A stretch of DNA of 64,000 nucleotides, taken from contig CAMEWO010000001.1 in assembly GCA_945946665.1 (NCBI GenBank), positions 124,001 to 188,000 of the forward strand, given 5' to 3'. The notes beneath the pieces are model-generated. The model made no database searches and was not told where the DNA came from. It worked only from the letters and a program-made list of their open reading frames with translations. Each line of letters opens with the position of its first letter. Position 1 is the stretch's first letter. Shown piece after piece: positions 1 to 64,000 of this stretch. A program made the translations under genes and the position numbers. Origin of the DNA: an uncultured Eubacterium sp. (GTDB lineage: Bacteria > Bacillota > Clostridia > Lachnospirales > Lachnospiraceae).

Positions 1-346
1 CACTTTTAACAGTAGGATTACGCTGCAATCTTGATACTGTAACAAGATTCATATAATAAAAAGTAAGCTCTGTAAGCTGTGGTATCTGTGACTGTATAAA
101 TATAACCGACTTCTCCGGGTCAATCCCCACAGAAAGATAGTCCAGTGCCACCTCTATTATATTCTGACGGATTTTTTCAGGATTATCAGCATTATCTGTA
201 AGAGCCTGGGCATCTGCAATCATAATGTATATCTTTTCAAACTCACCTGAGTTCTGTAATTCAACTCTTCTTCTTAAAGAACCAACAAAATGTCCCAGAT
301 GAAGTCTTCCTGTTGGTCTGTCACCAGTTAAAATAATCTTCGACAT
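1..346 (-). CDS. trpS: Tryptophanyl-tRNA synthetase, N-terminal part (cut by window edge)
   Basis: This is the first 115 codons of a class I aminoacyl-tRNA synthetase that charges tRNA-Trp in the cytoplasm. I translated it by hand: it opens [20 protein letters not shown], where [12 protein letters not shown] is the TrpRS version of the HIGH ATP-binding motif. The residues [12 protein letters not shown] and the following helix also fit TrpRS. The start ATG (344-346) is preceded by GGAG five bases upstream. The KMSKS loop and the C-terminal half lie outside the window. TyrRS is unlikely because it lacks the GDRPTG start. Confidence 0.88.
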
Positions 347-496
347 ATACTTCTCCATTCTAATCTGCATCTAAAAGCATTTTACCAAGGAAAGCCATTA
401 AAGGCTGAAACAATAAAATACTCTGTATGAAATTCTAACACATTTTATATGAAATAGCCACATTTTTATGCTATAACAATTTTTTTACAAAAAGCG

Positions 497-525
497 TTGT
501 TAAAATTATGATTTCATAGTAGAAT
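497..525 (+). promoter_or_regulatory. Promoter of pyrBI
   Basis: A sigma-A type promoter reads TTGTTA (497-502), a 17-base spacer, then TAGAAT (520-525). Transcription would start near 532 and leave a leader of about 80 bases. In that leader CCGCC (564-568) can pair with GGCGG (594-598) just before the pyrB ribosome-binding site. I see no PyrR-binding loop or U-tract attenuator here, so control by the leader is only a possibility. Confidence 0.6.
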
Positions 526-612
526 ATCGGATAGTGAAAACTTGAGTGGCAATATAGGTTTAACCGCCAGCTTACTCATAATAATGCCTGTTAGGCGGAA
601 TGGAGATTATTT

Positions 613-1527
613 ATGAAGCATTTACTAAGTCCAATGGATTTGAGTGTGGAGGAAATTGACGACCTGTTGAACCTGGCGAAAGACATTTCCAAAAATCCTG
701 CAAAATACTCTCACGTATGTGATGGTAAGAAATTAGCTACATGTTTTTATGAACCAAGTACAAGAACCCGTTTAAGTTTCGAATCAGCGATGCTGAATTT
801 AGGGGGTTCTGTTCTTGGTTTTTCTTCTGCTGACTCAAGCTCTGCCGCTAAAGGAGAAAGTGTGTCAGATACAATCAGGGTTATTTCATGCTATGCTGAT
901 ATATGTGCCATGCGTCATCCAAAGGAGGGAGCTCCAATGGTTGCTGCCAGCAAATCCACTATTCCTGTAATTAATGCCGGTGATGGAGGCCATCAGCACC
1001 CAACCCAGACTCTTACAGACCTTATGACAATTAATGAGCTTCATGGAAAGCTGAATAATTTTACTATTGGTTTATGCGGAGACCTTAAATTCGGACGTAC
1101 CGTCCACTCCCTTATAAATTCACTTATAAGGTATGACAATATCAAATTCATTCTTATTTCACCTAAGGAGCTGCGTGTGCCTGATTATATCATTGATAAA
1201 TTAAAGGAGAAAAACGCAGAATTCCAGGAGGTTGAAAAGCTTGAGGATGTTATGCCACAGCTTGATATCCTTTATATGACAAGAGTCCAGAGAGAAAGAT
1301 TCTTCAATGAGGATGATTATTTAAGGATGAAAGATTTCTACATTCTTGACAAAGCTAAGATGGCTCTCGCCAAAGAAAATATGTATGTACTCCACCCTCT
1401 TCCAAGAGTTAATGAAATCTCTGTAGATGTGGACGATGACCCAAGAGCTGCATATTTCAAGCAGGCACAATACGGTGTGTATGTGAGAATGGCTCTTATA
1501 ATGACCCTTTTAGGACTTAACAAATAA
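613..1527 (+). CDS. pyrB: Aspartate carbamoyltransferase catalytic subunit
   Basis: PyrB condenses carbamoyl phosphate with L-aspartate to carbamoyl aspartate, the committed step of pyrimidine synthesis. The 304-residue length is typical. The carbamoyl-phosphate loop STRTR is at residues 49-53, the HPKEGAP segment follows near residue 102, and HPTQTLTDL lies near residue 128. The C-terminal half carries the aspartate-binding region with the VLHPLPR segment. GGAG (601-604) lies eight bases before the ATG. pyrI follows after 20 bases, so the two subunits are co-transcribed and should form the allosteric holoenzyme. Assignment is secure. Confidence 0.96.
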
Positions 1528-1547
1528 ATTAGAAAGGACATGGGATT

Positions 1548-1973
1548 ATGTTAAATGTAGGACAGCTTAACAATGGATTTGTTCTTGACCATATTGAAGC
1601 AGGAAAATCCATGATGATATACAACAATCTTGGTCTGGACAAGCTTGACTGTCAGGTTGCTATTATAAAAAATGCCAGAAGCAACAAGATGGGTAAGAAG
1701 GACATTATAAAAATTGAAGCCGGACTTGATACTGTTGACCTGGATGTACTTGGTTTTATTGACCACAATATCACTGTAAATATAATTAAAGACGGAGAAA
1801 TTGTTGAGAAAAAACGCCTGACTCTTCCTCCATCCATAACCAATGTGATAAAGTGCAAGAATCCAAGATGTATTACTTCCATTGAGCAGGAGCTTGACCA
1901 CGTATTTATCCTGACAGACAAGGATAAGCAGATTTACCGCTGTAAATACTGTGAAGAGAAGTACAACCGCTGA
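1548..1973 (+). CDS. pyrI: Aspartate carbamoyltransferase regulatory subunit
   Basis: PyrI binds nucleotide effectors and holds catalytic trimers together in the ATCase holoenzyme. The 141-residue protein has an N-terminal allosteric domain (LDHIEAGKS near residue 13) and a C-terminal zinc domain with four cysteines C103-x4-C108 and C132-x2-C135, exactly the PyrI pattern. It follows pyrB with a short gap and is followed by a strong terminator. A separate pyrI implies feedback-regulated ATCase, unlike the unregulated PyrB of many Bacilli, where PyrR attenuation does the job. Confidence 0.95.
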   Translation: MLNVGQLNNGFVLDHIEAGKSMMIYNNLGLDKLDCQVAIIKNARSNKMGKKDIIKIEAGLDTVDLDVLGFIDHNITVNIIKDGEIVEKKRLTLPPSITNVIKCKNPRCITSIEQELDHVFILTDKDKQIYRCKYCEEKYNR

Positions 1974-1984
1974 TATAACAATTA

Positions 1985-2043
1985 CAGCCATGATTATCTG
2001 TTACGGCATTAACTGCCCAAACAGTAATCATGGCTGATTTTTC
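1985..2043 (+). terminator. Terminator of pyrBI
   Basis: CAGCCATGATTA (1985-1996) pairs perfectly with TAATCATGGCTG (2025-2036), with a further CTGTT/AACAG pairing inside, followed by ATTTTTC. It lies 12 bases after the pyrI stop. The convergent gene ends at 2078, so the stem may also act on the other strand, though that side lacks a good U-tract. Confidence 0.8.
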
Positions 2044-2077
2044 ATAATCTTAATTATAGGGCTGGTGTGTTGACACT

Positions 2078-3904
2078 TTACTGGGTAACAGACTGTTTTG
2101 CCCCATCCTCAACAACACCAAAACAGTTTACCTCTCCACATGTATAGGTAAGAGGAATCTTATAGAAATCCTCATATACTTCTTTCCACCAGAGATAATT
2201 CTTCTCAAGCATCTCGTCAGCATTCTCCACAACCGGCTTGTTCTTATCCGGATATATAGGTTTTCCAACATGAATGGTATATGCCTGGATAAAGAACTCA
2301 TCATCTTCCTTAACATCAGTATCTTCCATTGTAATAAATACAGGAAGAACCGGTACATTACTCTTGGCAGCAAACTTGAATGCGCCCTTCTTTAATGGCT
2401 TTGGCTTTCTATAATTCCACCACATGCTCTGTTCTGGATAAACAAGGATGAAATCCCCAGATGAAAGAATATTATCCACTGCCGTAAGAAGCTTTCTCAT
2501 TGTATCCTTATTGCTGCTTAAAGGAAGTGTATTACAGTTTCTCATAAGGAAACCATAGAATCCAGGAAAACTTGTATAGTTAGCCTCCTTAATAATCCTG
2601 TACATCTTCTTTCCCTTTGCCCTCATAAGTGACTGGTCAAAGGTTAAATCCATTGCAAAGGAATCATAGGCATTGAAATGGTTACAGGTAATAATTGCTC
2701 CTGTTTCAAGATTTCTGAAATTCTCAATACCAACAATATCCTTAATGACAAGACTTTTCTCTTTCAGAAGATAATTAACAAACCATCTGGCAATCTTGAA
2801 TGCAAAACGTGTTCTTAAACGCTTTCTCCATGGATTCTTCTCATAATCAATATCATTAGGAAGCAATTGTTTTCCTGGTGGGTCATCCTCCACATCCTCA
2901 TCAAAGCGTCCTTCTTTCTCCAGAGTTGCAATCTTTTCCACTATTGCGTGTCTGCCTGTGTTTGTTATCTGCATATTCTCCATAAGCTTTCTGTAATTAT
3001 CCTGCCTTTCAATCTCCTGCACTGCCAGATTATACAGATGTTTAGAATGTTCCTCATCCAACTCCTTTTCTTCATCAGAAAAGTTTTCATACACTTCCTT
3101 AATCTCATCATATACAGGTGTCTTTCTGGCATACTTCCAGAAATAATCTCCAAGCCTGCAGTCATCATAATGCCAAGGCTTTGCTGCCAGATGATAATGG
3201 ATAATATGAATATCCTCCGGATTCATCTCCTGGCTGGTCATTATTCCAAAATTCCACGCATAATCCATGTAATATACTTTATCCTTGCATATAACATTAA
3301 GATAGTCCTGATCCTGGGCAACTACAAATATATAAGTTTTAGCAAGTTCAATAAAGCTCTCAATGACTTTATGCTCCCTGAACTGCTTTAGATTAATTAC
3401 AATAACTCCTGCGTTAAAATATCTTGTCCTGTCAATATCAAGAACCTGTTCAGCATACTCACCATACAGTTCCACTGAATTAACAAGACCGTCATATGCA
3501 GCACCCAGAAAATTATTGCCAATATCAGTGTTATATAATTTGGCAATATCATCCTGCACAATAGTATCGCTGTCAATATATACCGCTTTGTCATACTGTG
3601 GATATGAATCTGGAATTAAAAGTCTGTAATATGTCATGCATGAATAGTAATCCCTTACAGGAAGATTCTCAACAAACTCCGCAGCCTTGCTGCTGATATC
3701 ATCAATACTGATTGATACATTATCCTTTTCCATAGATTTAAGGATATCCACATATTTATCTTCAAGTCCTGCACACAGTATGTATATATTATACTGGTTC
3801 TCATCAGAAGAATTGTCTATCAAAGACTGGATTGATACAATTCCATATTTGATATAATCGTTATCACAAGCATAAAATACAGGTATTATATTCCTATTTT
3901 CCAT
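2078..3904 (-). CDS. Bifunctional GT8 glycosyltransferase-PlsC-type acyltransferase fusion
   Basis: The 608-residue protein joins two enzymes. Residues 1-270 are a family 8 glycosyltransferase, with the metal-binding DSD at 111-113, the NAGV segment near 164 and IIHYH near 234. Residues 270-360 are a charged helical linker. Residues 370-590 are a PlsC-like acyltransferase, with the NHx4D catalytic motif at N408, H409 and D414 and a YPEQS segment replacing the usual EGT motif. No signal peptide or clear membrane span is visible, so it is probably peripheral to the inner leaflet. The start overlaps the upstream GT8 gene by 11 bases. It probably glycosylates and acylates a lipid or envelope glycan precursor, but the substrate is not inferable from sequence. 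Confidence 0.85.
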   Translation of the reverse strand: MENRNIIPVFYACDNDYIKYGIVSIQSLIDNSSDENQYNIYILCAGLEDKYVDILKSMEKDNVSISIDDISSKAAEFVENLPVRDYYSCMTYYRLLIPDSYPQYDKAVYIDSDTIVQDDIAKLYNTDIGNNFLGAAYDGLVNSVELYGEYAEQVLDIDRTRYFNAGVIVINLKQFREHKVIESFIELAKTYIFVVAQDQDYLNVICKDKVYYMDYAWNFGIMTSQEMNPEDIHIIHYHLAAKPWHYDDCRLGDYFWKYARKTPVYDEIKEVYENFSDEEKELDEEHSKHLYNLAVQEIERQDNYRKLMENMQITNTGRHAIVEKIATLEKEGRFDEDVEDDPPGKQLLPNDIDYEKNPWRKRLRTRFAFKIARWFVNYLLKEKSLVIKDIVGIENFRNLETGAIITCNHFNAYDSFAMDLTFDQSLMRAKGKKMYRIIKEANYTSFPGFYGFLMRNCNTLPLSSNKDTMRKLLTAVDNILSSGDFILVYPEQSMWWNYRKPKPLKKGAFKFAAKSNVPVLPVFITMEDTDVKEDDEFFIQAYTIHVGKPIYPDKNKPVVENADEMLEKNYLWWKEVYEDFYKIPLTYTCGEVNCFGVVEDGAKQSVTQ

Positions 3905-4730
3905 TTTCTTTCACATCTCCCTGGATAATTTTATAATACTCATCATATATATCATCGAACTGGTGATATTTAAACTTTGAATGAACCTTGTCCACCTGCC
4001 ACTGTTTCAGGTTCTCAGTGTGGGGATAAGGAAAATAAAACAGCCTTTTAGAAAAATGTCTCACAACAGTATGGTCATGAAGGAACTTCTGGTCATTGAA
4101 TCTCTGCGGCAGCATCAGCTTGTTAGTTGTATTCCAGTATATAGCCGACTGGTCAGCAAAGAGAAGTTTTTTCCGTTTGAGAAGATTTCGCGCCTTAACA
4201 AATAGTCCTGTCTGCCTGATCATCTTCATATTAAGAAGCAGCACCCCTGCATTAATGTAATTAGGATTCAGAATGTATTTTCCATAATGATCTCTTGCTG
4301 CAGCGTACTCATACTGGGAAATATCATGATTATACAGTAAAGTTATATCACGATTAAACATTATATCAGCATCCAGATACAGTATCTTATCAGGTATCTG
4401 TGGCAAATCATCAGCTAAGAGCCTTAAAAGTGTATAAGGTGAACAGTAAGCCGTCTCATTCGGACAGCTCGCAAAACAAGCGTTATATTCCTCTATAACA
4501 TCTATCCTTGTTACTCTGTTGCCTGGATTGAAATTTGCTGCAACAGTGTTAAGAACCTGTGCCTGCTCCTCTGTTAAAGCTCTGTACTGGGGCTTGATAT
4601 GAGATACATCCATTGTCAGGATATATATGGAAAAAGACTCCCTTGTGGAAGTTCTCATGAATATTGACAGCATACATGTAAGAATACCATCGAATACCTT
4701 ATCATTCCCCGCAAACAATATGTTAATCAT
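3894..4730 (-). CDS. Glycosyltransferase family 8 protein
   Basis: The protein of 278 residues carries the family 8 fold: an N-terminal nucleotide-sugar region beginning INILFAGND, the metal-binding DAD motif (YLDADIMF near residue 121) and the INAGVLLLNM strand that lines the acceptor site. Family members transfer hexoses from UDP-sugars to glycans or lipids with retention of configuration. It overlaps the acyltransferase upstream by ATGA and the fusion gene downstream by 11 bases, so the three are translationally coupled. The C-terminus is lysine-rich, which would suit membrane-surface contact. The sugar and acceptor are unknown. Confidence 0.85.
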   Translation of the reverse strand: MINILFAGNDKVFDGILTCMLSIFMRTSTRESFSIYILTMDVSHIKPQYRALTEEQAQVLNTVAANFNPGNRVTRIDVIEEYNACFASCPNETAYCSPYTLLRLLADDLPQIPDKILYLDADIMFNRDITLLYNHDISQYEYAAARDHYGKYILNPNYINAGVLLLNMKMIRQTGLFVKARNLLKRKKLLFADQSAIYWNTTNKLMLPQRFNDQKFLHDHTVVRHFSKRLFYFPYPHTENLKQWQVDKVHSKFKYHQFDDIYDEYYKIIQGDVKENGK

Positions 4731-5497
4731 GTATCCTCTCTCCTGACATATTTTACCATCTCAACTTCGTTCTCGGCACTTCTAAGTACCATTGCATTGT
4801 AAACCTGTTCTCTCAACCATTCCTTCTGCTTACTTGCAGGAAGGGAAGGGTCTGATATAAATGGACCGTCAATGAAAGTTACCATCTTAGGTCCTGGTCC
4901 AAATTTTCTCTTTTTATAACAGTTTGTAAAACAAAAAACAGGTGAATTAAGCTGCACAGCATATCTGAAAGACATATCCTTAAATGGTCTTATCTTAGTA
5001 TAATAAGGCCAGATATGAGCTTCCGGATATATTGTAATTGGACTTCCAGCCCTCCACCTAGTATTAATTTCATTGATAAAATTCCTTGTTGAATCAAGAT
5101 CTCCTGGAAGTGGCAATGCTCCCAGGCTTGGCGTAATCTTACCAAGAACCGGCATACTCACATTATTAGGATGAACCACCACATATGTCCCTTTAGGAAA
5201 AGTAATCATACTCGGCACAAATGGGTCTCCAAAATTATTGGTGTGGTTTCCATACAGAAAAAATCTTTTGTATCCTTTAAGCTTCTCTCTTCCGTATATC
5301 ACATGTCCGTATCTTAACTTTAACCCAATCCATCCCAGAGGTATGGCAATAATACGATAGAAAAATACTCTCCCCAGCTTTCTTAAAAAACCTCCGTGGT
5401 AGTCATAATTCCTATCAATCTTAATTGCTTTAATAGAATCTGCAGCAAATTCATCATTCAGTTCATCTGAGTAATATATAACCTTCTGATTCTTCAT
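4727..5497 (-). CDS. PlsC-like lysophospholipid/glycerol-3-phosphate acyltransferase family protein
   Basis: The 256-residue protein resembles 1-acyl-glycerol-3-phosphate acyltransferases. A hydrophobic segment (residues 45-62) precedes the catalytic block NHTNNFGD at 84-91. In that block five residues separate H85 and D91, not the usual four. ITIYPEAHIWPYY is the motif III equivalent and PVFCFTNC lies further on. It starts the three-gene envelope cluster and overlaps the next gene by ATGA. GAGG lies four bases before the ATG. The RNase P RNA ends only 16 bases upstream on the same strand. The family is clear; the acyl acceptor is not. Confidence 0.8.
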   Translation of the reverse strand: MKNQKVIYYSDELNDEFAADSIKAIKIDRNYDYHGGFLRKLGRVFFYRIIAIPLGWIGLKLRYGHVIYGREKLKGYKRFFLYGNHTNNFGDPFVPSMITFPKGTYVVVHPNNVSMPVLGKITPSLGALPLPGDLDSTRNFINEINTRWRAGSPITIYPEAHIWPYYTKIRPFKDMSFRYAVQLNSPVFCFTNCYKKRKFGPGPKMVTFIDGPFISDPSLPASKQKEWLREQVYNAMVLRSAENEVEMVKYVRREDT

Positions 5498-5513
5498 AAA
5501 ACCTCATAAAAAC

Positions 5514-5869
5514 GAGCGACGCTGTAAGCCGGGTTATGTCCGCACTCTGTGCGTGATGATCATCTATCTAGCCCTGCTGTCACCAGCAGGTTCAAGCGAC
5601 CTACCTAAAGGCACGACGGGCAGCCGTATAGCCTTTATCTTGGTCTTGCTCCGGATGGGGTTTACAGAGCTGCCTTTGTTACCAAAGACACGGTAGTCTC
5701 TTACACTGCCTTTCCACCATCACCAGAAAAATTTCTGGCAGTTTATTTCTGTTGCACTTTCCTTGGAGTCGCCTCCACCAGACGTTATCTGGCACCCTGC
5801 CCTATGGAGCCCGGACTTTCCTCACCTGCTGCCTTTCAGCAATTGCAGCCGCGATCATCCGCATCACTC
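5514..5869 (-). ncRNA. rnpB: RNase P RNA (M1 RNA)
   Basis: The minus strand carries the universally conserved GAGGAAAGTCCGGGCTCC element near the 5' end (about 5811-5828) and the matching ACAT/AACCCGGCTTA element near the 3' end (about 5524-5540), with AGATAGATGAT just before it. The ends are set by helix P1: GAGTGATGC (5861-5869) pairs with GCGTCGCTC (5514-5522) over nine bases with wobbles. About 356 bases is normal for this catalytic RNA, which trims tRNA 5' leaders. A TATAAT -10 element lies at 5887-5892. The two small open frames inside this stretch on the plus strand are not genes. Confidence 0.95.
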
Positions 5870-5896
5870 AACATTATTCAATTTACATTATATTTT

Positions 5897-6928
5897 TTAT
5901 TTTATAAACATGGCATCACCAAAGGAGAAGAACCTGTATCTGTTTTCCACAGCCTCCCTGTAAGCTGCCATAACATTATCTTTTCCAGCCAGAGCTGAAA
6001 CAAGCATAATAAGTGTTGATTCCGGCAAATGAAAGTTAGTAATAAGACAGTCAATTGCCTTAAATTCATATCCCGGATAAATAAATATATCAGTCCATCC
6101 CCTGCATGGCTTGATACAACCATGCGTATCTGCAACTGACTCAAGAGTTCTTGTACTTGTGGTACCCACAGCGATTATTCTGCCACCTGACTGTTTCACA
6201 CTATTGATAGTATCTGCAGCTTCTTCTGATATCTCATAGTATTCTGAATGCATATGGTGGTCAAGAATATTCTCCACCTTGACAGGACGGAATGTTCCAA
6301 GACCTACATGAAGTGTTACCCTTGCAATCTTCACACCCTTAGCCTCAATTTCAGCAAGAAGCTCATTGGTAAAATGAAGACCAGCTGTAGGAGCCGCTGC
6401 AGAGCCCTCATGCTTTGCATATACAGTCTGGTATCTGTTCTTATCTTCAAGCTTATGTGTTATATATGGAGGCAGTGGCATCTGTCCCAGTTCATCAAGT
6501 ATTTCCTCAAATATTCCATCAAAGGAAAACTGAATCAGCCTGTCGCCTTCCTCAACAATATCAATAACCTCTCCCACAAGCTTACCGTTACCAAAGCTTA
6601 TCCTGGTACCGGGTTTAGCTTTCTTTCCTGGTTTAACAAGGACTTCCCAGGTATTAACCATATCTTCCTTTCTCTTTAAGAGAAGAACCTCTATGGCCGC
6701 ACCGGTTCCCTCCTTCTCACCTATAAGTCTTGCAGGAATAACCTTAGTATCATTAATAACAAGACAGTCACCGGGATTAAGATATTCAATAATATCCTTA
6801 AATATCCTGTGTTCTGTCCTGCCTGTCTTTTTATCAAGAACCATAAGTCTTGAACTTGAACGATCTGCCAGTGGGTCCTGGGCAATCAGTTCCTCTGGCA
6901 AATCGTAATAAAAATCATGTAAATTCAT
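5897..6928 (-). CDS. queA: S-adenosylmethionine:tRNA ribosyltransferase-isomerase
   Basis: QueA moves the ribosyl part of SAM onto 7-aminomethyl-7-deazaguanine in tRNA, giving epoxyqueuosine. The 343 residues match the family over their length: the [14 protein letters not shown] start, SRLMVLD, the [15 protein letters not shown] core, [10 protein letters not shown] near residue 180, [10 protein letters not shown] near 208 and the NFHLPEST C-terminal segment near 300. It lies 20 bases after pheT on the same strand and probably belongs to the same transcript. No other queuosine genes are in the window. Confidence 0.95.
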
Positions 6929-6948
6929 TATAACCTTCTACTTTTCAA

Positions 6949-9375
6949 TTAACTTCTAAGTTCAACTCCAATATCAGAAAGATCCTTAAGGATTTTATCC
7001 ATAACAGGAGTAATATCCTTATCCTCTAAAGTTCTGTCCTTAGCTCTGAAAGATATTGTATATGCAACTGACTTGAAGCCCTCCTGAATCTGTGAGCCCT
7101 CATATATATCAAAGAGACTGAAATTCTCCACAAGCTTTCCGCCACGCTTCTCAATAATATCCTCAATAGCTCCCACAAGAATATTCTTAGGAACAAGCAT
7201 ACTGATATCTCTGCTGACAGCTGGGAACTTTGCAATTCCAGTAAACTTCCTGTCAAAGCTTGCAAGTCCTGTAACTGCAGGAATATCAATTACAGCAATA
7301 TATGCCTTCTCTCCAATACCATAATTATCAGCAACATCAGGATGAACCTCGCCAAGATATCCAATTGCTGTTCCATTATATTCAACAGCTGCCTGACGGC
7401 CTGGATGAAGGAATGGAATTCCTGCCTCTGGATTATATGCTGGCTTAACACGCATACCAACACGGTCAAGGAACTCCTCAACCACACCCTTCATTGTGAA
7501 GAAATCTCCCTCACCGAAGAATCCCAGTGTAAACATAACCTTCTCTTCAGGAAGCTTTTCAGTATCTTCATCTGGCAGATAAACCTTAGCCATCTCATAG
7601 AGCTTAACATTCTTATTACGTCTGTTATAGTTAGTTGCCAGAGATGTAAGCATTCCGTTAAGAGGCAGTGTCCTCATTACAGAGAAGTCCTCACCAAGAG
7701 GATTAGATATTACAACTGTCTTTCTATATGGTGAATCCGGCTCTAACTTTAACTTATCAAATACCTTTGGACTTTCAAAAGAATATGTCATTGCCTCTGA
7801 GAAGCCACAGAACTGTGCTATCTCTCCGGCTACATCCTGGATTCTCTGCTCAAATGAAACCTTACCCATAGTAGTCTCACCCTTAGGAAGAGTTGTCGGA
7901 ATATTATCATATCCAAAGAATCTTGCCACTTCCTCTGCCATATCAGCATCTCTGTTAAGATCCTGTCTAAAGGTTGGAATTATAAGTTCGTTGGTATCCT
8001 TATCATATTCAACTTCCAGACGTTCAAAATACTGAAGCATCTCCTCTTTTGAAACATTAGTTCCAAGAAGGGCATTATATTTTTCAGGCTCAAATGAGAT
8101 TCTTTTTCTGGTAACTGGATTAGGATATACATCCACAATTCCACCTACAACCTCACCTGCACCAAGTTCTTCAATAAGCTGGCATGCTCTGTTCATTGCT
8201 GCCAGTGCATTCTCAGGGTCAAGACCTTTCTCAAACTTTCCGGAAGCATCTGTTCTTATTCCTAGCCTCTTAGTACTCTTTCTTATGTTAGTTCCATCAA
8301 ATGTTGCAGCTTCAAACAGCATTGTCTTAACATCATCTGTAATCATTGAATTCTCGCCACCCATAATTCCGGCAAGACCTACAGCCTTTTCTCCATCACA
8401 GATAACAAGAGTCTGTGAATCAAGCTTTCTTTCCTGTCCATCCAGGGTAACGAATTCTTCTCCGTCCTTTGCTGTTCTTACCACTATCTTAGAACCTGCT
8501 ATTGTATCAAGATCATAGGCATGCATAGGCTGTCCATACTCTTCCATAACATAATTAGTAATATCAACTATGTTATTGATTGGTCTGATGCCTGCTGTCA
8601 TAAGTCTTTGCTGCATCCACTTTGGAGATGGTGCAAGCTTGATATTCTTAACAACTCTGGCTGTATATCTTGTGCAGAGATCCTTTGCCTCCACCTCAAC
8701 TTTAATATAGTCGTTAACATTCTCTGAATTACCAGTCTCTGTAACAACTGGCGGATTAAATGGTTTTCTGAATGTGGCAGCTGCCTCTCTTGCAATACCC
8801 AATACACTGTAACAGTCTACACGGTTATTAGTAATCTCATACTCAAATACTGTATCATCTAGTCCTAAGTACTCTACTGCACTGGAACCAACCACAGCGT
8901 CATCACCTAAAATGTATATTCCGTTCTCAGGGGCATCAGGGAAGAACTCTCTTGAGGCGCCAAGCTCTTCAATTGAGCACATCATACCACATGATTCTAC
9001 CCCTCTTAATTTACCCTTTTTAATTTTAATTCCATCTTCTGGTAATGGACCGCCATCGTGTCCTCCGGCTACCCTTCCTCCATTAAGAACTACAGGAACT
9101 TTCTGTCCCTGGGAACCAACTGGAATATTAGGAGCACCTGTTACAATCTGAACAGTCTCATTTCCTACATTGACCTGGCATACTACCAGCTTATCAGCAT
9201 CCGGATGCTTATCAACTGAAAGAATCTGACCAACTACAATCTTCTCAAGATTCTTATCATATGCTGTAAAGCACTCAACCTTTGTTCCTGAAAGTGTCAT
9301 GGCATCTCTGAATTCCTGGTCAGTTACATCAAGTCCTGGAACTAATGCCTCTATCCAATTTAACGATGTATTCAT
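6949..9375 (-). CDS. pheT: Phenylalanyl-tRNA synthetase beta subunit
   Basis: PheT is the 808-residue beta chain of the alpha2-beta2 enzyme that charges tRNA-Phe. Visible domains are the N-terminal tRNA-binding OB fold (about 40-155, with HPDADKLVVCQVNVG), B3/B4 editing domain (about 210-400), B5 (about 405-475), the catalytic-like core and the C-terminal FDX-ACB domain (about 715-808, starting KFPAVSRDISMLV). It follows pheS after 55 bases. GGAG lies five bases before the ATG, and upstream of it a small hairpin GCGC-CTTT-GCGC (9391-9402, plus-strand reading) sits next to the ribosome-binding site. Confidence 0.96.
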   Translation of the reverse strand: MNTSLNWIEALVPGLDVTDQEFRDAMTLSGTKVECFTAYDKNLEKIVVGQILSVDKHPDADKLVVCQVNVGNETVQIVTGAPNIPVGSQGQKVPVVLNGGRVAGGHDGGPLPEDGIKIKKGKLRGVESCGMMCSIEELGASREFFPDAPENGIYILGDDAVVGSSAVEYLGLDDTVFEYEITNNRVDCYSVLGIAREAAATFRKPFNPPVVTETGNSENVNDYIKVEVEAKDLCTRYTARVVKNIKLAPSPKWMQQRLMTAGIRPINNIVDITNYVMEEYGQPMHAYDLDTIAGSKIVVRTAKDGEEFVTLDGQERKLDSQTLVICDGEKAVGLAGIMGGENSMITDDVKTMLFEAATFDGTNIRKSTKRLGIRTDASGKFEKGLDPENALAAMNRACQLIEELGAGEVVGGIVDVYPNPVTRKRISFEPEKYNALLGTNVSKEEMLQYFERLEVEYDKDTNELIIPTFRQDLNRDADMAEEVARFFGYDNIPTTLPKGETTMGKVSFEQRIQDVAGEIAQFCGFSEAMTYSFESPKVFDKLKLEPDSPYRKTVVISNPLGEDFSVMRTLPLNGMLTSLATNYNRRNKNVKLYEMAKVYLPDEDTEKLPEEKVMFTLGFFGEGDFFTMKGVVEEFLDRVGMRVKPAYNPEAGIPFLHPGRQAAVEYNGTAIGYLGEVHPDVADNYGIGEKAYIAVIDIPAVTGLASFDRKFTGIAKFPAVSRDISMLVPKNILVGAIEDIIEKRGGKLVENFSLFDIYEGSQIQEGFKSVAYTISFRAKDRTLEDKDITPVMDKILKDLSDIGVELRS

Positions 9376-9430
9376 AATAACTCCATTTCCGCGCCTTTGC
9401 GCTTAAATTCACTATCCAAGTATTAATCAA

Positions 9431-10450
9431 TTAAAACTGTTTTAAGAATCTTGTATCATTCTCATATAACAATCTCATATCATCAATTTCATACTTAAGC
9501 AAAGCTACACGCTCAAGTCCAACGCCGAATGCAAAGCCTGTATACTTTTCCTTATCAATTCCACACATCTCAAATACATGAGGATGAACCATACCGCATC
9601 CTAAGATTTCAATCCATCCCTCACCCTTACAGAAACGGCATCCCTTGCCACCGCACTTAAAGCAGCTTACATCCATCTCTGCACTTGGCTCTGTGAATGG
9701 GAAATGATGTGGTCTGAACTTAACCTTGGTATCTGGTCCAAATAATTCTCTTGCGAACTCAGCCAGTGTTCCCTTAAGGTCAGCAAATGTAACGCCCTCA
9801 TCAATTACCAGACCTTCAACCTGATGGAAGCATGGTGAATGTGTTGCGTCCACCTCATCTGCTCTGTATACACGTCCAGGAGAAATCATTCTTATTGGAA
9901 GCTTTCCCTTCTCCATGACTCTTGCCTGAACTGGTGATGTCTGTGTACGAAGTACTATCTTATCATTGATATAGAATGTATCCTGTTCATCCTTTGCAGG
10001 GTGGTTTGCCGGAATATTAAGAGCCTCAAAATTGTAATAATCGTACTCAACCTCTGGACCATCATCAACCTCATAGCCCATTCCAATAAATATTTTCTTA
10101 ATCTCCTCAAGGGCAAGAGTGTTAGGATGACTGTGTCCAACATTATTCTTCTTTGCTGGAAGTGTAACATCAATAACCTCTGCCTTTAACTGAAGTTCAC
10201 GTTTCTTTGCTGAAAGTTCCTTCTTGGCATTCTCAAGAACAGTCTCTATAGCCTCTCTGGTTTCATTCACAAGCTGGCCTACCATTGGTCTGTCCTCAGG
10301 AGCCACGTCCTTCATTCCTTTGAGCACTTCTGTAAGCTCACCCTTCTTACCAAGAACAGCTACCCTGATTTCATTTAATTTATCAAGTGAATCAGTTGAT
10401 TTAATCTGCTCTAAAGCTTTTTCCTTGATTCCCTGCAGTTTGTCTTTCAT
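9431..10450 (-). CDS. pheS: Phenylalanyl-tRNA synthetase alpha subunit
   Basis: PheS is the catalytic alpha chain (339 residues). The N-terminal coiled coil (1-90) is followed by the class II core: [18 protein letters not shown] (motif 2 region), [11 protein letters not shown], the cysteine-rich [12 protein letters not shown] segment typical of PheS, and motif 3 [21 protein letters not shown] precedes the ATG. It has its own promoter (10484-10511). The leader is under 40 bases, so there is no room for a T-box, unlike many Firmicute pheST operons. Confidence 0.96.
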
Positions 10451-10483
10451 AACTTTCCTCCATATTACACAAAACTATTCTAC

Positions 10484-10511
10484 ATTTTACCACAAACGCC
10501 TATTTTCGCAA
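10484..10511 (-). promoter_or_regulatory. Promoter of pheST-queA
   Basis: On the minus strand TTGCGA (10506-10511), a 16-base spacer and TAAAAT (10484-10489) form a good sigma-A promoter. It lies just after the stop codon of the preceding coiled-coil gene and separates the aminoacyl-tRNA synthetase operon from the upstream unknown cluster. Confidence 0.6.
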
Positions 10512-10528
10512 GTTTTTTGTTTAAAATA

Positions 10529-11851
10529 CTATTTTTTGGAATTACGCCGTTCAAATTCATCCAGTATTTCCATGGTTGCTTTCATATACTGGGGATATTT
10601 ATCCATTATCCTTTTTATATTGGTCTTTGAAGACTGGATTCTCTTCTCATTATACTCAATCTGCTCACGGATTTTCTGTCTTCCCACTGACAGGTCATGT
10701 CTTATCTCCACCATCTCGTTATGGTTATACAAAGCCTTTGCCTGGGACAGCCATACCAGGCTGTCATTCATTCCAAGCTTATTCAGCTTGCCAAGCAGGT
10801 CATTCTCTGCCTCATTCAAGCTTGCCGTCATCCTTAAGATTTCCTGCTGTTCTGCCTTCATCTCCAAATAACACTGATATTTCCTTGAAAGCTCATCAGC
10901 ATCATTGACACGGAACTTAGTGTACTCATAATCAAGCACATTGGAAGTATTAACAAACTTAATCTTGGTCTTATTGAGAAGATTAGTTGCCTTATTAAGC
11001 TTTATCTCCGTTACAGCAACTTCCCGGCGGGTGTACCGCATTAATGCAAAGGAGCCTAATGCCATGGCTGCTCCTATTACAGTAACTATGAAAAACACCA
11101 GAATATTCATCTGATTTTCAGAAGCAATGGTAGCCACAAGAAATACACAGTAGACAATAGCAAAACATGCAAGCATAATAATGCAGCTCTGCCTTATATT
11201 AATCTGGCGTTTCTTAAGACTTCTTGCCTCCATCCTGAGAGACATCTGTTCTCCCTCCAGCATCCTCAAGTCATTCTTCAAAGCATCATAATATTCTTCT
11301 TCACTGGCTATGTATTCAATCATCTTTGGAATCTCTTCTTCATAGGTTTCCATCCGATGATATGCATTGTTGGAAAGCTTTGCCTCACCTGATTTTACAA
11401 TTCTTCTGTCAACAGTAAGGTTGTCCACCTTTTCTGCCAGATAGGCAATCTGCTGTTTAAGAACCTCGGGTGCATTCTCAAAAAGCTCAATATCCTTAAA
11501 ATGCTCTGTTATATTGTTATATTCAACCATAACCTCATCAATATGATGGGTTGCATCCTCCATTACTTCACACTGGCCTCTTATGTACTCAATCATATCA
11601 GGCTCTGAGAAGTATGAAAGATTAACATTCTCCAGGGTCTGATGCTGCTTCTTCCACTCCAGGTATTCCTCGTCTGCATCCTGGGAATCCTCTTTTAAAG
11701 ACCATTCCTTCCAGAAGGAAGATTCCGGATTCATTCCATTATCATCTTTATTATGGTAATTTTCCAGATATCTTTCATATTCTTTTTCACTTATATCATC
11801 TGAAGAATATATATCTTTTATTTTATTCTTTATCTTACCGATTAATCCCAT
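10529..11851 (-). CDS. Membrane-anchored coiled-coil protein of unknown function
   Basis: I do not recognise a named family. The protein of about 440 residues has an acidic N-terminal region, long helical stretches rich in Glu, Lys and Leu (about 100-215), a pair of membrane spans (about residues 221-243 and 249-271 in this numbering) and a second helical region (about 280-440) ending in basic residues. The two charged arms would both lie in the cytoplasm with a short outside loop. I chose the ATG at 11851, with GGA seven bases before it; a GTG twelve bases upstream (11863) is an alternative. It is the last gene of the DUF5717/DUF5716/TPR unit and probably its membrane anchor. Confidence 0.7.
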   Translation of the reverse strand: MGLIGKIKNKIKDIYSSDDISEKEYERYLENYHNKDDNGMNPESSFWKEWSLKEDSQDADEEYLEWKKQHQTLENVNLSYFSEPDMIEYIRGQCEVMEDATHHIDEVMVEYNNITEHFKDIELFENAPEVLKQQIAYLAEKVDNLTVDRRIVKSGEAKLSNNAYHRMETYEEEIPKMIEYIASEEEYYDALKNDLRMLEGEQMSLRMEARSLKKRQINIRQSCIIMLACFAIVYCVFLVATIASENQMNILVFFIVTVIGAAMALGSFALMRYTRREVAVTEIKLNKATNLLNKTKIKFVNTSNVLDYEYTKFRVNDADELSRKYQCYLEMKAEQQEILRMTASLNEAENDLLGKLNKLGMNDSLVWLSQAKALYNHNEMVEIRHDLSVGRQKIREQIEYNEKRIQSSKTNIKRIMDKYPQYMKATMEILDEFERRNSKK

Positions 11852-11871
11852 ATCTTTTTCCACTCTGTCAT

Positions 11872-12693
11872 CTATGATTTATACTTAAGATACTGCTGTT
11901 CCCACTGGTTCAATATAGAAGAAACACTGCTGTAATAGCTTCCAATATCTGATTCATCCTTATGCTTGTCAATGTCTGCCATCTCCCTGTATTCATCGCT
12001 ATATCTTGCATTGTCCATAAGTGTTTCCAGTTCCTTTTTAACCACATATTCCAGTTCTGTGGCATCCTCCCGCTCAATTATGTTGTCACCGAGAGCCATC
12101 CTTCTGGCAGCTATGGCACATTTTTTAGATTCATCATGCTGGCTTATCTTATATGCCTGGTTAAAATATGACTCTGCCTGGTCATATATAAACAGCCTTG
12201 CATAAGCAACACCCATATTATGATATACCTTGGCATAAAAATAAGCAGGAAGTGTAGTATCAACAGGATAATCCAGAATTTTCCCGTAATTTCTTATTGC
12301 ACTATAAAAGCAGCCATTTTCCAGATACGTATCTCCCCTTGTCTTAAGCCTTTCGCACACGCTCTGGGAATTCAGTGTGGAAAGTACTTCCTTAATGGCT
12401 TCAATCTCATCTACTGTATAATAATCCACATACATAAACAGTGTTATTACCATCTCAGTAAGACTGCCACCGTTATCCTTTAACTGCTTAAGCCTTGCTG
12501 ACAGTTTGACTTCGCCTGTCTCTTCGCCTATGAAATTGATAAGACTATCACTAAAGAAATCCTTGCTTATGACATATATATTGTTATACACAAGGTAGCA
12601 CAGTTCCTCCAGGGTATATATTCTTACCCCCATATCCCTTATATGATAAGGACGGACTGCCTCTTTAGTTCTACACAATATCAAACTGCTCAT
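11872..12693 (-). CDS. TPR-like helical repeat protein of unknown function
   Basis: The 273-residue protein has no signal peptide. An N-terminal region (1-110) is followed by helix pairs resembling tetratricopeptide repeats: residues 115-145 (RGDTYLENGCFYSAIRNYGKI) and 150-190 (VYHNMGVAYARLFIYDQAESYFNQAY), with the TPR spacing of small, large and aromatic positions. TPR domains bind peptide ends or partner proteins. The start overlaps the stop region of the upstream ATPase-like gene by 23 bases, with AAAGG before the ATG, so the two are translationally coupled. It is probably an adaptor in the four-gene unit. Confidence 0.7.
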   Translation of the reverse strand: MSSLILCRTKEAVRPYHIRDMGVRIYTLEELCYLVYNNIYVISKDFFSDSLINFIGEETGEVKLSARLKQLKDNGGSLTEMVITLFMYVDYYTVDEIEAIKEVLSTLNSQSVCERLKTRGDTYLENGCFYSAIRNYGKILDYPVDTTLPAYFYAKVYHNMGVAYARLFIYDQAESYFNQAYKISQHDESKKCAIAARRMALGDNIIEREDATELEYVVKKELETLMDNARYSDEYREMADIDKHKDESDIGSYYSSVSSILNQWEQQYLKYKS

Positions 12694-13888
12694 TAATTAC
12701 CTTTCCGGAACTCTTGACAAAATCACCAAAGCCCTTATCCCTAATAGTTACGTTACATTTATTATCTGCTGTAAAATTAAATTCAACATCCAGCCTTGTC
12801 ATCTTACCCTGCCGGTATGGAATTCCACTTACATCTATAGTCTCCGTATATTCCTGTTTTCCATTGCAGGGCATCATGTACAGCTTTATCTCGTTAAGGT
12901 CCTCTGCAATAAACTGATATTTTCTTGAGGCTGTATACCAGTTGGTGCCAGGCTTTATAACCCTTAATCTCTTAGGCTTTCCCCTCTCCACAATATCCAT
13001 CTCTATGCCTGTGGCAATTCTGTTGTGGCAGGCAATAATCATGTGATTCTGGGACATAGGGTTAAGTTCTTCATATCCACAGAATGCAGCACCTTTTACA
13101 TATATATTCTGACCTGCAAATACTTTCCTGTGATTGCACAAAAACTTTGTCAGTTCCTGTGGAAAACCTTCTACATCAAATCCCCGTCCTGTAAGATACA
13201 CAGAAGCAACATAGTGGTCTGTAAATATTTCCTGCAGCCACTCAATAATCTCTGCTGAAACCTGGCTTAGGGGCAAATCCCTGTTGCCTGCCCGGTTAAC
13301 AGTATCAGAGGCAAGAATATAACTGTTCTCCATGATTACTATTTTGCCGCCCATCTTTTTATCACTGCAAAGGTAACAGTGCATACCCGTCTCCTGGTAA
13401 TCAAGCAGCATTACCCCTGGAGAATACAATTCTTTTTTCTGGTTGTAAGCATAGTATACATAGGCTTCCTCATGGCTTATGACTCTCCACTGCTGGTCAG
13501 GAATGTTGAGTTTTTTCATTATTACACCAATGCTGTCTAAAAGTTCAGAATTAAAATCATACACTGTCAAGGCAATCATTCCAACTTTAATTCTGCCTGA
13601 AGTCTTCTTTGCCTGTTCAATCATTGCCGTAAAGAAGCTGCAGATATCCTCCAGCTGCCCCGAGTAACCCTCCCTGATAATCTGTGGCCATCTGTCAGCA
13701 GAAACAGGATTTTCCTTAAAACTCCTGCCATCAGAAAATGTTACGTTGCCTGATGTAAGACCTGTCTCGTCAAAGTAACTTACCATAGAAACATCATTTT
13801 GAATATCAATTCCTATGATAAGACCATTGCTGCCAGTGCCTTTAATCATTGTATTATTATTATTTACTTCTCTGCTGTAACCCTCCAT
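12671..13888 (-). CDS. Actin/Hsp70-like nucleotide-binding protein (DUF5716-type)
   Basis: The 405-residue protein looks like a divergent actin-Hsp70 superfamily ATPase. IIGIDIQND near residue 25 fits the phosphate-1 loop, LLDYQETGMHCYL near residue 175 the phosphate-2 loop, and SVYLTGRGFDVEG near residue 249 the adenosine loop, followed by KGAAFCGYEEL. The last 120 residues look like a beta-rich domain similar in place to the Hsp70 substrate-binding part. I recall such proteins as DUF5716, but no search was run. AAGGGG precedes the ATG. It lies between the giant DUF5717-type protein and the TPR protein, which suggests an ATP-driven assembly or chaperone-like role. Confidence 0.7.
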   Translation of the reverse strand: MEGYSREVNNNNTMIKGTGSNGLIIGIDIQNDVSMVSYFDETGLTSGNVTFSDGRSFKENPVSADRWPQIIREGYSGQLEDICSFFTAMIEQAKKTSGRIKVGMIALTVYDFNSELLDSIGVIMKKLNIPDQQWRVISHEEAYVYYAYNQKKELYSPGVMLLDYQETGMHCYLCSDKKMGGKIVIMENSYILASDTVNRAGNRDLPLSQVSAEIIEWLQEIFTDHYVASVYLTGRGFDVEGFPQELTKFLCNHRKVFAGQNIYVKGAAFCGYEELNPMSQNHMIIACHNRIATGIEMDIVERGKPKRLRVIKPGTNWYTASRKYQFIAEDLNEIKLYMMPCNGKQEYTETIDVSGIPYRQGKMTRLDVEFNFTADNKCNVTIRDKGFGDFVKSSGKVINEQFDIV

Positions 13889-13937
13889 CTTTAGCCCCTT
13901 ACTTTACTATCAAACAAATAAAAAACCAAATTACAAG

Positions 13938-16900
13938 TTATATTGGCTTAAAATACTGGTCAGTAACATAGTTCTGAACACAGTATCCATGCATAAGCTT
14001 TCTCATTGTAGCAATATCATGAAGTTCCCTGCTCGCCAGCATATCATTAATATAGTCAAATCTTCCGTTGTTGCCCTCTGTGTTAATTGTATTATTCACA
14101 ACATTATACACCTGGCTTTTTTTAACCTTATTTCCATACTCTTCAGTAAAATAATAGGTCAGACTTTCCCCATAGAAACAGGTAAAGCTCTTCACAAATA
14201 CACCGCCACACACTGTCATTATTTCAGTATGCTCATTCTCATCCTTGGAGAACCTGAAATGAATTAATACCTTTGCCTCAGGATTGCCATAGTATTCAAC
14301 AATGGTCTGGTCAAGAATATTATAAGGCAGAGGCAGGACATCTCCGTAGTTCTTGAAGAATTCAAAGCACTTATTCTCCCTGCAAAGTTCATTCAGAAGC
14401 TTTCCTGCAATCTTTAACTGCTGCTGTGACAGATCCTTAGTTTTTGAAGACCAGAATTTCAATAATGAAAGCTTACATATATCAAGCACATCCCTGTCTT
14501 CTTCAAGCTGGTTATATATGGCCTTGAATACAATCTCATTAACTTTCTTATGCTTCACAAAATATAAAAAGCTGTGGTATGCAATATAGGCATCAATTAT
14601 AAGCTTCTTTCCGCCTTTGCTGTAATACGAAGTAAACACTTCTGTCATTCTTCCGTTATGCTGTCCGGTAAAAAGAGTCTGGGCGATAATTCTTTCCTCA
14701 AGCTTTTCACTATCAACCTTAAAATTCTCGCAGGCTTTCCATACTTCGTACATCTGGTCATTAGTACCATTGAACATTTCGGACATATATCCCAATGTTT
14801 CTTCATTATATTTCTTATCGGCAAATATATGATAACACAGGAAAGACAGGCTTTCATCCGGTTTATCCTTAAGGCATTCCAGTTCATGCCGCATAAACTT
14901 AAACAGGAGACTGGTTGATACTCTCTGGTATCCATACTGGTCAATGAGACTTCTTGCATCAGTGTACTGTTCCTGTCTGATACATACCTCAATAAGCTTC
15001 ACCGCATCAGATAAATCGAGATTGTCTCTGTTAATAAGTTTAAGACATTCTGAGAACCCATCACCTTCAAAAAACTCATTATAATAATTAATCAGCCATG
15101 AATTAAGCTTTATCTTAGTATCTTTTTCAATATTAGCAAGGTTAATAAGATTCTTTACATTATCTAAGATATCTGCTGTTTCCTGATGAATTCCACTGCC
15201 AGCCTCAAACCTGTAGAAGTCAAACAATGTGTTATTCACCTTCATTGCTATAAGCTGGTCAAGAAGTGAATTATCGCTGAATACCTTTTCCTTCTCGTAA
15301 TTGATTGTATCCTTATGCAGGTGTCCTTTCTTGTCTTCAAATACTAATGAACAGCCTTCCGTGTACATAGGAATGAATACAAGACCATCTTTAACAGGAA
15401 ATCTCTCAACCTGTCTTATTTCTTTATGTTTCACAAGAACGTAATCGATGTTATCAGAATATATCTTAACCCTGTAGGTAAACATTAGCTTAAGCATATA
15501 TGAAGCTGTAGAATCATCCAGCAGTCTTTCATTCCATATATACCTGTAAATTACCAGAAGGTTATCATCAACATTCCCCAGCTTTAACTGTTCGTATCCA
15601 AACTGCTCTATATGGGGTCTGTAGCTGTCCATTATCTCAAGATTATCAATCTCATTAGTAAGAATATCAGCAAATAAATATGCCTTGTCTGCATAATCAA
15701 GACCACTGTCATATGCAAAAAACATCAGGACTATCTTAGGAAAACGTATATACTTATCCTTGTCAATACTCTTAACATAGTACTCATACAGTCTGGTTAT
15801 TCTTAATCCTCTTAAGATTGCTTTCTCGTAGATATCGCGGCACTCCGGTCCGAACAAACCATTCCTTATCATCTGTGACGCCAGTATATTCAGATTATCA
15901 TCTGTATCGAAATCCTTGTATATCAGCTTCATTATCTCTATCATCTTAAGAGAAGCGACACGCTCGCTGGCAATTACTTCTGCTATGTGCTTTGCCAATG
16001 GCTCACTTATTATGCTGTTACGGCAGCCATACATAATTACCTGTAACTCAAATCTATTAAGAACCCTTAAAAGCATTGGCTGTGAATTAAGGATATGCAC
16101 AGCCTCAAAGTACATTACAGGACTTTTGCATCCTGCCTGGTATGCATCCTTGATTCTTATAAGCTTGGCACTCTGATTATGATTAAAGTCCTTATCTATA
16201 TAGAATAAGAGCCATAGTATTCTCCAGTCATCATTACCATTCTCATAATACTGTTTAATAATGCCTGCCGCCTGGCTGGTATAGGAACTGTCTTTCTTGG
16301 CAAGGGAATTAACATATAGATAATAACAGTACAATACAACATCTTTCTGGTCTATCTCTGACCGTGCACTTTCAAGAAGCCATCCGCACTCCTCTGCCTG
16401 TCCCATTGCCACCATAACCTGTGCCTGAATCAGTTTGTAGTAAGGTGTATCTGTCTCGTAACCCCTTAATCTATGAATCAGCTTATTAGTTGTCTCAATC
16501 CAGTCTGATGAATCGATTCGTTTCATTCTGTAATTAAGGTAGCACCTTGTTATATCCATTATTATATTCCTGTGATGTCTCAAAGGAGAAGGATTACTGG
16601 TATCATTCTGCTTTGCAGCCACTACCTCATGGTTAAGTGTCTGGTTAAATGTATTAAGCCTGATTCTTCCATAATTCAGGCCTCCATGAAGCTCACTGCC
16701 TGATACAATATATGGCAGCTCACTCATGGTTCCTGTAAACTTATCTGATGTAACAGTATCACTATATATCTTTAAAAATGAAGGTTCTGCCTGTACAGAC
16801 ACTTCTGTATATCCCCAGGTACTTCTGTTAAGAATAAGAGAATATGATGTATTGCCATCATCCCCATCACAGTGGTTTAATTCTGTACTTACAGACAGCC

Positions 16901-17468
16901 TTAAAGGCTCCTTCTGATGGGCAGCCACAAGAAATTCCTCAATAGCCTCTGGCTTATTAAGATTCATGGAAAGTAAATCATAGAGACTTGAAAGGCTGTT
17001 ATCCCCCTTGATAAAGTAATCCTTAAACCTGTCATCCCTGAATATACTCTCTGCTTCTTCCGGAGCTTTCTGTACAAGATTAGTGAAATCAAACAGACTG
17101 CTGGCAGAGCCAATACTTGTGTCTAACGACCTAAAGACACACCTGAATTCATAAGCCGCCTGGTACTCACCACCGCTGCTTACAATCTCAAATGTGCCTG
17201 ATAAAGTATCATTCTCATGCATTCCAGATGTATCCACCTGATATTCAATTCTTCCTTCTGTTCCAGAAAACATATTCTCTTTGAGCCTTACCCGCTCATT
17301 AGAGGACCATATTACACCTTTTACAGACTCATTGGATGTGTATTCAAATGATAAATCTGTTATTGAATCTTTAGGGACATCAATCTGGTTAAAACTGACA
17401 TCCACATTTACCTTTGGTTCCTCATACCTGAACATGCCTCTGGCTAATCTTTTCAGATAATCCTTCAT
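13938..17468 (-). CDS. Giant beta-domain and helical-repeat protein (DUF5717-type), function unknown
   Basis: The 1176-residue protein starts with a short basic helix followed by beta-rich segments (about 20-115 and 190-290) that look like immunoglobulin-like or Hsp70-substrate-domain-like sandwiches. A long alpha solenoid follows (about 300-1050) with many aromatic-rich helix pairs of TPR character, and a final beta region (about 1060-1130). No signal peptide or membrane span is visible, so it should be cytoplasmic. I associate it with DUF5717, which I recall as co-occurring with DUF5716, but without a search. GGAGG lies 12 bases before the ATG. rarA ends seven bases upstream. Confidence 0.7.
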   Translation of the reverse strand: MKDYLKRLARGMFRYEEPKVNVDVSFNQIDVPKDSITDLSFEYTSNESVKGVIWSSNERVRLKENMFSGTEGRIEYQVDTSGMHENDTLSGTFEIVSSGGEYQAAYEFRCVFRSLDTSIGSASSLFDFTNLVQKAPEEAESIFRDDRFKDYFIKGDNSLSSLYDLLSMNLNKPEAIEEFLVAAHQKEPLRLSVSTELNHCDGDDGNTSYSLILNRSTWGYTEVSVQAEPSFLKIYSDTVTSDKFTGTMSELPYIVSGSELHGGLNYGRIRLNTFNQTLNHEVVAAKQNDTSNPSPLRHHRNIIMDITRCYLNYRMKRIDSSDWIETTNKLIHRLRGYETDTPYYKLIQAQVMVAMGQAEECGWLLESARSEIDQKDVVLYCYYLYVNSLAKKDSSYTSQAAGIIKQYYENGNDDWRILWLLFYIDKDFNHNQSAKLIRIKDAYQAGCKSPVMYFEAVHILNSQPMLLRVLNRFELQVIMYGCRNSIISEPLAKHIAEVIASERVASLKMIEIMKLIYKDFDTDDNLNILASQMIRNGLFGPECRDIYEKAILRGLRITRLYEYYVKSIDKDKYIRFPKIVLMFFAYDSGLDYADKAYLFADILTNEIDNLEIMDSYRPHIEQFGYEQLKLGNVDDNLLVIYRYIWNERLLDDSTASYMLKLMFTYRVKIYSDNIDYVLVKHKEIRQVERFPVKDGLVFIPMYTEGCSLVFEDKKGHLHKDTINYEKEKVFSDNSLLDQLIAMKVNNTLFDFYRFEAGSGIHQETADILDNVKNLINLANIEKDTKIKLNSWLINYYNEFFEGDGFSECLKLINRDNLDLSDAVKLIEVCIRQEQYTDARSLIDQYGYQRVSTSLLFKFMRHELECLKDKPDESLSFLCYHIFADKKYNEETLGYMSEMFNGTNDQMYEVWKACENFKVDSEKLEERIIAQTLFTGQHNGRMTEVFTSYYSKGGKKLIIDAYIAYHSFLYFVKHKKVNEIVFKAIYNQLEEDRDVLDICKLSLLKFWSSKTKDLSQQQLKIAGKLLNELCRENKCFEFFKNYGDVLPLPYNILDQTIVEYYGNPEAKVLIHFRFSKDENEHTEIMTVCGGVFVKSFTCFYGESLTYYFTEEYGNKVKKSQVYNVVNNTINTEGNNGRFDYINDMLASRELHDIATMRKLMHGYCVQNYVTDQYFKPI

Positions 17469-17475
17469 CTAGAAG

Positions 17476-18798
17476 TCAAGCCTCCGATTTAATTGTGTAT
17501 AGATGTTCTTTTATTATTTTCTCATATCCATTATCCGTTGGCTCATAGAAAGCTGTGTTCATAAGCTCAGTTGGAAGATATTGCTGCTTAACATAATGAT
17601 TAGGATAATCATGGGCATATTTATATCCTTCACCATGTCCCAGTTTCCCGGCATTCTTATAATGTGCGTCCTGAAGATGAGGTGGAATCCCGTAGCTTGG
17701 CTCATGTTCCACCACACCCAGTGCCCTGTCAATAGCAAGATATGCCGCATTGCTTTTAGGAGCACAGGCAACGTAGGTTGCCGCCTGGGATAACACTATT
17801 CTTGCCTCCGGCATGCCAAGCCGTTCAATTGCAAGACATGCATTAACTGCAACAACAAGAGCCTGTGGATCTGCATTACCAACATCTTCACTGGCGCATA
17901 TCATAATTCTTCTTGCAATAAACTTAATATCCTCTCCTGCATGGAGCATTCTGGCAAGATAATAAACTGCTGCATCAGGGTCAGAGCCTCTCATGCTCTT
18001 GATAAATGCAGAGATTGTATCATAGTGGTTATCTCCGTCCTTATCATACTTTAGAGTTCTTCTCTGTATGCACTGCTGTGCTATTTCCAGGTTAATATGT
18101 ATCTTCCCGTCCTCTGAGGGCTTAGTTGTAAGCACTCCCAGTTCAATAGCATTAAGAGCATTCCTCGCATCCCCGTTAGATATATCTGCAAGAAAATCAA
18201 GAGTCTCCTCATCTATATCAGCATTGAGGCTCCCCATTCCCTTTTCTTTGTCATATACAGCTCTCTTAAGAATAATCTTTATGTCCGATTTCTCCAAAGG
18301 TTTTAATTCAAATATTATTGACCGGGAAAGTAAAGCACCATTAACTTCAAAATATGGATTCTCTGTTGTGGCACCGATAAGTATTATTGTCCCGTCCTCA
18401 ACGAAAGGAAGAAGATAATCCTGCTGACCCTTGTTGAACCGGTGAATCTCATCAACAAACAGTATTGTTTTCCTGCCATACATTCCACGGTTATCCTTTG
18501 CCTTCTTTACAACATCCTCCATGTCTTTCTTTCCGGCAACTGTAGCATTAATCTGCATGAATTCAGCGCTTGTGGTATGGGCTATAACCTTTGCAAGAGT
18601 AGTCTTACCTGTCCCCGGAGGACCATAGAATATAATAGAGCTTAACTTATCAGCCATAATAGCTCTGTAAAGAAGCTTATCCTTACCAATAATATGCTGT
18701 TGTCCTACCACCTCATCCAGTGTTTCTGGTCTTAACCTTGAAGCAAGAGGCGATTCATTCTTCATTGTATTCTCACGCATATATTCAAATAAATCCAT
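17476..18798 (-). CDS. rarA: Replication-associated recombination protein A (AAA+ ATPase)
   Basis: RarA/MgsA is a clamp-loader-like AAA+ ATPase acting at stalled replication forks. The sequence shows PLASRLRPETLDEVVGQ, Walker A GPPGTGKTT, Walker B LFVDEIHRFNK, sensor 1 IGATTENP, the arginine-finger region LLSRS and the tetramerisation domain with RMLHAGEDIKFIARR and GIPPHLQDAHYK. I set the start at 18798 (MDLFEYM), with AAGG seven bases before it; the frame stays open for 14 more codons without a ribosome-binding site. It heads a run of closely spaced genes through the DUF5717/DUF5716 unit. Confidence 0.93.
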   Translation of the reverse strand: MDLFEYMRENTMKNESPLASRLRPETLDEVVGQQHIIGKDKLLYRAIMADKLSSIIFYGPPGTGKTTLAKVIAHTTSAEFMQINATVAGKKDMEDVVKKAKDNRGMYGRKTILFVDEIHRFNKGQQDYLLPFVEDGTIILIGATTENPYFEVNGALLSRSIIFELKPLEKSDIKIILKRAVYDKEKGMGSLNADIDEETLDFLADISNGDARNALNAIELGVLTTKPSEDGKIHINLEIAQQCIQRRTLKYDKDGDNHYDTISAFIKSMRGSDPDAAVYYLARMLHAGEDIKFIARRIMICASEDVGNADPQALVVAVNACLAIERLGMPEARIVLSQAATYVACAPKSNAAYLAIDRALGVVEHEPSYGIPPHLQDAHYKNAGKLGHGEGYKYAHDYPNHYVKQQYLPTELMNTAFYEPTDNGYEKIIKEHLYTIKSEA

Positions 18799-18867
18799 AG
18801 CTGTACCTTCAACATACACATATTTAGTATATAATAACATAAAACAACAAAATTGAACACTTATATT

Positions 18868-20064
18868 TTATGTAAAGAACCTGTTAAAGCATATTCCCAG
18901 AGCATCTGCAAATGTAGCCTTCTTCACAGACTCACAGGCAGTTATATCCACAGAACCAATATCCTTACTATCATAGCTGTATATAATCCTTCCAACTACA
19001 TCCCCCTCCTCCACAGGCGCCTGTATCTGCCCATTCATATCAAGTCTTCTTTCAATCTTTGCTGTATCAGGTTTTTCCAGGAACATATAGTGGAATGAAT
19101 CTTTTGCCTTACATCTTACAGTTCCTTTAACACCTCCTGTAACTTCCTGGTCTGGTATGGTAATGTCTTCTTCATCGCTATATGAAAAGCAGCTGGAGAA
19201 CCCGTAATTCAACAAGGAAACTGCATCTGCAAACCTTGATTTTGAATCGGGAGCTGTCATGACTACAGCGATAAGTTCAATATTATCCTTTACAGCAGTT
19301 GCACTTAAGCATCGTCCTGCTTTGCTTGTAGAACCGGTTTTCAAGCCTGTAGCCCACTGATACTGCTTTATAAGCTTGTTGGTGTTAGTAAGTCCGAATT
19401 CCGATGTTCCCTTCCTTGTTGTATGGGTAATAGTGTCCATCCATACAGTTGAATACTGGTGAATCTGGGGATATCTGGTGATGAGTTCCCTGCTCATGAC
19501 TGCCACATCCCTGGCACTGGACATATGTCCATCTGCATCAAGACCACAGCAGTTCACAAAATGTGTGTTGTCCATTCCAAGTCCGGTGGCTCTTTCATTC
19601 ATCTTTGCAACAAATGCCTCCTCTGTACCTGCAATATGTTCTGCCATACTAACACAAGCATCATTGGCACTGGCAACTGCAATACACTTTATCATGGTCT
19701 CAACAGTCTGAATCTCACCTGGTTCCAGATAAACCTGGCTTCCACCCATAGATGCTGCATGTTCGGAAACAGTCACATCTTCATCCAGTTTTATAGAGCC
19801 TGACTGAAGTGCATCAAATATCAGCAGCAATGTCATTATCTTGGTAATACTGGCAGGTGCCACTCTCTCATTGCTGTTTTTTTCGTAGATAATCTGTCCC
19901 GTTGAGGATTCCATAAGGATTGCAGAGGGAGAAGTAAGATTAAGTGTATCTCCACTTTCTTCTCCATAGACACATAAAACACATGTCTCCCATGCTATTA
20001 TCATAGAAATAATAATCAGAGCTAATCTTCTCATACTTCGTATTATACAGGGTGGTATATCCAT
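18868..20064 (-). CDS. dacF: D-alanyl-D-alanine carboxypeptidase (PBP5/DacF type)
   Basis: A secreted penicillin-binding protein that trims the terminal D-Ala of peptidoglycan stem peptides. The three active-site motifs are present: SITK (after RVAPA), SAN (in ASANDACV) and KTG (in LKTGSTSKAG), followed by the PBP5 C-terminal beta domain. A hydrophobic signal segment RRLALIIISMIIAWETCVLC precedes YGEE. I placed the start at 20064 with AGGA five bases upstream; ATGs at 20112 (GGAG nine bases before) and 20034 are alternatives. The protein lacks an obvious C-terminal amphipathic anchor of PBP5 length, but ends in a short hydrophobic ICFNRFFT tail. Confidence 0.88.
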   Translation of the reverse strand: MDIPPCIIRSMRRLALIIISMIIAWETCVLCVYGEESGDTLNLTSPSAILMESSTGQIIYEKNSNERVAPASITKIMTLLLIFDALQSGSIKLDEDVTVSEHAASMGGSQVYLEPGEIQTVETMIKCIAVASANDACVSMAEHIAGTEEAFVAKMNERATGLGMDNTHFVNCCGLDADGHMSSARDVAVMSRELITRYPQIHQYSTVWMDTITHTTRKGTSEFGLTNTNKLIKQYQWATGLKTGSTSKAGRCLSATAVKDNIELIAVVMTAPDSKSRFADAVSLLNYGFSSCFSYSDEEDITIPDQEVTGGVKGTVRCKAKDSFHYMFLEKPDTAKIERRLDMNGQIQAPVEEGDVVGRIIYSYDSKDIGSVDITACESVKKATFADALGICFNRFFT

Positions 20065-20173
20065 AATTTTCCTACATTCTAAAGGTGTATTCTCTCTCTC
20101 AGATGATACCATAATTATATTCTCCATATAATTTTAGAACAATATATGAATCTTACGCCTGTATTATTCATTA

Positions 20174-20392
20174 TCAATGCCTTTTAGCATAATACATCCT
20201 GTGATATCTTCTCTTGTAATACTCGTCCACTCCGCACCATATAACTGCAGTCAAAGCAGCCCACAGACCTAAGGTAACCCCCGCCGGAACATAGAACGGA
20301 TTAATACCGAAGAGAAAATACATGCATGTCTCCACCTCGATTCCAATGATTCCACTGATGACTAATATAAATGTTTTAAGCTGTTTTCTCAT
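20174..20392 (-). CDS. Small two-span membrane protein, unknown function
   Basis: The 72-residue protein has a basic start (MRKQLKTF), two hydrophobic segments (about 8-28 and 34-54) and a strongly basic C-terminus (EYYKRRYHRMYYAKRH). The family is not recognised. Its ribosome-binding site AGGAGG (20401-20406) forms the end of one arm of a 20-bp inverted repeat, and the start codon follows directly on a run of seven Ts. Translation or transcription of this gene is therefore likely to be conditional. It lies downstream of an ABC transporter operon and might be an immunity or accessory protein of it, but that is a guess. Confidence 0.6.
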   Translation of the reverse strand: MRKQLKTFILVISGIIGIEVETCMYFLFGINPFYVPAGVTLGLWAALTAVIWCGVDEYYKRRYHRMYYAKRH

Positions 20393-20500
20393 AAAAAAAT
20401 CCTCCTGAACTGTTACTATATTGTTTTCATGTCTTACGCTTTCTTTACGCTTGCGTTGGCGTTTGCGCTTGACTTAAACATATAGTAACAATTCAGGAGG
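20393..20500 (-). promoter_or_regulatory. Long hairpin with U-tract masking the 72-residue gene's ribosome-binding site
   Basis: CCTCCTGAACTGTTACTATA (20401-20420) matches the reverse complement of 20481-20500 at 19 of 20 positions, and pairing continues inward with a bulge (TGTTTT/TTTAAG region). On the minus strand the stem is followed by ATTTTTTT and then the ATG of the small gene. It thus has the form of an intrinsic terminator whose 3' arm contains the AGGAGG ribosome-binding site. It can end the ABC operon, attenuate the small gene, or both. The 60-base loop is rich in GCGCAAACGCC-like repeats. Confidence 0.7.
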
Positions 20501-20530
20501 GTAATAAAACTCCCTCGTAGAATTTCCGTT

Positions 20531-21166
20531 CTATTGTTCTATCTTACCATCACTGATTCTAATTATCTCATCTGAAAGATACTCAAGTTCTTCAGCATCA
20601 TGACATGCAATAATACATATTGCACCACGTTCTTTCTGTTCTTTTAAGATTTCTCTTACCTGCATTGCACCGCTCTCGTCAAGTGCATTAATTGGCTCAT
20701 CAAGAATTACTATATCAGGGTCTTCCATGACTGCTGCCGCAATTCCAAGACGCTGTTTCATTCCCAGTGAATATTTTCTGTAAGTCCGCTTATCATTACA
20801 GTCAAGACCTACTTTACAAAGGGTTTCACATATTTTGCTTCTGTCAATCTTCTTCTGGATGTCGGCAAGCACCTCCAGATTCTTCAATCCTGTATAGCCA
20901 GGAATAAATGCAGGGTTTTCTATCAATGCTCCAACACTTCTTGGAAATGATATCTGTTTGCCAAGTGTCTCTCCGTTAATCACTATACTTCCGCTTGTTG
21001 GAGATATAAGTCCGCATACAGCTCTCATAAGCATGGTTTTACCTGAACCATTCTTGCCTTTAAGCCCGTAGACATTTCCTCCTCTTAAGGTCAGGTTAAC
21101 ATTCTTAAGAACTTCTGAACCTTTAATCTTCTTGCAGTAATCCTTGATTTCTATAATATTCTCCAT
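20531..21166 (-). CDS. ABC transporter ATP-binding protein
   Basis: The 211-residue ATPase has Walker A GKNGSGKT (37-44), a Q-loop region near ISFPRSVGALIENPAF, signature LGMKQRLGIA (about 133-142), Walker B DIVILDEP and the switch histidine in ACHDAEEL. It lies last in an operon with two or three membrane partners, a lipoprotein and a secreted protein. The closest functional type is the peptide/lantibiotic-immunity or bacitracin-exporter ATPases. It should energise the permeases encoded at 21187-24118. The substrate is unknown. Confidence 0.9.
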   Translation of the reverse strand: MENIIEIKDYCKKIKGSEVLKNVNLTLRGGNVYGLKGKNGSGKTMLMRAVCGLISPTSGSIVINGETLGKQISFPRSVGALIENPAFIPGYTGLKNLEVLADIQKKIDRSKICETLCKVGLDCNDKRTYRKYSLGMKQRLGIAAAVMEDPDIVILDEPINALDESGAMQVREILKEQKERGAICIIACHDAEELEYLSDEIIRISDGKIEQ

Positions 21167-21186
21167 AGTGTCTCCCCTCTATGCAA

Positions 21187-21987
21187 TTATATAACATCAT
21201 ATTTTCTAAAGAACATATAACCAACAAACACTGATACAACTGATATAACTATATCAAATATCAAACTAATTCCAAAACTTATCCCATCACAATTTACCGG
21301 AATCATCCTGTATGCCATCATATAATTACCCGGCATAAACCACTTCATATAAAATGCCGATGTTATATATATAACCATAACTACAATAAAACTGACAGAT
21401 GGTAAAACAATAAATTCCATTGTCATTTGTAATAAAGAGATTGCAATAGATGTAACAACAGGAAGTATTATAATCATTAAAAATAACTGCTGTGTATCTA
21501 CATTTCCTGTTATCTCTGAGGAAAGCATTACCCTTACAGCGTCATCATGAATGCCTATTACTTGCCCTATCCCCGAAACATCAAAATTATCATAATGAAA
21601 TATACATATCATTACAACTCCCGCATAAAGTAATGTGTAATAAATACATACACTACATACATTCCATATACAAGAGGTTACCCACCATCTTAATCTTCCT
21701 GCATATCTCAATAGTCTATTCTTTCCAAAGCCATGAAGGTCTTTAACCGCATGACCACCAATAATAAGCGCTAATACAATGTTTATTAATAGATAACATA
21801 CAGGTACTTCAAACAATTTGCCACCTATGTCAGGATGAAACTCTTTCATTCCTTTAAATAAAAAAATCAAAGCGTCACCAAATGATGCAGGTGAAGTAAG
21901 CCGTGTATGTAAACTCATTCTATCAAACCATATAAAATACATTTCAGAAGTAACAGTTCCTATAAGAAATGGTACAATATACTTCAT
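21187..21987 (-). CDS. ABC-2-like membrane protein, transporter permease
   Basis: About 266 residues with roughly six hydrophobic spans, including segments around ICYLLINIVLALIIGG, SVCIYYTLLYAGVVMICIF, LFLMIIILPVVTSIAISLL and ISLIFDIVISVVSVFVGYMFF. No ATPase or solute-binding motif is seen. The start at 21987 (MKYIVPFLIG) overlaps the upstream stop as ATGA; an ATG 20 codons earlier overlaps more and lacks support. Together with the next two membrane proteins it probably forms the channel of the ABC transporter. Codon use is AT-richer than in the flanking housekeeping genes. Confidence 0.75.
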   Translation of the reverse strand: MKYIVPFLIGTVTSEMYFIWFDRMSLHTRLTSPASFGDALIFLFKGMKEFHPDIGGKLFEVPVCYLLINIVLALIIGGHAVKDLHGFGKNRLLRYAGRLRWWVTSCIWNVCSVCIYYTLLYAGVVMICIFHYDNFDVSGIGQVIGIHDDAVRVMLSSEITGNVDTQQLFLMIIILPVVTSIAISLLQMTMEFIVLPSVSFIVVMVIYITSAFYMKWFMPGNYMMAYRMIPVNCDGISFGISLIFDIVISVVSVFVGYMFFRKYDVI

Positions 21988-22718
21988 ATGTCCGACTCCT
22001 TTCTGAGCATATCCTTCTTTCTTAACGTAAACAATCCTACAATCCAAATAATAGACATTACAGCTATAGGAATAACGACATTATTAACCAAGCTATATCC
22101 ATTCAAATATAAATCAGATGGATTCATAGATATTTTTGAAAAAAATAATCCATCATCTACATATCCAAACATCTCAACGACTACCATGGCAATCATGCCA
22201 ACATAACCATACACAGGCAGATTAAACCACCACCAGAATAACATTATCATCATACCCATCACAAAAATTTCGGAAAAAACCACAATCAAATATATAGATT
22301 GGATTATCCATGTATCTATATAAGTATCTACATGTCTTAAAAAAAACCTCCATGCATTACTGTAATCATCTGTCCAGTTACATTTATATGAATACCCACT
22401 GACAAATGCATAAACTGTGCATATTATAAAGGAATAAATTGTTATTATAATTGATTCTACAGCAATTTTTCTACTTATTCTCCCCCACACCTTTTTCATA
22501 TTATTTTCCAATAAAATGATACTATCTCTGTATTCATATTTCATGTAATAAACAATATATAATCCTGAAATAAAAATTACTATTGCAACACTATAATACT
22601 GTGCATAACAATACACATCATTATAGCAGTAGTTAATCTTGTCCGCGTTAAACATATATATGAAAATATATATATAAGATATAGTAACAAAAATTAACAT
22701 CACAGTTCTTTTAATCAT
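21984..22718 (-). CDS. Polytopic membrane protein, ABC transporter permease-like
   Basis: About 244 residues with hydrophobic spans at the start (TVMLIFVTISYIYIFIYMF), near 50-70, 95-120, 150-175, 180-205 and 225-240, and aromatic-rich loops. I set the start at the ATG overlapping the stop of the upstream gene (ATGATTAA); an ATG three codons earlier is equally possible. It is coupled by ATGA to the next permease. Sequence similarity to a named family is not evident to me; the operon context is the reason for the call. Confidence 0.65.
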   Translation of the reverse strand: MIKRTVMLIFVTISYIYIFIYMFNADKINYCYNDVYCYAQYYSVAIVIFISGLYIVYYMKYEYRDSIILLENNMKKVWGRISRKIAVESIIITIYSFIICTVYAFVSGYSYKCNWTDDYSNAWRFFLRHVDTYIDTWIIQSIYLIVVFSEIFVMGMMIMLFWWWFNLPVYGYVGMIAMVVVEMFGYVDDGLFFSKISMNPSDLYLNGYSLVNNVVIPIAVMSIIWIVGLFTLRKKDMLRKESDI

Positions 22719-23286
22719 GAGATACATCAAACTCCAATCTCTTAATTGAAGGGTACCACCTGTATACCAGATAGAACGTCTCTTCATCTAACCTATCAAT
22801 CCACTTTATTTTAATTAATGATGGAGCTGTCACAACTGTTGATAATGTAAACTGTTGTGTTTCTCCTGGTTGTATGGTTGATTTATTCTTTTTTCCTTCT
22901 TCTAGCAGTACCCCATTGTACACTCCACTTTTTTCGCCATTCATCCAAAATGTGTCAGTTTCATATGAAATACTCCGCTGTGAAACATTCTCAAATTTCA
23001 ACTTAAAAACAATATATCTAGTTCTATCAGAATTGGATTCCTTTTCTGTAAAAGCACTGGCTTCTCCATATTCATTCTTGTAATTGTCATATGTATATAT
23101 CCTGCACTCTAGCGGAGTTATAACCAATCCATCTTCATTCGCCGAATTATCAAAAGTATATGTGTACATTACAGGTTCTGGAAATCTATGATTAATATCA
23201 TATATTAAGTATGCAGCCAATGAAATCAATATTATAATTATTCCTACAACTGATATAGTAATCAATTTTTTCTTATTAATACACAT
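22711..23286 (-). CDS. Membrane-anchored extracellular beta-domain protein (DUF4352/DUF5028-like)
   Basis: About 191 residues: a basic N-terminus, one membrane span (LITISVVGIIIILISLAAYLI) and an outside domain with alternating beta-strands. YIVFKLKFENVSQRSIS and QPGETQQFTLSTVV resemble the telokin-like DUF4352 type, found in lipoprotein-like partners of peptide ABC transporters. The start is at MCINKKK (23286), overlapping the upstream permease by 11 bases; the earlier in-frame ATG would overlap by 59. It may sense or sequester the transporter's extracellular substrate. Confidence 0.6.
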   Translation of the reverse strand: MCINKKKLITISVVGIIIILISLAAYLIYDINHRFPEPVMYTYTFDNSANEDGLVITPLECRIYTYDNYKNEYGEASAFTEKESNSDRTRYIVFKLKFENVSQRSISYETDTFWMNGEKSGVYNGVLLEEGKKNKSTIQPGETQQFTLSTVVTAPSLIKIKWIDRLDEETFYLVYRWYPSIKRLEFDVSHD

Positions 23287-24118
23287 CTGATTTAACCCCA
23301 TTTTGAAAGTATACAACTGCCGATAGTAAAGCAACTACTACCAACACACTTATAACTGGAACAGGACGTACAATATACCCCTGTGCAATATCCACCAACT
23401 TCATAGGACTTATGTTAAAATGGTATGTTTTTACAGTGTATTGTGATATTACATTAATTCCATACCATAAAACAAATGGCACCATACTTAACATGAATAT
23501 ATTATCAACATAATATGAAGCTGCCAATGCCGTCGTTGCAAACGCTCCTGCATACAAGAAATTAATAATAAGATATATAAATATATATACCAATGGTTTA
23601 CTATAATAGAGTTCCTGTAGCATCGCTCCACCTGAAATATATTGTCCATTCCTAATTGGATTTAATGCTGGCAACATACATGCTGCAATAAAAAGATTAA
23701 AAATATATGGCACTATAACTGTTATACCCGCACTGACAAATGTTACAATATACTTTGCAATCAGATAATTTATCTTCTTAGTTTTTATATATACATTCTT
23801 AACATACCCTGATTTAACATCCATATGATAAGATAATGCATGTGGCAGCATTGCAAGTACTGGGAATATTGTGATAAATATCTCTTTGTACAAACTTCCA
23901 GTATTCATACTCATACTAAACATATAAAGTGAAAATGGTTCACCTACTTTTCCACTGTAATATTTTAATGGATTAACTGCTCTCGGATATACTTCTCCAA
24001 TTATCTGCATTATTGCAATAACAAATCCTATCAATAAAGATATATACACCAGTCTACTCTTTAGCATCCTTTCCCATTCTATCTTTAACCATACTCTCAA
24101 TTTTCTTTTGCCTCCCAT
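23276..24118 (-). CDS. ABC-2-type permease
   Basis: The 280-residue protein has the layout of ABC-2 permeases: a basic amphipathic N-terminus (RVWLKIEWERMLKSR), a first span (LVYISLLIGFVIAIMQII), a large loop, then five spans including YIVTFVSAGITVIVPYIFNLFI and VISVLVVVALLSAVVYF. A segment DVKSGYVKNVYIKTKKINYLIAKY between spans is the type of coupling helix that contacts the ATPase. It lies between the lipoprotein and the extracellular-domain protein in the LytTR-controlled operon. No clear ribosome-binding site is seen before the ATG. Confidence 0.75.
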   Translation of the reverse strand: MGGKRKLRVWLKIEWERMLKSRLVYISLLIGFVIAIMQIIGEVYPRAVNPLKYYSGKVGEPFSLYMFSMSMNTGSLYKEIFITIFPVLAMLPHALSYHMDVKSGYVKNVYIKTKKINYLIAKYIVTFVSAGITVIVPYIFNLFIAACMLPALNPIRNGQYISGGAMLQELYYSKPLVYIFIYLIINFLYAGAFATTALAASYYVDNIFMLSMVPFVLWYGINVISQYTVKTYHFNISPMKLVDIAQGYIVRPVPVISVLVVVALLSAVVYFQNGVKSDVY

Positions 24119-24148
24119 ATTGCATTATTACAGATTGGTTAATCATTG

Positions 24149-24922
24149 TTATTGTGTTTTCAAATTAAGCTTTATCATATATGTTCCATCTTTAACATCA
24201 TTAAAGCCGTCTCCTAATGAGTTAATATTTACAAACCCTGAAAACATATATATATCATCATTTTTAGAAAATGCTGCTGGAAATAGCATAACCATTAACG
24301 TCTCTATTTCTTCTCCCTCTTTAAAAGTATATAACAAAGCATCTTTCCCCGGATTATCCTTTTTATTGTATTTGTCATATCCTACGCCTTCGGCTCCATT
24401 TATCATATTGTACACATTATTCGACGATTTATTGAATATCTTTGGATTAAAACTCACACGGTTATCTCCTCTCCTCTCGTTTTCTATGTATGTACATTTA
24501 ATTTTCATTTTGACAATAAGATGATTTACATTTCCGCCTTTTCCCACATATCTGCCCATATCATCATAAGATCCCCTTGACTGTTTGATTAGATAAGTTT
24601 TAAATGAGTCGTCTCCTGTTATGGAATCTAACAAACTTAGAGTATCATCAGTTAACCATGACTCTAACACCGTTAGTTCATAGCCACCAGCTGAAATTGT
24701 CTGTCCCTCGCCGACTTCTGAAATCTTTGCATTCTTTCCATTAACCCAGACTATATCTTCCACAGCACCTAATGTTGCTGTAGTAGCTGCATCATTCATA
24801 TTCTTATTTGCCAAGTCCGCCCTGCTTTTGTCAATATTTTCAGCATCTTTGACAGAATAATCCGAACATCCGGTGAATATTACCATACAAATTACAAGAA
24901 GTGTACAAATTGTTTTTCTCAT
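24149..24922 (-). CDS. Lipoprotein of the ABC transporter operon (DUF5027-like)
   Basis: The 257-residue protein has a type II signal peptide ending in the lipobox FTGC with C19 as the lipidated cysteine. The mature part has the SAGGYELTVLESWLTDD segment and beta-strands similar in plan to the DUF4352-like protein downstream. I recall such proteins as DUF5027 lipoproteins but could not check. GAGG lies five bases before the ATG. As a surface-tethered partner it could bind the secreted protein encoded just upstream or protect against it. Confidence 0.65.
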   Translation of the reverse strand: MRKTICTLLVICMVIFTGCSDYSVKDAENIDKSRADLANKNMNDAATTATLGAVEDIVWVNGKNAKISEVGEGQTISAGGYELTVLESWLTDDTLSLLDSITGDDSFKTYLIKQSRGSYDDMGRYVGKGGNVNHLIVKMKIKCTYIENERRGDNRVSFNPKIFNKSSNNVYNMINGAEGVGYDKYNKKDNPGKDALLYTFKEGEEIETLMVMLFPAAFSKNDDIYMFSGFVNINSLGDGFNDVKDGTYMIKLNLKTQ

Positions 24923-24989
24923 CTCAACCTCACTATTTAATACAAAAATAGTAAACTGCTTTAGCCAGAATAAAATCTTAGTAAATTAA

Positions 24990-25418
24990 TTAAATACTAT
25001 CAGGACTCCATAATCCTGTAAAATAGCCATTTCCGTCTCCAGTATGATCGGCTCTTATATATGCATAATCACCATCATTTTCATAAACATAATTAGTCAT
25101 CTTCAACACAGTTCTCTCATAAAATCTATATGGTCCTCCTGTTTCGAATCGTATATTCTCCTGTGAATTCCATCCCCATACATACGCATCATAATAATCA
25201 TCTGCATCTTCAGAATACTGGCAATTCATATATACATAGGAATCATCTTCCTTAATTCTCATTTCAGTAGTTTTCCATCTAGAACCACCGAAATCAAATT
25301 TAAACGCAGTGTCCTGCCAGTTACTTGCCATTGCTGGAATTATTGTTATGCTCATTATTATTGCAAAAGCCAAAAATGCAACAATCATATTCCCTGCTTT
25401 GCTCTTTCTTTTAACCAT
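24990..25418 (-). CDS. Small secreted protein, first gene of the LytTR-controlled operon (DUF2712-like)
   Basis: The 142-residue protein has a clear Sec signal peptide (KRKSKAGNMIVAFLAFAII followed by PAMA-SNWQ). The mature part of about 110 residues is rich in Tyr, Asp, Trp and Gly, with one cysteine. MRIKEDDSYVYMNCQ and DYAYIRADHTGDGNGYFTG suggest a small beta-sandwich. It resembles DUF2712-type secreted proteins, a low-confidence recollection. The ATG at 25418 is fixed by AGGAGG seven bases upstream; the longer frame to 25514 would start inside the promoter. The direct-repeat operator and promoter lie immediately upstream, so it is probably the main product of the two-component system. Confidence 0.7.
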   Translation of the reverse strand: MVKRKSKAGNMIVAFLAFAIIMSITIIPAMASNWQDTAFKFDFGGSRWKTTEMRIKEDDSYVYMNCQYSEDADDYYDAYVWGWNSQENIRFETGGPYRFYERTVLKMTNYVYENDGDYAYIRADHTGDGNGYFTGLWSPDSI

Positions 25419-25470
25419 ATATTTCCTCCTATCGTAATTCATATTTCTGGCTAAAACAGCTCCCAGAAAC

Positions 25471-25499
25471 AGAATACGCCCTCCTTTCATCAATGAAAA
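25471..25499 (-). promoter_or_regulatory. Activator-type promoter of the secreted protein/ABC operon
   Basis: On the minus strand TTTTCA (25494-25499), 17 bases and TATTCT (25471-25476) form a weak promoter, as expected where an activator is needed. An inverted repeat CCTCTTTTCAT-TG-ATGAAAGGAGG overlaps the -35 region. The LytTR-type repeats end about nine bases upstream of the -35 hexamer. Confidence 0.5.
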
Positions 25500-25507
25500 G
25501 AGGGGCA

Positions 25508-25542
25508 GGCACAAACGGTATTGATTTTGGCATAAGCGGTAT
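25508..25542 (-). promoter_or_regulatory. LytTR response-regulator binding site (direct repeat)
   Basis: Two direct repeats ATACCGCTTATGCC (25529-25542) and ATACCGTTTGTGCC (25508-25521) on the minus strand match at 12 of 14 positions and start 21 bases apart, two turns of the helix. This spacing and the ACCGTTTGTG-like core fit AgrA/ComE-type LytTR operators. The site lies between the histidine kinase gene and the secreted-protein gene, directly upstream of the promoter. Confidence 0.7.
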
Positions 25543-25547
25543 TTTTT

Positions 25548-26834
25548 TTAAATTCTTATATCAAAACATATGTAATCTATATCCTCATATATATCTATAT
25601 ATCCGCCATATTTATTAACAATATTACGAACATTAGAAATACCCAGACCATGATTTAATTTATCCTGTTTTGTAGTTTTTAAATCAGGGTTATTACTTAT
25701 AACAGATTCAGATATCTTGTTCTTAATAAAAATATCTAATAAATCATCTTGCATACTAATATTAATCTTTATATCTCTATTATCAATTGAATTGTTCATT
25801 TGAGCTTCTATAGCATTATCAAGCAGATTTCCTATTATAGTACAAATCTCCACATCTGATAGTTTATCAATATTTTTACACACTGACACAGATGTATTAA
25901 TTCCATTTTCTTGACAAAATAAAAGCTTAGAATTAATAACTGCATTGACCACTTTATTATCAGTTCTCACTATCTCATGCATAAGCGGTGTCTGATGTAT
26001 ATACTGATTAACATACTCTCTCGCCTTTTGTTGTCCATACTGCTCATCTTCCAGCAATATGCTTATTGTGTTAAAGTGATTTTTTATATCATGTCTCAAT
26101 CTTCTTGTATGTTCATCTATTGTATATACACTATTCATATACTGTTTCTGCAACTCGTAATCATTTATGGTTTTTAAATAGTTCTGCTCCGCCTGTTGTG
26201 CATCTTTAATCTTATTAACCAGCTTTAATATCATATAGCAATTAAGTATAACGCAAAGGATTCCAATGTATTTATACGCATCATTATCAATGTCACACAT
26301 AAAATATACTATAAGAAGTGATATAACTGCACTAAATGATAATACCGCAACTTCATATTTTGTCATCCTGTGAATGTTAGATTTTACGAAAAAATTTGTT
26401 ATTACAAATTCCGCAAAGCAAATACTTCCAACATTTAAGATTGAGTTATACATAGAACGTTTCTCAGTATAATCAGAAAAAAATACAGCTAATGCAGCAA
26501 TGATACATGTCATTAACATAACCATTATTATGTGAATAAAATTGATTCTGCCTATAATGCATGCAAATATTCCAACAACAACTGTATCCAGCAAGACCAG
26601 TATCCAGAAAGAAGCCCCTAACCAAACAAGTAAATATCCAAATCCAAATAATAAAATAAATACACATATTATGCCAATTTTATACTTTTTTCCGCTAAGG
26701 TCCTCTTTTCCTTCTTTTACTCTCATATAATTGATTATATCAATAGCCATATTCATCATAACAACCTGAAAAATCAATATTCCAAAAATAGACTGTATCA
26801 ATGTGATACTATATTTTTCTATTATTTCCATCAT
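25548..26834 (-). CDS. AgrC-like GHKL sensor histidine kinase
   Basis: The 428-residue protein has six or so membrane spans in residues 1-210, then a helical dimerisation region with the HPK10 phospho-acceptor H248 in RRLRHDIKNHF. The GHKL ATPase domain follows with the N box IGNLLDNAIEA and the G box HGLGISNVRNIVNKYGG. These are the features of quorum-sensing kinases that detect extracellular peptides. It overlaps the response regulator gene as ATGA. The likely signal is a secreted peptide or protein, possibly the product encoded just downstream. Confidence 0.9.
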   Translation of the reverse strand: MMEIIEKYSITLIQSIFGILIFQVVMMNMAIDIINYMRVKEGKEDLSGKKYKIGIICVFILLFGFGYLLVWLGASFWILVLLDTVVVGIFACIIGRINFIHIIMVMLMTCIIAALAVFFSDYTEKRSMYNSILNVGSICFAEFVITNFFVKSNIHRMTKYEVAVLSFSAVISLLIVYFMCDIDNDAYKYIGILCVILNCYMILKLVNKIKDAQQAEQNYLKTINDYELQKQYMNSVYTIDEHTRRLRHDIKNHFNTISILLEDEQYGQQKAREYVNQYIHQTPLMHEIVRTDNKVVNAVINSKLLFCQENGINTSVSVCKNIDKLSDVEICTIIGNLLDNAIEAQMNNSIDNRDIKINISMQDDLLDIFIKNKISESVISNNPDLKTTKQDKLNHGLGISNVRNIVNKYGGYIDIYEDIDYICFDIRI

Positions 26835-27544
26835 ATATTTTTCATACTCCGCTGGTATTCTCTGAATTTCTCCATTACAGTACTCTTGTTACGCCTGCTC
26901 ATTTCAAGCACAACATCATCATACATAACAACGGTATCATCCCTTGTGCTTACCTTCTTAACATATCTCAGATTAACAAGATACTGCTTATGTATCCTCA
27001 CGAATCCGTAAGGAACAAGTTCTTTCTCAGCCTCTGCCATGGTTTTTCTCATATCGTAACAGTATTTGGTTGTCTGGATTGTTATATTATGTTTATCACT
27101 TGTTATATAACATATACTTCCTACTGATACATGCTCATTATCACTTCTCCCGCCAAGAATAAATATTCCATTCTGATCCAGCAGAATCTTCAGCTTCTGG
27201 ATAACTTTAGGCAGAACATCCACATAGTTATCTTTTCTTAAAAAATAGAAGGGCTGGTATTCAAAGCTGTCATAAACCAAGGCAACATTAGAAGTCAAGA
27301 ATGCTATTCTGGTATCCTTGTTCTTACGTGCAAGCTGGGATGCAGTCTCGAACCCGGTCATACCTCCCATATACAGGTCAAGAAACACACAGTCATAATT
27401 GCAGGAATCACATCCTGCTATGAATTCTTCTCCTGAACTGTATTCGTCAATATTATATTCTGTGGTCTGTCTTAACAGCTTTTCCAGATTATCCCTGAAT
27501 GTACTTCTGAATGTGCTGTCATCATCACATATCGCTATATTCAT
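26831..27544 (-). CDS. LytTR-family response regulator (AgrA-like)
   Basis: The 237-residue regulator starts MNIAICDDDS with acidic residues D7-D9 and the phospho-acceptor D56 in CVFLDLYMGG. The C-terminal LytTR DNA-binding domain (about 135-230) contains FVRIHKQYLVN, the family hallmark. I set the start at 27544; the open frame extends 12 codons further but overlaps the upstream gene. It should bind the repeats at 25508-25542 and activate the secreted-protein operon when phosphorylated by the adjacent kinase. Confidence 0.92.
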   Translation of the reverse strand: MNIAICDDDSTFRSTFRDNLEKLLRQTTEYNIDEYSSGEEFIAGCDSCNYDCVFLDLYMGGMTGFETASQLARKNKDTRIAFLTSNVALVYDSFEYQPFYFLRKDNYVDVLPKVIQKLKILLDQNGIFILGGRSDNEHVSVGSICYITSDKHNITIQTTKYCYDMRKTMAEAEKELVPYGFVRIHKQYLVNLRYVKKVSTRDDTVVMYDDVVLEMSRRNKSTVMEKFREYQRSMKNI

Positions 27545-27569
27545 CTTTTCACACTTCTTCCTAAGCCCA

Positions 27570-29213
27570 CTACTTCCCAAGCCAGAAATTATCCACTTCT
27601 CCTATAATCTTATCATCCTTGCCACTTACAGTGCATGAGCATAAGCTTCCCTTATCATTGCAGTAAAACAGCCTGTTCTTATACATAAGAGTACCGGATG
27701 TAGATACATTGCTTCCTGCCTCTGACATAACCATCTCTCTAAAAGAAGATACATTTGCATAATATAACACAGCATTGCGGATATATGTTATTCCATTATC
27801 TGTGTTATCCACCTCACTAAGGCTTCCCTCTGTCACTGCATCCGTTATGTCCTTTGCAATACCTTTATTCACTGATACTAATCTGCCATCTGAAGCAACA
27901 GCTATCAATATATCTTTTTCAGGAAAATAGACAATATTTGCCGTATTCCCCAGTGTTAACACATCACTGTACTCTCCATTTTTTTCATTCTTAAATGATG
28001 CATATCTTAATACAGATGAGCCGGCTGAATATATTCCATTGTTGTTTGTTATGATGTACTCACTTGTTCCACCTGTTGCACTGTCTATCTCTACAGCGGT
28101 TTCATTCTTGTCAAGACAGTCATACAGCCATGCTTTGCCCCCAGATACATACACCAGGGATGATACATCCTTATCAGTATTAATCTGCTCAGCCCTGTAT
28201 GAATAGTAACCTTTCTTACCACTGACTACAGGATATATTGCTGTAACGTCCTCTGCTATTACTCTCTCTGTCTTATCCCTGCCATAGCAGAAGCTGTAGA
28301 GGGTATCTTCCCCTGTGTTGTATATGATAAGCTTCTTGTCAGAATATACGCATGCCTGTCTAATCTGTTCTGATAACTGTGTTACTGCCGGAATCAGCCC
28401 TGATTCTCCCTTTACAAGCTGGCTTAAGTACAGTCCTGTATTACCCATTCCTCCAACATCATTAATCATAACAGTTTCCTTGTATACTACATTACCCTCA
28501 TCAGATACGTATATTACTGATTTTTTATTGGAATTCTCTGATAACTTATAATTAACATCATTATTCCACAGATATAATGTGTATTTACCACTTCCCTGGT
28601 CATAGACTTCACTTACATAATATTTCCCATTCTCAGAGGAAAGTTTCTCTGTTACTGTCTTTCCCACAATATCTGCCGGTTCATCAGGAGTATAGAAATT
28701 CCTGCCCTCCGGGTCAAAATATGCTTTATCACTGTCACACACATATACACTGTCTATACCTGACATGTTATATATCTTGCCATTATATCTTACATACAGG
28801 GTCTGGTTGTTTCTCTTTACCAGCTTTACCACTGTTCCAGAAGAAATGAATATAACTGTAAGTGCAATAACCAGAATCAATATCCTCTTTACCAGCTTAA
28901 CTGCCTTCCCCTTAGATGCACTTCCAAGAACATCCTCACCTGCTGTTTTGCCCTCTTTTCTGGCTTTATCTACAATCTTTTTAAACACTTCATCAGGCTT
29001 TAACTCCTGTCCTGGTAAAGTACTATTCTTCTTCTCAGTCTCATCAGACGGATTTTTCCCATGAGAAGAAGAAGCAGACTTAACTTCAGCCTGCTTCTTT
29101 TCATATTCCATCTTTCGTTGTAGATATTCCTGATTATTAACTATTATCTTAGGTCCCTGGCAGCGGGGACATGAATCACCCGTATACTCCTGACCGCACT
29201 TTGGACATATCAT
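27570..29213 (-). CDS. Zinc-ribbon membrane protein with large extracellular domain, unknown function
   Basis: The protein of about 547 residues begins with a zinc ribbon (MICPKCGQEYTGDSCPRCQG, two CxxC pairs). A charged cytoplasmic region follows, then one membrane span (ILILVIALTVIFISSGTVV, about residues 113-131), then about 410 outside residues. The outside part has repeated strands with the pattern GKYYVS, GKYTLYLWN, KGYYSYRAEQ, GGKAWLYD and NNNGIYSAG, suggesting a beta-propeller. The start is at 29213, seven bases after GGTCATAA with weak SD; six further codons are open upstream. It lies 25 bases before the response regulator gene, so it may be co-expressed with it. Confidence 0.65.
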   Translation of the reverse strand: MICPKCGQEYTGDSCPRCQGPKIIVNNQEYLQRKMEYEKKQAEVKSASSSHGKNPSDETEKKNSTLPGQELKPDEVFKKIVDKARKEGKTAGEDVLGSASKGKAVKLVKRILILVIALTVIFISSGTVVKLVKRNNQTLYVRYNGKIYNMSGIDSVYVCDSDKAYFDPEGRNFYTPDEPADIVGKTVTEKLSSENGKYYVSEVYDQGSGKYTLYLWNNDVNYKLSENSNKKSVIYVSDEGNVVYKETVMINDVGGMGNTGLYLSQLVKGESGLIPAVTQLSEQIRQACVYSDKKLIIYNTGEDTLYSFCYGRDKTERVIAEDVTAIYPVVSGKKGYYSYRAEQINTDKDVSSLVYVSGGKAWLYDCLDKNETAVEIDSATGGTSEYIITNNNGIYSAGSSVLRYASFKNEKNGEYSDVLTLGNTANIVYFPEKDILIAVASDGRLVSVNKGIAKDITDAVTEGSLSEVDNTDNGITYIRNAVLYYANVSSFREMVMSEAGSNVSTSGTLMYKNRLFYCNDKGSLCSCTVSGKDDKIIGEVDNFWLGK

Positions 29214-29262
29214 AATTAAACCTCTGGTCATAAACTATAAGAACTTCTGCAACTGCCAATGC

Positions 29263-30651
29263 TTAGAACCTGAACTTCTCCTCAAAATAAGCCTTAAGGT
29301 CTTCTATCTTAACACGTTCCTGTTCCATTGTATCTCTGTCACGGACTGTTACCGCGCCGTCATTCTCAGACTCAAAATCGTATGTAATACAGAATGGTGT
29401 ACCAATCTCATCCTGTCTTCTGTATCTCTTTCCGATATTACCTCTGTCATCAAACTCACAGTTATAATACTTTGAAAGTTCGGCATATATCTTCTCTGCA
29501 CCCTCGTTAAGCTTCTTTGAAAGTGGCAGGATACCAATCTTAACTGGAGCAAGTGCTGGATGGAAATGAAGAACAGTTCTTACATCTCCTCCTTCAAGCT
29601 CCTCCTCATCATATGCTGAACAGAGGAATGCAAGTGTAACTCTGTCTGCACCTAATGATGGCTCAATTACATATGGAATGTACTTTTCCTTAGTCTCATC
29701 ATCAAAATATGCCATATCCTCACCAGAAACTGTCTGATGCTGTGTAAGGTCATAATCTGTTCTGTCTGCAATACCCCACAGTTCGCCCCATCCAAATGGG
29801 AATAAGAATTCAATATCTGTTGTTCCCTTTGAGTAGAAGCACAGTTCTTCTGGTGAATGGTCTCTGGCTCTCATCTCATCTTCCTTCATTCCAAGAGACT
29901 TAAGCCAGTCTATACAGAACTGTCTCCAGTATGCAAACCACTCCAGGTCTGTTCCGGGCTTACAGAAGAATTCCAGTTCCATCTGCTCAAACTCTCTTGT
30001 TCTGAATGTGAAGTTACCAGGTGTAATCTCATTTCTGAAAGACTTACCAATCTGTCCGATTCCAAATGGAACCTTCTTTCTTGATGTTCTCTGAACATTC
30101 TTGAAATTGACGAATATACCCTGTGCTGTCTCAGGTCTTAAATAAACAGTATTCTTGGCATCCTCTGTAACTCCCTGGAATGTCTTGAACATAAGATTAA
30201 ACTGTCTGATATCTGTGAAATTATGCTTACCACATGATGGACAGCAGATGTTCTTCTCATCAATGAAATTCTTCATCTGTTCCTGAGTCCATCCGTCAAC
30301 TGAACCGCCAAGGTCATAATTATTCTCCTCAGCCCAGTCCTCAATAAGCTTATCAGCTCTGAATCTCTCATGACATTCCTTACAGTCCATTAATGGGTCT
30401 GAGAAGCCACCAAGATGTCCAGAAGCTACCCATGTCTGTGGATTCATAAGAATTGCACAGTCCACACCTACATTATATGGGCTTTCCTGCACAAACTTCT
30501 GCCACCATGCTTTCTTAACATTATTCTTTAACTCAACACCAAGATTACCGTAATCCCATGTATTAGCCAGTCCTCCGTAGATTTCAGAACCAGGATATAC
30601 GAATCCTCTCGCCTTTGCCAAGGCTACTATCTTGTCCATTGTCTTATCCAT
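29263..30651 (-). CDS. glyQS: Glycyl-tRNA synthetase, single-chain alpha2 type
   Basis: The enzyme charges tRNA-Gly. About 462 residues, with the N-terminal [25 protein letters not shown] start, [12 protein letters not shown], motif 2 region [24 protein letters not shown], motif 3 [10 protein letters not shown] and the C-terminal anticodon-binding domain. This is the eukaryote/archaeon-like single-chain form, not the alpha2-beta2 form. I prefer the ATG at 30651, which has GGAG six bases upstream, to the ATG at 30663, which has none. It has its own promoter and a leader of about 190 bases holding four hairpins. Confidence 0.95.
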
Positions 30652-30669
30652 GATATTCTCCATTCCGCA

Positions 30670-30795
30670 GACGCTCTTGCGTCAAAGGAATCGCGTGCCA
30701 AATTTCAGATTTGGCTCTGCGATAGGGGCTATTTTGTGGCGCCTGCGGCACAAATAGCCGTGTGAAAAATATGCTATCAAGCATATTTTTCACAC
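30670..30795 (-). repeat. Array of four hairpins in the glyS leader
   Basis: Four inverted repeats follow one another (plus-strand positions): a perfect 16-bp stem with a 4-base loop (30760-30775 with 30780-30795), GGCTATTTTGTG/CACAAATAGCC (30727-30738 with 30749-30759), GCCAAAT/ATTTGGC (30697-30703 with 30709-30715) with an outer TCGC/GCGA, and GACGC/GCGTC (30670-30674 with 30679-30683). The last ends next to the glyS ribosome-binding site. No T-box consensus is present. It may be a repeat-element insertion or a structured leader. Confidence 0.75.
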
Positions 30796-30850
30796 TATCC
30801 TCCTCATGCTTTTACGTTCCCACATATGGGTATAAAGCAAAACTAGCATA

Positions 30851-30879
30851 ATTTTATATCATTTGAAAGAATATGACAA
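30851..30879 (-). promoter_or_regulatory. Promoter of glyS
   Basis: On the minus strand TTGTCA (30874-30879), a 17-base spacer and TAAAAT (30851-30856). It begins right after the stop codon of the radical SAM gene, giving glyS its own transcript with a long leader. Confidence 0.65.
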
Positions 30880-30882
30880 GTA

Positions 30883-31497
30883 CTAATCTTCCCATGGACG
30901 GATTCTATATACCGCACCTACCTCATCACATATTTCCTTACATTTCTTTTCTTCTTCATGTGAAATAGTTGTATCCACAGTGGACATCACAACATTAGGC
31001 ACATATTTTTTGCACTCCTTTGCAAAATTAATCATCTCCTGGAAGGATTTCTCTCCGTATTTACTTCTGACAAGCTTTGCATATTCTTCCGGGTCAGGAT
31101 TGTTAAGGCTTATGGATACTGTATCAATAAGTCCCTTAAGTTCAGGTGCTATATTTCTTTGGTTTATCAGGTTTCCGACACCATTAGTATTAAGCCTTAT
31201 AGGTTTATTATATTTAGATTTAATAAATTCCGCAACCTTCTTTAATACATCAAAAGCCTCTGTTGGCTCTCCAAATCCACAGAATACAATCTCATGGAAG
31301 CTGTCAACATCCCATTTTTTAAATTCTTCAATTACTTCTTCTGCTGTGGGTTCACGAAGCAGCCACAAGGTATCAGACTCTCCTACTTTATCCATCTTCT
31401 GTCTCAGGCAGAATGTACAGGGATAGGGACACCTGTTAGTAAGGTTGATATACAGGTTGTTGTGAACCTTATATAGTATTTCCATTTTCTTTTCCAT
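30883..31497 (-). CDS. Small radical SAM protein (TatD-linked type)
   Basis: The 204-residue protein carries the radical SAM cluster motif C23-x3-C27-x2-C30 in NRCPYPCTFC, the glycine motif CGFGEPTEA and a ribose-motif-like LNTNGVGNL. It has only the partial TIM barrel; no extra iron-sulfur domain follows. Small proteins of this type are often linked to a TatD-family nuclease, but no tatD gene is in this window. GGAG precedes the ATG by seven bases. It follows pyridoxamine kinase by 17 bases and is probably co-transcribed. The reaction is unknown. Confidence 0.8.
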   Translation of the reverse strand: MEKKMEILYKVHNNLYINLTNRCPYPCTFCLRQKMDKVGESDTLWLLREPTAEEVIEEFKKWDVDSFHEIVFCGFGEPTEAFDVLKKVAEFIKSKYNKPIRLNTNGVGNLINQRNIAPELKGLIDTVSISLNNPDPEEYAKLVRSKYGEKSFQEMINFAKECKKYVPNVVMSTVDTTISHEEEKKCKEICDEVGAVYRIRPWED

Positions 31498-31514
31498 ATT
31501 AATCTCCTTTCCTC

Positions 31515-32348
31515 TTACTTAAGAGTGTGTAGTATCTCCTCAAAGCACACACCGTCCGTCAATGGAATAGCCATCTTATCAGAATGGATGATGCACTGTT
31601 TTATAAACTGTGACGCCTTTCTTACTGAACTGTAGAAATCTATGCCGTTAACAGCATCTGCAGCAATTATGGATGTGAATATATCCCCTGTCCCTGAACG
31701 CTGTTGACCTGTTTTCTTCACCTTAATAAAACGACCTTTTTCATTCTCTGTGCAACAGTAATTGGCAATGAGGCTTCCCTGCTGGATTCCTGTTATCACT
31801 ATCTTTTCCGGTCCAAGAGAAAGTAATTTTTCCCCAAGAATTATAATGTCTTTTTCATGCCATTTTTCTGTATATTCAGTATCTGTCAGAATACAGGCTT
31901 CAGTCAGGTTAGGGGTAAGAATATGGGCCTGACCTGCCAGCTGATTCATCATGTCACACATCTCATCTGTGTATGTTGAATACTTCCTGCCATTGTCCCC
32001 CATAACAGGGTCAACAATAACCACTGTATCTTTATCTGAAAAATCCCTGATAAAATCTGATACTATGCTAATCTGGGACTGTGAACCTAAAAAACCTGAA
32101 CATATCCCATTGAAAGCAAGATTCAGGTTCTTCCACTGTTCAATATAGCTTTCCATCTTAGGTGTATAATCATCAAAATAGAATGAATTAAACCCTGTAT
32201 GGTTAGAAAGAATTGCTGTAGGTATTACGCAGCACTGCACTTTCATCATTGATATAACAGGAAGTTCCACAGCCACAGAGCATCTTCCGAAACCTGTAAT
32301 ATCATTTATCAGTGCTATTTTTTTCTGGTGATTATGTTCTGATACCAT
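31515..32348 (-). CDS. pdxY: Pyridoxamine/pyridoxal kinase
   Basis: A ribokinase-fold kinase of 277 residues phosphorylating B6 vitamers to PLP/PMP in salvage. IALINDITGFGRCSVAVELPVI at the start, VVIVDPVMGDNG near 109, LTPNLTEACIL near 144 and the anion-hole GTGD at 219-222 with catalytic D222 fit the PdxY/pyridoxamine kinase group. Three cysteines near C39, C40 and C83 are present, but the ThiD-like cysteine switch is not evident. AAGGAGG precedes the ATG by six bases. Hydroxymethylpyrimidine kinase is a less likely alternative. Confidence 0.85.
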   Translation of the reverse strand: MVSEHNHQKKIALINDITGFGRCSVAVELPVISMMKVQCCVIPTAILSNHTGFNSFYFDDYTPKMESYIEQWKNLNLAFNGICSGFLGSQSQISIVSDFIRDFSDKDTVVIVDPVMGDNGRKYSTYTDEMCDMMNQLAGQAHILTPNLTEACILTDTEYTEKWHEKDIIILGEKLLSLGPEKIVITGIQQGSLIANYCCTENEKGRFIKVKKTGQQRSGTGDIFTSIIAADAVNGIDFYSSVRKASQFIKQCIIHSDKMAIPLTDGVCFEEILHTLK

Positions 32349-32429
32349 GCAAGCCTCCTTTTTTGAAGTATTCTACGTATCTTTTGACATGCCGTACAGT
32401 GTCAGTTTATACATTCCTTATAATGTCAG

Positions 32430-32491
32430 ATAACCATCCACTTAATAATTAACAGCCCTTTTCACCTGTCAATTATTAAATGAATGGTTAT
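32430..32491. repeat. 26-bp inverted repeat overlapping the recO stop
   Basis: The arms 32430-32455 and 32466-32491 are complementary over 26 bases with three mismatches, each able to form G-U pairs in the minus-strand RNA, around a 10-base loop. The recO stop codon lies in the outer arm. No U-tract follows on either strand, so this is not a classic terminator. A TTGACA hexamer lies in the arm. Confidence 0.75.
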
Positions 32492-33225
32492 AAAAGCATC
32501 TGTGCTGATTTCATCTCTTTATCCACCGCACCCTGGATTACCCCGGATGCCACTCTTCCCAGTTCTTCCAGGCACTGGTCTGATAATGTAAAGGTATACA
32601 GTCTTTCAATGGGTGCAGTTATAATATATTGAAGTGCATATACCGTTGATTCTGAAAGGTATACAGAATTAACTGCGTACTCTACACAATCATTACAGTA
32701 CAAGCCATGCATGGTTTCCGAAAATGCACAGAATTTAATCTTCTCTTTCTGGCAGCCCTGACATGTAAAGAAATCAGGACACTCTCCATTAATGCTTACA
32801 AGTCTTATTTCATACACGAATCTTACAAGACGTTTAGGAATACTTGCTTTGGAAAGAGCCTTTAACGCCACATACAAAAGATTAATCATGTCGCCACAGT
32901 CAATGCCTTCCCTGGCATAATACTCCGCTAATTCAGCGAAATAACAGCCATAATACACATTGTCCAGGTCGCATATCACATTCTCAAAATACTCCTGTAT
33001 ATTGGCCTGTTTTACAGTATATGAACTTCTTCCTTCATACAGCTGGAATTTCCCGAATACAAATGCCCTTGTAACACCTGTAAGCGGACTGTTAGGCTTT
33101 CTTGCCCCTTTGGCAAAGGCAGAAATCAATCCTCGCTCTTTAGTTAACAGTACAATACGCCTGTCATACTCACAGACATTCATAGATGACAGTACCATTC
33201 CTGTAACTTCAGTAACATCACCCAT
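32488..33225 (-). CDS. recO: DNA repair protein RecO
   Basis: RecO loads RecA in the RecFOR pathway and anneals SSB-coated strands. The 245-residue protein has the N-terminal OB fold (VTGMVLSSMNVCEYDRRIVLLT and GLISAFAKGARKP) and a helical C-terminal domain with a zinc site formed by C155, C158, C177 and C180. It lies two bases after era, a widespread linkage. AAGGG precedes the ATG. The stop lies in a long inverted repeat. Confidence 0.93.
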   Translation of the reverse strand: MGDVTEVTGMVLSSMNVCEYDRRIVLLTKERGLISAFAKGARKPNSPLTGVTRAFVFGKFQLYEGRSSYTVKQANIQEYFENVICDLDNVYYGCYFAELAEYYAREGIDCGDMINLLYVALKALSKASIPKRLVRFVYEIRLVSINGECPDFFTCQGCQKEKIKFCAFSETMHGLYCNDCVEYAVNSVYLSESTVYALQYIITAPIERLYTFTLSDQCLEELGRVASGVIQGAVDKEMKSAQMLL

Positions 33226-33227
33226 AA

Positions 33228-34193
33228 CTAACCCTTGTTATCCTTCTTGTCGTATCCGAAATTCTTAAGTAGAATGTCACTATCGCGCCATTCTTTTTTC
33301 ACCTTTACCCATAGCTTAAGATTGACCTTGCAATCCAGCTGCTTTTCAATCTCATAACGGGCGTTAGTTCCAATTTTCTTAAGCATTTCTCCGCCTTTTC
33401 CAATAATAATACCCTTATGTGAATCTCTCTCACATACTATAGTAGCATCGATATCATATATCTTTTTACTGCCTCTTAGTTTCATGCTGTCTACTGCCAC
33501 AGCAATTCCATGCGGAATCTCTTCATTAAGGGCGTGAAGTGCCTTTTCCCTTATAAGCTCTGACACAATCTGTCTCATTGGCTGGTCTGTTACAGTATCC
33601 TCATCATAAAACATTGGTCCATATGGAAGATACTTAAATATAGTATCTACCAGGTCATCTACATTATCACCATTTCTTGCTGAAAGAGGAACAATCTCGG
33701 CAAATTTCAGTTCCCTGCTGTATTTTTCAATAACAGGAAGTACCTCTTCTTTCTTTACTGTATCCATCTTATTTATTACAAGGATAACAGGCACATTAAC
33801 ACTCTTTAACCTTTCGATAATGCTCTGTTCTCCTGCTCCAATAAATGTAGACGGCTCTACCAGCCAGCATATTGCATCCACCTCAGACAACGTCTTAACA
33901 GCAGCTCCAACCATGTACTCACCCAGCTTATTCTTCGCCTTGTGAATCCCTGGAGTGTCCACAAATACAATCTGTCCCCGTTCATCAGTAAAAACTGTCT
34001 GTATTCTGTTTCTGGTAGTCTGTGGCTTATTGGATGTTATTGCAATCTTCTGTCCAATAATTTTGTTCATCAATGTAGACTTTCCCACATTAGGTCTACC
34101 AATTAATGTAACAAATCCAGATTTAACATTTCCCTGATTCGCTGCAGCTCCTCCTGTAATTCCGCTGGCAGCAAGCATTTCATCTAAATTCAT
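33228..34193 (-). CDS. era: GTPase Era
   Basis: Era binds the 3' end of 16S rRNA and helps mature the 30S subunit. G1 GRPNVGKS is at 32-39, G3 DTPG with VDTPGIHKAKNKLGEYM follows, G4 is NKMD, and the C-terminal KH domain has GIIIGKGGEMLKKIG. The protein has about 24 extra residues before the GTPase core (Ala/Gly-rich, MLAASGITGGAAANQ), longer than the usual Era start. AGGA precedes the ATG. recO follows after two bases. Confidence 0.95.
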   Translation of the reverse strand: MNLDEMLAASGITGGAAANQGNVKSGFVTLIGRPNVGKSTLMNKIIGQKIAITSNKPQTTRNRIQTVFTDERGQIVFVDTPGIHKAKNKLGEYMVGAAVKTLSEVDAICWLVEPSTFIGAGEQSIIERLKSVNVPVILVINKMDTVKKEEVLPVIEKYSRELKFAEIVPLSARNGDNVDDLVDTIFKYLPYGPMFYDEDTVTDQPMRQIVSELIREKALHALNEEIPHGIAVAVDSMKLRGSKKIYDIDATIVCERDSHKGIIIGKGGEMLKKIGTNARYEIEKQLDCKVNLKLWVKVKKEWRDSDILLKNFGYDKKDNKG

Positions 34194-34201
34194 TAATCGT
34201 C

Positions 34202-37174
34202 CTATTCCTGCGGTCCATTCTTAAATAATGGAGCAACCGCATCAAACATATCCGACTCCTGCTCAATTGCTTTCTGGTTACCAACAACGCACAGGTAGTT
34301 CTCTCCAAAGGTATCTTTTATCATAGGTGCCAGTTCTCTTATGGTCTGGACATTAGTTGATAAAATCTCATCTCGCATCTTCTGGTAAAACTCGTAAGGT
34401 GTATGTGTAAGATAAGCATAGAAGGACATCAGGCCCTTGTCAGCCGGTGTCTTAGGTATATCAACAAGCCCTATTGTTCCAATGATATATTTTAACATAT
34501 CCCTGTCTGAAGCATCAAAGCTTTCAACATAATCCCCTGCATTTGCAAATATCTCATCTGTTTTTCTTAAATTAGGGTCTCTGTATGACACAAGGTAGCT
34601 GTCACCATTTCTGCTAAAGCCACTCATGCAGCCATATGCCCCACCCTTAACTCTAATATTAATCCACAGATATTCATAAGAGAATATTATCTTAAGAACC
34701 TTTAACGCTCCTGTATATTGATATCCCTTATTTACAAAATTACCACATCTTGCCACATACTGAACCTGAGATGATGAAGTAAATGCTGTGTTGACTTTCT
34801 TAGGAACAAACTGTCTTACACATGCATTTCCTGAAAACTCTGGCATTGACGGTATAATTTTTCTGAATGCCTCTGTAAAATACTGTTCAAATCCATCCTT
34901 ATCAGCTGTACAGCTGACCAGAAGATTATCCTTCGCAAATATGAGTTCCATACATCTCTTAAGATTAGCAGATATCTCTTCTTTAACAGTATCAAAATCA
35001 TTTTCCAGTCTGCTGATAAACAGATAATAATCATATCCACGTATCTTACTTGAATAGTATTCGACAGGAGAAAACTGTGACTCACCATAAGTGTACGCCA
35101 GCACATGTCCCTGACTTGTCATTGATGTTTCAAGTCTTGATTTCACTCTTGAGATTATCTCTTTGAGCCTCTTATAGTCATCAAATTTCGCATGATAGAT
35201 TATTTCCTTCATCATATCAAGAAGGAATGGCACCTTGTTATATAATGCTTTTCCTCGTATGAGATAACATATGCCATATTTCTTATTATCCTGTGCATCG
35301 TCATATATTGATGGCATGGAACTGATTCCACCAGTGTTAATGTTAATCTCATTAGATAACTCAGGATACGTGAAATTATCTGTATCCATAAGCCCCAGTG
35401 TTGATGATAAAAGTCCAAGATAAGAAATCAGCTCATCTGGAACTTTTTCACAGTTAAATGAAAGGATTACGTAGGCTATTCCATTAGTGTAAATGTCATG
35501 ATTTACCACTGTAACCCCTTCAATATCAACAGGAGAATTCTTTAATTCTTCTGCCTCTTTCTTAATATCTTCAAGCTTAAGCATAGGAATTGATAAAAGG
35601 TCTTCCTGGCTGGAAGGCTCATCCTGATAACTCTTAAGCTCTTCTGTGGATGCAATTATATCCTGAAGTTCTTCATCAGACAGTCCTTTCTTATACTCTG
35701 CAAGAACTGAAGCTGTCTTTTCCTCTCTTTCCTCCTCAAGTCCCCTCTTAGGAGAAAGAGTCACAACTGAACCATGGTTGTTATTAAGAAGATAGTCACG
35801 TATTATATTCTCAAATAATCCGTTATTCTTTTCTGTTTTAATTTTATCGAATATATCTAAAGCCTGTAAATGTACAAAAGGCTTGCTGTCATCATAAAGC
35901 CAGCTGTCCATCATAGTAAGGCAGTACATAAGTCCCTTTGGATATGAACCGAAATCTGCCTCACGGTACTTGAATTCATAATAATTGATTCCTGCATCAA
36001 TCATACGCATGTCAATTCCATTCTCTAATATATCCTCTAATACCTCATTAATGGTATCAATAAACAGCTTCTTCTTAGAGATGCTGGAATTCTTCACAAC
36101 TACAGAATACACTGGCTGGTAAACGGAAGTTTCAAAGTTAGAGTATACATCTGTTCCAACGCCCTTGTCCACCAAAGCCTGCTTTAATCTGGCCCCAGGC
36201 GCTGCAATCAGACAATAATCCAGAATCTGCACAGCAATATATATAAGTGGGTCCGTTGCAGTTCCAATTACTTTGTTATACGAAATATAGGAATTATCCT
36301 CAAGAGGCTCATCCTCTGTAACAGCATAGAAATGTTCCTCCTCTGCCATTTTGTCAAATGGCTTCTGGAGTTCAATAGAAGAATCCACCACAACCTCTGC
36401 TGCATCAAAGTCCTTAAGGTATTCCCTGTCAAGATATTCAAGACGTTCCCTGATATCCATATCACCATATAGGTATATATAACTATTGACAGGATGGTAA
36501 AATCTATGATGGTAATCCAGAAACTCCTCATAAGAAAGTTCTGGAATATGATCTGGATCCCCACCTGATTCAAACCGATAAGTTGTATCTGGGAAAAGTG
36601 AAACGAATGTAAGTCTGGACAACACATCATCAGGAGAAGAATACACGCCCTTCATCTCGTTGTATACAACTCCGTTGTAGGTAATAGCTCCATCTTTACT
36701 GTCTAATTCGTGATGCCAGCCCTCCTGCATGAAGATTTTCTTGTTGTTGTACATGTTTGGATAAAAAACCGCATCCATATACACATCCATAATGTTCTTA
36801 AAATCTGCATCATTACAGCTGGCTACCGGATAAATAGTCTTATCCGCATAAGTCATTGCATTAAGAAAAGTGTTAAGTGACCCTTTGCAGAGTTCTACAA
36901 AAGGGTCCTTAACAGGGTATTTACGTGAACCACAGAGAGTTGAATGCTCAATAATATGCTGTAATCCTGTGTCGTTATAGGGTGGTGTCTTAAAGCCAAT
37001 AGAAAATACTTTGTTATTGTCATCATTGGAAATTACAACGACTCTTGCGCCGCTTTTCTTATGTCTAAGTAAAAGTCCCGCTGAATTAATATCGGAAAGT
37101 TCCTTAACATCTATCAATTCATATTCAGGCAGATTAAGCCCACTAACGGCATTCATTCTCTCATTAAGGTTCAT
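34202..37174 (-). CDS. M16C-family zinc metalloprotease (presequence protease-like)
   Basis: A 990-residue peptidase of the PreP/Cym1 type. The inverted zinc motif HxxEH is at H73, E76 and H77 in LQHIIEHSTLCGSRKYP, and the distal glutamate lies in the NEMKG/EFLDY region about 80-100 residues later. Two homologous halves joined by a helical linker form a closed chamber that degrades unstructured peptides. No signal peptide is seen, so it is cytoplasmic. It lies between the sortase gene and era with short gaps. Confidence 0.9.
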   Translation of the reverse strand: MNLNERMNAVSGLNLPEYELIDVKELSDINSAGLLLRHKKSGARVVVISNDDNNKVFSIGFKTPPYNDTGLQHIIEHSTLCGSRKYPVKDPFVELCKGSLNTFLNAMTYADKTIYPVASCNDADFKNIMDVYMDAVFYPNMYNNKKIFMQEGWHHELDSKDGAITYNGVVYNEMKGVYSSPDDVLSRLTFVSLFPDTTYRFESGGDPDHIPELSYEEFLDYHHRFYHPVNSYIYLYGDMDIRERLEYLDREYLKDFDAAEVVVDSSIELQKPFDKMAEEEHFYAVTEDEPLEDNSYISYNKVIGTATDPLIYIAVQILDYCLIAAPGARLKQALVDKGVGTDVYSNFETSVYQPVYSVVVKNSSISKKKLFIDTINEVLEDILENGIDMRMIDAGINYYEFKYREADFGSYPKGLMYCLTMMDSWLYDDSKPFVHLQALDIFDKIKTEKNNGLFENIIRDYLLNNNHGSVVTLSPKRGLEEEREEKTASVLAEYKKGLSDEELQDIIASTEELKSYQDEPSSQEDLLSIPMLKLEDIKKEAEELKNSPVDIEGVTVVNHDIYTNGIAYVILSFNCEKVPDELISYLGLLSSTLGLMDTDNFTYPELSNEININTGGISSMPSIYDDAQDNKKYGICYLIRGKALYNKVPFLLDMMKEIIYHAKFDDYKRLKEIISRVKSRLETSMTSQGHVLAYTYGESQFSPVEYYSSKIRGYDYYLFISRLENDFDTVKEEISANLKRCMELIFAKDNLLVSCTADKDGFEQYFTEAFRKIIPSMPEFSGNACVRQFVPKKVNTAFTSSSQVQYVARCGNFVNKGYQYTGALKVLKIIFSYEYLWINIRVKGGAYGCMSGFSRNGDSYLVSYRDPNLRKTDEIFANAGDYVESFDASDRDMLKYIIGTIGLVDIPKTPADKGLMSFYAYLTHTPYEFYQKMRDEILSTNVQTIRELAPMIKDTFGENYLCVVGNQKAIEQESDMFDAVAPLFKNGPQE

Positions 37175-37195
37175 ATATATCCTCTATTCTAATTA

Positions 37196-38299
37196 TTATT
37201 GTGCAACCTTGCTTTCCTCAACTAATTTAGCTATAACAAGGAATCTCTTGTTATCATCATAGTTAGGAACCATAGTACATGTTGACAGAGTAATAATCTT
37301 GGAATTCTCATCAATAACTACGCTGTCATCAATAACACCGCCATAAGTTGTCTTGGCATCATTTACAAACTGTACCATAGATGCTCCATCATTAACACCA
37401 TACTTTGCTGGAATCAGAACATCAGTAAAATGTACTGCAGCAAATATCTGATACTTAAGCTGTCTGTCACCCTGGTAGATGTAAATATATGGGTACTGCT
37501 TTAAGAATTCCTCATCTTCATAGTAATGAAGCTGTGTAAACATAACTGAATTAATATTATGTGTAGCAGCATGACCATAGATAATTGTATTCTTATCTGA
37601 AAAATCCTGCTTATTATATGTGAACTGTGTATAGATAGCACCTGTCCATGAATAATAATGGTTAACCGTATAATTCAGATAATAATTCTCACCTCTGCTC
37701 TCTGATTGGAGAATTGGATAATCAATATCTGTTCCAGGAATGTAGATATATGCATATATATCCTCATTAGAGCTCTGTAACTCATCAAATGAAACATTTT
37801 TCTCAGGCTCAACAACTGCCATGGTTGTCTCCTGCTGTGTAGGTGCCTCGGTAGCCTTAGTAACAGCAGTAACATTAGTATTAGTGTTTACAACCGGCTT
37901 CTTATTCTTCTTGCCTGTTGCAAGAACAATAATTACAACGATAACAGCTATTACCACAATTGCAAGAGCAGCAATGCATCCCAGCTGTTTCTTACTTAAA
38001 TTCTTTAAAGTATCAACAAAGCTGGCAGAAGAATTAACTGACTGACTGCGTCTTGGCACATATTCAGATTCTTCATCCTCTTCTTCATCTTCGTCATCTT
38101 CATCAATACTGTCATCCTCTTCAATGTCAGCACCATCTTCTGAATCTGACTCATATTCTCCCTCTGAAGCCTCTGATTCAGCCTCATCAGCAGTTTCTGT
38201 TACTCCTTCTGCATCATCCAGCGCATCGCCCTGAAGTTCCTGTGTGTCTGTAACATTATCAAATGTTTCATCCATGTTGTTTTCGTTATTGTCTTTCAT
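37196..38299 (-). CDS. srtB: Class B-type sortase with acidic cytoplasmic tail
   Basis: The 367-residue transpeptidase has an acidic N-terminal region (1-85, with runs of Asp/Glu), one membrane span (about 107-128) and an outside sortase domain. The catalytic triad is H243 in IYGHAATH, C341 in TLSTC and R352 in KRFLVIAK. The helix between H243 and C341 and the TLSTC motif favour class B. It would attach a surface protein with a C-terminal sorting signal to the wall or assemble pili. No substrate is seen in this window. The acidic tail is unusual. Confidence 0.85.
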   Translation of the reverse strand: MKDNNENNMDETFDNVTDTQELQGDALDDAEGVTETADEAESEASEGEYESDSEDGADIEEDDSIDEDDEDEEEDEESEYVPRRSQSVNSSASFVDTLKNLSKKQLGCIAALAIVVIAVIVVIIVLATGKKNKKPVVNTNTNVTAVTKATEAPTQQETTMAVVEPEKNVSFDELQSSNEDIYAYIYIPGTDIDYPILQSESRGENYYLNYTVNHYYSWTGAIYTQFTYNKQDFSDKNTIIYGHAATHNINSVMFTQLHYYEDEEFLKQYPYIYIYQGDRQLKYQIFAAVHFTDVLIPAKYGVNDGASMVQFVNDAKTTYGGVIDDSVVIDENSKIITLSTCTMVPNYDDNKRFLVIAKLVEESKVAQ

Positions 38300-38330
38300 A
38301 ACATCTCCCTTTCGTTACATTAATTTGATA

Positions 38331-39461
38331 TTACTTGAAAAATCCCTTTTTCTTGTGCGGTACATCTTCCCCTGTAAGAAGCTTTTCATAATTAACCAAA
38401 GCTTCCTTCTGCTCAGCGGTAAGCTTACTAGGAATATCCACAATTAAAGTAATATAATGGTCTCCTCTGACTTCCTTGTTACGGACTGTTGGCATACCTT
38501 TGCCTTTTAAACGTACATTAGTACCTGAAGCCGTTCCTGGTTTTACCTCGTAAATAACCTCGCCATCAACTGTTCTTACTTTAATCTCCCCGCCTAATAC
38601 CGCTTTTGGATAACTGATTCTCACGTTAGACATGATATTGTATCCATCTCTTCTGAATTCAGGATCCGGGCTTATCATTACTGCAACCAGCAGATCGCCT
38701 CTTGGGCCTCCGTTAATTCCAGGCTCACCCTTACCTTGTATTCTAACACACTGACCATCATCAATGCCAGCAGGAATTGTAACTTCTATGGTTTTTTTAA
38801 CAGAAACATATCCTGAGCCATAACAGTCAGGACATTTTTCCTTAACGATTTTACCTGTTCCCTTACAATCAGGACATGGCTGCACGTTACGTACCATACC
38901 AAAAAGTGACTGCTGGGTGTAGACAACCTGGCCTTTTCCGCCACATTTACTACAGTTTTCTGGAGAAGTGCCTGGCTTGGCACCAGTTCCATGACAGGTA
39001 TTACATGTCTCCTTCAGAATAATATCAAGCTTCTTTGATGTTCCTGTTACAGATTCTGCAAATGTAATTCTTACACTGGTTCTCACATCAGAACCACGCA
39101 TTGGCCCATTACTGTTGCGTCTTCTGCTGCTTGAGCCACCAAAAAGATCACCAAAGATATCTCCAAATATATCACTTCCGAATATGTCTCCCATATTGCT
39201 GAAGTCGAATCCACCAGATCCACCACCTGAACCATCAAATGCTGCGTGTCCAAACTGGTCATACTGACGGCGTTTATCAGCATCACTTAATACTGCATAT
39301 GCCTCAGAAGCCTCTTTAAACTTTGCCTCTGCCTCTTTGTCACCCGGGTTGATATCTGGATGATACTTCTTGGCAAGCTGTCTGTATGCTTTCTTAATAG
39401 CTGCATCATCGGCATCCTTTGGCACACCTAATACCTCGTAATAGTCCCGTTTTTCCGCCAT
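38331..39461 (-). CDS. dnaJ: Chaperone DnaJ
   Basis: DnaJ delivers unfolded clients to DnaK and stimulates its ATPase. The 376 residues show the J domain with HPD (34-36), a Gly/Phe region with [13 protein letters not shown], the four CxxCxGxG zinc repeats (about 145-210) and the C-terminal beta domains. It lies downstream of dnaK but has its own strong promoter (39554-39581) and a hairpin leader, so it can be expressed apart from the hrcA transcript. The ATG has GGAGG eight bases upstream. Confidence 0.96.
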
Positions 39462-39490
39462 TATCTACTTCCTCCATTAAAATCGCCAAT

Positions 39491-39537
39491 AACTGCACAG
39501 ATGTCATAAACAATCGTCCAAGACAATCTGTGCAGTT
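39491..39537 (-). promoter_or_regulatory. Hairpin in the dnaJ leader
   Basis: AACTGCACAGAT (39491-39502) pairs perfectly with ATCTGTGCAGTT (39526-39537), with further GTC/GAC pairing inside. It lies between the dnaJ promoter and its ribosome-binding site and lacks a U-tract, so it is more likely an mRNA stability or thermosensing element than a terminator. That role is inferred. Confidence 0.6.
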
Positions 39538-39553
39538 AAACCATAGCTATATT

Positions 39554-39581
39554 ATTATAAAATTTTTAGAATAATAATCAA
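39554..39581 (-). promoter_or_regulatory. Promoter of dnaJ
   Basis: On the minus strand TTGATT (39576-39581), a 16-base spacer and a perfect TATAAT (39554-39559). It lies between dnaK and dnaJ; no CIRCE element accompanies it. Confidence 0.65.
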
Positions 39582-39593
39582 GTACTACTTTGA

Positions 39594-39625
39594 AAAAAAT
39601 CCCATAATTTACTAAAAATGTTATG
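39594..39625 (-). terminator. Weak terminator after dnaK
   Basis: A short imperfect stem CATAACATTT/AAATTATG is followed on the minus strand by GGGATTTTTTT. The long T run supports termination, but the stem is AT-rich and weak. Confidence 0.4.
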
Positions 39626-39638
39626 AAACAGCCAGTAA

Positions 39639-41564
<1,926 letters not shown>

Positions 41565-42203
41565 TTAGTTAGCAACCTTCACCATTGAATGGCGGATTAC
41601 TGTATCTCTATAAGTATAACCCTTCTCAAACTCCTCAACGATGATTCCCTCACCTGCTGATTCATCCTCCACATGCATTACTGCGTTATGAAGGTCAGGA
41701 TTAAACTCTAAACCAACTGCCTCAATCGGCTTAACTTCAAGGTCCTCAAGCATCTTAATCATCTGCCTGTAAACCATATCCATTCCCTTGGCAAATGGTG
41801 TTTCCTTTTCTTCGTCTGTTATTGACTTGAAGCCTCTCTCAAAGTTATCAACTACCGGCAACAGCTTCTTAATAACATCTGATGCCCCCATCTCAAACAT
41901 TGCAGACTTCTCTTTATCAGTACGCTTTCTAAAATTGTCAAACTCAGCCATCTGACGCTTCACTTTATCCTGTAAATCAGCGATAACAGCGTCTTTTGGA
42001 TCAGAATCATTCCTGCATTCTGCCTGCTCCTCCGCATCACTTGCGTCCTCTGCCTGTACGGCAGAGTCTTCATTCACATCTGCGTTGGAATCAGCTGAAT
42101 TATCCATATTAGAAGCATTATCCTTCTCATCCTTTATATCTTCAACATTCTTTGCTGTTGAATCAGCTTCTTCCTGATTTTTCTTCGACACTTCAATATC
42201 CAA
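41565..42203 (-). CDS. grpE: Nucleotide exchange factor GrpE
   Basis: GrpE releases ADP from DnaK. The 212-residue protein has a long acidic disordered N-terminus (1-75), a coiled coil starting at DLQDKVKRQMAEFDNFRKRTDKEK, and the C-terminal beta domain with GLEFNPDLHNAVMHVEDES and GYTYRDTVIRHSMV, the GrpE signature. It lies five bases after hrcA and is expressed from the CIRCE promoter. Confidence 0.95.
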   Translation of the reverse strand: MDIEVSKKNQEEADSTAKNVEDIKDEKDNASNMDNSADSNADVNEDSAVQAEDASDAEEQAECRNDSDPKDAVIADLQDKVKRQMAEFDNFRKRTDKEKSAMFEMGASDVIKKLLPVVDNFERGFKSITDEEKETPFAKGMDMVYRQMIKMLEDLEVKPIEAVGLEFNPDLHNAVMHVEDESAGEGIIVEEFEKGYTYRDTVIRHSMVKVAN

Positions 42204-42208
42204 CCTTT

Positions 42209-43300
42209 CTAACTTTTCTTAAAGACATCATCCAGCTGGCTCTGTATGGTCTTTAGCTTCTCAACTACTTTCTCATAATCCATACGCTTTGGTCCTATAA
42301 TACCAACCGTACCTCTCATGCCATCCTGAAGTTCATAGGTTGCCGTAACAACACTGCAATCCTTCATAGACTCAACTGGTGCCTCACTTCCTATATACAC
42401 CTGGATGCTGTTCTTCTGGTTTTCATCAGTACTGTCACTGACAAAACTGTCCAGACTGTTCTTCTCTTCCAGAGCATATATAAGTTCACTTGCCTTGGCA
42501 GAATCACTAAGTTCGGGATACTTGAATATATTAGTGGCACCACTGGTATATATCTTAAGATTATCTTCTCCACTAATAGTTTCCACTATGGCATCCACAA
42601 CTTCCTTAACCAGCATTGTGTGCTCTCCTGCCTGATTCTCCATCTTAGAGACAATACTTAAATTCATCTCCTGCAAAGAAAGCCCTGTCAATGAAGTATT
42701 AAGCAGAATGTTAAGCTTAAGCAGATTCTCCTGGCTTAATTCCTCACTCACCGTAATAACCTTATTCCTTATGATGTTTCCCTCCATTACAATGACTGCA
42801 AGGATTTTATGGGATTCAAGACTTGACAGCTGAACGAACTTCAATTTATTGCCCTTAACCTGTGGTGCACTAATCATTGTTGCATAATTAGTGTCCTTGG
42901 CAAGAACCTTAGCAACATTCTGGAGAAGTTCTTCCACCTTATCAACCTTCTTGGAAAGAATCTCTGCCATGGACTCAACATTCTTTTCCCTGTCGCTGAC
43001 TGACTGTTCCCTGTCACTTAAGTCCTGCTCTCTGTGAGCCATCTCCGACTCCTTCTGTTTCATCATATCATCCACATATAGTCTGTATCCTTTATCAGTA
43101 GGAATACGTCCCGCAGATGTGTGAGGCTGTACAATGTATCCCATCTCCTCCAGGTCAGCCATCTCATTACGGATTGTAGCTGAACTAAGCTTTAAATCCG
43201 TATATTTGGAAATTGTTCTTGAACCAACCGGCTCACCTGTTTCAAGATAATTCTTAATAACAGCTTTGAGAATCTTTACTTTTCTCTCATCCAGTTCCAT
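42209..43300 (-). CDS. hrcA: Heat-inducible transcription repressor HrcA
   Basis: HrcA binds CIRCE and represses the heat-shock genes. The N-terminal winged helix (ELDERKVKILKAVIKNYL, SSATIRNEMADLEEMGYI, HTSAGRIPTDKGYRLYV) is followed by the GAF-like core. The ATG at 43300 is fixed by GGGAGG five bases upstream; the frame is open for eight earlier codons. Residues 84-113 form an insertion with near-exact seven-residue repeats (REQDLSD, REQSVSD, REKNVES) between the DNA-binding and core domains, not usual in HrcA. Confidence 0.95.
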   Translation of the reverse strand: MELDERKVKILKAVIKNYLETGEPVGSRTISKYTDLKLSSATIRNEMADLEEMGYIVQPHTSAGRIPTDKGYRLYVDDMMKQKESEMAHREQDLSDREQSVSDREKNVESMAEILSKKVDKVEELLQNVAKVLAKDTNYATMISAPQVKGNKLKFVQLSSLESHKILAVIVMEGNIIRNKVITVSEELSQENLLKLNILLNTSLTGLSLQEMNLSIVSKMENQAGEHTMLVKEVVDAIVETISGEDNLKIYTSGATNIFKYPELSDSAKASELIYALEEKNSLDSFVSDSTDENQKNSIQVYIGSEAPVESMKDCSVVTATYELQDGMRGTVGIIGPKRMDYEKVVEKLKTIQSQLDDVFKKS

Positions 43301-43345
43301 GGCATCCTCCCTTCCAGTTCTCAAAATACATTGTCTCTTGGATTG

Positions 43346-43372
43346 TTAGCACTCAAAATAATAGAGTGCTAA
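43346..43372. promoter_or_regulatory. CIRCE element (HrcA operator)
   Basis: TTAGCACTC, nine bases, GAGTGCTAA: an exact match to the CIRCE consensus. It lies between the promoter and the hrcA ribosome-binding site. Confidence 0.97.
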
Positions 43373-43385
43373 CATCGCTATAGTT

Positions 43386-43414
43386 AAGATAGCACTATCA
43401 TTTATTATTGTCAA
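43386..43414 (-). promoter_or_regulatory. Promoter of hrcA-grpE-dnaK
   Basis: On the minus strand the consensus TTGACA (43409-43414), a 17-base spacer and TATCTT (43386-43391). CIRCE begins about 13 bases downstream of the -10, so bound HrcA would block transcription. Confidence 0.8.
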
Positions 43415-43450
43415 CAAAAAATGCAAATAAAAATAATTAAGAAAATATAA

Positions 43451-43486
43451 AATGCGCCAGAACCCTTAAAAGGAATCCAGCGCATT
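43451..43486 (-). terminator. Terminator of the rhamnose operon
   Basis: AATGCGC (43451-43457) pairs with GCGCATT (43480-43486), with CTGG-type pairing inside, followed on the minus strand by TTATATTTTC. The stop codon of the arginase-like gene lies in the loop. Confidence 0.6.
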
Positions 43487-44209
43487 AAGTAATTCAATAT
43501 TTACATTATCATTCTTAAGAATACTGTTAGTATCAGCTTTATCATACATCGTACTGTCCATCTCACCACATATGTCTATCCCCAGCACATTTCTGTGAGA
43601 TATAAGATTTCTGATAATCTCTGTAAGAGCATTAAAAGACATATTTCCCTGATCCCAGTTGGTTATGCACTCATCTATATCAAGTACGTCCTTATCTATA
43701 GAAATATATATGGGAATATCATCTGGAATAACATCCATAATGTTCACACCGCTATCCAGCACAACAACCTTGTCTATGCATGTCACTTCATCTGTAATAA
43801 GCTGCGGATTAACTCCTGACAAATAGACATTATTCACATTTTCATTTTCCTCTATAAGGTCTTTTACCCAGCTTCCACAGGAAAGAATAGGGCCAAATAA
43901 AGGGCTCTTGGTGTCAGGATGGTTATCAGCCACAAAAAGATTAAAAGGCTTATCAATACTCTCTGTTAACAGCTTGCTGAGATAATGATAGTTTCCATTA
44001 TCTATGAAATGTACACCATGATAATCTATGCCATTGCAAGCCAGTATCTCCCGTATCCTGTCTGCGGAATCACTGTCACAGTAACACTCTGTTCCTGAAA
44101 GGCTCTCACAGTTAATCCATGCCACATCTTCTCTCTTATTAAGTTCTGAAATAAATCCACCAAGCCTGTTGTAAGCCCCAGACATGTTAATTACTGTGTA
44201 TTTCTTCAT
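43466..44209 (-). CDS. Arginase/ureohydrolase-fold protein of unknown substrate
   Basis: The 247-residue protein resembles the arginase-agmatinase superfamily in its metal motifs: FVADNHPD (about 92-99) for DxHxD and YISIDKDVLD (about 168-177) for SxDxD. The first metal histidine of the GGxHS motif is not found, and SCGSWV replaces the following segment. It overlaps rmlC by ATGA and ends the rhamnose operon. A ureohydrolase of guanidino compounds, a deacetylase-like or a non-enzymatic role are all possible. Confidence 0.7.
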   Translation of the reverse strand: MKKYTVINMSGAYNRLGGFISELNKREDVAWINCESLSGTECYCDSDSADRIREILACNGIDYHGVHFIDNGNYHYLSKLLTESIDKPFNLFVADNHPDTKSPLFGPILSCGSWVKDLIEENENVNNVYLSGVNPQLITDEVTCIDKVVVLDSGVNIMDVIPDDIPIYISIDKDVLDIDECITNWDQGNMSFNALTEIIRNLISHRNVLGIDICGEMDSTMYDKADTNSILKNDNVNIELLNALDSF

Positions 44210-44745
44210 ATACTGCTTAATCCCGGCCAGTTTTGGTCTTTCTGTGACATAATAAGGTTATCAGTAACAGGCCACTCTATGCCAATATCAGGGTCATTAT
44301 ATGCAATACCGCCCTCATCTCCAGGATGGTAAAAGTCTGTCACCTTGTAACAAAACTCTGCTACATCACTAAGCACAACGAATCCATGGGCAAATCCTTC
44401 AGATATAAGAAACTGTTTCTTATTATCTTCACTAAGCTCCACTCCGTACCATTTTCCATATGTAGGACTGTTCTTTCTTATATCAACTGCCACATCAAAC
44501 ACGGTCCCCCTGATTACCCTTACAAGCTTCGCCTGGGGAAATTCTTTCTGGAAGTGGAGTCCTCTAAGCACACCTTTTACCGACATGCTCTGGTTATCCT
44601 GCACAAATGTATAGTAAAGACCTGCTTCCTCAAAGTCTCTCTGGTTATATGTTTCTACAAAATACCCTCTCTCATCTTGATGAACTGTGGGCTCAATTAC
44701 ATATAGTCCTTCTATTGGCGTTTTTTCAACTTTAATCTGTCCCAT
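44206..44745 (-). CDS. rmlC: dTDP-4-dehydrorhamnose 3,5-epimerase
   Basis: The third step of dTDP-L-rhamnose synthesis. 179 residues of cupin type: EPTVHQDERGYFVETYNQ, the catalytic histidine in VLRGLHFQKE (about 60-64), RGTVFDVAVDIRKNSPTYGKW and the catalytic aspartate/tyrosine region FAHGFVVLSD and CYKVTDFYHP. It overlaps rmlD by 14 bases. Assignment is secure. Confidence 0.95.
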   Translation of the reverse strand: MGQIKVEKTPIEGLYVIEPTVHQDERGYFVETYNQRDFEEAGLYYTFVQDNQSMSVKGVLRGLHFQKEFPQAKLVRVIRGTVFDVAVDIRKNSPTYGKWYGVELSEDNKKQFLISEGFAHGFVVLSDVAEFCYKVTDFYHPGDEGGIAYNDPDIGIEWPVTDNLIMSQKDQNWPGLSSI

Positions 44746-45655
44746 TATCCTTTACCTCTTTTAAATATCTGGCCAAAGCATCCTTCCAGTCCGGAAGAAG
44801 ACTAAATCCATTCTCTTCAAGCTTTGACATGTCAAGTCTTGAATTAGAAGGTCTCGCCGCCGCTGACACACCATACTGCTCTGTTGATACAGGATTCACC
44901 TCAACATGTTTTCCTGCCTGCCTGAATATCTCACAGGCAAAATCATACCAGGAAATATACCCTCCTGAATTAGCAGCATGGTAAAATCCATATCTGTCTG
45001 ATTCACACATATCTGCAATTAAATCTGCAATATCCCTTGAATATCCAGGTGTACCAATCTGGTCATCCACCACCCTTAAGGTATTGTGGGAATCTGCCAG
45101 TTTCAGCATAGTCCTTACAAAATTGCCACCATTAATTCCATATACCCAGGATATTCTTAAAACAAAGAAACGCTTCAACAAGCTACTGACAGCTTCCTCT
45201 CCCTTAAGCTTGGTAAAACCATAATAATTAAGAGGAGCAAATTCTTTTGAATCAGGTTTCCATGGTATACTTCCATGTCCATCAAACACATAATCAGTGC
45301 TGATAAATATAAGCTTGGCATCTATCCTGCTGCACATGTCTGCTATATACCTTGTCCCATCAACATTAACTCTGTATACAGCATCCCTGTTTTCTATATC
45401 CTCAGCCTTATCTACCGCAGTCCAGCCAGCACAATGTACGACAACATCTGGTTGAACCTTCATAAACACTTTCCTTACATCATCTGCATCAGTAATGTCC
45501 ATTCTTAAGTATTCATCAGGATATGGATTCAGCCTGGCAATTCCACTATAGTTGTCAGTTGTGCCTGTTCCAGTTACTTCAAATCCTTTTATTTTAAGGA
45601 CTTCTGCAACATCATGTCCCAGCTGCCCGTTAATTCCAGTAACAAGTACCCTCAT
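44732..45655 (-). CDS. rmlD: dTDP-4-dehydrorhamnose reductase
   Basis: The final step: reduction of dTDP-4-keto-L-rhamnose with NAD(P)H. 307 residues of the extended SDR fold with MRVLVTGINGQLGHDVAEVL (nucleotide-binding GxxGQLG), AGWTAVDKAED, STDYVFDG and the YGFTKLKGE catalytic YxxxK. Gene order rmlA-B-D-C is typical. It is 58 bases after rmlB. Confidence 0.95.
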   Translation of the reverse strand: MRVLVTGINGQLGHDVAEVLKIKGFEVTGTGTTDNYSGIARLNPYPDEYLRMDITDADDVRKVFMKVQPDVVVHCAGWTAVDKAEDIENRDAVYRVNVDGTRYIADMCSRIDAKLIFISTDYVFDGHGSIPWKPDSKEFAPLNYYGFTKLKGEEAVSSLLKRFFVLRISWVYGINGGNFVRTMLKLADSHNTLRVVDDQIGTPGYSRDIADLIADMCESDRYGFYHAANSGGYISWYDFACEIFRQAGKHVEVNPVSTEQYGVSAAARPSNSRLDMSKLEENGFSLLPDWKDALARYLKEVKDNGTD

Positions 45656-45713
45656 AATCTATACATTTTTAAGATGCACTGCATCTTAAAATTTCCCTTC
45701 TTCATAAATGATA

Positions 45714-46733
45714 TCAGCGGTTATTATACATTCTGTCATAATAATTCTGATATTCCCCGGATATAATCTCCTCCCACCATTCTCTGTTGTCAAGATACCA
45801 CTGTATTGTCATTCTTATTCCATCAGAAAATGTTGTCTCTGGCAGCCATCCCAGCTCATTATGTATCTTTGCCGGATCAATGGCATACCTCATATCATGG
45901 CCTTTCCTGTCAGCCACATGGGTAATAAGGCTCTCCGGTTTACCAAGTTCCTTACATATAAGCTTCACAATGTCAATATTCCTCATCTCATTGTGACCAC
46001 CTACATTGTATACCTCTCCGTCTCTGCCTTTATGAATAATGAGATCAATAGCTTTACAGTGATCCTTCACATACAGCCAGTCTCTTACATTAAGTCCCTC
46101 ACCATACACTGGAAGAGGCTTATCAGCCAGGGCATTAATAATCATTAATGGAATCAGTTTCTCTGGAAAATGAAAAGGTCCATAATTATTAGAACACCTT
46201 GAAATTGTTACAGGCAGTCCATAAGTCCTGTGATATGCCATAACAAGCAGGTCTGCCGATGCCTTTGAGGAACTGTAAGGTGAACTTGTATGTATAGGTG
46301 TATCCTCAGTAAAAAACAAATCTGGCCTGTCCAGCGGCAAATCTCCATATACTTCATCAGTTGAAACCTGATGATATCTTTTAATGCCATATTTACGGCA
46401 GGCATCCATTAAAACTGCCGTTCCTTTAATATTCGTATCAAGAAAGATTTCAGGATTCTCAATAGAACGGTCAACATGTGATTCCGCTGCAAAATTAACA
46501 ACAATATCAGGTTTTTCTTCCTCAAACATTGAATATACAGCTTGTCTGTCTGTAATATTAATCTTTAAAAACTTAAATGCAGGATTATCCAAAGCAGTCT
46601 TTAATGTTGACATATTCCCTGCATATGTAAGGCAGTCAACACATATTATCCTGTAATCAGGATACTTCTCCAGCATATGATATATAAAATTAGAGCCAAT
46701 AAACCCAGCTCCGCCAGTAACAACAATATTCAT
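45714..46733 (-). CDS. rmlB: dTDP-glucose 4,6-dehydratase
   Basis: The second step: dTDP-glucose to dTDP-4-keto-6-deoxyglucose. 339 residues with GGAGFIGSNFIYHML, the catalytic TDEVYGDLP segment, YSSSKASADLLVMAYHRTYGLP (YxxxK) and NNYGPFHFPEKLIPL. The sequence matches bacterial RmlB over its whole length. It follows rmlA by 26 bases. Confidence 0.96.
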   Translation of the reverse strand: MNIVVTGGAGFIGSNFIYHMLEKYPDYRIICVDCLTYAGNMSTLKTALDNPAFKFLKINITDRQAVYSMFEEEKPDIVVNFAAESHVDRSIENPEIFLDTNIKGTAVLMDACRKYGIKRYHQVSTDEVYGDLPLDRPDLFFTEDTPIHTSSPYSSSKASADLLVMAYHRTYGLPVTISRCSNNYGPFHFPEKLIPLMIINALADKPLPVYGEGLNVRDWLYVKDHCKAIDLIIHKGRDGEVYNVGGHNEMRNIDIVKLICKELGKPESLITHVADRKGHDMRYAIDPAKIHNELGWLPETTFSDGIRMTIQWYLDNREWWEEIISGEYQNYYDRMYNNR

Positions 46734-46759
46734 ATTATTCTCCGTTTCCTGTTCAACTG

Positions 46760-47638
46760 TTAATACAGTATCTTACCCTCTGCCACTCTTCTAAGATGTT
46801 TACCATATGGTGATTTCCCATAACTTTCAGCATGGTTTATCAGCTGTTCCAGAGTAATCCATCCGTTGCTGTAAGCTATCTCCTCAATAGCCGCAATCTG
46901 GATTCCCTGTCTGTTCTCAATAACCTTAATAAATTCTGCTGCATCTGATAAAGCATCTACTGTCCCGGTATCAAGCCATGCATATCCCCTTCCCAGGGTT
47001 ACAACATCAAGTTCCCCCTGTGACAGATACATCCTGTTAAGGTCTGTTATCTCCAGTTCTCCTCTGGCAGAAGGCTTAACCTGCTTTGCATACTCGCAAA
47101 CCCTGTTATCATAAAAATACAATCCTGTAACACAGTAATTTGATTTCGGATGTTCCGGTTTCTCCTCTATCGAGACTGCCTTTCCATTGGAATCAAACTC
47201 CACAATGCCAAAACGCTGAGGGTCATCTACATAATATCCAAAAACTGTGGCTCCCTTTGTCTTAGCTGCTGCTTTAACAAGATGTTTCTTCAAGCCGCTG
47301 CCATAGAATATATTATCTCCAAGAACCATTGCACAGGAATCGCCGTCAATAAACTCCTCTCCAAGAATAAAAGCCTGGGCAAGTCCATCAGGCGAAGGCT
47401 GAACCTTATAGGAAAGATTAAGTCCCAGACTGGAACCATCTCCAAAAAGCCTCTCAAAATTAGGAAGGTCATTGGGAGTTGATATAATCAGAATATCCCT
47501 TATACCTGCAATCATCAAAACTGACAGTGGGTAATATATCATTGGTTTATCATACACTGGCAGAAGCTGCTTGCTTGTGACCTTTGTAAGAGGATAAAGC
47601 CTCGTACCACTTCCCCCTGCAAGAATAATCCCCTTCAT
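46760..47638 (-). CDS. rmlA: Glucose-1-phosphate thymidylyltransferase
   Basis: The first step: glucose 1-phosphate and dTTP to dTDP-glucose. [16 protein letters not shown] is the nucleotide-binding signature, followed by [26 protein letters not shown] and [11 protein letters not shown]. About 292 residues. I set the start at 47638 (MKGIILAGG), with GAGG six bases upstream, because the ten earlier codons are not part of the family. It heads the operon behind its own promoter. Confidence 0.95.
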
Positions 47639-47688
47639 TGTATCCTCTTTTCTGTGCTTTGCAATCACGCACCAGTTATTCTATAAAG

Positions 47689-47717
47689 AGTATAACAAAG
47701 GAGAACATTAAAATCAA
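47689..47717 (-). promoter_or_regulatory. Promoter of the rmlABDC operon
   Basis: On the minus strand TTGATT (47712-47717), a 17-base spacer and TATACT (47689-47694), about 50 bases before the rmlA start. Confidence 0.65.
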
Positions 47718-47724
47718 AAATTTT

Positions 47725-48210
47725 CTATGCTTTAGTTATATTTCTTGAAGCAGATATGTTATCAACCATATTTGTAGCTATATTTTCAATAAGCTTGTCC
47801 TTCATTATCTTTTCCATTATGATTCCTGTGGCTGTACCAATATCCTCTGCTCTGTTAATTGGAATCTTCCAGCTTTCGTTAATCCATTCTGCCCTCTCCG
47901 GCAGTACAGGTATATGTTTCCCGTCATATATACTGAAAACTGTAATCTCACCTTTTTTATACAGTTTCTTGATTATGTCCAGTTCCACCAGGGCGTAAAT
48001 ATCAGTAAACAGTTTCTGTGATACAATTATAACCACATATTTATGCTCCTTAATATAACGTCTTAACAAAAAATCTGATATGTCATTAACCACAGCCTCA
48101 TCGCTTACCGACACTGGTTCAACCCCGAACTCATCCAGCAGTGTAATCAGATTCATTGCCAGTTCTCTTGACCATTCTTCCCCTGTTCCTTCGTAAAAAC
48201 AAAAATGCAT
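47725..48210 (-). CDS. Free-standing TIR-like domain protein
   Basis: The 161-residue protein looks like a lone TIR-type domain: an N-terminal strand (HFCFYEG), helix A with WSRELAMNLITLLDEFGV, strand KYVVIIVSQKLF (57-68), then YALVELDIIKKL where E76 aligns by position with the catalytic glutamate of TIR NADases, and strand EITVFSIYDGKHIP. The long C-terminal helix is not typical TIR. GGGAGG precedes the ATG, and it has its own promoter. It could be a defence effector, an NAD-cleaving enzyme or a protein-interaction module. Confidence 0.55.
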   Translation of the reverse strand: MHFCFYEGTGEEWSRELAMNLITLLDEFGVEPVSVSDEAVVNDISDFLLRRYIKEHKYVVIIVSQKLFTDIYALVELDIIKKLYKKGEITVFSIYDGKHIPVLPERAEWINESWKIPINRAEDIGTATGIIMEKIMKDKLIENIATNMVDNISASRNITKA

Positions 48211-48248
48211 AAAAAATCCTCCCTATGTATAAATAATATTGTAATAAT

Positions 48249-48278
48249 ATTATACACACAGGAAGGAAAAAATGTTAA
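48249..48278 (-). promoter_or_regulatory. Promoter of the TIR-like gene
   Basis: On the minus strand TTAACA (48273-48278), an 18-base spacer and a perfect TATAAT (48249-48254), about 38 bases before the start codon. The TIR-like gene is therefore probably its own unit. Confidence 0.55.
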
Positions 48279-48314
48279 AAGTGCGATGAAACGCCCTTTA
48301 TTTGTCATGAAAAA

Positions 48315-49802
48315 TTATATTCCAAGAATTTTCTTAACTGTATCACACATCTTGTCTGCATCACATACAGTATTGTGAAGCACAGGAGCTGTTCTGATTT
48401 CCTCAATGGCAGCTGGAACTGCTACATTAGAAAGTCTGCTCAATTCATCTACAAGTTCAAAATCTCCCATAGAATCATATTTCTTATCGATAGCATTAAG
48501 AACACTTCTTGTAAACTTAAATGGACTTGCTGTTGATGCAATAACTGTCTTAGTATCATCCTTAGTCTCTGACTTATATTTGTCATAAACTGCAGCAGCT
48601 ACTGCTGTATGAGTATCAATTACATATCCTGTATCCTCATACAATTTCTTAATGGTAGCAGCATCCTCTTCTTCTGATGCGAAATTACCATAGAAATCAG
48701 ACAGCTTCTCTCTCATGTCATCCGTAATGGTATACTTGCCTACAGTCTTTAACTGGTTCATCAGCTGGGCATTCTTATCTGCACTGTTTCCGGCAATCAT
48801 ATAGATAAGTCTCTCCAGATTACTTGAAACAAGAATATCCATAGATGGTGATGTTGTAAGTACAAACTCTCTGTTTCTGTCATATTCACCTGTCTTGAAG
48901 AAGTCAAACAATACCTTGTTCTCATTAGATGCACAGATAAGCTTGTTGATAGGAAGTCCCATATTCTTTGCATAGAATGCAGCAAGAATATTACCGAAAT
49001 TACCTGTTGGAACAACAACATTAATCTTCTCGCCCTTCTTTATCTCACCATTAGCAAGAAGTCTTGTATATGCATACACATAATATACAATCTGTGGGCA
49101 GAGACGGCCGATATTAATTGAATTGGCAGATGAAAACTGGAATCCTGCAGCATCCATCTCCTTCTCCAGAGCCTTGTCGCTGAATATATTCTTAACACCT
49201 GTCTGGGCATCATCAAAATTACCGTGAATACCAACTACATATGTATTATCACCCTTCTGGGTAATCATCTGCTTCTCCTGGATTGGACTTACACCATTCT
49301 TAGGATAGAATACAATTATCTTGGTTCCCTTAACATCTGCAAAGCCTGCAAGGGCAGCTTTACCTGTATCACCAGATGTGGCAGTAAGAATAACTATATC
49401 ATTCTTAACATTATTCTTCTTTGCAGAAGTTATCAGAAGATGTGGAAGAATTGAGAGAGCCATATCCTTAAAGGCAATTGTCTTTCCATGGAAAAGCTCA
49501 AGATAATATGCCCCGTCTGCCTTTACAAGAGGAGCAATCTCATCTGTATCAAACTTTGAATCATAGGCGCTGTTAACACAGTGCTTTAATTCTTCCTCTG
49601 TAAAGTCATCAAGCATAAGCTTCATAACCTCATATGCAACACCTTTGTAGTCCATGGCTGAAAGTTCTTCGAGACTCTTATCCAGTTCAGGAATTGATTC
49701 TGGAACAAAAAGTCCCCCGTCTGGTGCAAGACCTTTCAGAATAGCCTGTGACGCTGTTACTTTAACGCTGTCATCTCTTGTACTTTTATAAATCATACTC
49801 AT
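48315..49802 (-). CDS. thrC: Threonine synthase
   Basis: ThrC converts O-phosphohomoserine to threonine with PLP. About 495 residues: the MIYKSTRDDSVKVTASQAI start, LELFHGKTIAFKDMALSILP with the PLP lysine in FKD, ATSGDTGKAALAGF, VVPTGNFGNILAAFYAKNMGLPI and STASPFKFTRSV. It is the long type found in E. coli and many anaerobes. I place the start at 49802; an ATG two codons later is possible. No other threonine genes are nearby. Confidence 0.94.
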   Translation of the reverse strand: MSMIYKSTRDDSVKVTASQAILKGLAPDGGLFVPESIPELDKSLEELSAMDYKGVAYEVMKLMLDDFTEEELKHCVNSAYDSKFDTDEIAPLVKADGAYYLELFHGKTIAFKDMALSILPHLLITSAKKNNVKNDIVILTATSGDTGKAALAGFADVKGTKIIVFYPKNGVSPIQEKQMITQKGDNTYVVGIHGNFDDAQTGVKNIFSDKALEKEMDAAGFQFSSANSINIGRLCPQIVYYVYAYTRLLANGEIKKGEKINVVVPTGNFGNILAAFYAKNMGLPINKLICASNENKVLFDFFKTGEYDRNREFVLTTSPSMDILVSSNLERLIYMIAGNSADKNAQLMNQLKTVGKYTITDDMREKLSDFYGNFASEEEDAATIKKLYEDTGYVIDTHTAVAAAVYDKYKSETKDDTKTVIASTASPFKFTRSVLNAIDKKYDSMGDFELVDELSRLSNVAVPAAIEEIRTAPVLHNTVCDADKMCDTVKKILGI

Positions 49803-49888
49803 TTCTTTCCACCTCATAAAAGATTAATAGTTAATAATACAATTAAAATGAATTATACATAAGCCATATCTCATATGTCAAGGTAATT

Positions 49889-51502
49889 TCACACCTTAAA
49901 ACATCCTCCTCCAACAAACTCTCTCAATATAGAGTTATTAGGAATATATTCTGTCTGACATGTAAGGAAATAATCCAGGAATTTAAGAAGTCTCTTCGCC
50001 TCATAATATTCCGGCTCATTCTCTCCAATGGAAAACAAAAGCGGTTCAACATATGGTTTCAGTACAGATATTTCGTATGCCAGTGAAGAATTAAACATAA
50101 CATCTGCCTGCTCCTGATAAGGGAAAATATTCTTTTCCTCACCACGTCTTACCGACTCCCACATAGACAGGGTTTTCTTCGCTGATGCCCCTCTTGTCCT
50201 ATAATCCCTTACCATTCTTCTTATTAATCTTCCGTCAGTTGAAGCAACCCGGTTATGTTCATCTACATTCAGCTGTGTTAACGCACTGATATATATCTTG
50301 AACTTACTCTCCACAGGAAGAGAATATGAAAGCTTGTCATTCAGGCAATGGATGCCTTCAATTACAAGAATATCATCTTCACCAAGTTTCAGGGTCTTTC
50401 CGTTATACTCCTTCCTGCCAATCTTGAAATTAAATGTTGGCATAGATACCTCTTCACCTGCAAGAAGCCGGGTCATATGGTTGTTAAAAAGTTCTACGTC
50501 AACTGCCTCCAAAGCTTCAAAGTCATAATCACCATTCTCATCTACAGGAGTCTGTTCTCTTTCTACAAAATAGTCATCCACAGCAATAGGATGTGGCTTA
50601 AATCCCCTTGCCATAAGCTGTATTGACAGTCTGTGGCTGAATGTAGTCTTTCCTGATGAGGAAGGTCCTGCAATCATGACAAATTTAATGCCAGGACGGC
50701 TCTCAATCATCTTAACGATTTCAGTAATTTTCTGTTCCTGCAAAGCCTCATGGACAAGCATCATCTCTCCAATATTGCCCTTTGCAATATGCTCATTAAG
50801 AGCCCCTACAGTATGCATATCAAGCATCTCAGACCACATTGTTGTCTCTTTAAGTACATTAAACAGCTTGGCAGGAGGTGCGAACTCCGGCACAGCTTCC
50901 GGATTCTTTTTCACTGGAAGCTGGAGAACAAATCCATCATCATAGGTAAACAGTTCAAATACCGACAACATCCCTGTTGAAGGAGCCATATATCCATAAA
51001 AATAATCTTCATAACCATCAAGGTTATATACGTTGACTGTTGAACCTCTTCTGTATTTAAAGAGCTGGGTCTTATCCTTCATGCCATATTCTTTGAAAAG
51101 TTCCATGGCATCCCTGGTGCTTATTGTCCTTTTAGTGATAGGCATATCAGCTTTGACACATTCATTCATTCTTTCCCGGACTTTATCAATAAACTCTTTA
51201 GTAATCTTACTGCCGTTAACCGCCCTGCAGTACAATCCCTTGCTTATTGAATACTCCACACTTATCTGCCCCACACTGCCATCTGTATCCACATCATCTA
51301 TAGCCTTCAATGCCAGAAATAAGACACTTCTTCTGTAAACCTCATTTCCAATGGTTGATGCTGTGGTTATAAACTCACACTCATCACTCTCAACTTCTAT
51401 ATCCTTTATCTCACGCAATACTCCTGAAACCTTGGCAAGAATTATCTGATTGCTGAATCTGTGCTGTTCTTCCTTTGCCAGCTTTGACAAAATCGTTTTC
51501 AT
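49889..51502 (-). CDS. Nucleoside (uridine) kinase with ThrRS-like N-terminal domain
   Basis: A 537-residue two-part protein. The first 210 residues resemble the editing-domain region of threonyl-tRNA synthetase (MELFKEYGMKDKTQLFKYRRGSTVNVYNL near 133-160 and GYMAPSTGML). The C-terminal kinase has P-loop GPSSSGKT (279-286), IAVDDYFVER and the phosphoribulokinase/uridine kinase substrate segment DYDFEALEAVDVELFNNHM. It probably phosphorylates uridine or another nucleoside; what the N-terminal part does is unknown. It lies 12 bases after trmK. Confidence 0.85.
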   Translation of the reverse strand: MKTILSKLAKEEQHRFSNQIILAKVSGVLREIKDIEVESDECEFITTASTIGNEVYRRSVLFLALKAIDDVDTDGSVGQISVEYSISKGLYCRAVNGSKITKEFIDKVRERMNECVKADMPITKRTISTRDAMELFKEYGMKDKTQLFKYRRGSTVNVYNLDGYEDYFYGYMAPSTGMLSVFELFTYDDGFVLQLPVKKNPEAVPEFAPPAKLFNVLKETTMWSEMLDMHTVGALNEHIAKGNIGEMMLVHEALQEQKITEIVKMIESRPGIKFVMIAGPSSSGKTTFSHRLSIQLMARGFKPHPIAVDDYFVEREQTPVDENGDYDFEALEAVDVELFNNHMTRLLAGEEVSMPTFNFKIGRKEYNGKTLKLGEDDILVIEGIHCLNDKLSYSLPVESKFKIYISALTQLNVDEHNRVASTDGRLIRRMVRDYRTRGASAKKTLSMWESVRRGEEKNIFPYQEQADVMFNSSLAYEISVLKPYVEPLLFSIGENEPEYYEAKRLLKFLDYFLTCQTEYIPNNSILREFVGGGCFKV

Positions 51503-51513
51503 TACCGGGCCTC

Positions 51514-52218
51514 CTAATCATTAAAATATTCCAATGCTCTCCTGATATAATACAGTTCCATCTCAACCTGGGCTTTTCTTTCTTTGGCTCCAGCTCTGGT
51601 AACTGTATCCAGTATTTTTAAATTGGTATCCAGTTCCCTGTTCAAATACTGGTACATGTCCTGATTACGGTTTTCAAGGTTATCCTTTCCGTATCTTAAA
51701 TATAATTCAAACTCAGGATTGAATCTGCAGTCCATTATAGAATAAAACTGGTTATCCTCTTTAATGAAATTCTCCCTGACAACCGTATATCCTGCGGAGA
51801 CCAGAAACTGTCTGAATTCCTTTATCTCTGACTGTGGAGAAACAATTATCTGTGTATTCTCTGAATACTTGTCCTTTCCTCTTGTCAGTATACTCTGGAT
51901 AAGCCTTCCACCCATACCACATATTGTGATGGTGTCTGCTTCAAGAGGCTTTAATTCATCCAGGCCATCTGACAGCCTGAGTTCAACTTTTTCCTGCACT
52001 CCATACAGTCTGACGTTAGATTCAGCCTTATTAAGAGGCTGAATTCTTACATCCATGGCAATAACCCTGTCAGCAATATTATTCTTTGCAAGATATACAG
52101 GCAGGTATCCATGGTCGGTTCCAATATCCGCCACACACCTGTGTCCTGTATCCTTAATCCAGTCTGCCACACAGGAAAGTCTTTTTGATAAACTGTATCC
52201 TTCCATTGTAGTTCCCAT
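51514..52218 (-). CDS. trmK: tRNA (adenine(22)-N1)-methyltransferase
   Basis: TrmK methylates N1 of A22 in tRNAs, using SAM. The 234 residues show LSKRLSCVADWI, the SAM-binding ADIGTDHGYLPVYLAKN (motif I), AMDVRIQPLNKAESN, and DTITICGMGGRLIQSIL (motif IV). The C-terminal coiled coil with LDTVTRAGAKERKAQVEMELYYI is typical. The start overlaps the rpoD stop as TAATG, and rpoD-trmK linkage is common in Firmicutes. Confidence 0.92.
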   Translation of the reverse strand: MGTTMEGYSLSKRLSCVADWIKDTGHRCVADIGTDHGYLPVYLAKNNIADRVIAMDVRIQPLNKAESNVRLYGVQEKVELRLSDGLDELKPLEADTITICGMGGRLIQSILTRGKDKYSENTQIIVSPQSEIKEFRQFLVSAGYTVVRENFIKEDNQFYSIMDCRFNPEFELYLRYGKDNLENRNQDMYQYLNRELDTNLKILDTVTRAGAKERKAQVEMELYYIRRALEYFND

Positions 52219-53831
52219 TAATCAAGATAATCCTTAAGCTTTCTGCTTCTGCTTGGATGTCTTAACTTTCTTAATGCCTTTGCCTCAATCTGTCTTATAC
52301 GCTCTCTTGTTACGTTAAACTCTTTACCGACTTCCTCAAGTGTTCTTGCTCTTCCGTCATCCATACCGAAACGAAGTCTAAGAACCTTCTGCTCTCTGTC
52401 TGTAAGTGTTCCAAGAACCTCTACAAGCTGCTCCTTAAGGAGTGTTGAAGCTGCTGCATCTGCAGGAACAGGAACATTATCATCCTGAATAAAGTCTCCA
52501 AGATGGCTGTCCTCTTCCTCACCGATTGGTGTCTCTAAAGATACAGGCTCCTGGCTGATCTTCTGGATTTCACGCACCCTCTCCACTGGAATATCCATAG
52601 CTTCGGCAATTTCCTCCGGTGAAGGTTCTCTTCCTAACTCCTGAAGAAGCTGTCTTGATACTCTTACAAGCTTGTTAATTGTTTCAACCATATGGACAGG
52701 AATACGTATTGTCCTTGCCTGGTCAGCAATAGCTCTTGTAATAGCCTGTCTTATCCACCATGTTGCATAAGTACTGAATTTAAAGCCCTTTCTATAATTA
52801 AACTTTTCAACAGCCTTAATCAGTCCTAAGTTTCCCTCCTGAATAAGATCAAGGAAAAGCATTCCTCGTCCTACATATCTCTTAGCTATGCTGACAACCA
52901 GTCTTAAATTAGCTTCAGCAAGCCGCTTCTTTGCCTCCTGGTCACCCTGCTCCATTCTCTTTGCATACTCAATCTCTTCCTCAGCAGAAAGAAGTGGTAC
53001 CTTACCTATCTCCTTAAGGTACATTCTTACGGGATCATCAAGACCAATGCCATCAGGAACTGATAAATCAATTTTCTCAATATTGATTTCATCGTCATCA
53101 TCCAGGAGAATATCTTCATCATCATCGACGTCATCTGACATCTTTACATCTACATTGTTAGTTTCCAGAAACTCGAATACCTTCTCCATCTTGTCAGCCT
53201 CAAAATCTGAATCAAGGAAGAAATTCATAATCTCCTGATATTCAAGAACATTTTTCTTCTTCTTCGCAAGTGTAAGAAGTCCCTTGCATTTTTCCTCAAA
53301 CTTTGCAGCAGAATCAGCAGGATTTTCATCCTGTGAATCATCATCAGACTCTTTTATATCCTCATCTGTCAAATAATCGTCTGCAATCTCTTCTGCTGCC
53401 TCTGTATCTTCAGCCTTTGAAACCTTTGCTGTTTTTCGGGCAGGTTTCTTTTCAGCTGTCTTCTTAGAAGTCTTCTTTTCAGCAGGTTTCTTTTCTTCCA
53501 GATTATCTTCAGCTTCATTCTTTACAGGCTTTTTCTCATCTGTTTTCTTCTCTGCCGTTTTCTTTTCTGATGCTTTCTTTCCTGCCGGCTTCTTAGCTGG
53601 TGTTTCCTTCTCTTCTGTTTCCTTTTCTGCTGTTTTCTTCTCTGGTGTTTTCTTTCCTGCCGGCTTCCCTGCTGCCTTTTTCTCTACAGACTCTTCATCA
53701 GCTTTCTTCTCTTCTGCCTTTTTATCAGCAGTCTTCTTTGCTGACTTTGCTGCAGGTTTCTTTTCTTTAACTGTTGCAGCCTCTTTAGTTTCTAATTCCT
53801 TTTCCTCGATTGCCTCGTTCTTCTTAGCCAT
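52218..53831 (-). CDS. rpoD: Primary sigma factor RpoD (sigma-A) with long Lys/Glu/Ala/Pro-rich tail
   Basis: The housekeeping sigma factor. The C-terminal 270 residues hold region 1.2 ([18 protein letters not shown] from 265), region 2 ([14 protein letters not shown]), region 3 ([12 protein letters not shown]) and region 4 ([39 protein letters not shown]). Region 1.1 lies near 175-228, followed by an acidic [13 protein letters not shown] stretch. Residues 1-140 are a low-complexity tail of repeats such as KKPAEKK, KKTAEKK and KPAGKK, resembling histone H1 tails. The tail makes the protein about 150 residues longer than usual. It lies between dnaG and trmK. Confidence 0.95.
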
Positions 53832-53853
53832 ATTGGTATCCTTTCCCTTTAAA

Positions 53854-55599
53854 TTATAAATATATGTGAATATTCTTAAGTTTTAACTGTTGTGTCATTA
53901 TATCCTGAAGTACCTTTGGATCTGTAGTATTCTTAAGTGCATAATCGAGACTGTTGCTCTTTACCTTTATAACAGTATCATTAAGGGCTTTCTGACGCTC
54001 TGCCGCATTAAGATTATCACTTAAATCAGCAGAGAACAGATCCGCCACTTCGTTGTGTTCTTCTTCTGTCTCATAGGTATTAATAATTGCAGCAGGATTA
54101 ACACTTCCTGAATCAAACTGCTCGTAAAGCTTTTTTGCCACATCGTTCAACAGGGAATCTATGAAATCTTCCGGCATAATATACTCCCTTACCCGGGCAA
54201 ACACCTCCGGATCGTCAATCATCCATGTAAGAAGTATTTTTTCCGCCTGCCGTACACCGCTTTCCCTTTTTTTCTTCTTGACCTGTGGATTTAATGATGG
54301 TCTTTCACTGCGGATAATTCCCTCTTTATTGCCAAGGTTTGCCACCATCTCTCTCATTCCATCATAATTAATATTAAACTGCTGACACACAGCTTTCATA
54401 TAATTATCACGCTCCAGGCGTTCCGAAAATGTAACCAGTTTCTCAGCCACATTTCTCTCAAAGCTTGTCTCTCCCTCTGGATCTTTCCTGTCATAGTTTC
54501 GCTCCAGAATCTTAATTTCATACATAAAACTGTTACTTGCCTTGTCAATTCTTTCCTGAAAGGCCTCAGTTCCCAATGCTTTAATGAACTCATCCGGATC
54601 TTTATAGGGTTCCATATTGATAACTCTTGTAGACAGTCCTGCTTCCTTAAGGATAGGTATGGCACGCATAGCTGCTTTAACTCCCGCCTCATCACTATCG
54701 TAAGTTATAAGTACATTATCCGTATACCTTTTCATCAGACTGGCCTGTCCAGGTGTAAGTGCTGTTCCAAGAGAAGCAACAGCCTGTGTAAATCCTGCCT
54801 GGTGAAGGCTTATTACATCCATGTAACCCTCACATATTATCAGGTTGTTCTTTCTGGCTGTTCTGGCAATATTCAATCCATACAGATTCCTGCTTTTATC
54901 AAACAGCTTTGTCTCCGGTGAATTGAGATACTTTGGTTTTGCATCACCAAGAACTCTTCCTCCAAATCCAATAACTTTATTATTAATGTCCATAATCGGA
55001 AACATTACTCTGTTAAAGAACTTGTCGTTAACTCCTCTCTCATATGAAAACAGCCCTGATTCCTTAAGAATTTCATCATCAAACCCTTTCTCTTTCAGAT
55101 ACCTGTAAACAGAGGAGCCCTGGGCAGAATATCCAAGGCCGAATTTCTTGATGGTTTCATCACTCAGTCCTCTTTTCTTAAGGTAATTTAGTCCCAGACT
55201 GCCATGTTCTGTCCTAAGCTGTGCGTAATAATATGTTGCCGCCAGCTTGTTTATCTCAAGAAGCTGGGCTTTAATACCACGCTCTTTCCGTTCTTCATCA
55301 TTGTAATCTGTCTCTGGAAGTTCCATTCCTGCCCTGTCTGCAAGAAATTTTACCGCTTCAGGAAATGTGTAATTCTCATATTCCATTATAAATGTCACCA
55401 CATTCCCTCCTGCTCCGCATCCAAAGCAGTGATATAGCTGTCTTGAACCAGATACAGAGAAGGAAGGTGACTTCTCATTATGGAATGGACACAATCCAAC
55501 ATAGGAGCTGCCATTCTTCTTTAGTTTAATATACCCCGAAATCACATCAACAATATCATTCCTTGATATGACTTCATCAATTATCTGTCTTGAATACAT
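53854..55599 (-). CDS. dnaG: DNA primase
   Basis: DnaG makes RNA primers for replication. The 581-residue protein has the CHC2 zinc ribbon (C37, H40, C58, C61), the catalytic core with [14 protein letters not shown] and [22 protein letters not shown], the TOPRIM motif [13 protein letters not shown] with YDSDEAG, and a C-terminal helicase-binding domain. It lies between dgt and rpoD, the standard macromolecular-synthesis operon order. Confidence 0.96.
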
Positions 55600-55602
55600 T
55601 AT

Positions 55603-56607
55603 TTAACCCTTCCATGACTTAGGCACATATATTTCCATAAACTTTGAAACACAGTACTGGTCTGTCATGCCTGATATGTAATCACATACTACTCTTTCCA
55701 GTTCTTCTCCCTCATCAATAAACTGCTTGAAATTATCAGGAAGAGCGTCAACATTAGCCACATAGTAGTTGTACAGCTCTGTTATCAGCTTGTATGCCTT
55801 AACCTCCTCGCTCTTGGCTGTGGGATTGGTATACAGATTGCTGAACATATACTGCCTGAGACTGTTCATTGCATCTCCAATCTCCTGTGACATGTATATA
55901 CCATCCTTATCACGGCTGCTGACAATAATGTCATTAATGAGAGTATTAAGTCTTTCCTTGGTGGAATTACCAAGAATACTTGTATATATCTTAGGAATAT
56001 CATTCTCAGCAAATATTCCCGCCCTTATGGCATCATCGATATCATGGTTAATGTAGGCTATTTTATCTGAAAGTCTTACCACATTTCCCTCTAATGTAGC
56101 GGGTTTACCCGATGTTCTGTGATTCATGATACCATCTCTTACCTCCCAGGTAAGATTAAGTCCTTTACCATCATTCTCCAGAAGTTCTACCACCCTGACG
56201 CTTTGTTTGTAATGAGCAAAGCCTGATGGACACAGCTTATCAAGTGTCCTCTCCCCGGCATGGCCAAATGGAGTGTGTCCAAGATCATGTCCCAGGGCAA
56301 TGGCCTCTATTAAATCCTCATTAAGCTTTAATGCCCTTCCTATGCTTCTTGCAATCTGGGCAACCTCCAGTGTATGTGTAAGTCTGGTTCTGTAATGATC
56401 CCCGGCAGGAGCCAGAAAAACCTGGGTCTTATGCTTTAATCTCCTGAATGATTTACAATGTAGAATTCTGTCCCTGTCCCTCTGGTAGATAGTTCTCATG
56501 TCACACTGGGGTTCTTCCCTGTCCCGTCCCCTTGACTGGTCACTGAAACTGGCATAGGGGCTCATATATTCATGTTCTCTTTTTTCCTGTTCCTCACGTA
56601 TATTCAT
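55603..56607 (-). CDS. dgt: dGTP triphosphohydrolase-like HD-domain protein
   Basis: The 334-residue protein hydrolyses dNTPs to nucleoside and triphosphate. It shows RTIYQRDRDRILHCKSFRRLKHKTQVF, TRLTHTLEVAQIARSIGRALKLN with the first HD histidine, ALGHDLGHTPFGHAGE with the HD doublet, and NHDIDDAI. It is the short Dgt2-like type found upstream of dnaG in Clostridia. dnaG follows after three bases. AGGGATAG precedes the ATG. Confidence 0.92.
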   Translation of the reverse strand: MNIREEQEKREHEYMSPYASFSDQSRGRDREEPQCDMRTIYQRDRDRILHCKSFRRLKHKTQVFLAPAGDHYRTRLTHTLEVAQIARSIGRALKLNEDLIEAIALGHDLGHTPFGHAGERTLDKLCPSGFAHYKQSVRVVELLENDGKGLNLTWEVRDGIMNHRTSGKPATLEGNVVRLSDKIAYINHDIDDAIRAGIFAENDIPKIYTSILGNSTKERLNTLINDIIVSSRDKDGIYMSQEIGDAMNSLRQYMFSNLYTNPTAKSEEVKAYKLITELYNYYVANVDALPDNFKQFIDEGEELERVVCDYISGMTDQYCVSKFMEIYVPKSWKG

Positions 56608-56762
56608 ATCTATCCCTGTAGATTCCCAGCCATACTAACACAATCCTGGCATTAAGAATCATCCTTAACCATAGAATACTCTGTAATAGCTTTCAAAAAG
56701 TGCGCCTATTAAATAGTTTCTACGTTGTTTCTTAATTTCCTTTTTTTATTTTTAAGGTCTGG

Positions 56763-57119
56763 TCAGGAAAAAAATGATCCTGCGAAGCCTCCTGCTAAAC
56801 ACAGGGCAAATGCCAGAAGAATCCCTGTTACATCCATGGCAATTCCTTTATTCAGGATAAGAGAAACAAGAAAAATAACTGCATAATATGCAAATCCGGC
56901 TGCCATCCCCCATAGTACTCTTCTGCTTTTTATCTTCCTGCCAATTACAAAACCTGAGACAGCTGTGGACAGAATATATATACAGTATATACCTGTTGTC
57001 ACAACTGTTTCCTTCATCCCTGTCTTGAATGCAATCAGTGCAAGAACAAGTAAAAGAACTGCTGTCACAAAATAAGCCACAACTATGGTCTGGATTAATT
57101 TAATAATTTTATCAGTCAA
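56763..57119 (-). CDS. TIGR04086-type small membrane protein
   Basis: The 118-residue protein has four membrane spans: about 8-30, 38-58, 68-88 and 95-117. The pattern VTTGIYCIYILSTAVSGFVIGRKIKSRRVLWG and the second half LLNKGI...LAFALCLAGGFAG matches the TIGR04086 membrane family of Firmicutes, whose role is unknown. It is divergent from the CNNM gene and probably has its own promoter. Confidence 0.7.
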   Translation of the reverse strand: MTDKIIKLIQTIVVAYFVTAVLLLVLALIAFKTGMKETVVTTGIYCIYILSTAVSGFVIGRKIKSRRVLWGMAAGFAYYAVIFLVSLILNKGIAMDVTGILLAFALCLAGGFAGSFFS

Positions 57120-57194
57120 CTTCCCCTCCAGATAATTTTATATATATTTTACTTATTCTTTAGTGTATTCACATACTTATAAGACTATGACGTA

Positions 57195-57223
57195 TTGACT
57201 TATTAATATTAATTCTGTATATT
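57195..57223 (+). promoter_or_regulatory. Promoter of the CNNM/CorC-type gene
   Basis: TTGACT (57195-57200), a 17-base spacer and TATATT (57218-57223). A small perfect palindrome TGGGAA-TCA-TTCCCA (57239-57253) lies in the leader, about 35 bases before the start, and could be an operator or a small hairpin. Confidence 0.65.
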
Positions 57224-57287
57224 TAATACATTATATTCTGGGAATCATTCCCAATATTATTTATATATAAAAAGGAGTTGGTTTTTT

Positions 57288-58571
57288 TTGGATACGGATA
57301 GTATCATACAGTTAGTTTTTATTATTATTTTATTGCTGCTTTCAGCATTTTTCTCATCAGCAGAGACAGCATTTACCACAGTTAACAGGATTAAAATCCG
57401 TTCACTGATTGAATCAGGCAACAAGCGTGCCATGACTGTTGACAGAATTATTGAGAATAAAGGAAAAATGCTTTCAGCTATTCTGATTGGTAATAATATT
57501 GTAAATCTGAGTGCATCTACTCTCACTACATCCCTTGTAATAAGCTTGTGGGGCAACTATGCAACAGGTATTGCAACAGGTATTCTTACAATTCTTGTAC
57601 TTATATTTGGTGAAATATCTCCAAAGACTGCTGCAACACTGTATGCTGATAAGTTTGCACTGGCTTATGCACCGGTTATCAGAGGGCTGATGACTGTACT
57701 CACACCTGTTATATTTATTATAGATAAGCTAGCCGGTGTTGTTCTTAAGCTTCTCGGGCTGGACCAGAAGAACATGAATCAGGCTATTACTGAAGAGGAA
57801 CTCCGTACATTTGTGGATGTAAGCCACGAAGATGGCGTTATTGAACAGGAAGAAAAGGAAATTATCAATAACCTGTTTGATTTCGGAGAATCCAAAGTCA
57901 AGGACATTATGATTCCAAGAATCGATATGTCACTTATTGATGTGGAATCAGATTATCTTGATGTTATTAATATATACAAAGAAACTAAATATTCCAGATT
58001 CCCGGTATATGAAGACAATCCTGACAATGTTGTGGGTGTTTTGAATATTAAGGATCTTATTACAGCTCCAACAGGCCAGGCATTTAATCTGAAAAGTATA
58101 ATGAGAAAGCCATATTTTGTATACGAGCAGAAAAATACCTCTGAACTTTTCAGGGAGATGCAGAAAGACTCCATCAGTATTGCTATTGTAATTGATGAAT
58201 ATGGTACTTCTGTTGGTATGGTAACCACTGAAGATCTGTTAGAGGAGATTGTTGGTGATATCCGAGACGAATATGACCAGGATGAGGAAGAAGAATTCAA
58301 GCAGCTTGCTTCTCATGTATACCGGATTGATGCTGCATATAAGCTTGATGACATTAACAGCGAGATTGGATGTCACCTTGAATCTGACGATAACGATTCT
58401 ATCGGCGGATACATAATCGAAAAACTTGACCGTTTTCCAAAGACCGGTGACCACTTTACCATTGATAATCTTGAATTTATCATTGAGAAAGCATCTAAGG
58501 CAAGAATTGATTCAATCCTTATGAAGGTTCATGAAGATGAATCTTCTGATGACAATACTAAGAATGATTAA
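57288..58571 (+). CDS. CNNM/CBS/CorC-domain transporter (HlyC family)
   Basis: A 427-residue inner-membrane protein of the CNNM/CorB type, linked to Mg2+ or Co2+ export or sensing. Residues 1-180 are the CNNM membrane domain with SAFFSSAETAFTTVNRIK; residues about 200-330 are a CBS-domain pair (VKDIMIPRIDM, FPVYEDN, GMVTTEDLLEEIVGDI); the rest is the CorC_HlyC domain. The start is a TTG at 57288, with GGAG ten bases upstream; no in-frame ATG lies nearby. Functional substrate is inferred from the family. Confidence 0.9.
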   Translation: MDTDSIIQLVFIIILLLLSAFFSSAETAFTTVNRIKIRSLIESGNKRAMTVDRIIENKGKMLSAILIGNNIVNLSASTLTTSLVISLWGNYATGIATGILTILVLIFGEISPKTAATLYADKFALAYAPVIRGLMTVLTPVIFIIDKLAGVVLKLLGLDQKNMNQAITEEELRTFVDVSHEDGVIEQEEKEIINNLFDFGESKVKDIMIPRIDMSLIDVESDYLDVINIYKETKYSRFPVYEDNPDNVVGVLNIKDLITAPTGQAFNLKSIMRKPYFVYEQKNTSELFREMQKDSISIAIVIDEYGTSVGMVTTEDLLEEIVGDIRDEYDQDEEEEFKQLASHVYRIDAAYKLDDINSEIGCHLESDDNDSIGGYIIEKLDRFPKTGDHFTIDNLEFIIEKASKARIDSILMKVHEDESSDDNTKND

Positions 58572-58606
58572 TCAGATTTAACCAGCCGTTATAATCACAT
58601 AACAAT

Positions 58607-58693
58607 AAAAGAGTGAGTATCAGAAGGAAGTGTTTGTTCCCCGTATAGGGAAATCACTTAACTTCCTGCTGAATACTCACTCTTATTTTTTTT
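58607..58693. terminator. Bidirectional terminator between the CNNM gene and the Tad-like cluster
   Basis: AAGAGTGAGTAT (58610-58620) pairs with ATACTCACTCTT (58673-58684), with AGGAAGT/ACTTCCT inside. On the plus strand TTATTTTTTTT follows; on the minus strand TTTTATTG follows. It serves both convergent genes. Confidence 0.8.
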
Positions 58694-58708
58694 ATCCCTG
58701 CTTATATA

Positions 58709-60238
58709 TCAGGACTGTACTGACATCTGACCTGAAGGAAGAATTCTTATATGCTTTCTTATGGCAGATGGTTCAACGGCTGTACTGACATTCTTAAAAT
58801 CAACTTTAGAACATAAAACCCACGAATCATCATCTAGGGTTCTTCTTATCATAGCTTTTCTGTACATGCTTGATCCTATTTTAATTAACTTTACACTCTT
58901 TCCAGGCAACGGAGCATTATCAGGAATCCATACAGCCTTAACGGTAACCTGTGGAAGGCTGGAAGATACATAATAATATATCTGTTTCTGGGAAAGGATA
59001 GTCACTGATTCGGGATAATATGTGACAGATGTTTTTCCTTCATACAGCTTTCTGTATCGTTCCTGATAGTAAGCAAGCAGCTCCTCCTGTGTTGGGTACT
59101 GTTCCCTGATACTGTCAGACACTTTCTCAACATTGGTAAATTCAACACCAGTAGATACTCTCCTAACCCTTACAGATGCCTTGTATGCCCAGTTCTCCTT
59201 AACAATTATCTTTCCACTTCCCTCCTGGAAAACAAATCCGCCAAAAGCACACCCTTCCTTCTCACATACATTTTCGGCAAACTGCTCTGCCTTCTCATTA
59301 TTACAGGCAATATAAACATTATCATCATATGTTCCATCAGCAGAACAGGTATACATTTCTGTTTTTCCGTTAAGGGTGCCCCCATCGGGATTAACATTGA
59401 CCTTTAACTTATTAACTGTATAACTTACTTCACCCGAATATGTCCCATCTGCAAATACAGTTCTAAACCACAGAACATCCCCATCATTGTAATCCTTATA
59501 ATACAGTTTTACACTGTCATTACAATCCATCCACTCACCATCATTAACGCGGTATTGCCCTGAAACTGTATCCATATTCATGGTATAAGTATAAAAATTC
59601 TTTTTTATCGGATTCCCACTGCTGTCATAACTAATCTCATCAAGATAGGAATACAGACTTTCTTTATCCAGGGCATCACCAATCCTTCTTACAAAAAATA
59701 TTGCTTCCTGCATATATCCATATCCATAAAATTGCACATAATCGCTTTCCACATCCTTATAACATCTGATAACAGATGTATCGGGCTTATAAAAAGCATT
59801 GGTATTGTAATATATATCCGTAATATCAAAATTCTTTGAAGGTGTAGAAGATTCATTAAAATCCAATGTTCCAATCTGAATAATATCAGCATCCCTTACG
59901 TTGACATCCATCTGCCACTTTCCATCTGGTTTATCGTTGTCCTTAAGATAAGTATCAAGAACATAGAGTACGGTTCCCATATTCTTATCTATAGGAACTT
60001 CACTTGTATCCTCCAGAGACAGATTTAATGTAATGTTCTCTTTAGAGTATGTCATCTTCACATCATACAGCCACGTGTATGCACTATCAGCTGCCACTTT
60101 TACTGACGAAAGAGAAACTATTACAGTAAATAATACTGTAATGACACCAGCCTTTATTAATCCCCTGTAATTCAATTTACCCAACAATCCTGAATGCCCT
60201 CTCACATCTGGTTTTACCATGTCTTTCCATAAATCCAT
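58709..60238 (-). CDS. Secreted beta-rich protein at the end of the Tad-like cluster
   Basis: About 509 residues, not recognised. A hydrophobic segment near residues 28-50 (GLIKAGVITVLFTVIVSLSS, then VKVAADSA) acts as signal or anchor, behind a basic N-terminus. The long outside part is beta-rich with many Tyr and Asp; YRVNDGEWMDCNDSVKLYYKD recalls chitobiase C-terminal-like beta domains. The C-terminus is basic. The start overlaps the upstream gene; I favour 60238 (MDLWKD), with 60220 as alternative. It may be the displayed or exported product of the cluster, or a tip component. Confidence 0.6.
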   Translation of the reverse strand: MDLWKDMVKPDVRGHSGLLGKLNYRGLIKAGVITVLFTVIVSLSSVKVAADSAYTWLYDVKMTYSKENITLNLSLEDTSEVPIDKNMGTVLYVLDTYLKDNDKPDGKWQMDVNVRDADIIQIGTLDFNESSTPSKNFDITDIYYNTNAFYKPDTSVIRCYKDVESDYVQFYGYGYMQEAIFFVRRIGDALDKESLYSYLDEISYDSSGNPIKKNFYTYTMNMDTVSGQYRVNDGEWMDCNDSVKLYYKDYNDGDVLWFRTVFADGTYSGEVSYTVNKLKVNVNPDGGTLNGKTEMYTCSADGTYDDNVYIACNNEKAEQFAENVCEKEGCAFGGFVFQEGSGKIIVKENWAYKASVRVRRVSTGVEFTNVEKVSDSIREQYPTQEELLAYYQERYRKLYEGKTSVTYYPESVTILSQKQIYYYVSSSLPQVTVKAVWIPDNAPLPGKSVKLIKIGSSMYRKAMIRRTLDDDSWVLCSKVDFKNVSTAVEPSAIRKHIRILPSGQMSVQS

Positions 60239-60542
60239 ACTGATATGTTTCCTCCACCACAATATCTATAAATCCTGCCTCCCAGTCACTATCCAGAAGA
60301 TATACATCTATTACTCCGTCTGATGTGACAGCACTACTCAATACCATGCAGAAATTCTGTAAAAAATCCTCTTCGTCTTTAAAAGCTTCCTGTGAAAGCA
60401 TATCTATACTGTAATCCATGGCCATAGACAAACCACTGTGTATTTCATTTTCTCTCACACTGTTATTAACCAGCCCAAAATGAATCAGGCAGACTAATAC
60501 CATTACAACCAGCATTCCTCCTGCACTTACTATTCCTCTCAC
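60177..60542 (-). CDS. TadE-like pseudopilin (small secreted/anchored protein)
   Basis: 121 residues: a single N-terminal hydrophobic helix (GMLVVMVLVCLIHFGLV) directly after a short basic stretch, then a mostly helical and beta outside region (SGLSMAMDYSIDMLSQEAF, VIDVYLLDSDWEAGFIDIVVEE). This is the layout of TadE/TadF minor pilins. It overlaps the upstream gene by four bases and the downstream gene by over 40. The family is by analogy and not confirmed. Confidence 0.6.
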   Translation of the reverse strand: MRGIVSAGGMLVVMVLVCLIHFGLVNNSVRENEIHSGLSMAMDYSIDMLSQEAFKDEEDFLQNFCMVLSSAVTSDGVIDVYLLDSDWEAGFIDIVVEETYQYGFMERHGKTRCERAFRIVG

Positions 60543-60916
60543 AGTTCATTCCTTTCTGTACGTACAATGCTGTGCCTTCTAACAAGCTTGTTAATGTTCA
60601 TAAGCTGCATATTAAGACTGTATTCACATATCATGTCATAATAATGGTATCTGGTAGAAGATTCTTTGTAAGATATATTAATATCAATTCCATTATCACA
60701 GGCTATGTCTCTTACAGCATCTTTCACCCCATCTGCAAGGTCATATCCCATATCACCGGTTTCACTTTCTCCATACAGTTCAATATAGCTTTCCATATAG
60801 CAAACTGCTTCCTGTTTCCTGTTGATATCAATATTAGCCAGAATAAAATCCAGAGAAATAAAGCATATCAGAGTAAGTATAATAAGATGCACTGAACAGT
60901 CTATTATTGACTTCAT
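60539..60916 (-). CDS. TadE-like pseudopilin
   Basis: 125 residues: MKSIIDCSVHLIILTLICFISLDFILA is an N-terminal hydrophobic helix, with a short helix after it (NIDINRKQEAVCYMESYIELYGES) and a beta region. Similar layout to the next gene and to TadE proteins, which often end in basic residues, as here (VRRHSIVRTERNEL). Overlaps the next gene as ATGA. It follows the 32-residue peptide gene by 10 bases. Confidence 0.6.
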   Translation of the reverse strand: MKSIIDCSVHLIILTLICFISLDFILANIDINRKQEAVCYMESYIELYGESETGDMGYDLADGVKDAVRDIACDNGIDINISYKESSTRYHYYDMICEYSLNMQLMNINKLVRRHSIVRTERNEL

Positions 60917-60926
60917 ATTTTTCCCT

Positions 60927-61025
60927 CTACACTATGCAACCCAGTATATTTGCAAATACTGTAACAACAACTGATACAAAAAACACAGATACAATCATCT
61001 GTCCGAATTCTTCAATTATCCCCAT
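60927..61025 (-). CDS. 32-residue membrane peptide in the Tad-like cluster
   Basis: A short open frame of 32 codons translated by hand: it starts MGIIEEFGQMIVSVFF and continues as one hydrophobic helix to GCIV. GGAGG lies six bases before the ATG, and it fills the gap between the TadB/C-like gene and the TadE-like gene with the same strand and spacing. The acidic short N-terminus followed by a hydrophobic helix resembles Flp-type pilin cores, but it has no processing site or length for a pilin. Most likely a small pilin-like or accessory peptide. Confidence 0.6.
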   Translation of the reverse strand: MGIIEEFGQMIVSVFFVSVVVTVFANILGCIV

Positions 61026-61058
61026 ATTAAACCTCCATTTTTTTCCAGAATCTGTAAA

Positions 61059-62531
61059 CTAAAGATAGCTGGATATAACCAGCATCATATCTATTCCAAT
61101 CTTAACAGAAACAAAGAGAAGGGGAATGTATTCAGCAAACTGTAATACGCTTATGTCGTCCTGGTTCTTAAGTGATTCATGCTTGTCTGCCAGCTCATTT
61201 TTTCTGCTGATAATACTGTTAATCACATCATCTATGTGGTCTGACTGGTTTTCTGTTATGGTGTATAATGTCTTAATGGTAGAAGATATGTCAAGAATAT
61301 TGAACTCTGAGAGAAATCTGTAATATGGAGCAACATCACATGGGTTTTCGTCCAGCTCATATATGAATCTTCCCAGGGAAGGTTTCATCACCGCTGGGCA
61401 GCTGCCATAGCTTTCCTGGATTGCAACCTGCAAAGGTTCATGGGAAAGATTAATTGCCACTTCCCGCAGCCATTCTGAAAATCCGTTATATACATCCTCT
61501 TTTAACCTGCCCATAGCCTTGCTCTTCATTAAGACAGGACAGATATATATCACAGAAACTATTACAAATGACACCGGAAGAAACAGATAATTCACATAAT
61601 TCCCAAGAAAAATCCCAGCCGCCAGAATTACTGCAGTACACAGGAGCTTATTTGTTGTAATTACTCCTGTTTTTCTTAAGAACACATAATTGTAATCCCT
61701 GATTACTGAATCCTCATCCCTTACGCCTGAAAGCCAGTCTCTTGAATAATGAATCTGGATATATGTGAAATAACACATACTGATAACAAGAAACCCACAT
61801 GTTTCTATCTGATATATCAGATTACCTGTTATATTAAGGCTTAATTCACCGCTCACATTAATCATGGAGGTCATTATTATTGACATGGATGCCAGAATAC
61901 AGCTTAAAATCACTCCTATATTAGAATTAATCTTTACATGCCTTATATCCTCCTGATGCTTATACATACGCCGTACCCATCTGTCGAAATCATCCAGAAG
62001 TATGGCAAGGGACTGTCTGTATTCTCCTCCCCTTATCTCTATACTGATAAGAAATTTGTGAAGTGTTCTTACCCTTTCACATGGATACTGCTCCTCAATT
62101 ATTTTCAATGATTCTTCATAAACTAAAGCTTTGTCTTCACTTTCCAGATATACCACTGACTTTAAAATAACCTGTTTCAGATGTCCATCTGCAATCTCCA
62201 TTGTATCCTTTAAGGCCGTTAGAATTTTGGGATTTCTCATAAATGAGTATGCCATCTGATGAATATATACATCTACCTGGCTAAACCGGATATTTTCCCT
62301 TTTCTGATAGAAATGATAAAACAGCACCGGAGGTATACAGAAAGCTCCTGTGGCAAGAATCAATGCAGAACACAGCGTATTTAGTCTGTAAATGTAACAC
62401 AGCAAGGCTGACACAGATATCATTCCGGCACAAACTATTACACCATAGGAGGTAACATTAGTTTCGCTTGTTAATGCAGCCATTTTCTTAATATCACCTG
62501 ACTTGACGAATACTCTTTTTCTCTTTTTCAT
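61059..62531 (-). CDS. TadB-TadC-like fused inner-membrane platform protein
   Basis: The 490-residue protein has two type II secretion F-like cytoplasmic domains in one chain. The first (about 80-195, with VRTLHKFLISIEIRGGEYRQS) lies between spans at 28-75 and 205-260; the second (about 345-465, with GFSEWLREVAINLSHEPLQVAIQESYG) between spans at 290-340 and 470-490. In known Tad systems TadB and TadC are separate genes of about 300 residues; here both halves are joined. It overlaps the ATPase gene by four bases (ATGA). Confidence 0.75.
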   Translation of the reverse strand: MKKRKRVFVKSGDIKKMAALTSETNVTSYGVIVCAGMISVSALLCYIYRLNTLCSALILATGAFCIPPVLFYHFYQKRENIRFSQVDVYIHQMAYSFMRNPKILTALKDTMEIADGHLKQVILKSVVYLESEDKALVYEESLKIIEEQYPCERVRTLHKFLISIEIRGGEYRQSLAILLDDFDRWVRRMYKHQEDIRHVKINSNIGVILSCILASMSIIMTSMINVSGELSLNITGNLIYQIETCGFLVISMCYFTYIQIHYSRDWLSGVRDEDSVIRDYNYVFLRKTGVITTNKLLCTAVILAAGIFLGNYVNYLFLPVSFVIVSVIYICPVLMKSKAMGRLKEDVYNGFSEWLREVAINLSHEPLQVAIQESYGSCPAVMKPSLGRFIYELDENPCDVAPYYRFLSEFNILDISSTIKTLYTITENQSDHIDDVINSIISRKNELADKHESLKNQDDISVLQFAEYIPLLFVSVKIGIDMMLVISSYL

Positions 62532-63574
62532 ATATCACTCCATTCATATCTGCCAAAGGGATTATCAATTCCGTATTTCCTGAACCTTAAACTTATTTCC
62601 TCCGGAAGTTCCTTATCTGTAAATTCTCCATTCTCATACACTATGGTACAGCAGTTTTTTCCTGAAGTCCTTGTAAAGAAACCAACCTCCTTTATGCTTC
62701 TGTGCTCATGTTTATCACACTCCACCAGCACCCCCACATCAATATACTGGTAAATGCTGTTGATAAAACGGTCTGTCACATTGCTTTCACCAAGCATATT
62801 GTACATTCTGTCAGGTACATTTTTCACACTGTCAAGATGCATGGTGGTCATGCAGTAAGCACCTGTACTTAAGGAATTAAGGAGATCTAAAACCTCCTGC
62901 CCTCTTGATTCCGACAAAAGCACCCAGTCCACGTTATGACGCAGTCCTGCCTTAATTATCTGGGAATAACCAAATCTGCTGTCTATCCGGAATTCTACAC
63001 ACTTTTTCCCTGGATTAATTGTTCTGTAGTGGATTTCCTGATTATCTTCATATACTCCCACCTTCTCATTTGCCGGAATAAATGTAGACATATACTTTAA
63101 CAGCTCTGTCTTACCGGCATGGGGCTGTCCGCCATATACGCAGTTTAAATGAGCCGTAATACAATTTTCCAAAAGATTTATTATTGTCTCTGGAGCATAT
63201 CCACTTTCGATTAATGATTCATGGCAAAATCGTATGGTTCTTGGTATCTTCCTGATGGAGATACTCTTACTTCCACATCTTGATTCATGCCAGATTGAGA
63301 TTCTAAGATCCTCTGTATTAGCTTCCAATACAGGGCTGGACCGGTTAAAGGACGTCATCATAATATTAGCAAGACGAATAGACAGATTATCAACGTAAGA
63401 TTGTTTTAATTTCTTATCTGACAGAAAACTACCTCTCTTTAAATCTGTTATCCAGAGATTGCTGCCATCCCACTCTATATCCGTTATGTCGTTATTATTA
63501 ATCTCTTCCTTTAACTCGCTAAACAGTTCTTCCTTATGCCTGCTTAAATATTGCCTTAACTCTGCATCATCCAT
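62528..63574 (-). CDS. TadA/CpaF-like secretion ATPase
   Basis: A 348-residue hexameric-ATPase-type protein: an N-terminal domain (1-110), Walker A GGQPHAGKT at 148-156, Asp box VYEDNQEI near 174, Walker B WVLLSESRG with E222, and the His box TTMHLD with H246. The lengths and motif order fit the type II/IV secretion ATPases of the TadA/CpaF group; the N-terminal part is short. It should power pilin extrusion by the membrane platform encoded next. GATG precedes the start, overlapping the previous gene region by four bases. Confidence 0.85.
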   Translation of the reverse strand: MDDAELRQYLSRHKEELFSELKEEINNNDITDIEWDGSNLWITDLKRGSFLSDKKLKQSYVDNLSIRLANIMMTSFNRSSPVLEANTEDLRISIWHESRCGSKSISIRKIPRTIRFCHESLIESGYAPETIINLLENCITAHLNCVYGGQPHAGKTELLKYMSTFIPANEKVGVYEDNQEIHYRTINPGKKCVEFRIDSRFGYSQIIKAGLRHNVDWVLLSESRGQEVLDLLNSLSTGAYCMTTMHLDSVKNVPDRMYNMLGESNVTDRFINSIYQYIDVGVLVECDKHEHRSIKEVGFFTRTSGKNCCTIVYENGEFTDKELPEEISLRFRKYGIDNPFGRYEWSDI

Positions 63575-63577
63575 AGG

Positions 63578-63763
63578 CTACGCCTCTCCTGATGTAGGTT
63601 CTTCAAATGCAGCATTAATTCTTTCCTCATAGGCTATCTTTCCCACTGCATCATTAGTCTTATCCTTGACAACACCTACAACTGAAACAGTAAGCATAAC
63701 TGCTGCCAGTGCACCGGCAAGGGCTACAACAACCTTGCCATAATGTTCGATAATATCATGCAT
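63578..63763 (-). CDS. Small single-span protein, Flp-pilin-like
   Basis: 61 residues: MHDIIEHYGK, a membrane helix (VVVALAGALAAVMLTVSVV), then a short charged tail (DKTNDAVGKIAYEERINAAFEEPTSGEA). The start at 63763 is fixed by GGAGG eight bases upstream; the open frame to 63823 begins upstream of the likely transcription start. It is the first gene of the Tad-like cluster. Similar to Flp pilins in size and position but without a clear GxxxxEY processing motif. Confidence 0.6.
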   Translation of the reverse strand: MHDIIEHYGKVVVALAGALAAVMLTVSVVGVVKDKTNDAVGKIAYEERINAAFEEPTSGEA

Positions 63764-63814
63764 TATCTCACCTCCAATCATATAATATACGCATAAATTA
63801 CTTTTACAATATTT

Positions 63815-63842
63815 ATTATACACATAAAATCCATTTTGTAAA
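63815..63842 (-). promoter_or_regulatory. Promoter of the Tad-like cluster
   Basis: On the minus strand TTTACA (63837-63842), a 16-base spacer and a perfect TATAAT (63815-63820). The region around it is very AT-rich. It lies about 50 bases before the 61-residue gene and after a terminator, so the cluster is an independent unit. Confidence 0.65.
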
Positions 63843-63880
63843 GTACTTTTTTATATTTTTAATATATTTTCATTATAATG

Positions 63881-63922
63881 AAAACCACACGGGAAGCTTA
63901 TAAAGTTTCTAACCGTGTGGTT
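63881..63922 (-). terminator. Terminator after the probable leuD
   Basis: AACCACACGG (63883-63892) pairs with CCGTGTGGTT (63913-63922), and GAAGCTT/AAGTTTC continues the stem. On the minus strand TTTTCATTATAATG follows. Confidence 0.75.
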
Positions 63923-63928
63923 GAAATA

Positions 63929-64000
63929 CTAATTATTGCTGTTAATATAGTTTACAAGCCCCTCTGCCTTAATAATCTTCTGCATGAATTCAGGGAAAGC
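63929..64000 (-). CDS. leuD: 3' end of probable 3-isopropylmalate dehydratase small subunit
   Basis: Only the last 23 codons are present: they read AFPEFMQKIIKAEGLVNYI and end in NSNN. The FMQKII-x3-GLVNYI ending resembles the C-terminus of LeuD-type aconitase swivel subunits, which work in leucine synthesis. The fragment is too short to be sure. The stop codon is at 63929-63931, followed by a strong terminator. Confidence 0.45.
   Translation of the reverse strand, partial: AFPEFMQKIIKAEGLVNYINSNN

Follow-up and report, generated by a model that had tools for sequence, protein, structure and literature searches.

The four-gene unit and its protein families

In the window, the 64,000-nucleotide stretch of Lachnospiraceae DNA (order Lachnospirales) that was analyzed, four adjacent open reading frames lie on one strand, with a largest gap of 49 bases and one overlap of 23 bases. 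The spacings are 49, −23, and 8 bases for P0001-P0002, P0002-P0003, and P0003-P0004, respectively, in agreement with an earlier sequence-only reading of this DNA. The genes and the parts of them discussed below are as follows:

13938..17468, minus strand: P0001, DUF5717_N and DUF5717, 1176 amino acids (aa), putative scaffold
12671..13888, minus strand: P0002, DUF5716_C, 405 aa, predicted degenerate Hsp70 (pseudo-Hsp70)
13784..13813, minus strand: phosphate-1 loop remnant, P0002 residues 26 to 35
13376..13402, minus strand: phosphate-2 loop remnant, P0002 residues 163 to 171
12677..13042, minus strand: SBD-beta-like C-terminal domain of P0002, residues ~283 to 404 (boundary approximate), with no lid beyond it
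11872..12693, minus strand: P0003, 273 aa, a conserved N-terminal part followed by TPR (best match, residues 154 to 185)
10529..11863, minus strand: P0004, 444 aa, GTG start, two-span membrane hairpin, accessory
11048..11182, minus strand: both hydrophobic spans of P0004 (residues 228 to 272)

The earlier reading held that these genes should work together because of their short gaps. The unit itself stood up as conserved and co-located (see below), but the argument from gaps did not: the same-strand run continues past the unit at about equally close spacing (rarA lies 7 bases away and pheS 78), so short gaps cannot delimit it. The boundaries used here are drawn from comparison across genomes. 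Scans of the sequence for promoters (48 versus 44.4 expected; standard deviation [SD], 6.4) and terminators (8 versus 6.3; SD, 2.8) gave counts at chance level.

In a Pfam profile search, P0001 matched DUF5717_N (E = 2.2e-252) and DUF5717 (E = 4e-91), with 840.2 and 305.8 bits for PF18984 and PF18983 (curated cutoffs, 25 and 25), and P0002 matched DUF5716_C (PF18980; E = 1.8e-80; 270.5 bits; curated cutoff, 34.7). The names DUF5716 and DUF5717, given in the earlier reading, were thus correct, both matches lying far above the cutoffs. Its TPR protein and two-span protein were likewise recovered: P0003 matched TPR_2 (1.2e-7), and P0004, for which Pfam returned nothing over the cutoff, has hydrophobic spans at residues 228 to 246 and 254 to 272, while the same scan found no such span in P0001, P0002, or P0003. 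None of the four proteins had an NCBIfam match over the curated cutoff. P0001 had also been called a beta/solenoid protein. The solenoid part holds weakly (TPR/PPR, E = 0.003 to 0.008), but no fold match was obtained for the supposed beta domain in the N-terminal third. This third corresponds to a separate beta-domain gene in a larger operon found elsewhere in the order, and the remainder of P0001 corresponds to the solenoid gene of that operon; fold searches with the beta-domain gene returned no usable match. Our literature search found no function for DUF5716 or DUF5717, and PMC8115291 mentions DUF5716 once.

Conservation in Lachnospiraceae and the larger operon of Lachnospirales

DUF5717 was detected in 147 of 150 Lachnospiraceae genomes and DUF5716 in 145 of 150, the latter nearly always as one match per genome. 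Such a distribution, nearly universal and single copy, points to a housekeeping role. The homologues are co-located across the family, less than 3 kb apart in 138 of the 145 genomes. The remaining seven comprise three genomes with no listed DUF5717 row (G183, G153, and G056, of which the first two were positive and the third negative in a separate DUF5717 search) and four with the genes on different contigs (G045, G075, G087, and G091). The solenoid, DUF5716, and TPR genes were contiguous at 32 of 33 Lachnospiraceae loci (31 by open reading frame calling, plus L047, whose TPR gene was recovered by a separate look), and the one exception (L041) is broken by a contig end. Mere local synteny is ruled out, as the flanks vary by genus while this trio persists. 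In five other genera, the predicted DUF5716 protein is fused to the TPR protein. A search of genome contigs for loci related to P0002 returned one near-identical locus, and a search of viral contigs with P0001 found none.

The membrane gene behaves differently: P0004-type proteins gave 27 strong matches in 60 Lachnospiraceae genomes, and the gene is an optional, accessory member of the unit. The earlier suggestion of a machine at the membrane is consistent with the two-span protein encoded in the window, but it is weakened by this restricted occurrence.

Other families of Lachnospirales carry a larger operon in a fixed order: a beta-domain gene, the DUF5717 solenoid, Hsp70A, a GrpE-like gene, DUF5716, Hsp70B, Hsp70-VWA, TPR, and sometimes a two-transmembrane (2TM) gene. 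It is complete in 14 of 25 genomes, and one genome (G039) shows a second reduction, down to DUF5717 and DUF5716. The three Hsp70 genes and the GrpE-like gene are missing from the Lachnospiraceae locus. A search of 60 Lachnospiraceae genomes recovered no dedicated GrpE-like gene, its two weak matches both adjoining dnaK. The further Hsp70s of the family that were fetched (a subset of 20 proteins from 17 genomes) all clustered apart from Hsp70A, Hsp70B, and Hsp70-VWA (100/99 support; operon Hsp70 rows of <500 aa dropped). In a midpoint-rooted tree of DUF5716 and Hsp70, in which DUF5716 branches are long, DUF5716 of Lachnospiraceae formed a single group (support, 96) whose sister is from a full-operon genome (L022; support, 99). 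This tree leaves out Hsp70s of <450 aa and DUF5716 proteins of <330 or >600 aa, hence the five fusions.

In searches reaching beyond the order, DUF5717_N was positive in 5 of 398 genomes of the phylum, all Lachnospiraceae. The solenoid profile matched 14 of 245 genomes of the class: nine matches were strong, all in Lachnospiraceae, and five, outside the order, were weak and partial (E = 8e-4 to 2e-9; ~90 to 165 residues). The other families of the order are sparsely visible in these two draws, which therefore bound the system only roughly.

DUF5716 and Hsp70

P0002 by itself could not be identified as an Hsp70, as the sequence matched neither HSP70 (PF00012) nor any PDB chain. The link is made through family profiles because the single sequence is insufficient. 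The DUF5716 profile of Lachnospiraceae aligned end to end with the order-level DUF5716 profile (417 columns; probability, 100; E = 2e-51), which in turn matched BiP/DnaK in the PDB (E = 2.7e-24; positions 14 to 491 of 508 for two DnaK chains). Order-level DUF5716 also matched HSP70 (1.9e-16). On the strength of these profiles, DUF5716 is a descendant of Hsp70, and the actin/Hsp70 relationship previously assigned to the 405-aa protein is upheld in the form of Hsp70 ancestry.

The ATPase role suggested along with it is not supported by the nucleotide-binding region. Standard phosphate-1 and phosphate-2 motifs were present in 0 of 30 DUF5716 proteins from Lachnospiraceae and in 0 of 20 from elsewhere in the order; among the Hsp70s of the larger operon, they were present in 22/22 Hsp70A, 18/18 Hsp70B, and, for the two motifs, 17/18 and 16/18 Hsp70-VWA proteins. 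The spacer from phosphate-2 to the adenosine loop has a median of 143 in order-level DUF5716 and of 70 in Lachnospiraceae (n = 29), whose proteins lack the stretch corresponding to subdomain IIB. What is missing here overlaps the part of subdomain IIB that contacts GrpE (PMC10825016). The reduced DUF5716 of G039 retains a stretch including subdomain IIB, so the loss of the exchange factor and the loss of IIB need not coincide.

Other parts of the Hsp70 architecture persist. The adenosine-loop GxGF and connect-2 GA are mostly retained and many members have a Glu close to the catalytic position, and DUF5716 may therefore still bind nucleotide (members of <330 aa were dropped from these column counts and from those of the phosphate loops). 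Loss of the catalytic Glu was considered and dropped, since the frequent Glu lies two columns off and could be that very residue, shifted by the alignment. The motif DxGFG was given no weight as a mark common to Hsp70B and DUF5716, as it occurs in only 6 of 18 Hsp70B proteins. The predicted SBD-beta stretch is occupied in DUF5716, aligned to residues 361 to 480 of the DnaK encoded in the window, and likewise in the alignment of the two DUF5716 profiles, and the helical lid (SBD-alpha) has an occupancy of 0.00 opposite residues 481 to 540 in both DUF5716 groups. From these features, the unit is probably a reduced, ATP-independent relic of an Hsp70 machine rather than an ATPase.

A proposed reduced Hsp70 machine and its relation to known systems

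We give an even chance to a specific form of this idea, in which the unit is a reduced descendant of an Hsp70 machine and DUF5716 serves as a nonhydrolyzing, Ssz1-like holder or adaptor on a DUF5717 scaffold. The full machine occurs in many families of the order, where one operon encodes three Hsp70s whose nucleotide loops are intact, a GrpE-like exchange factor of its own, the pseudo-Hsp70 DUF5716, a TPR protein, and the putative DUF5717 scaffold. The Lachnospiraceae locus has lost the exchange factor and all three Hsp70s and retains DUF5717, the pseudo-Hsp70, and the TPR protein, together with the membrane hairpin protein in roughly half of the genomes. DUF5716 would then neither hydrolyze ATP nor need an exchange factor, and its SBD-beta may permanently grip a peptide stretch from a client or partner protein. 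DUF5716 and the TPR protein would be complexed on the DUF5717 scaffold, with the 2TM protein, where present, tethering the complex to the membrane. By analogy with yeast Ssz1, the mode of action would be that of a scaffold plus adaptor.

A bolder extension, which we regard as doubtful and put forward tentatively, is that the order's private multi-Hsp70 machine (three Hsp70s, one of them fused to VWA, with its own GrpE-like protein, pseudo-Hsp70, and TPR protein) serves to assemble a dedicated DUF5717 structure rather than to fold proteins in general. The engine would have been dropped in one family and, independently, in one or more other lineages, with the structure left frozen around the pseudo-Hsp70; in the one family, the pseudo-Hsp70 would have become a near-universal core component.

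The retention of SBD-beta without a lid, for which Ssz1 is a precedent, and the intact housekeeping hrcA-grpE-dnaK-dnaJ genes in the window (identified by inspection; DnaK by search) could also point to a full Ssz1-type co-chaperone that hands clients to ordinary DnaK, with DUF5717 and the TPR protein positioning DUF5716. This seems unlikely, as no J-domain family turned up among the four proteins of the unit or the nine products of L023, the predicted GrpE-contact surfaces are gone, and the unit shows no link to dnaK. Rather improbable, too, is a purely structural complex in which DUF5716 binds no peptide and is only a folded spacer within a DUF5717/TPR assembly. Its fast evolution (long branches) and few invariant residues (9 columns) would fit such a role, but the whole SBD-beta stretch has been kept although the lid and IIB are gone.

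A conflict (defense) system akin to the HSP70- and GrpE-containing GAP1-N2 systems (eLife 2020) would be a surprising outcome. PMC7159879 describes parts in common with the order-level operon (HSP70, GrpE, a second HSP70, TPR, and VWA in one gene group), along with a GTPase component and an FNIII-repeat protein fused to DnaJ or TPR, and the order-level Hsp70s and TPR protein had weak matches to PADLOC candidate models (4e-5 to 2e-9). However, PADLOC returned no match for the four window proteins, and Pfam detected neither a GTPase nor a DnaJ or FNIII family in these or the nine L023 products (the beta-domain gene having no usable fold match). The unit is also near-universal in Lachnospiraceae, nearly always with one match per genome, and its setting is chromosomal, adjoining aminoacyl-tRNA synthetase genes. 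The version first suggested for this locus, a chaperone-like machine at the membrane that is actively driven by ATP, draws on the Hsp70 ancestry and the adjoining TPR and membrane proteins, but it is very hard to reconcile with the missing phosphate motifs and IIB stretch and with a membrane gene in 27 of 60 genomes.

Reading the unit as a reduced Hsp70 machine newly ties DUF5716 and DUF5717, families present in nearly all sampled genomes of one bacterial family, to Hsp70 and to a larger multi-Hsp70 operon, and this link yields a testable idea of their function. The order offers a natural progression, from complete chaperone sets to remnants without the engine, and with it a way to test a general question: what use an Hsp70 has after losing ATP hydrolysis, nucleotide exchange, and the lid.

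Among known families and systems, P0002 and P0001 are clear members of DUF5716_C and DUF5717, Pfam families without a function. With the Hsp70/DnaK-GrpE system, DUF5716 shares its order-level profile matches and the SBD-beta stretch; it differs in lacking the phosphate motifs, the lid, and, in Lachnospiraceae, the IIB stretch, and the unit includes no J-domain protein or GrpE. A counterpart in mode of action would be Ssz1 of the ribosome-associated complex, which is lidless, has a complete SBD-beta, and binds ATP but cannot hydrolyze it (PMC7083937). Whereas Ssz1 has a J-protein partner and acts at the ribosome, DUF5716 lacks the phosphate loops and has a TPR partner, with no J-domain found. 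The two would nevertheless be alike as lidless Hsp70s with an SBD-beta and no ATP hydrolysis, and in their association with a partner protein, to which DUF5716 is fused in five genera.

The unit and its distribution

The four minus-strand open reading frames (ORFs) P0001 to P0004 (1176, 405, 273 and 444 aa) were found with the positions, sizes and strand that the sequence-only reading had given them. Its family names were also right, as Pfam assigns P0001, the putative scaffold or solenoid protein, to DUF5717_N and DUF5717 and P0002 to DUF5716_C. P0003 is a TPR protein, and P0004, which has no Pfam family above its cut-off, does have two hydrophobic spans, joined by a short loop; P0001, P0002 and P0003 have none. 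Short gaps had been read as the sign of a unit. They go on upstream to a rarA-type gene (MgsA_C) at 7 bases and then a D-Ala-D-Ala carboxypeptidase gene, and downstream pheS follows at 78 bases, with what we take to be pheT and queA beyond it. Because the short-gap run extends both ways, spacing alone cannot delimit the unit. Elsewhere in the window, a low-GC stretch (20531 to 26834; 0.31 to 0.34 versus about 0.39 around it) that was possibly acquired holds several genes for membrane proteins and one for an ABC-transporter ATPase.

The proposed co-location was upheld by gene neighborhoods in the window's own family (f1). Of 150 f1 genomes, 145 carry DUF5716_C and 147 carry DUF5717_N; among the 126 with a completeness of 90% or more, the counts are 123 and 124, respectively. 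In 138 of the 145 genomes with DUF5716_C, the two genes share a contig and lie at most 3 kb apart; of the other seven, four have the genes on separate contigs and three could not be judged from the matches listed. The solenoid, DUF5716 and TPR genes are contiguous in 32 of 33 f1 loci (L047 included), the sole exception being L041, truncated by a contig end ahead of the solenoid gene. Flanking genes vary by genus: the window's genus has rarA and pheST, and elsewhere there is valyl-tRNA synthetase (L055), SAICAR synthetase (L052), a solute-binding protein (L053) or a PHP-domain gene (L031). In five genera (L042 to L046), DUF5716 and the TPR protein form a single ORF of 684 to 723 aa, an arrangement suggesting that they may bind each other. 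In locus L047 (895 to 2454), the N-terminal half of DUF5716 carries an acidic, alanine-rich repeat insert of ∼100 residues. Since the two-span membrane (2TM) gene, P0004 in the window, gave strong matches in only 27/60 f1 genomes (plus one weak match), it is accessory, unless diverged copies escaped the search.

DUF5717_N was present in 62/116 genomes of the order (11 from f1 and 51 from other families) and in 5/398 genomes of the phylum, all f1. The order-level solenoid profile matched 14/245 genomes of the class, nine strongly (all f1) and five, outside the order, weakly and partially (G426, G468, G398, G374 and G305; about 90 to 165 aa); the latter may reflect a shared repeat domain. DUF5717_N and DUF5716_C were absent from all 14 control genomes.

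The larger operon in other families

We retrieved 27 loci from 25 of the 51 non-f1 genomes and used local profiles, seeded with the order-level locus L023, to type their genes. In 14 of the 25, the run is complete and in fixed order (solenoid, Hsp70A, GrpE-like, DUF5716, Hsp70B, Hsp70-VWA, TPR), with a beta-domain gene ahead of the solenoid or fused with it. The 2TM gene is added in five order-level loci, and both the Hsp70-VWA frame and the TPR frame of L022 are split in two. The other 11 genomes were mostly cut by contig ends or by the chosen region; apart from G039, described below, the exceptions are G028, which has the set scattered across two contigs (L025 and L026), G196 (L068), which shows just the two DUF5717 genes in 20 kb, and G203 (L073), which has extra ORFs between the operon genes. 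In L023, Pfam matched HSP70 (1.8e-77), GrpE (1.4e-14), HSP70 (2.5e-57), HSP70 (2.5e-95) together with VWA, and TPR, and one protein carries both DUF5716_C (1.8e-25) and HSP70 (1.9e-16). The VWA domain is fused to the C terminus of an Hsp70 (L023, 12517 to 14676, and orthologues at other order-level loci), a pairing that is not known to have a described function.

Hsp70 ancestry and reduction

The Hsp70 ancestry suggested for P0002 was borne out through family profiles; as a single sequence, P0002 matched neither PF00012 nor any PDB chain. The order-level DUF5716 profile (12 proteins) matched 125 distinct PDB sequences, with BiP and DnaK on top (E = 2.7e-24) and a match to two DnaK chains spanning positions 14 to 491 of 508. 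The f1 profile aligns with it over 417 columns (probability, 100; E = 2e-51) and by itself matches DnaK residues 1 to 131 (3.4e-6). The suggested ATPase role was not supported: a motif scan found the phosphate-1 and phosphate-2 motifs in 0/30 f1 and 0/20 order-level DUF5716 proteins, and five fused DUF5716-TPR proteins, scored apart, likewise had no phosphate-1 motif. These motifs are present in Hsp70A (22/22 for both), Hsp70B (18/18 for both) and Hsp70-VWA (17/18 and 16/18, respectively). Where the KR.(M/L)G segment has its Lys, DUF5716 most often shows I, V and L in the rest of the order and a gap, L and F in f1. DUF5716 retains the adenosine-position GxGF and the connect-2 GA, and a Glu is common two columns off the catalytic Glu; being retained or near place, these were left out of the loss count. 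DUF5716 is, to judge from these motifs, a pseudo-Hsp70.

Between phosphate-2 and the adenosine loop lie 142 residues in the window DnaK, 145 (median) in Hsp70B, 143 in order-level DUF5716 and 70 (59 to 77; n = 29) in f1 DUF5716. Occupancy in f1 DUF5716 is 0.00 opposite window DnaK 241 to 280, equivalent to about 266 to 305 of E. coli DnaK (offset of ∼25, from the phosphate-2 position), in subdomain IIB of the nucleotide domain. GrpE contacts on DnaK are given in PMC10825016 as 51 to 61 in IB and 255 to 272 and 276 to 302 in IIB. Opposite window DnaK 41 to 80, too, most of the sequence is missing from P0002. Alignment to the window DnaK shows the lid (SBD-alpha) to be absent from f1 and order-level DUF5716 and the substrate-binding SBD-beta stretch to be occupied in both.

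A dedicated GrpE-like profile found nothing in 58/60 f1 genomes, and two weak matches (G088 and G089), both adjoining dnaK, were taken as ordinary GrpE. Genome-wide searches revealed further Hsp70s elsewhere in f1 genomes. Among 20 sampled from 17 genomes, including the window's own second Hsp70, 19 scored best against window DnaK and one tied between window DnaK and the Hsp70-VWA profile; in a tree, all 20 cluster away from Hsp70A, Hsp70B and Hsp70-VWA (support, 100/99), their phosphate-1 motifs are intact, and they are by these measures none of the operon's three. An intact-looking hrcA-grpE-dnaK-dnaJ run (38331 to 43324; genes named by inspection, DnaK identified in an Hsp70 search) lies 21 kb from the unit, so a housekeeping Hsp70 system and an Hsp70 relic share one window.

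In a 105-row tree, Hsp70A, Hsp70B and Hsp70-VWA come out as one group apiece, most of their branches being short, and f1 DUF5716 forms one group (96) that is sister to L022, from a full-operon genome (99), with the DUF5716 rows long and the program warning of long-branch joining. Genome G039 (family f16) appears to be a second, separate reduction, the absence of the operon Hsp70s being judged at the locus. This locus (L029) holds only DUF5717 genes (beta-domain and solenoid) and DUF5716, followed by unrelated genes, and G039 has no GrpE-like match genome-wide; G214, G235 and G244, also f16, have one. As the G039 DUF5716 keeps the stretch matching HSP70 229 to 371, IIB loss need not accompany exchange-factor loss. 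We regard the Hsp70 ancestry and the reduction of the unit as highly probable.

Proposed role and known systems

Descent, gene order, the kept SBD-beta, the TPR fusion and three losses (the loops, the IIB stretch and the dedicated exchange factor) can all be read in the sequences. On the mechanism, we propose that DUF5716 would act as an adaptor, a proposal that we hold to be evenly poised. DUF5716 would have no ATP cycle and would hold a peptide segment constantly, probably at low affinity. It would do so in association with DUF5717 and the TPR protein, and P0004, where present, may tether the complex to the membrane.

A full-text literature search for DUF5716 and DUF5717 returned one paper, unrelated by title, with a single mention. 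PADLOC gave no match for P0001 to P0004; of six order-level proteins run against it, four (the TPR protein and three Hsp70s) weakly match two candidate models. The nearest described design to the order-level operon is the GAP1-N2 theme (PMC7159879), which combines GrpE and two HSP70s with an FNIII protein that is fused to DnaJ or TPR; unlike that theme, the units scanned with Pfam (the four window proteins and the nine L023 products) yielded no match to its defining GTPase. For DUF5716, the nearest working model is Ssz1, which, according to PMC7083937, has no lid, has a complete SBD-beta, binds ATP without hydrolyzing it and has a partner that completes and fills its SBD.
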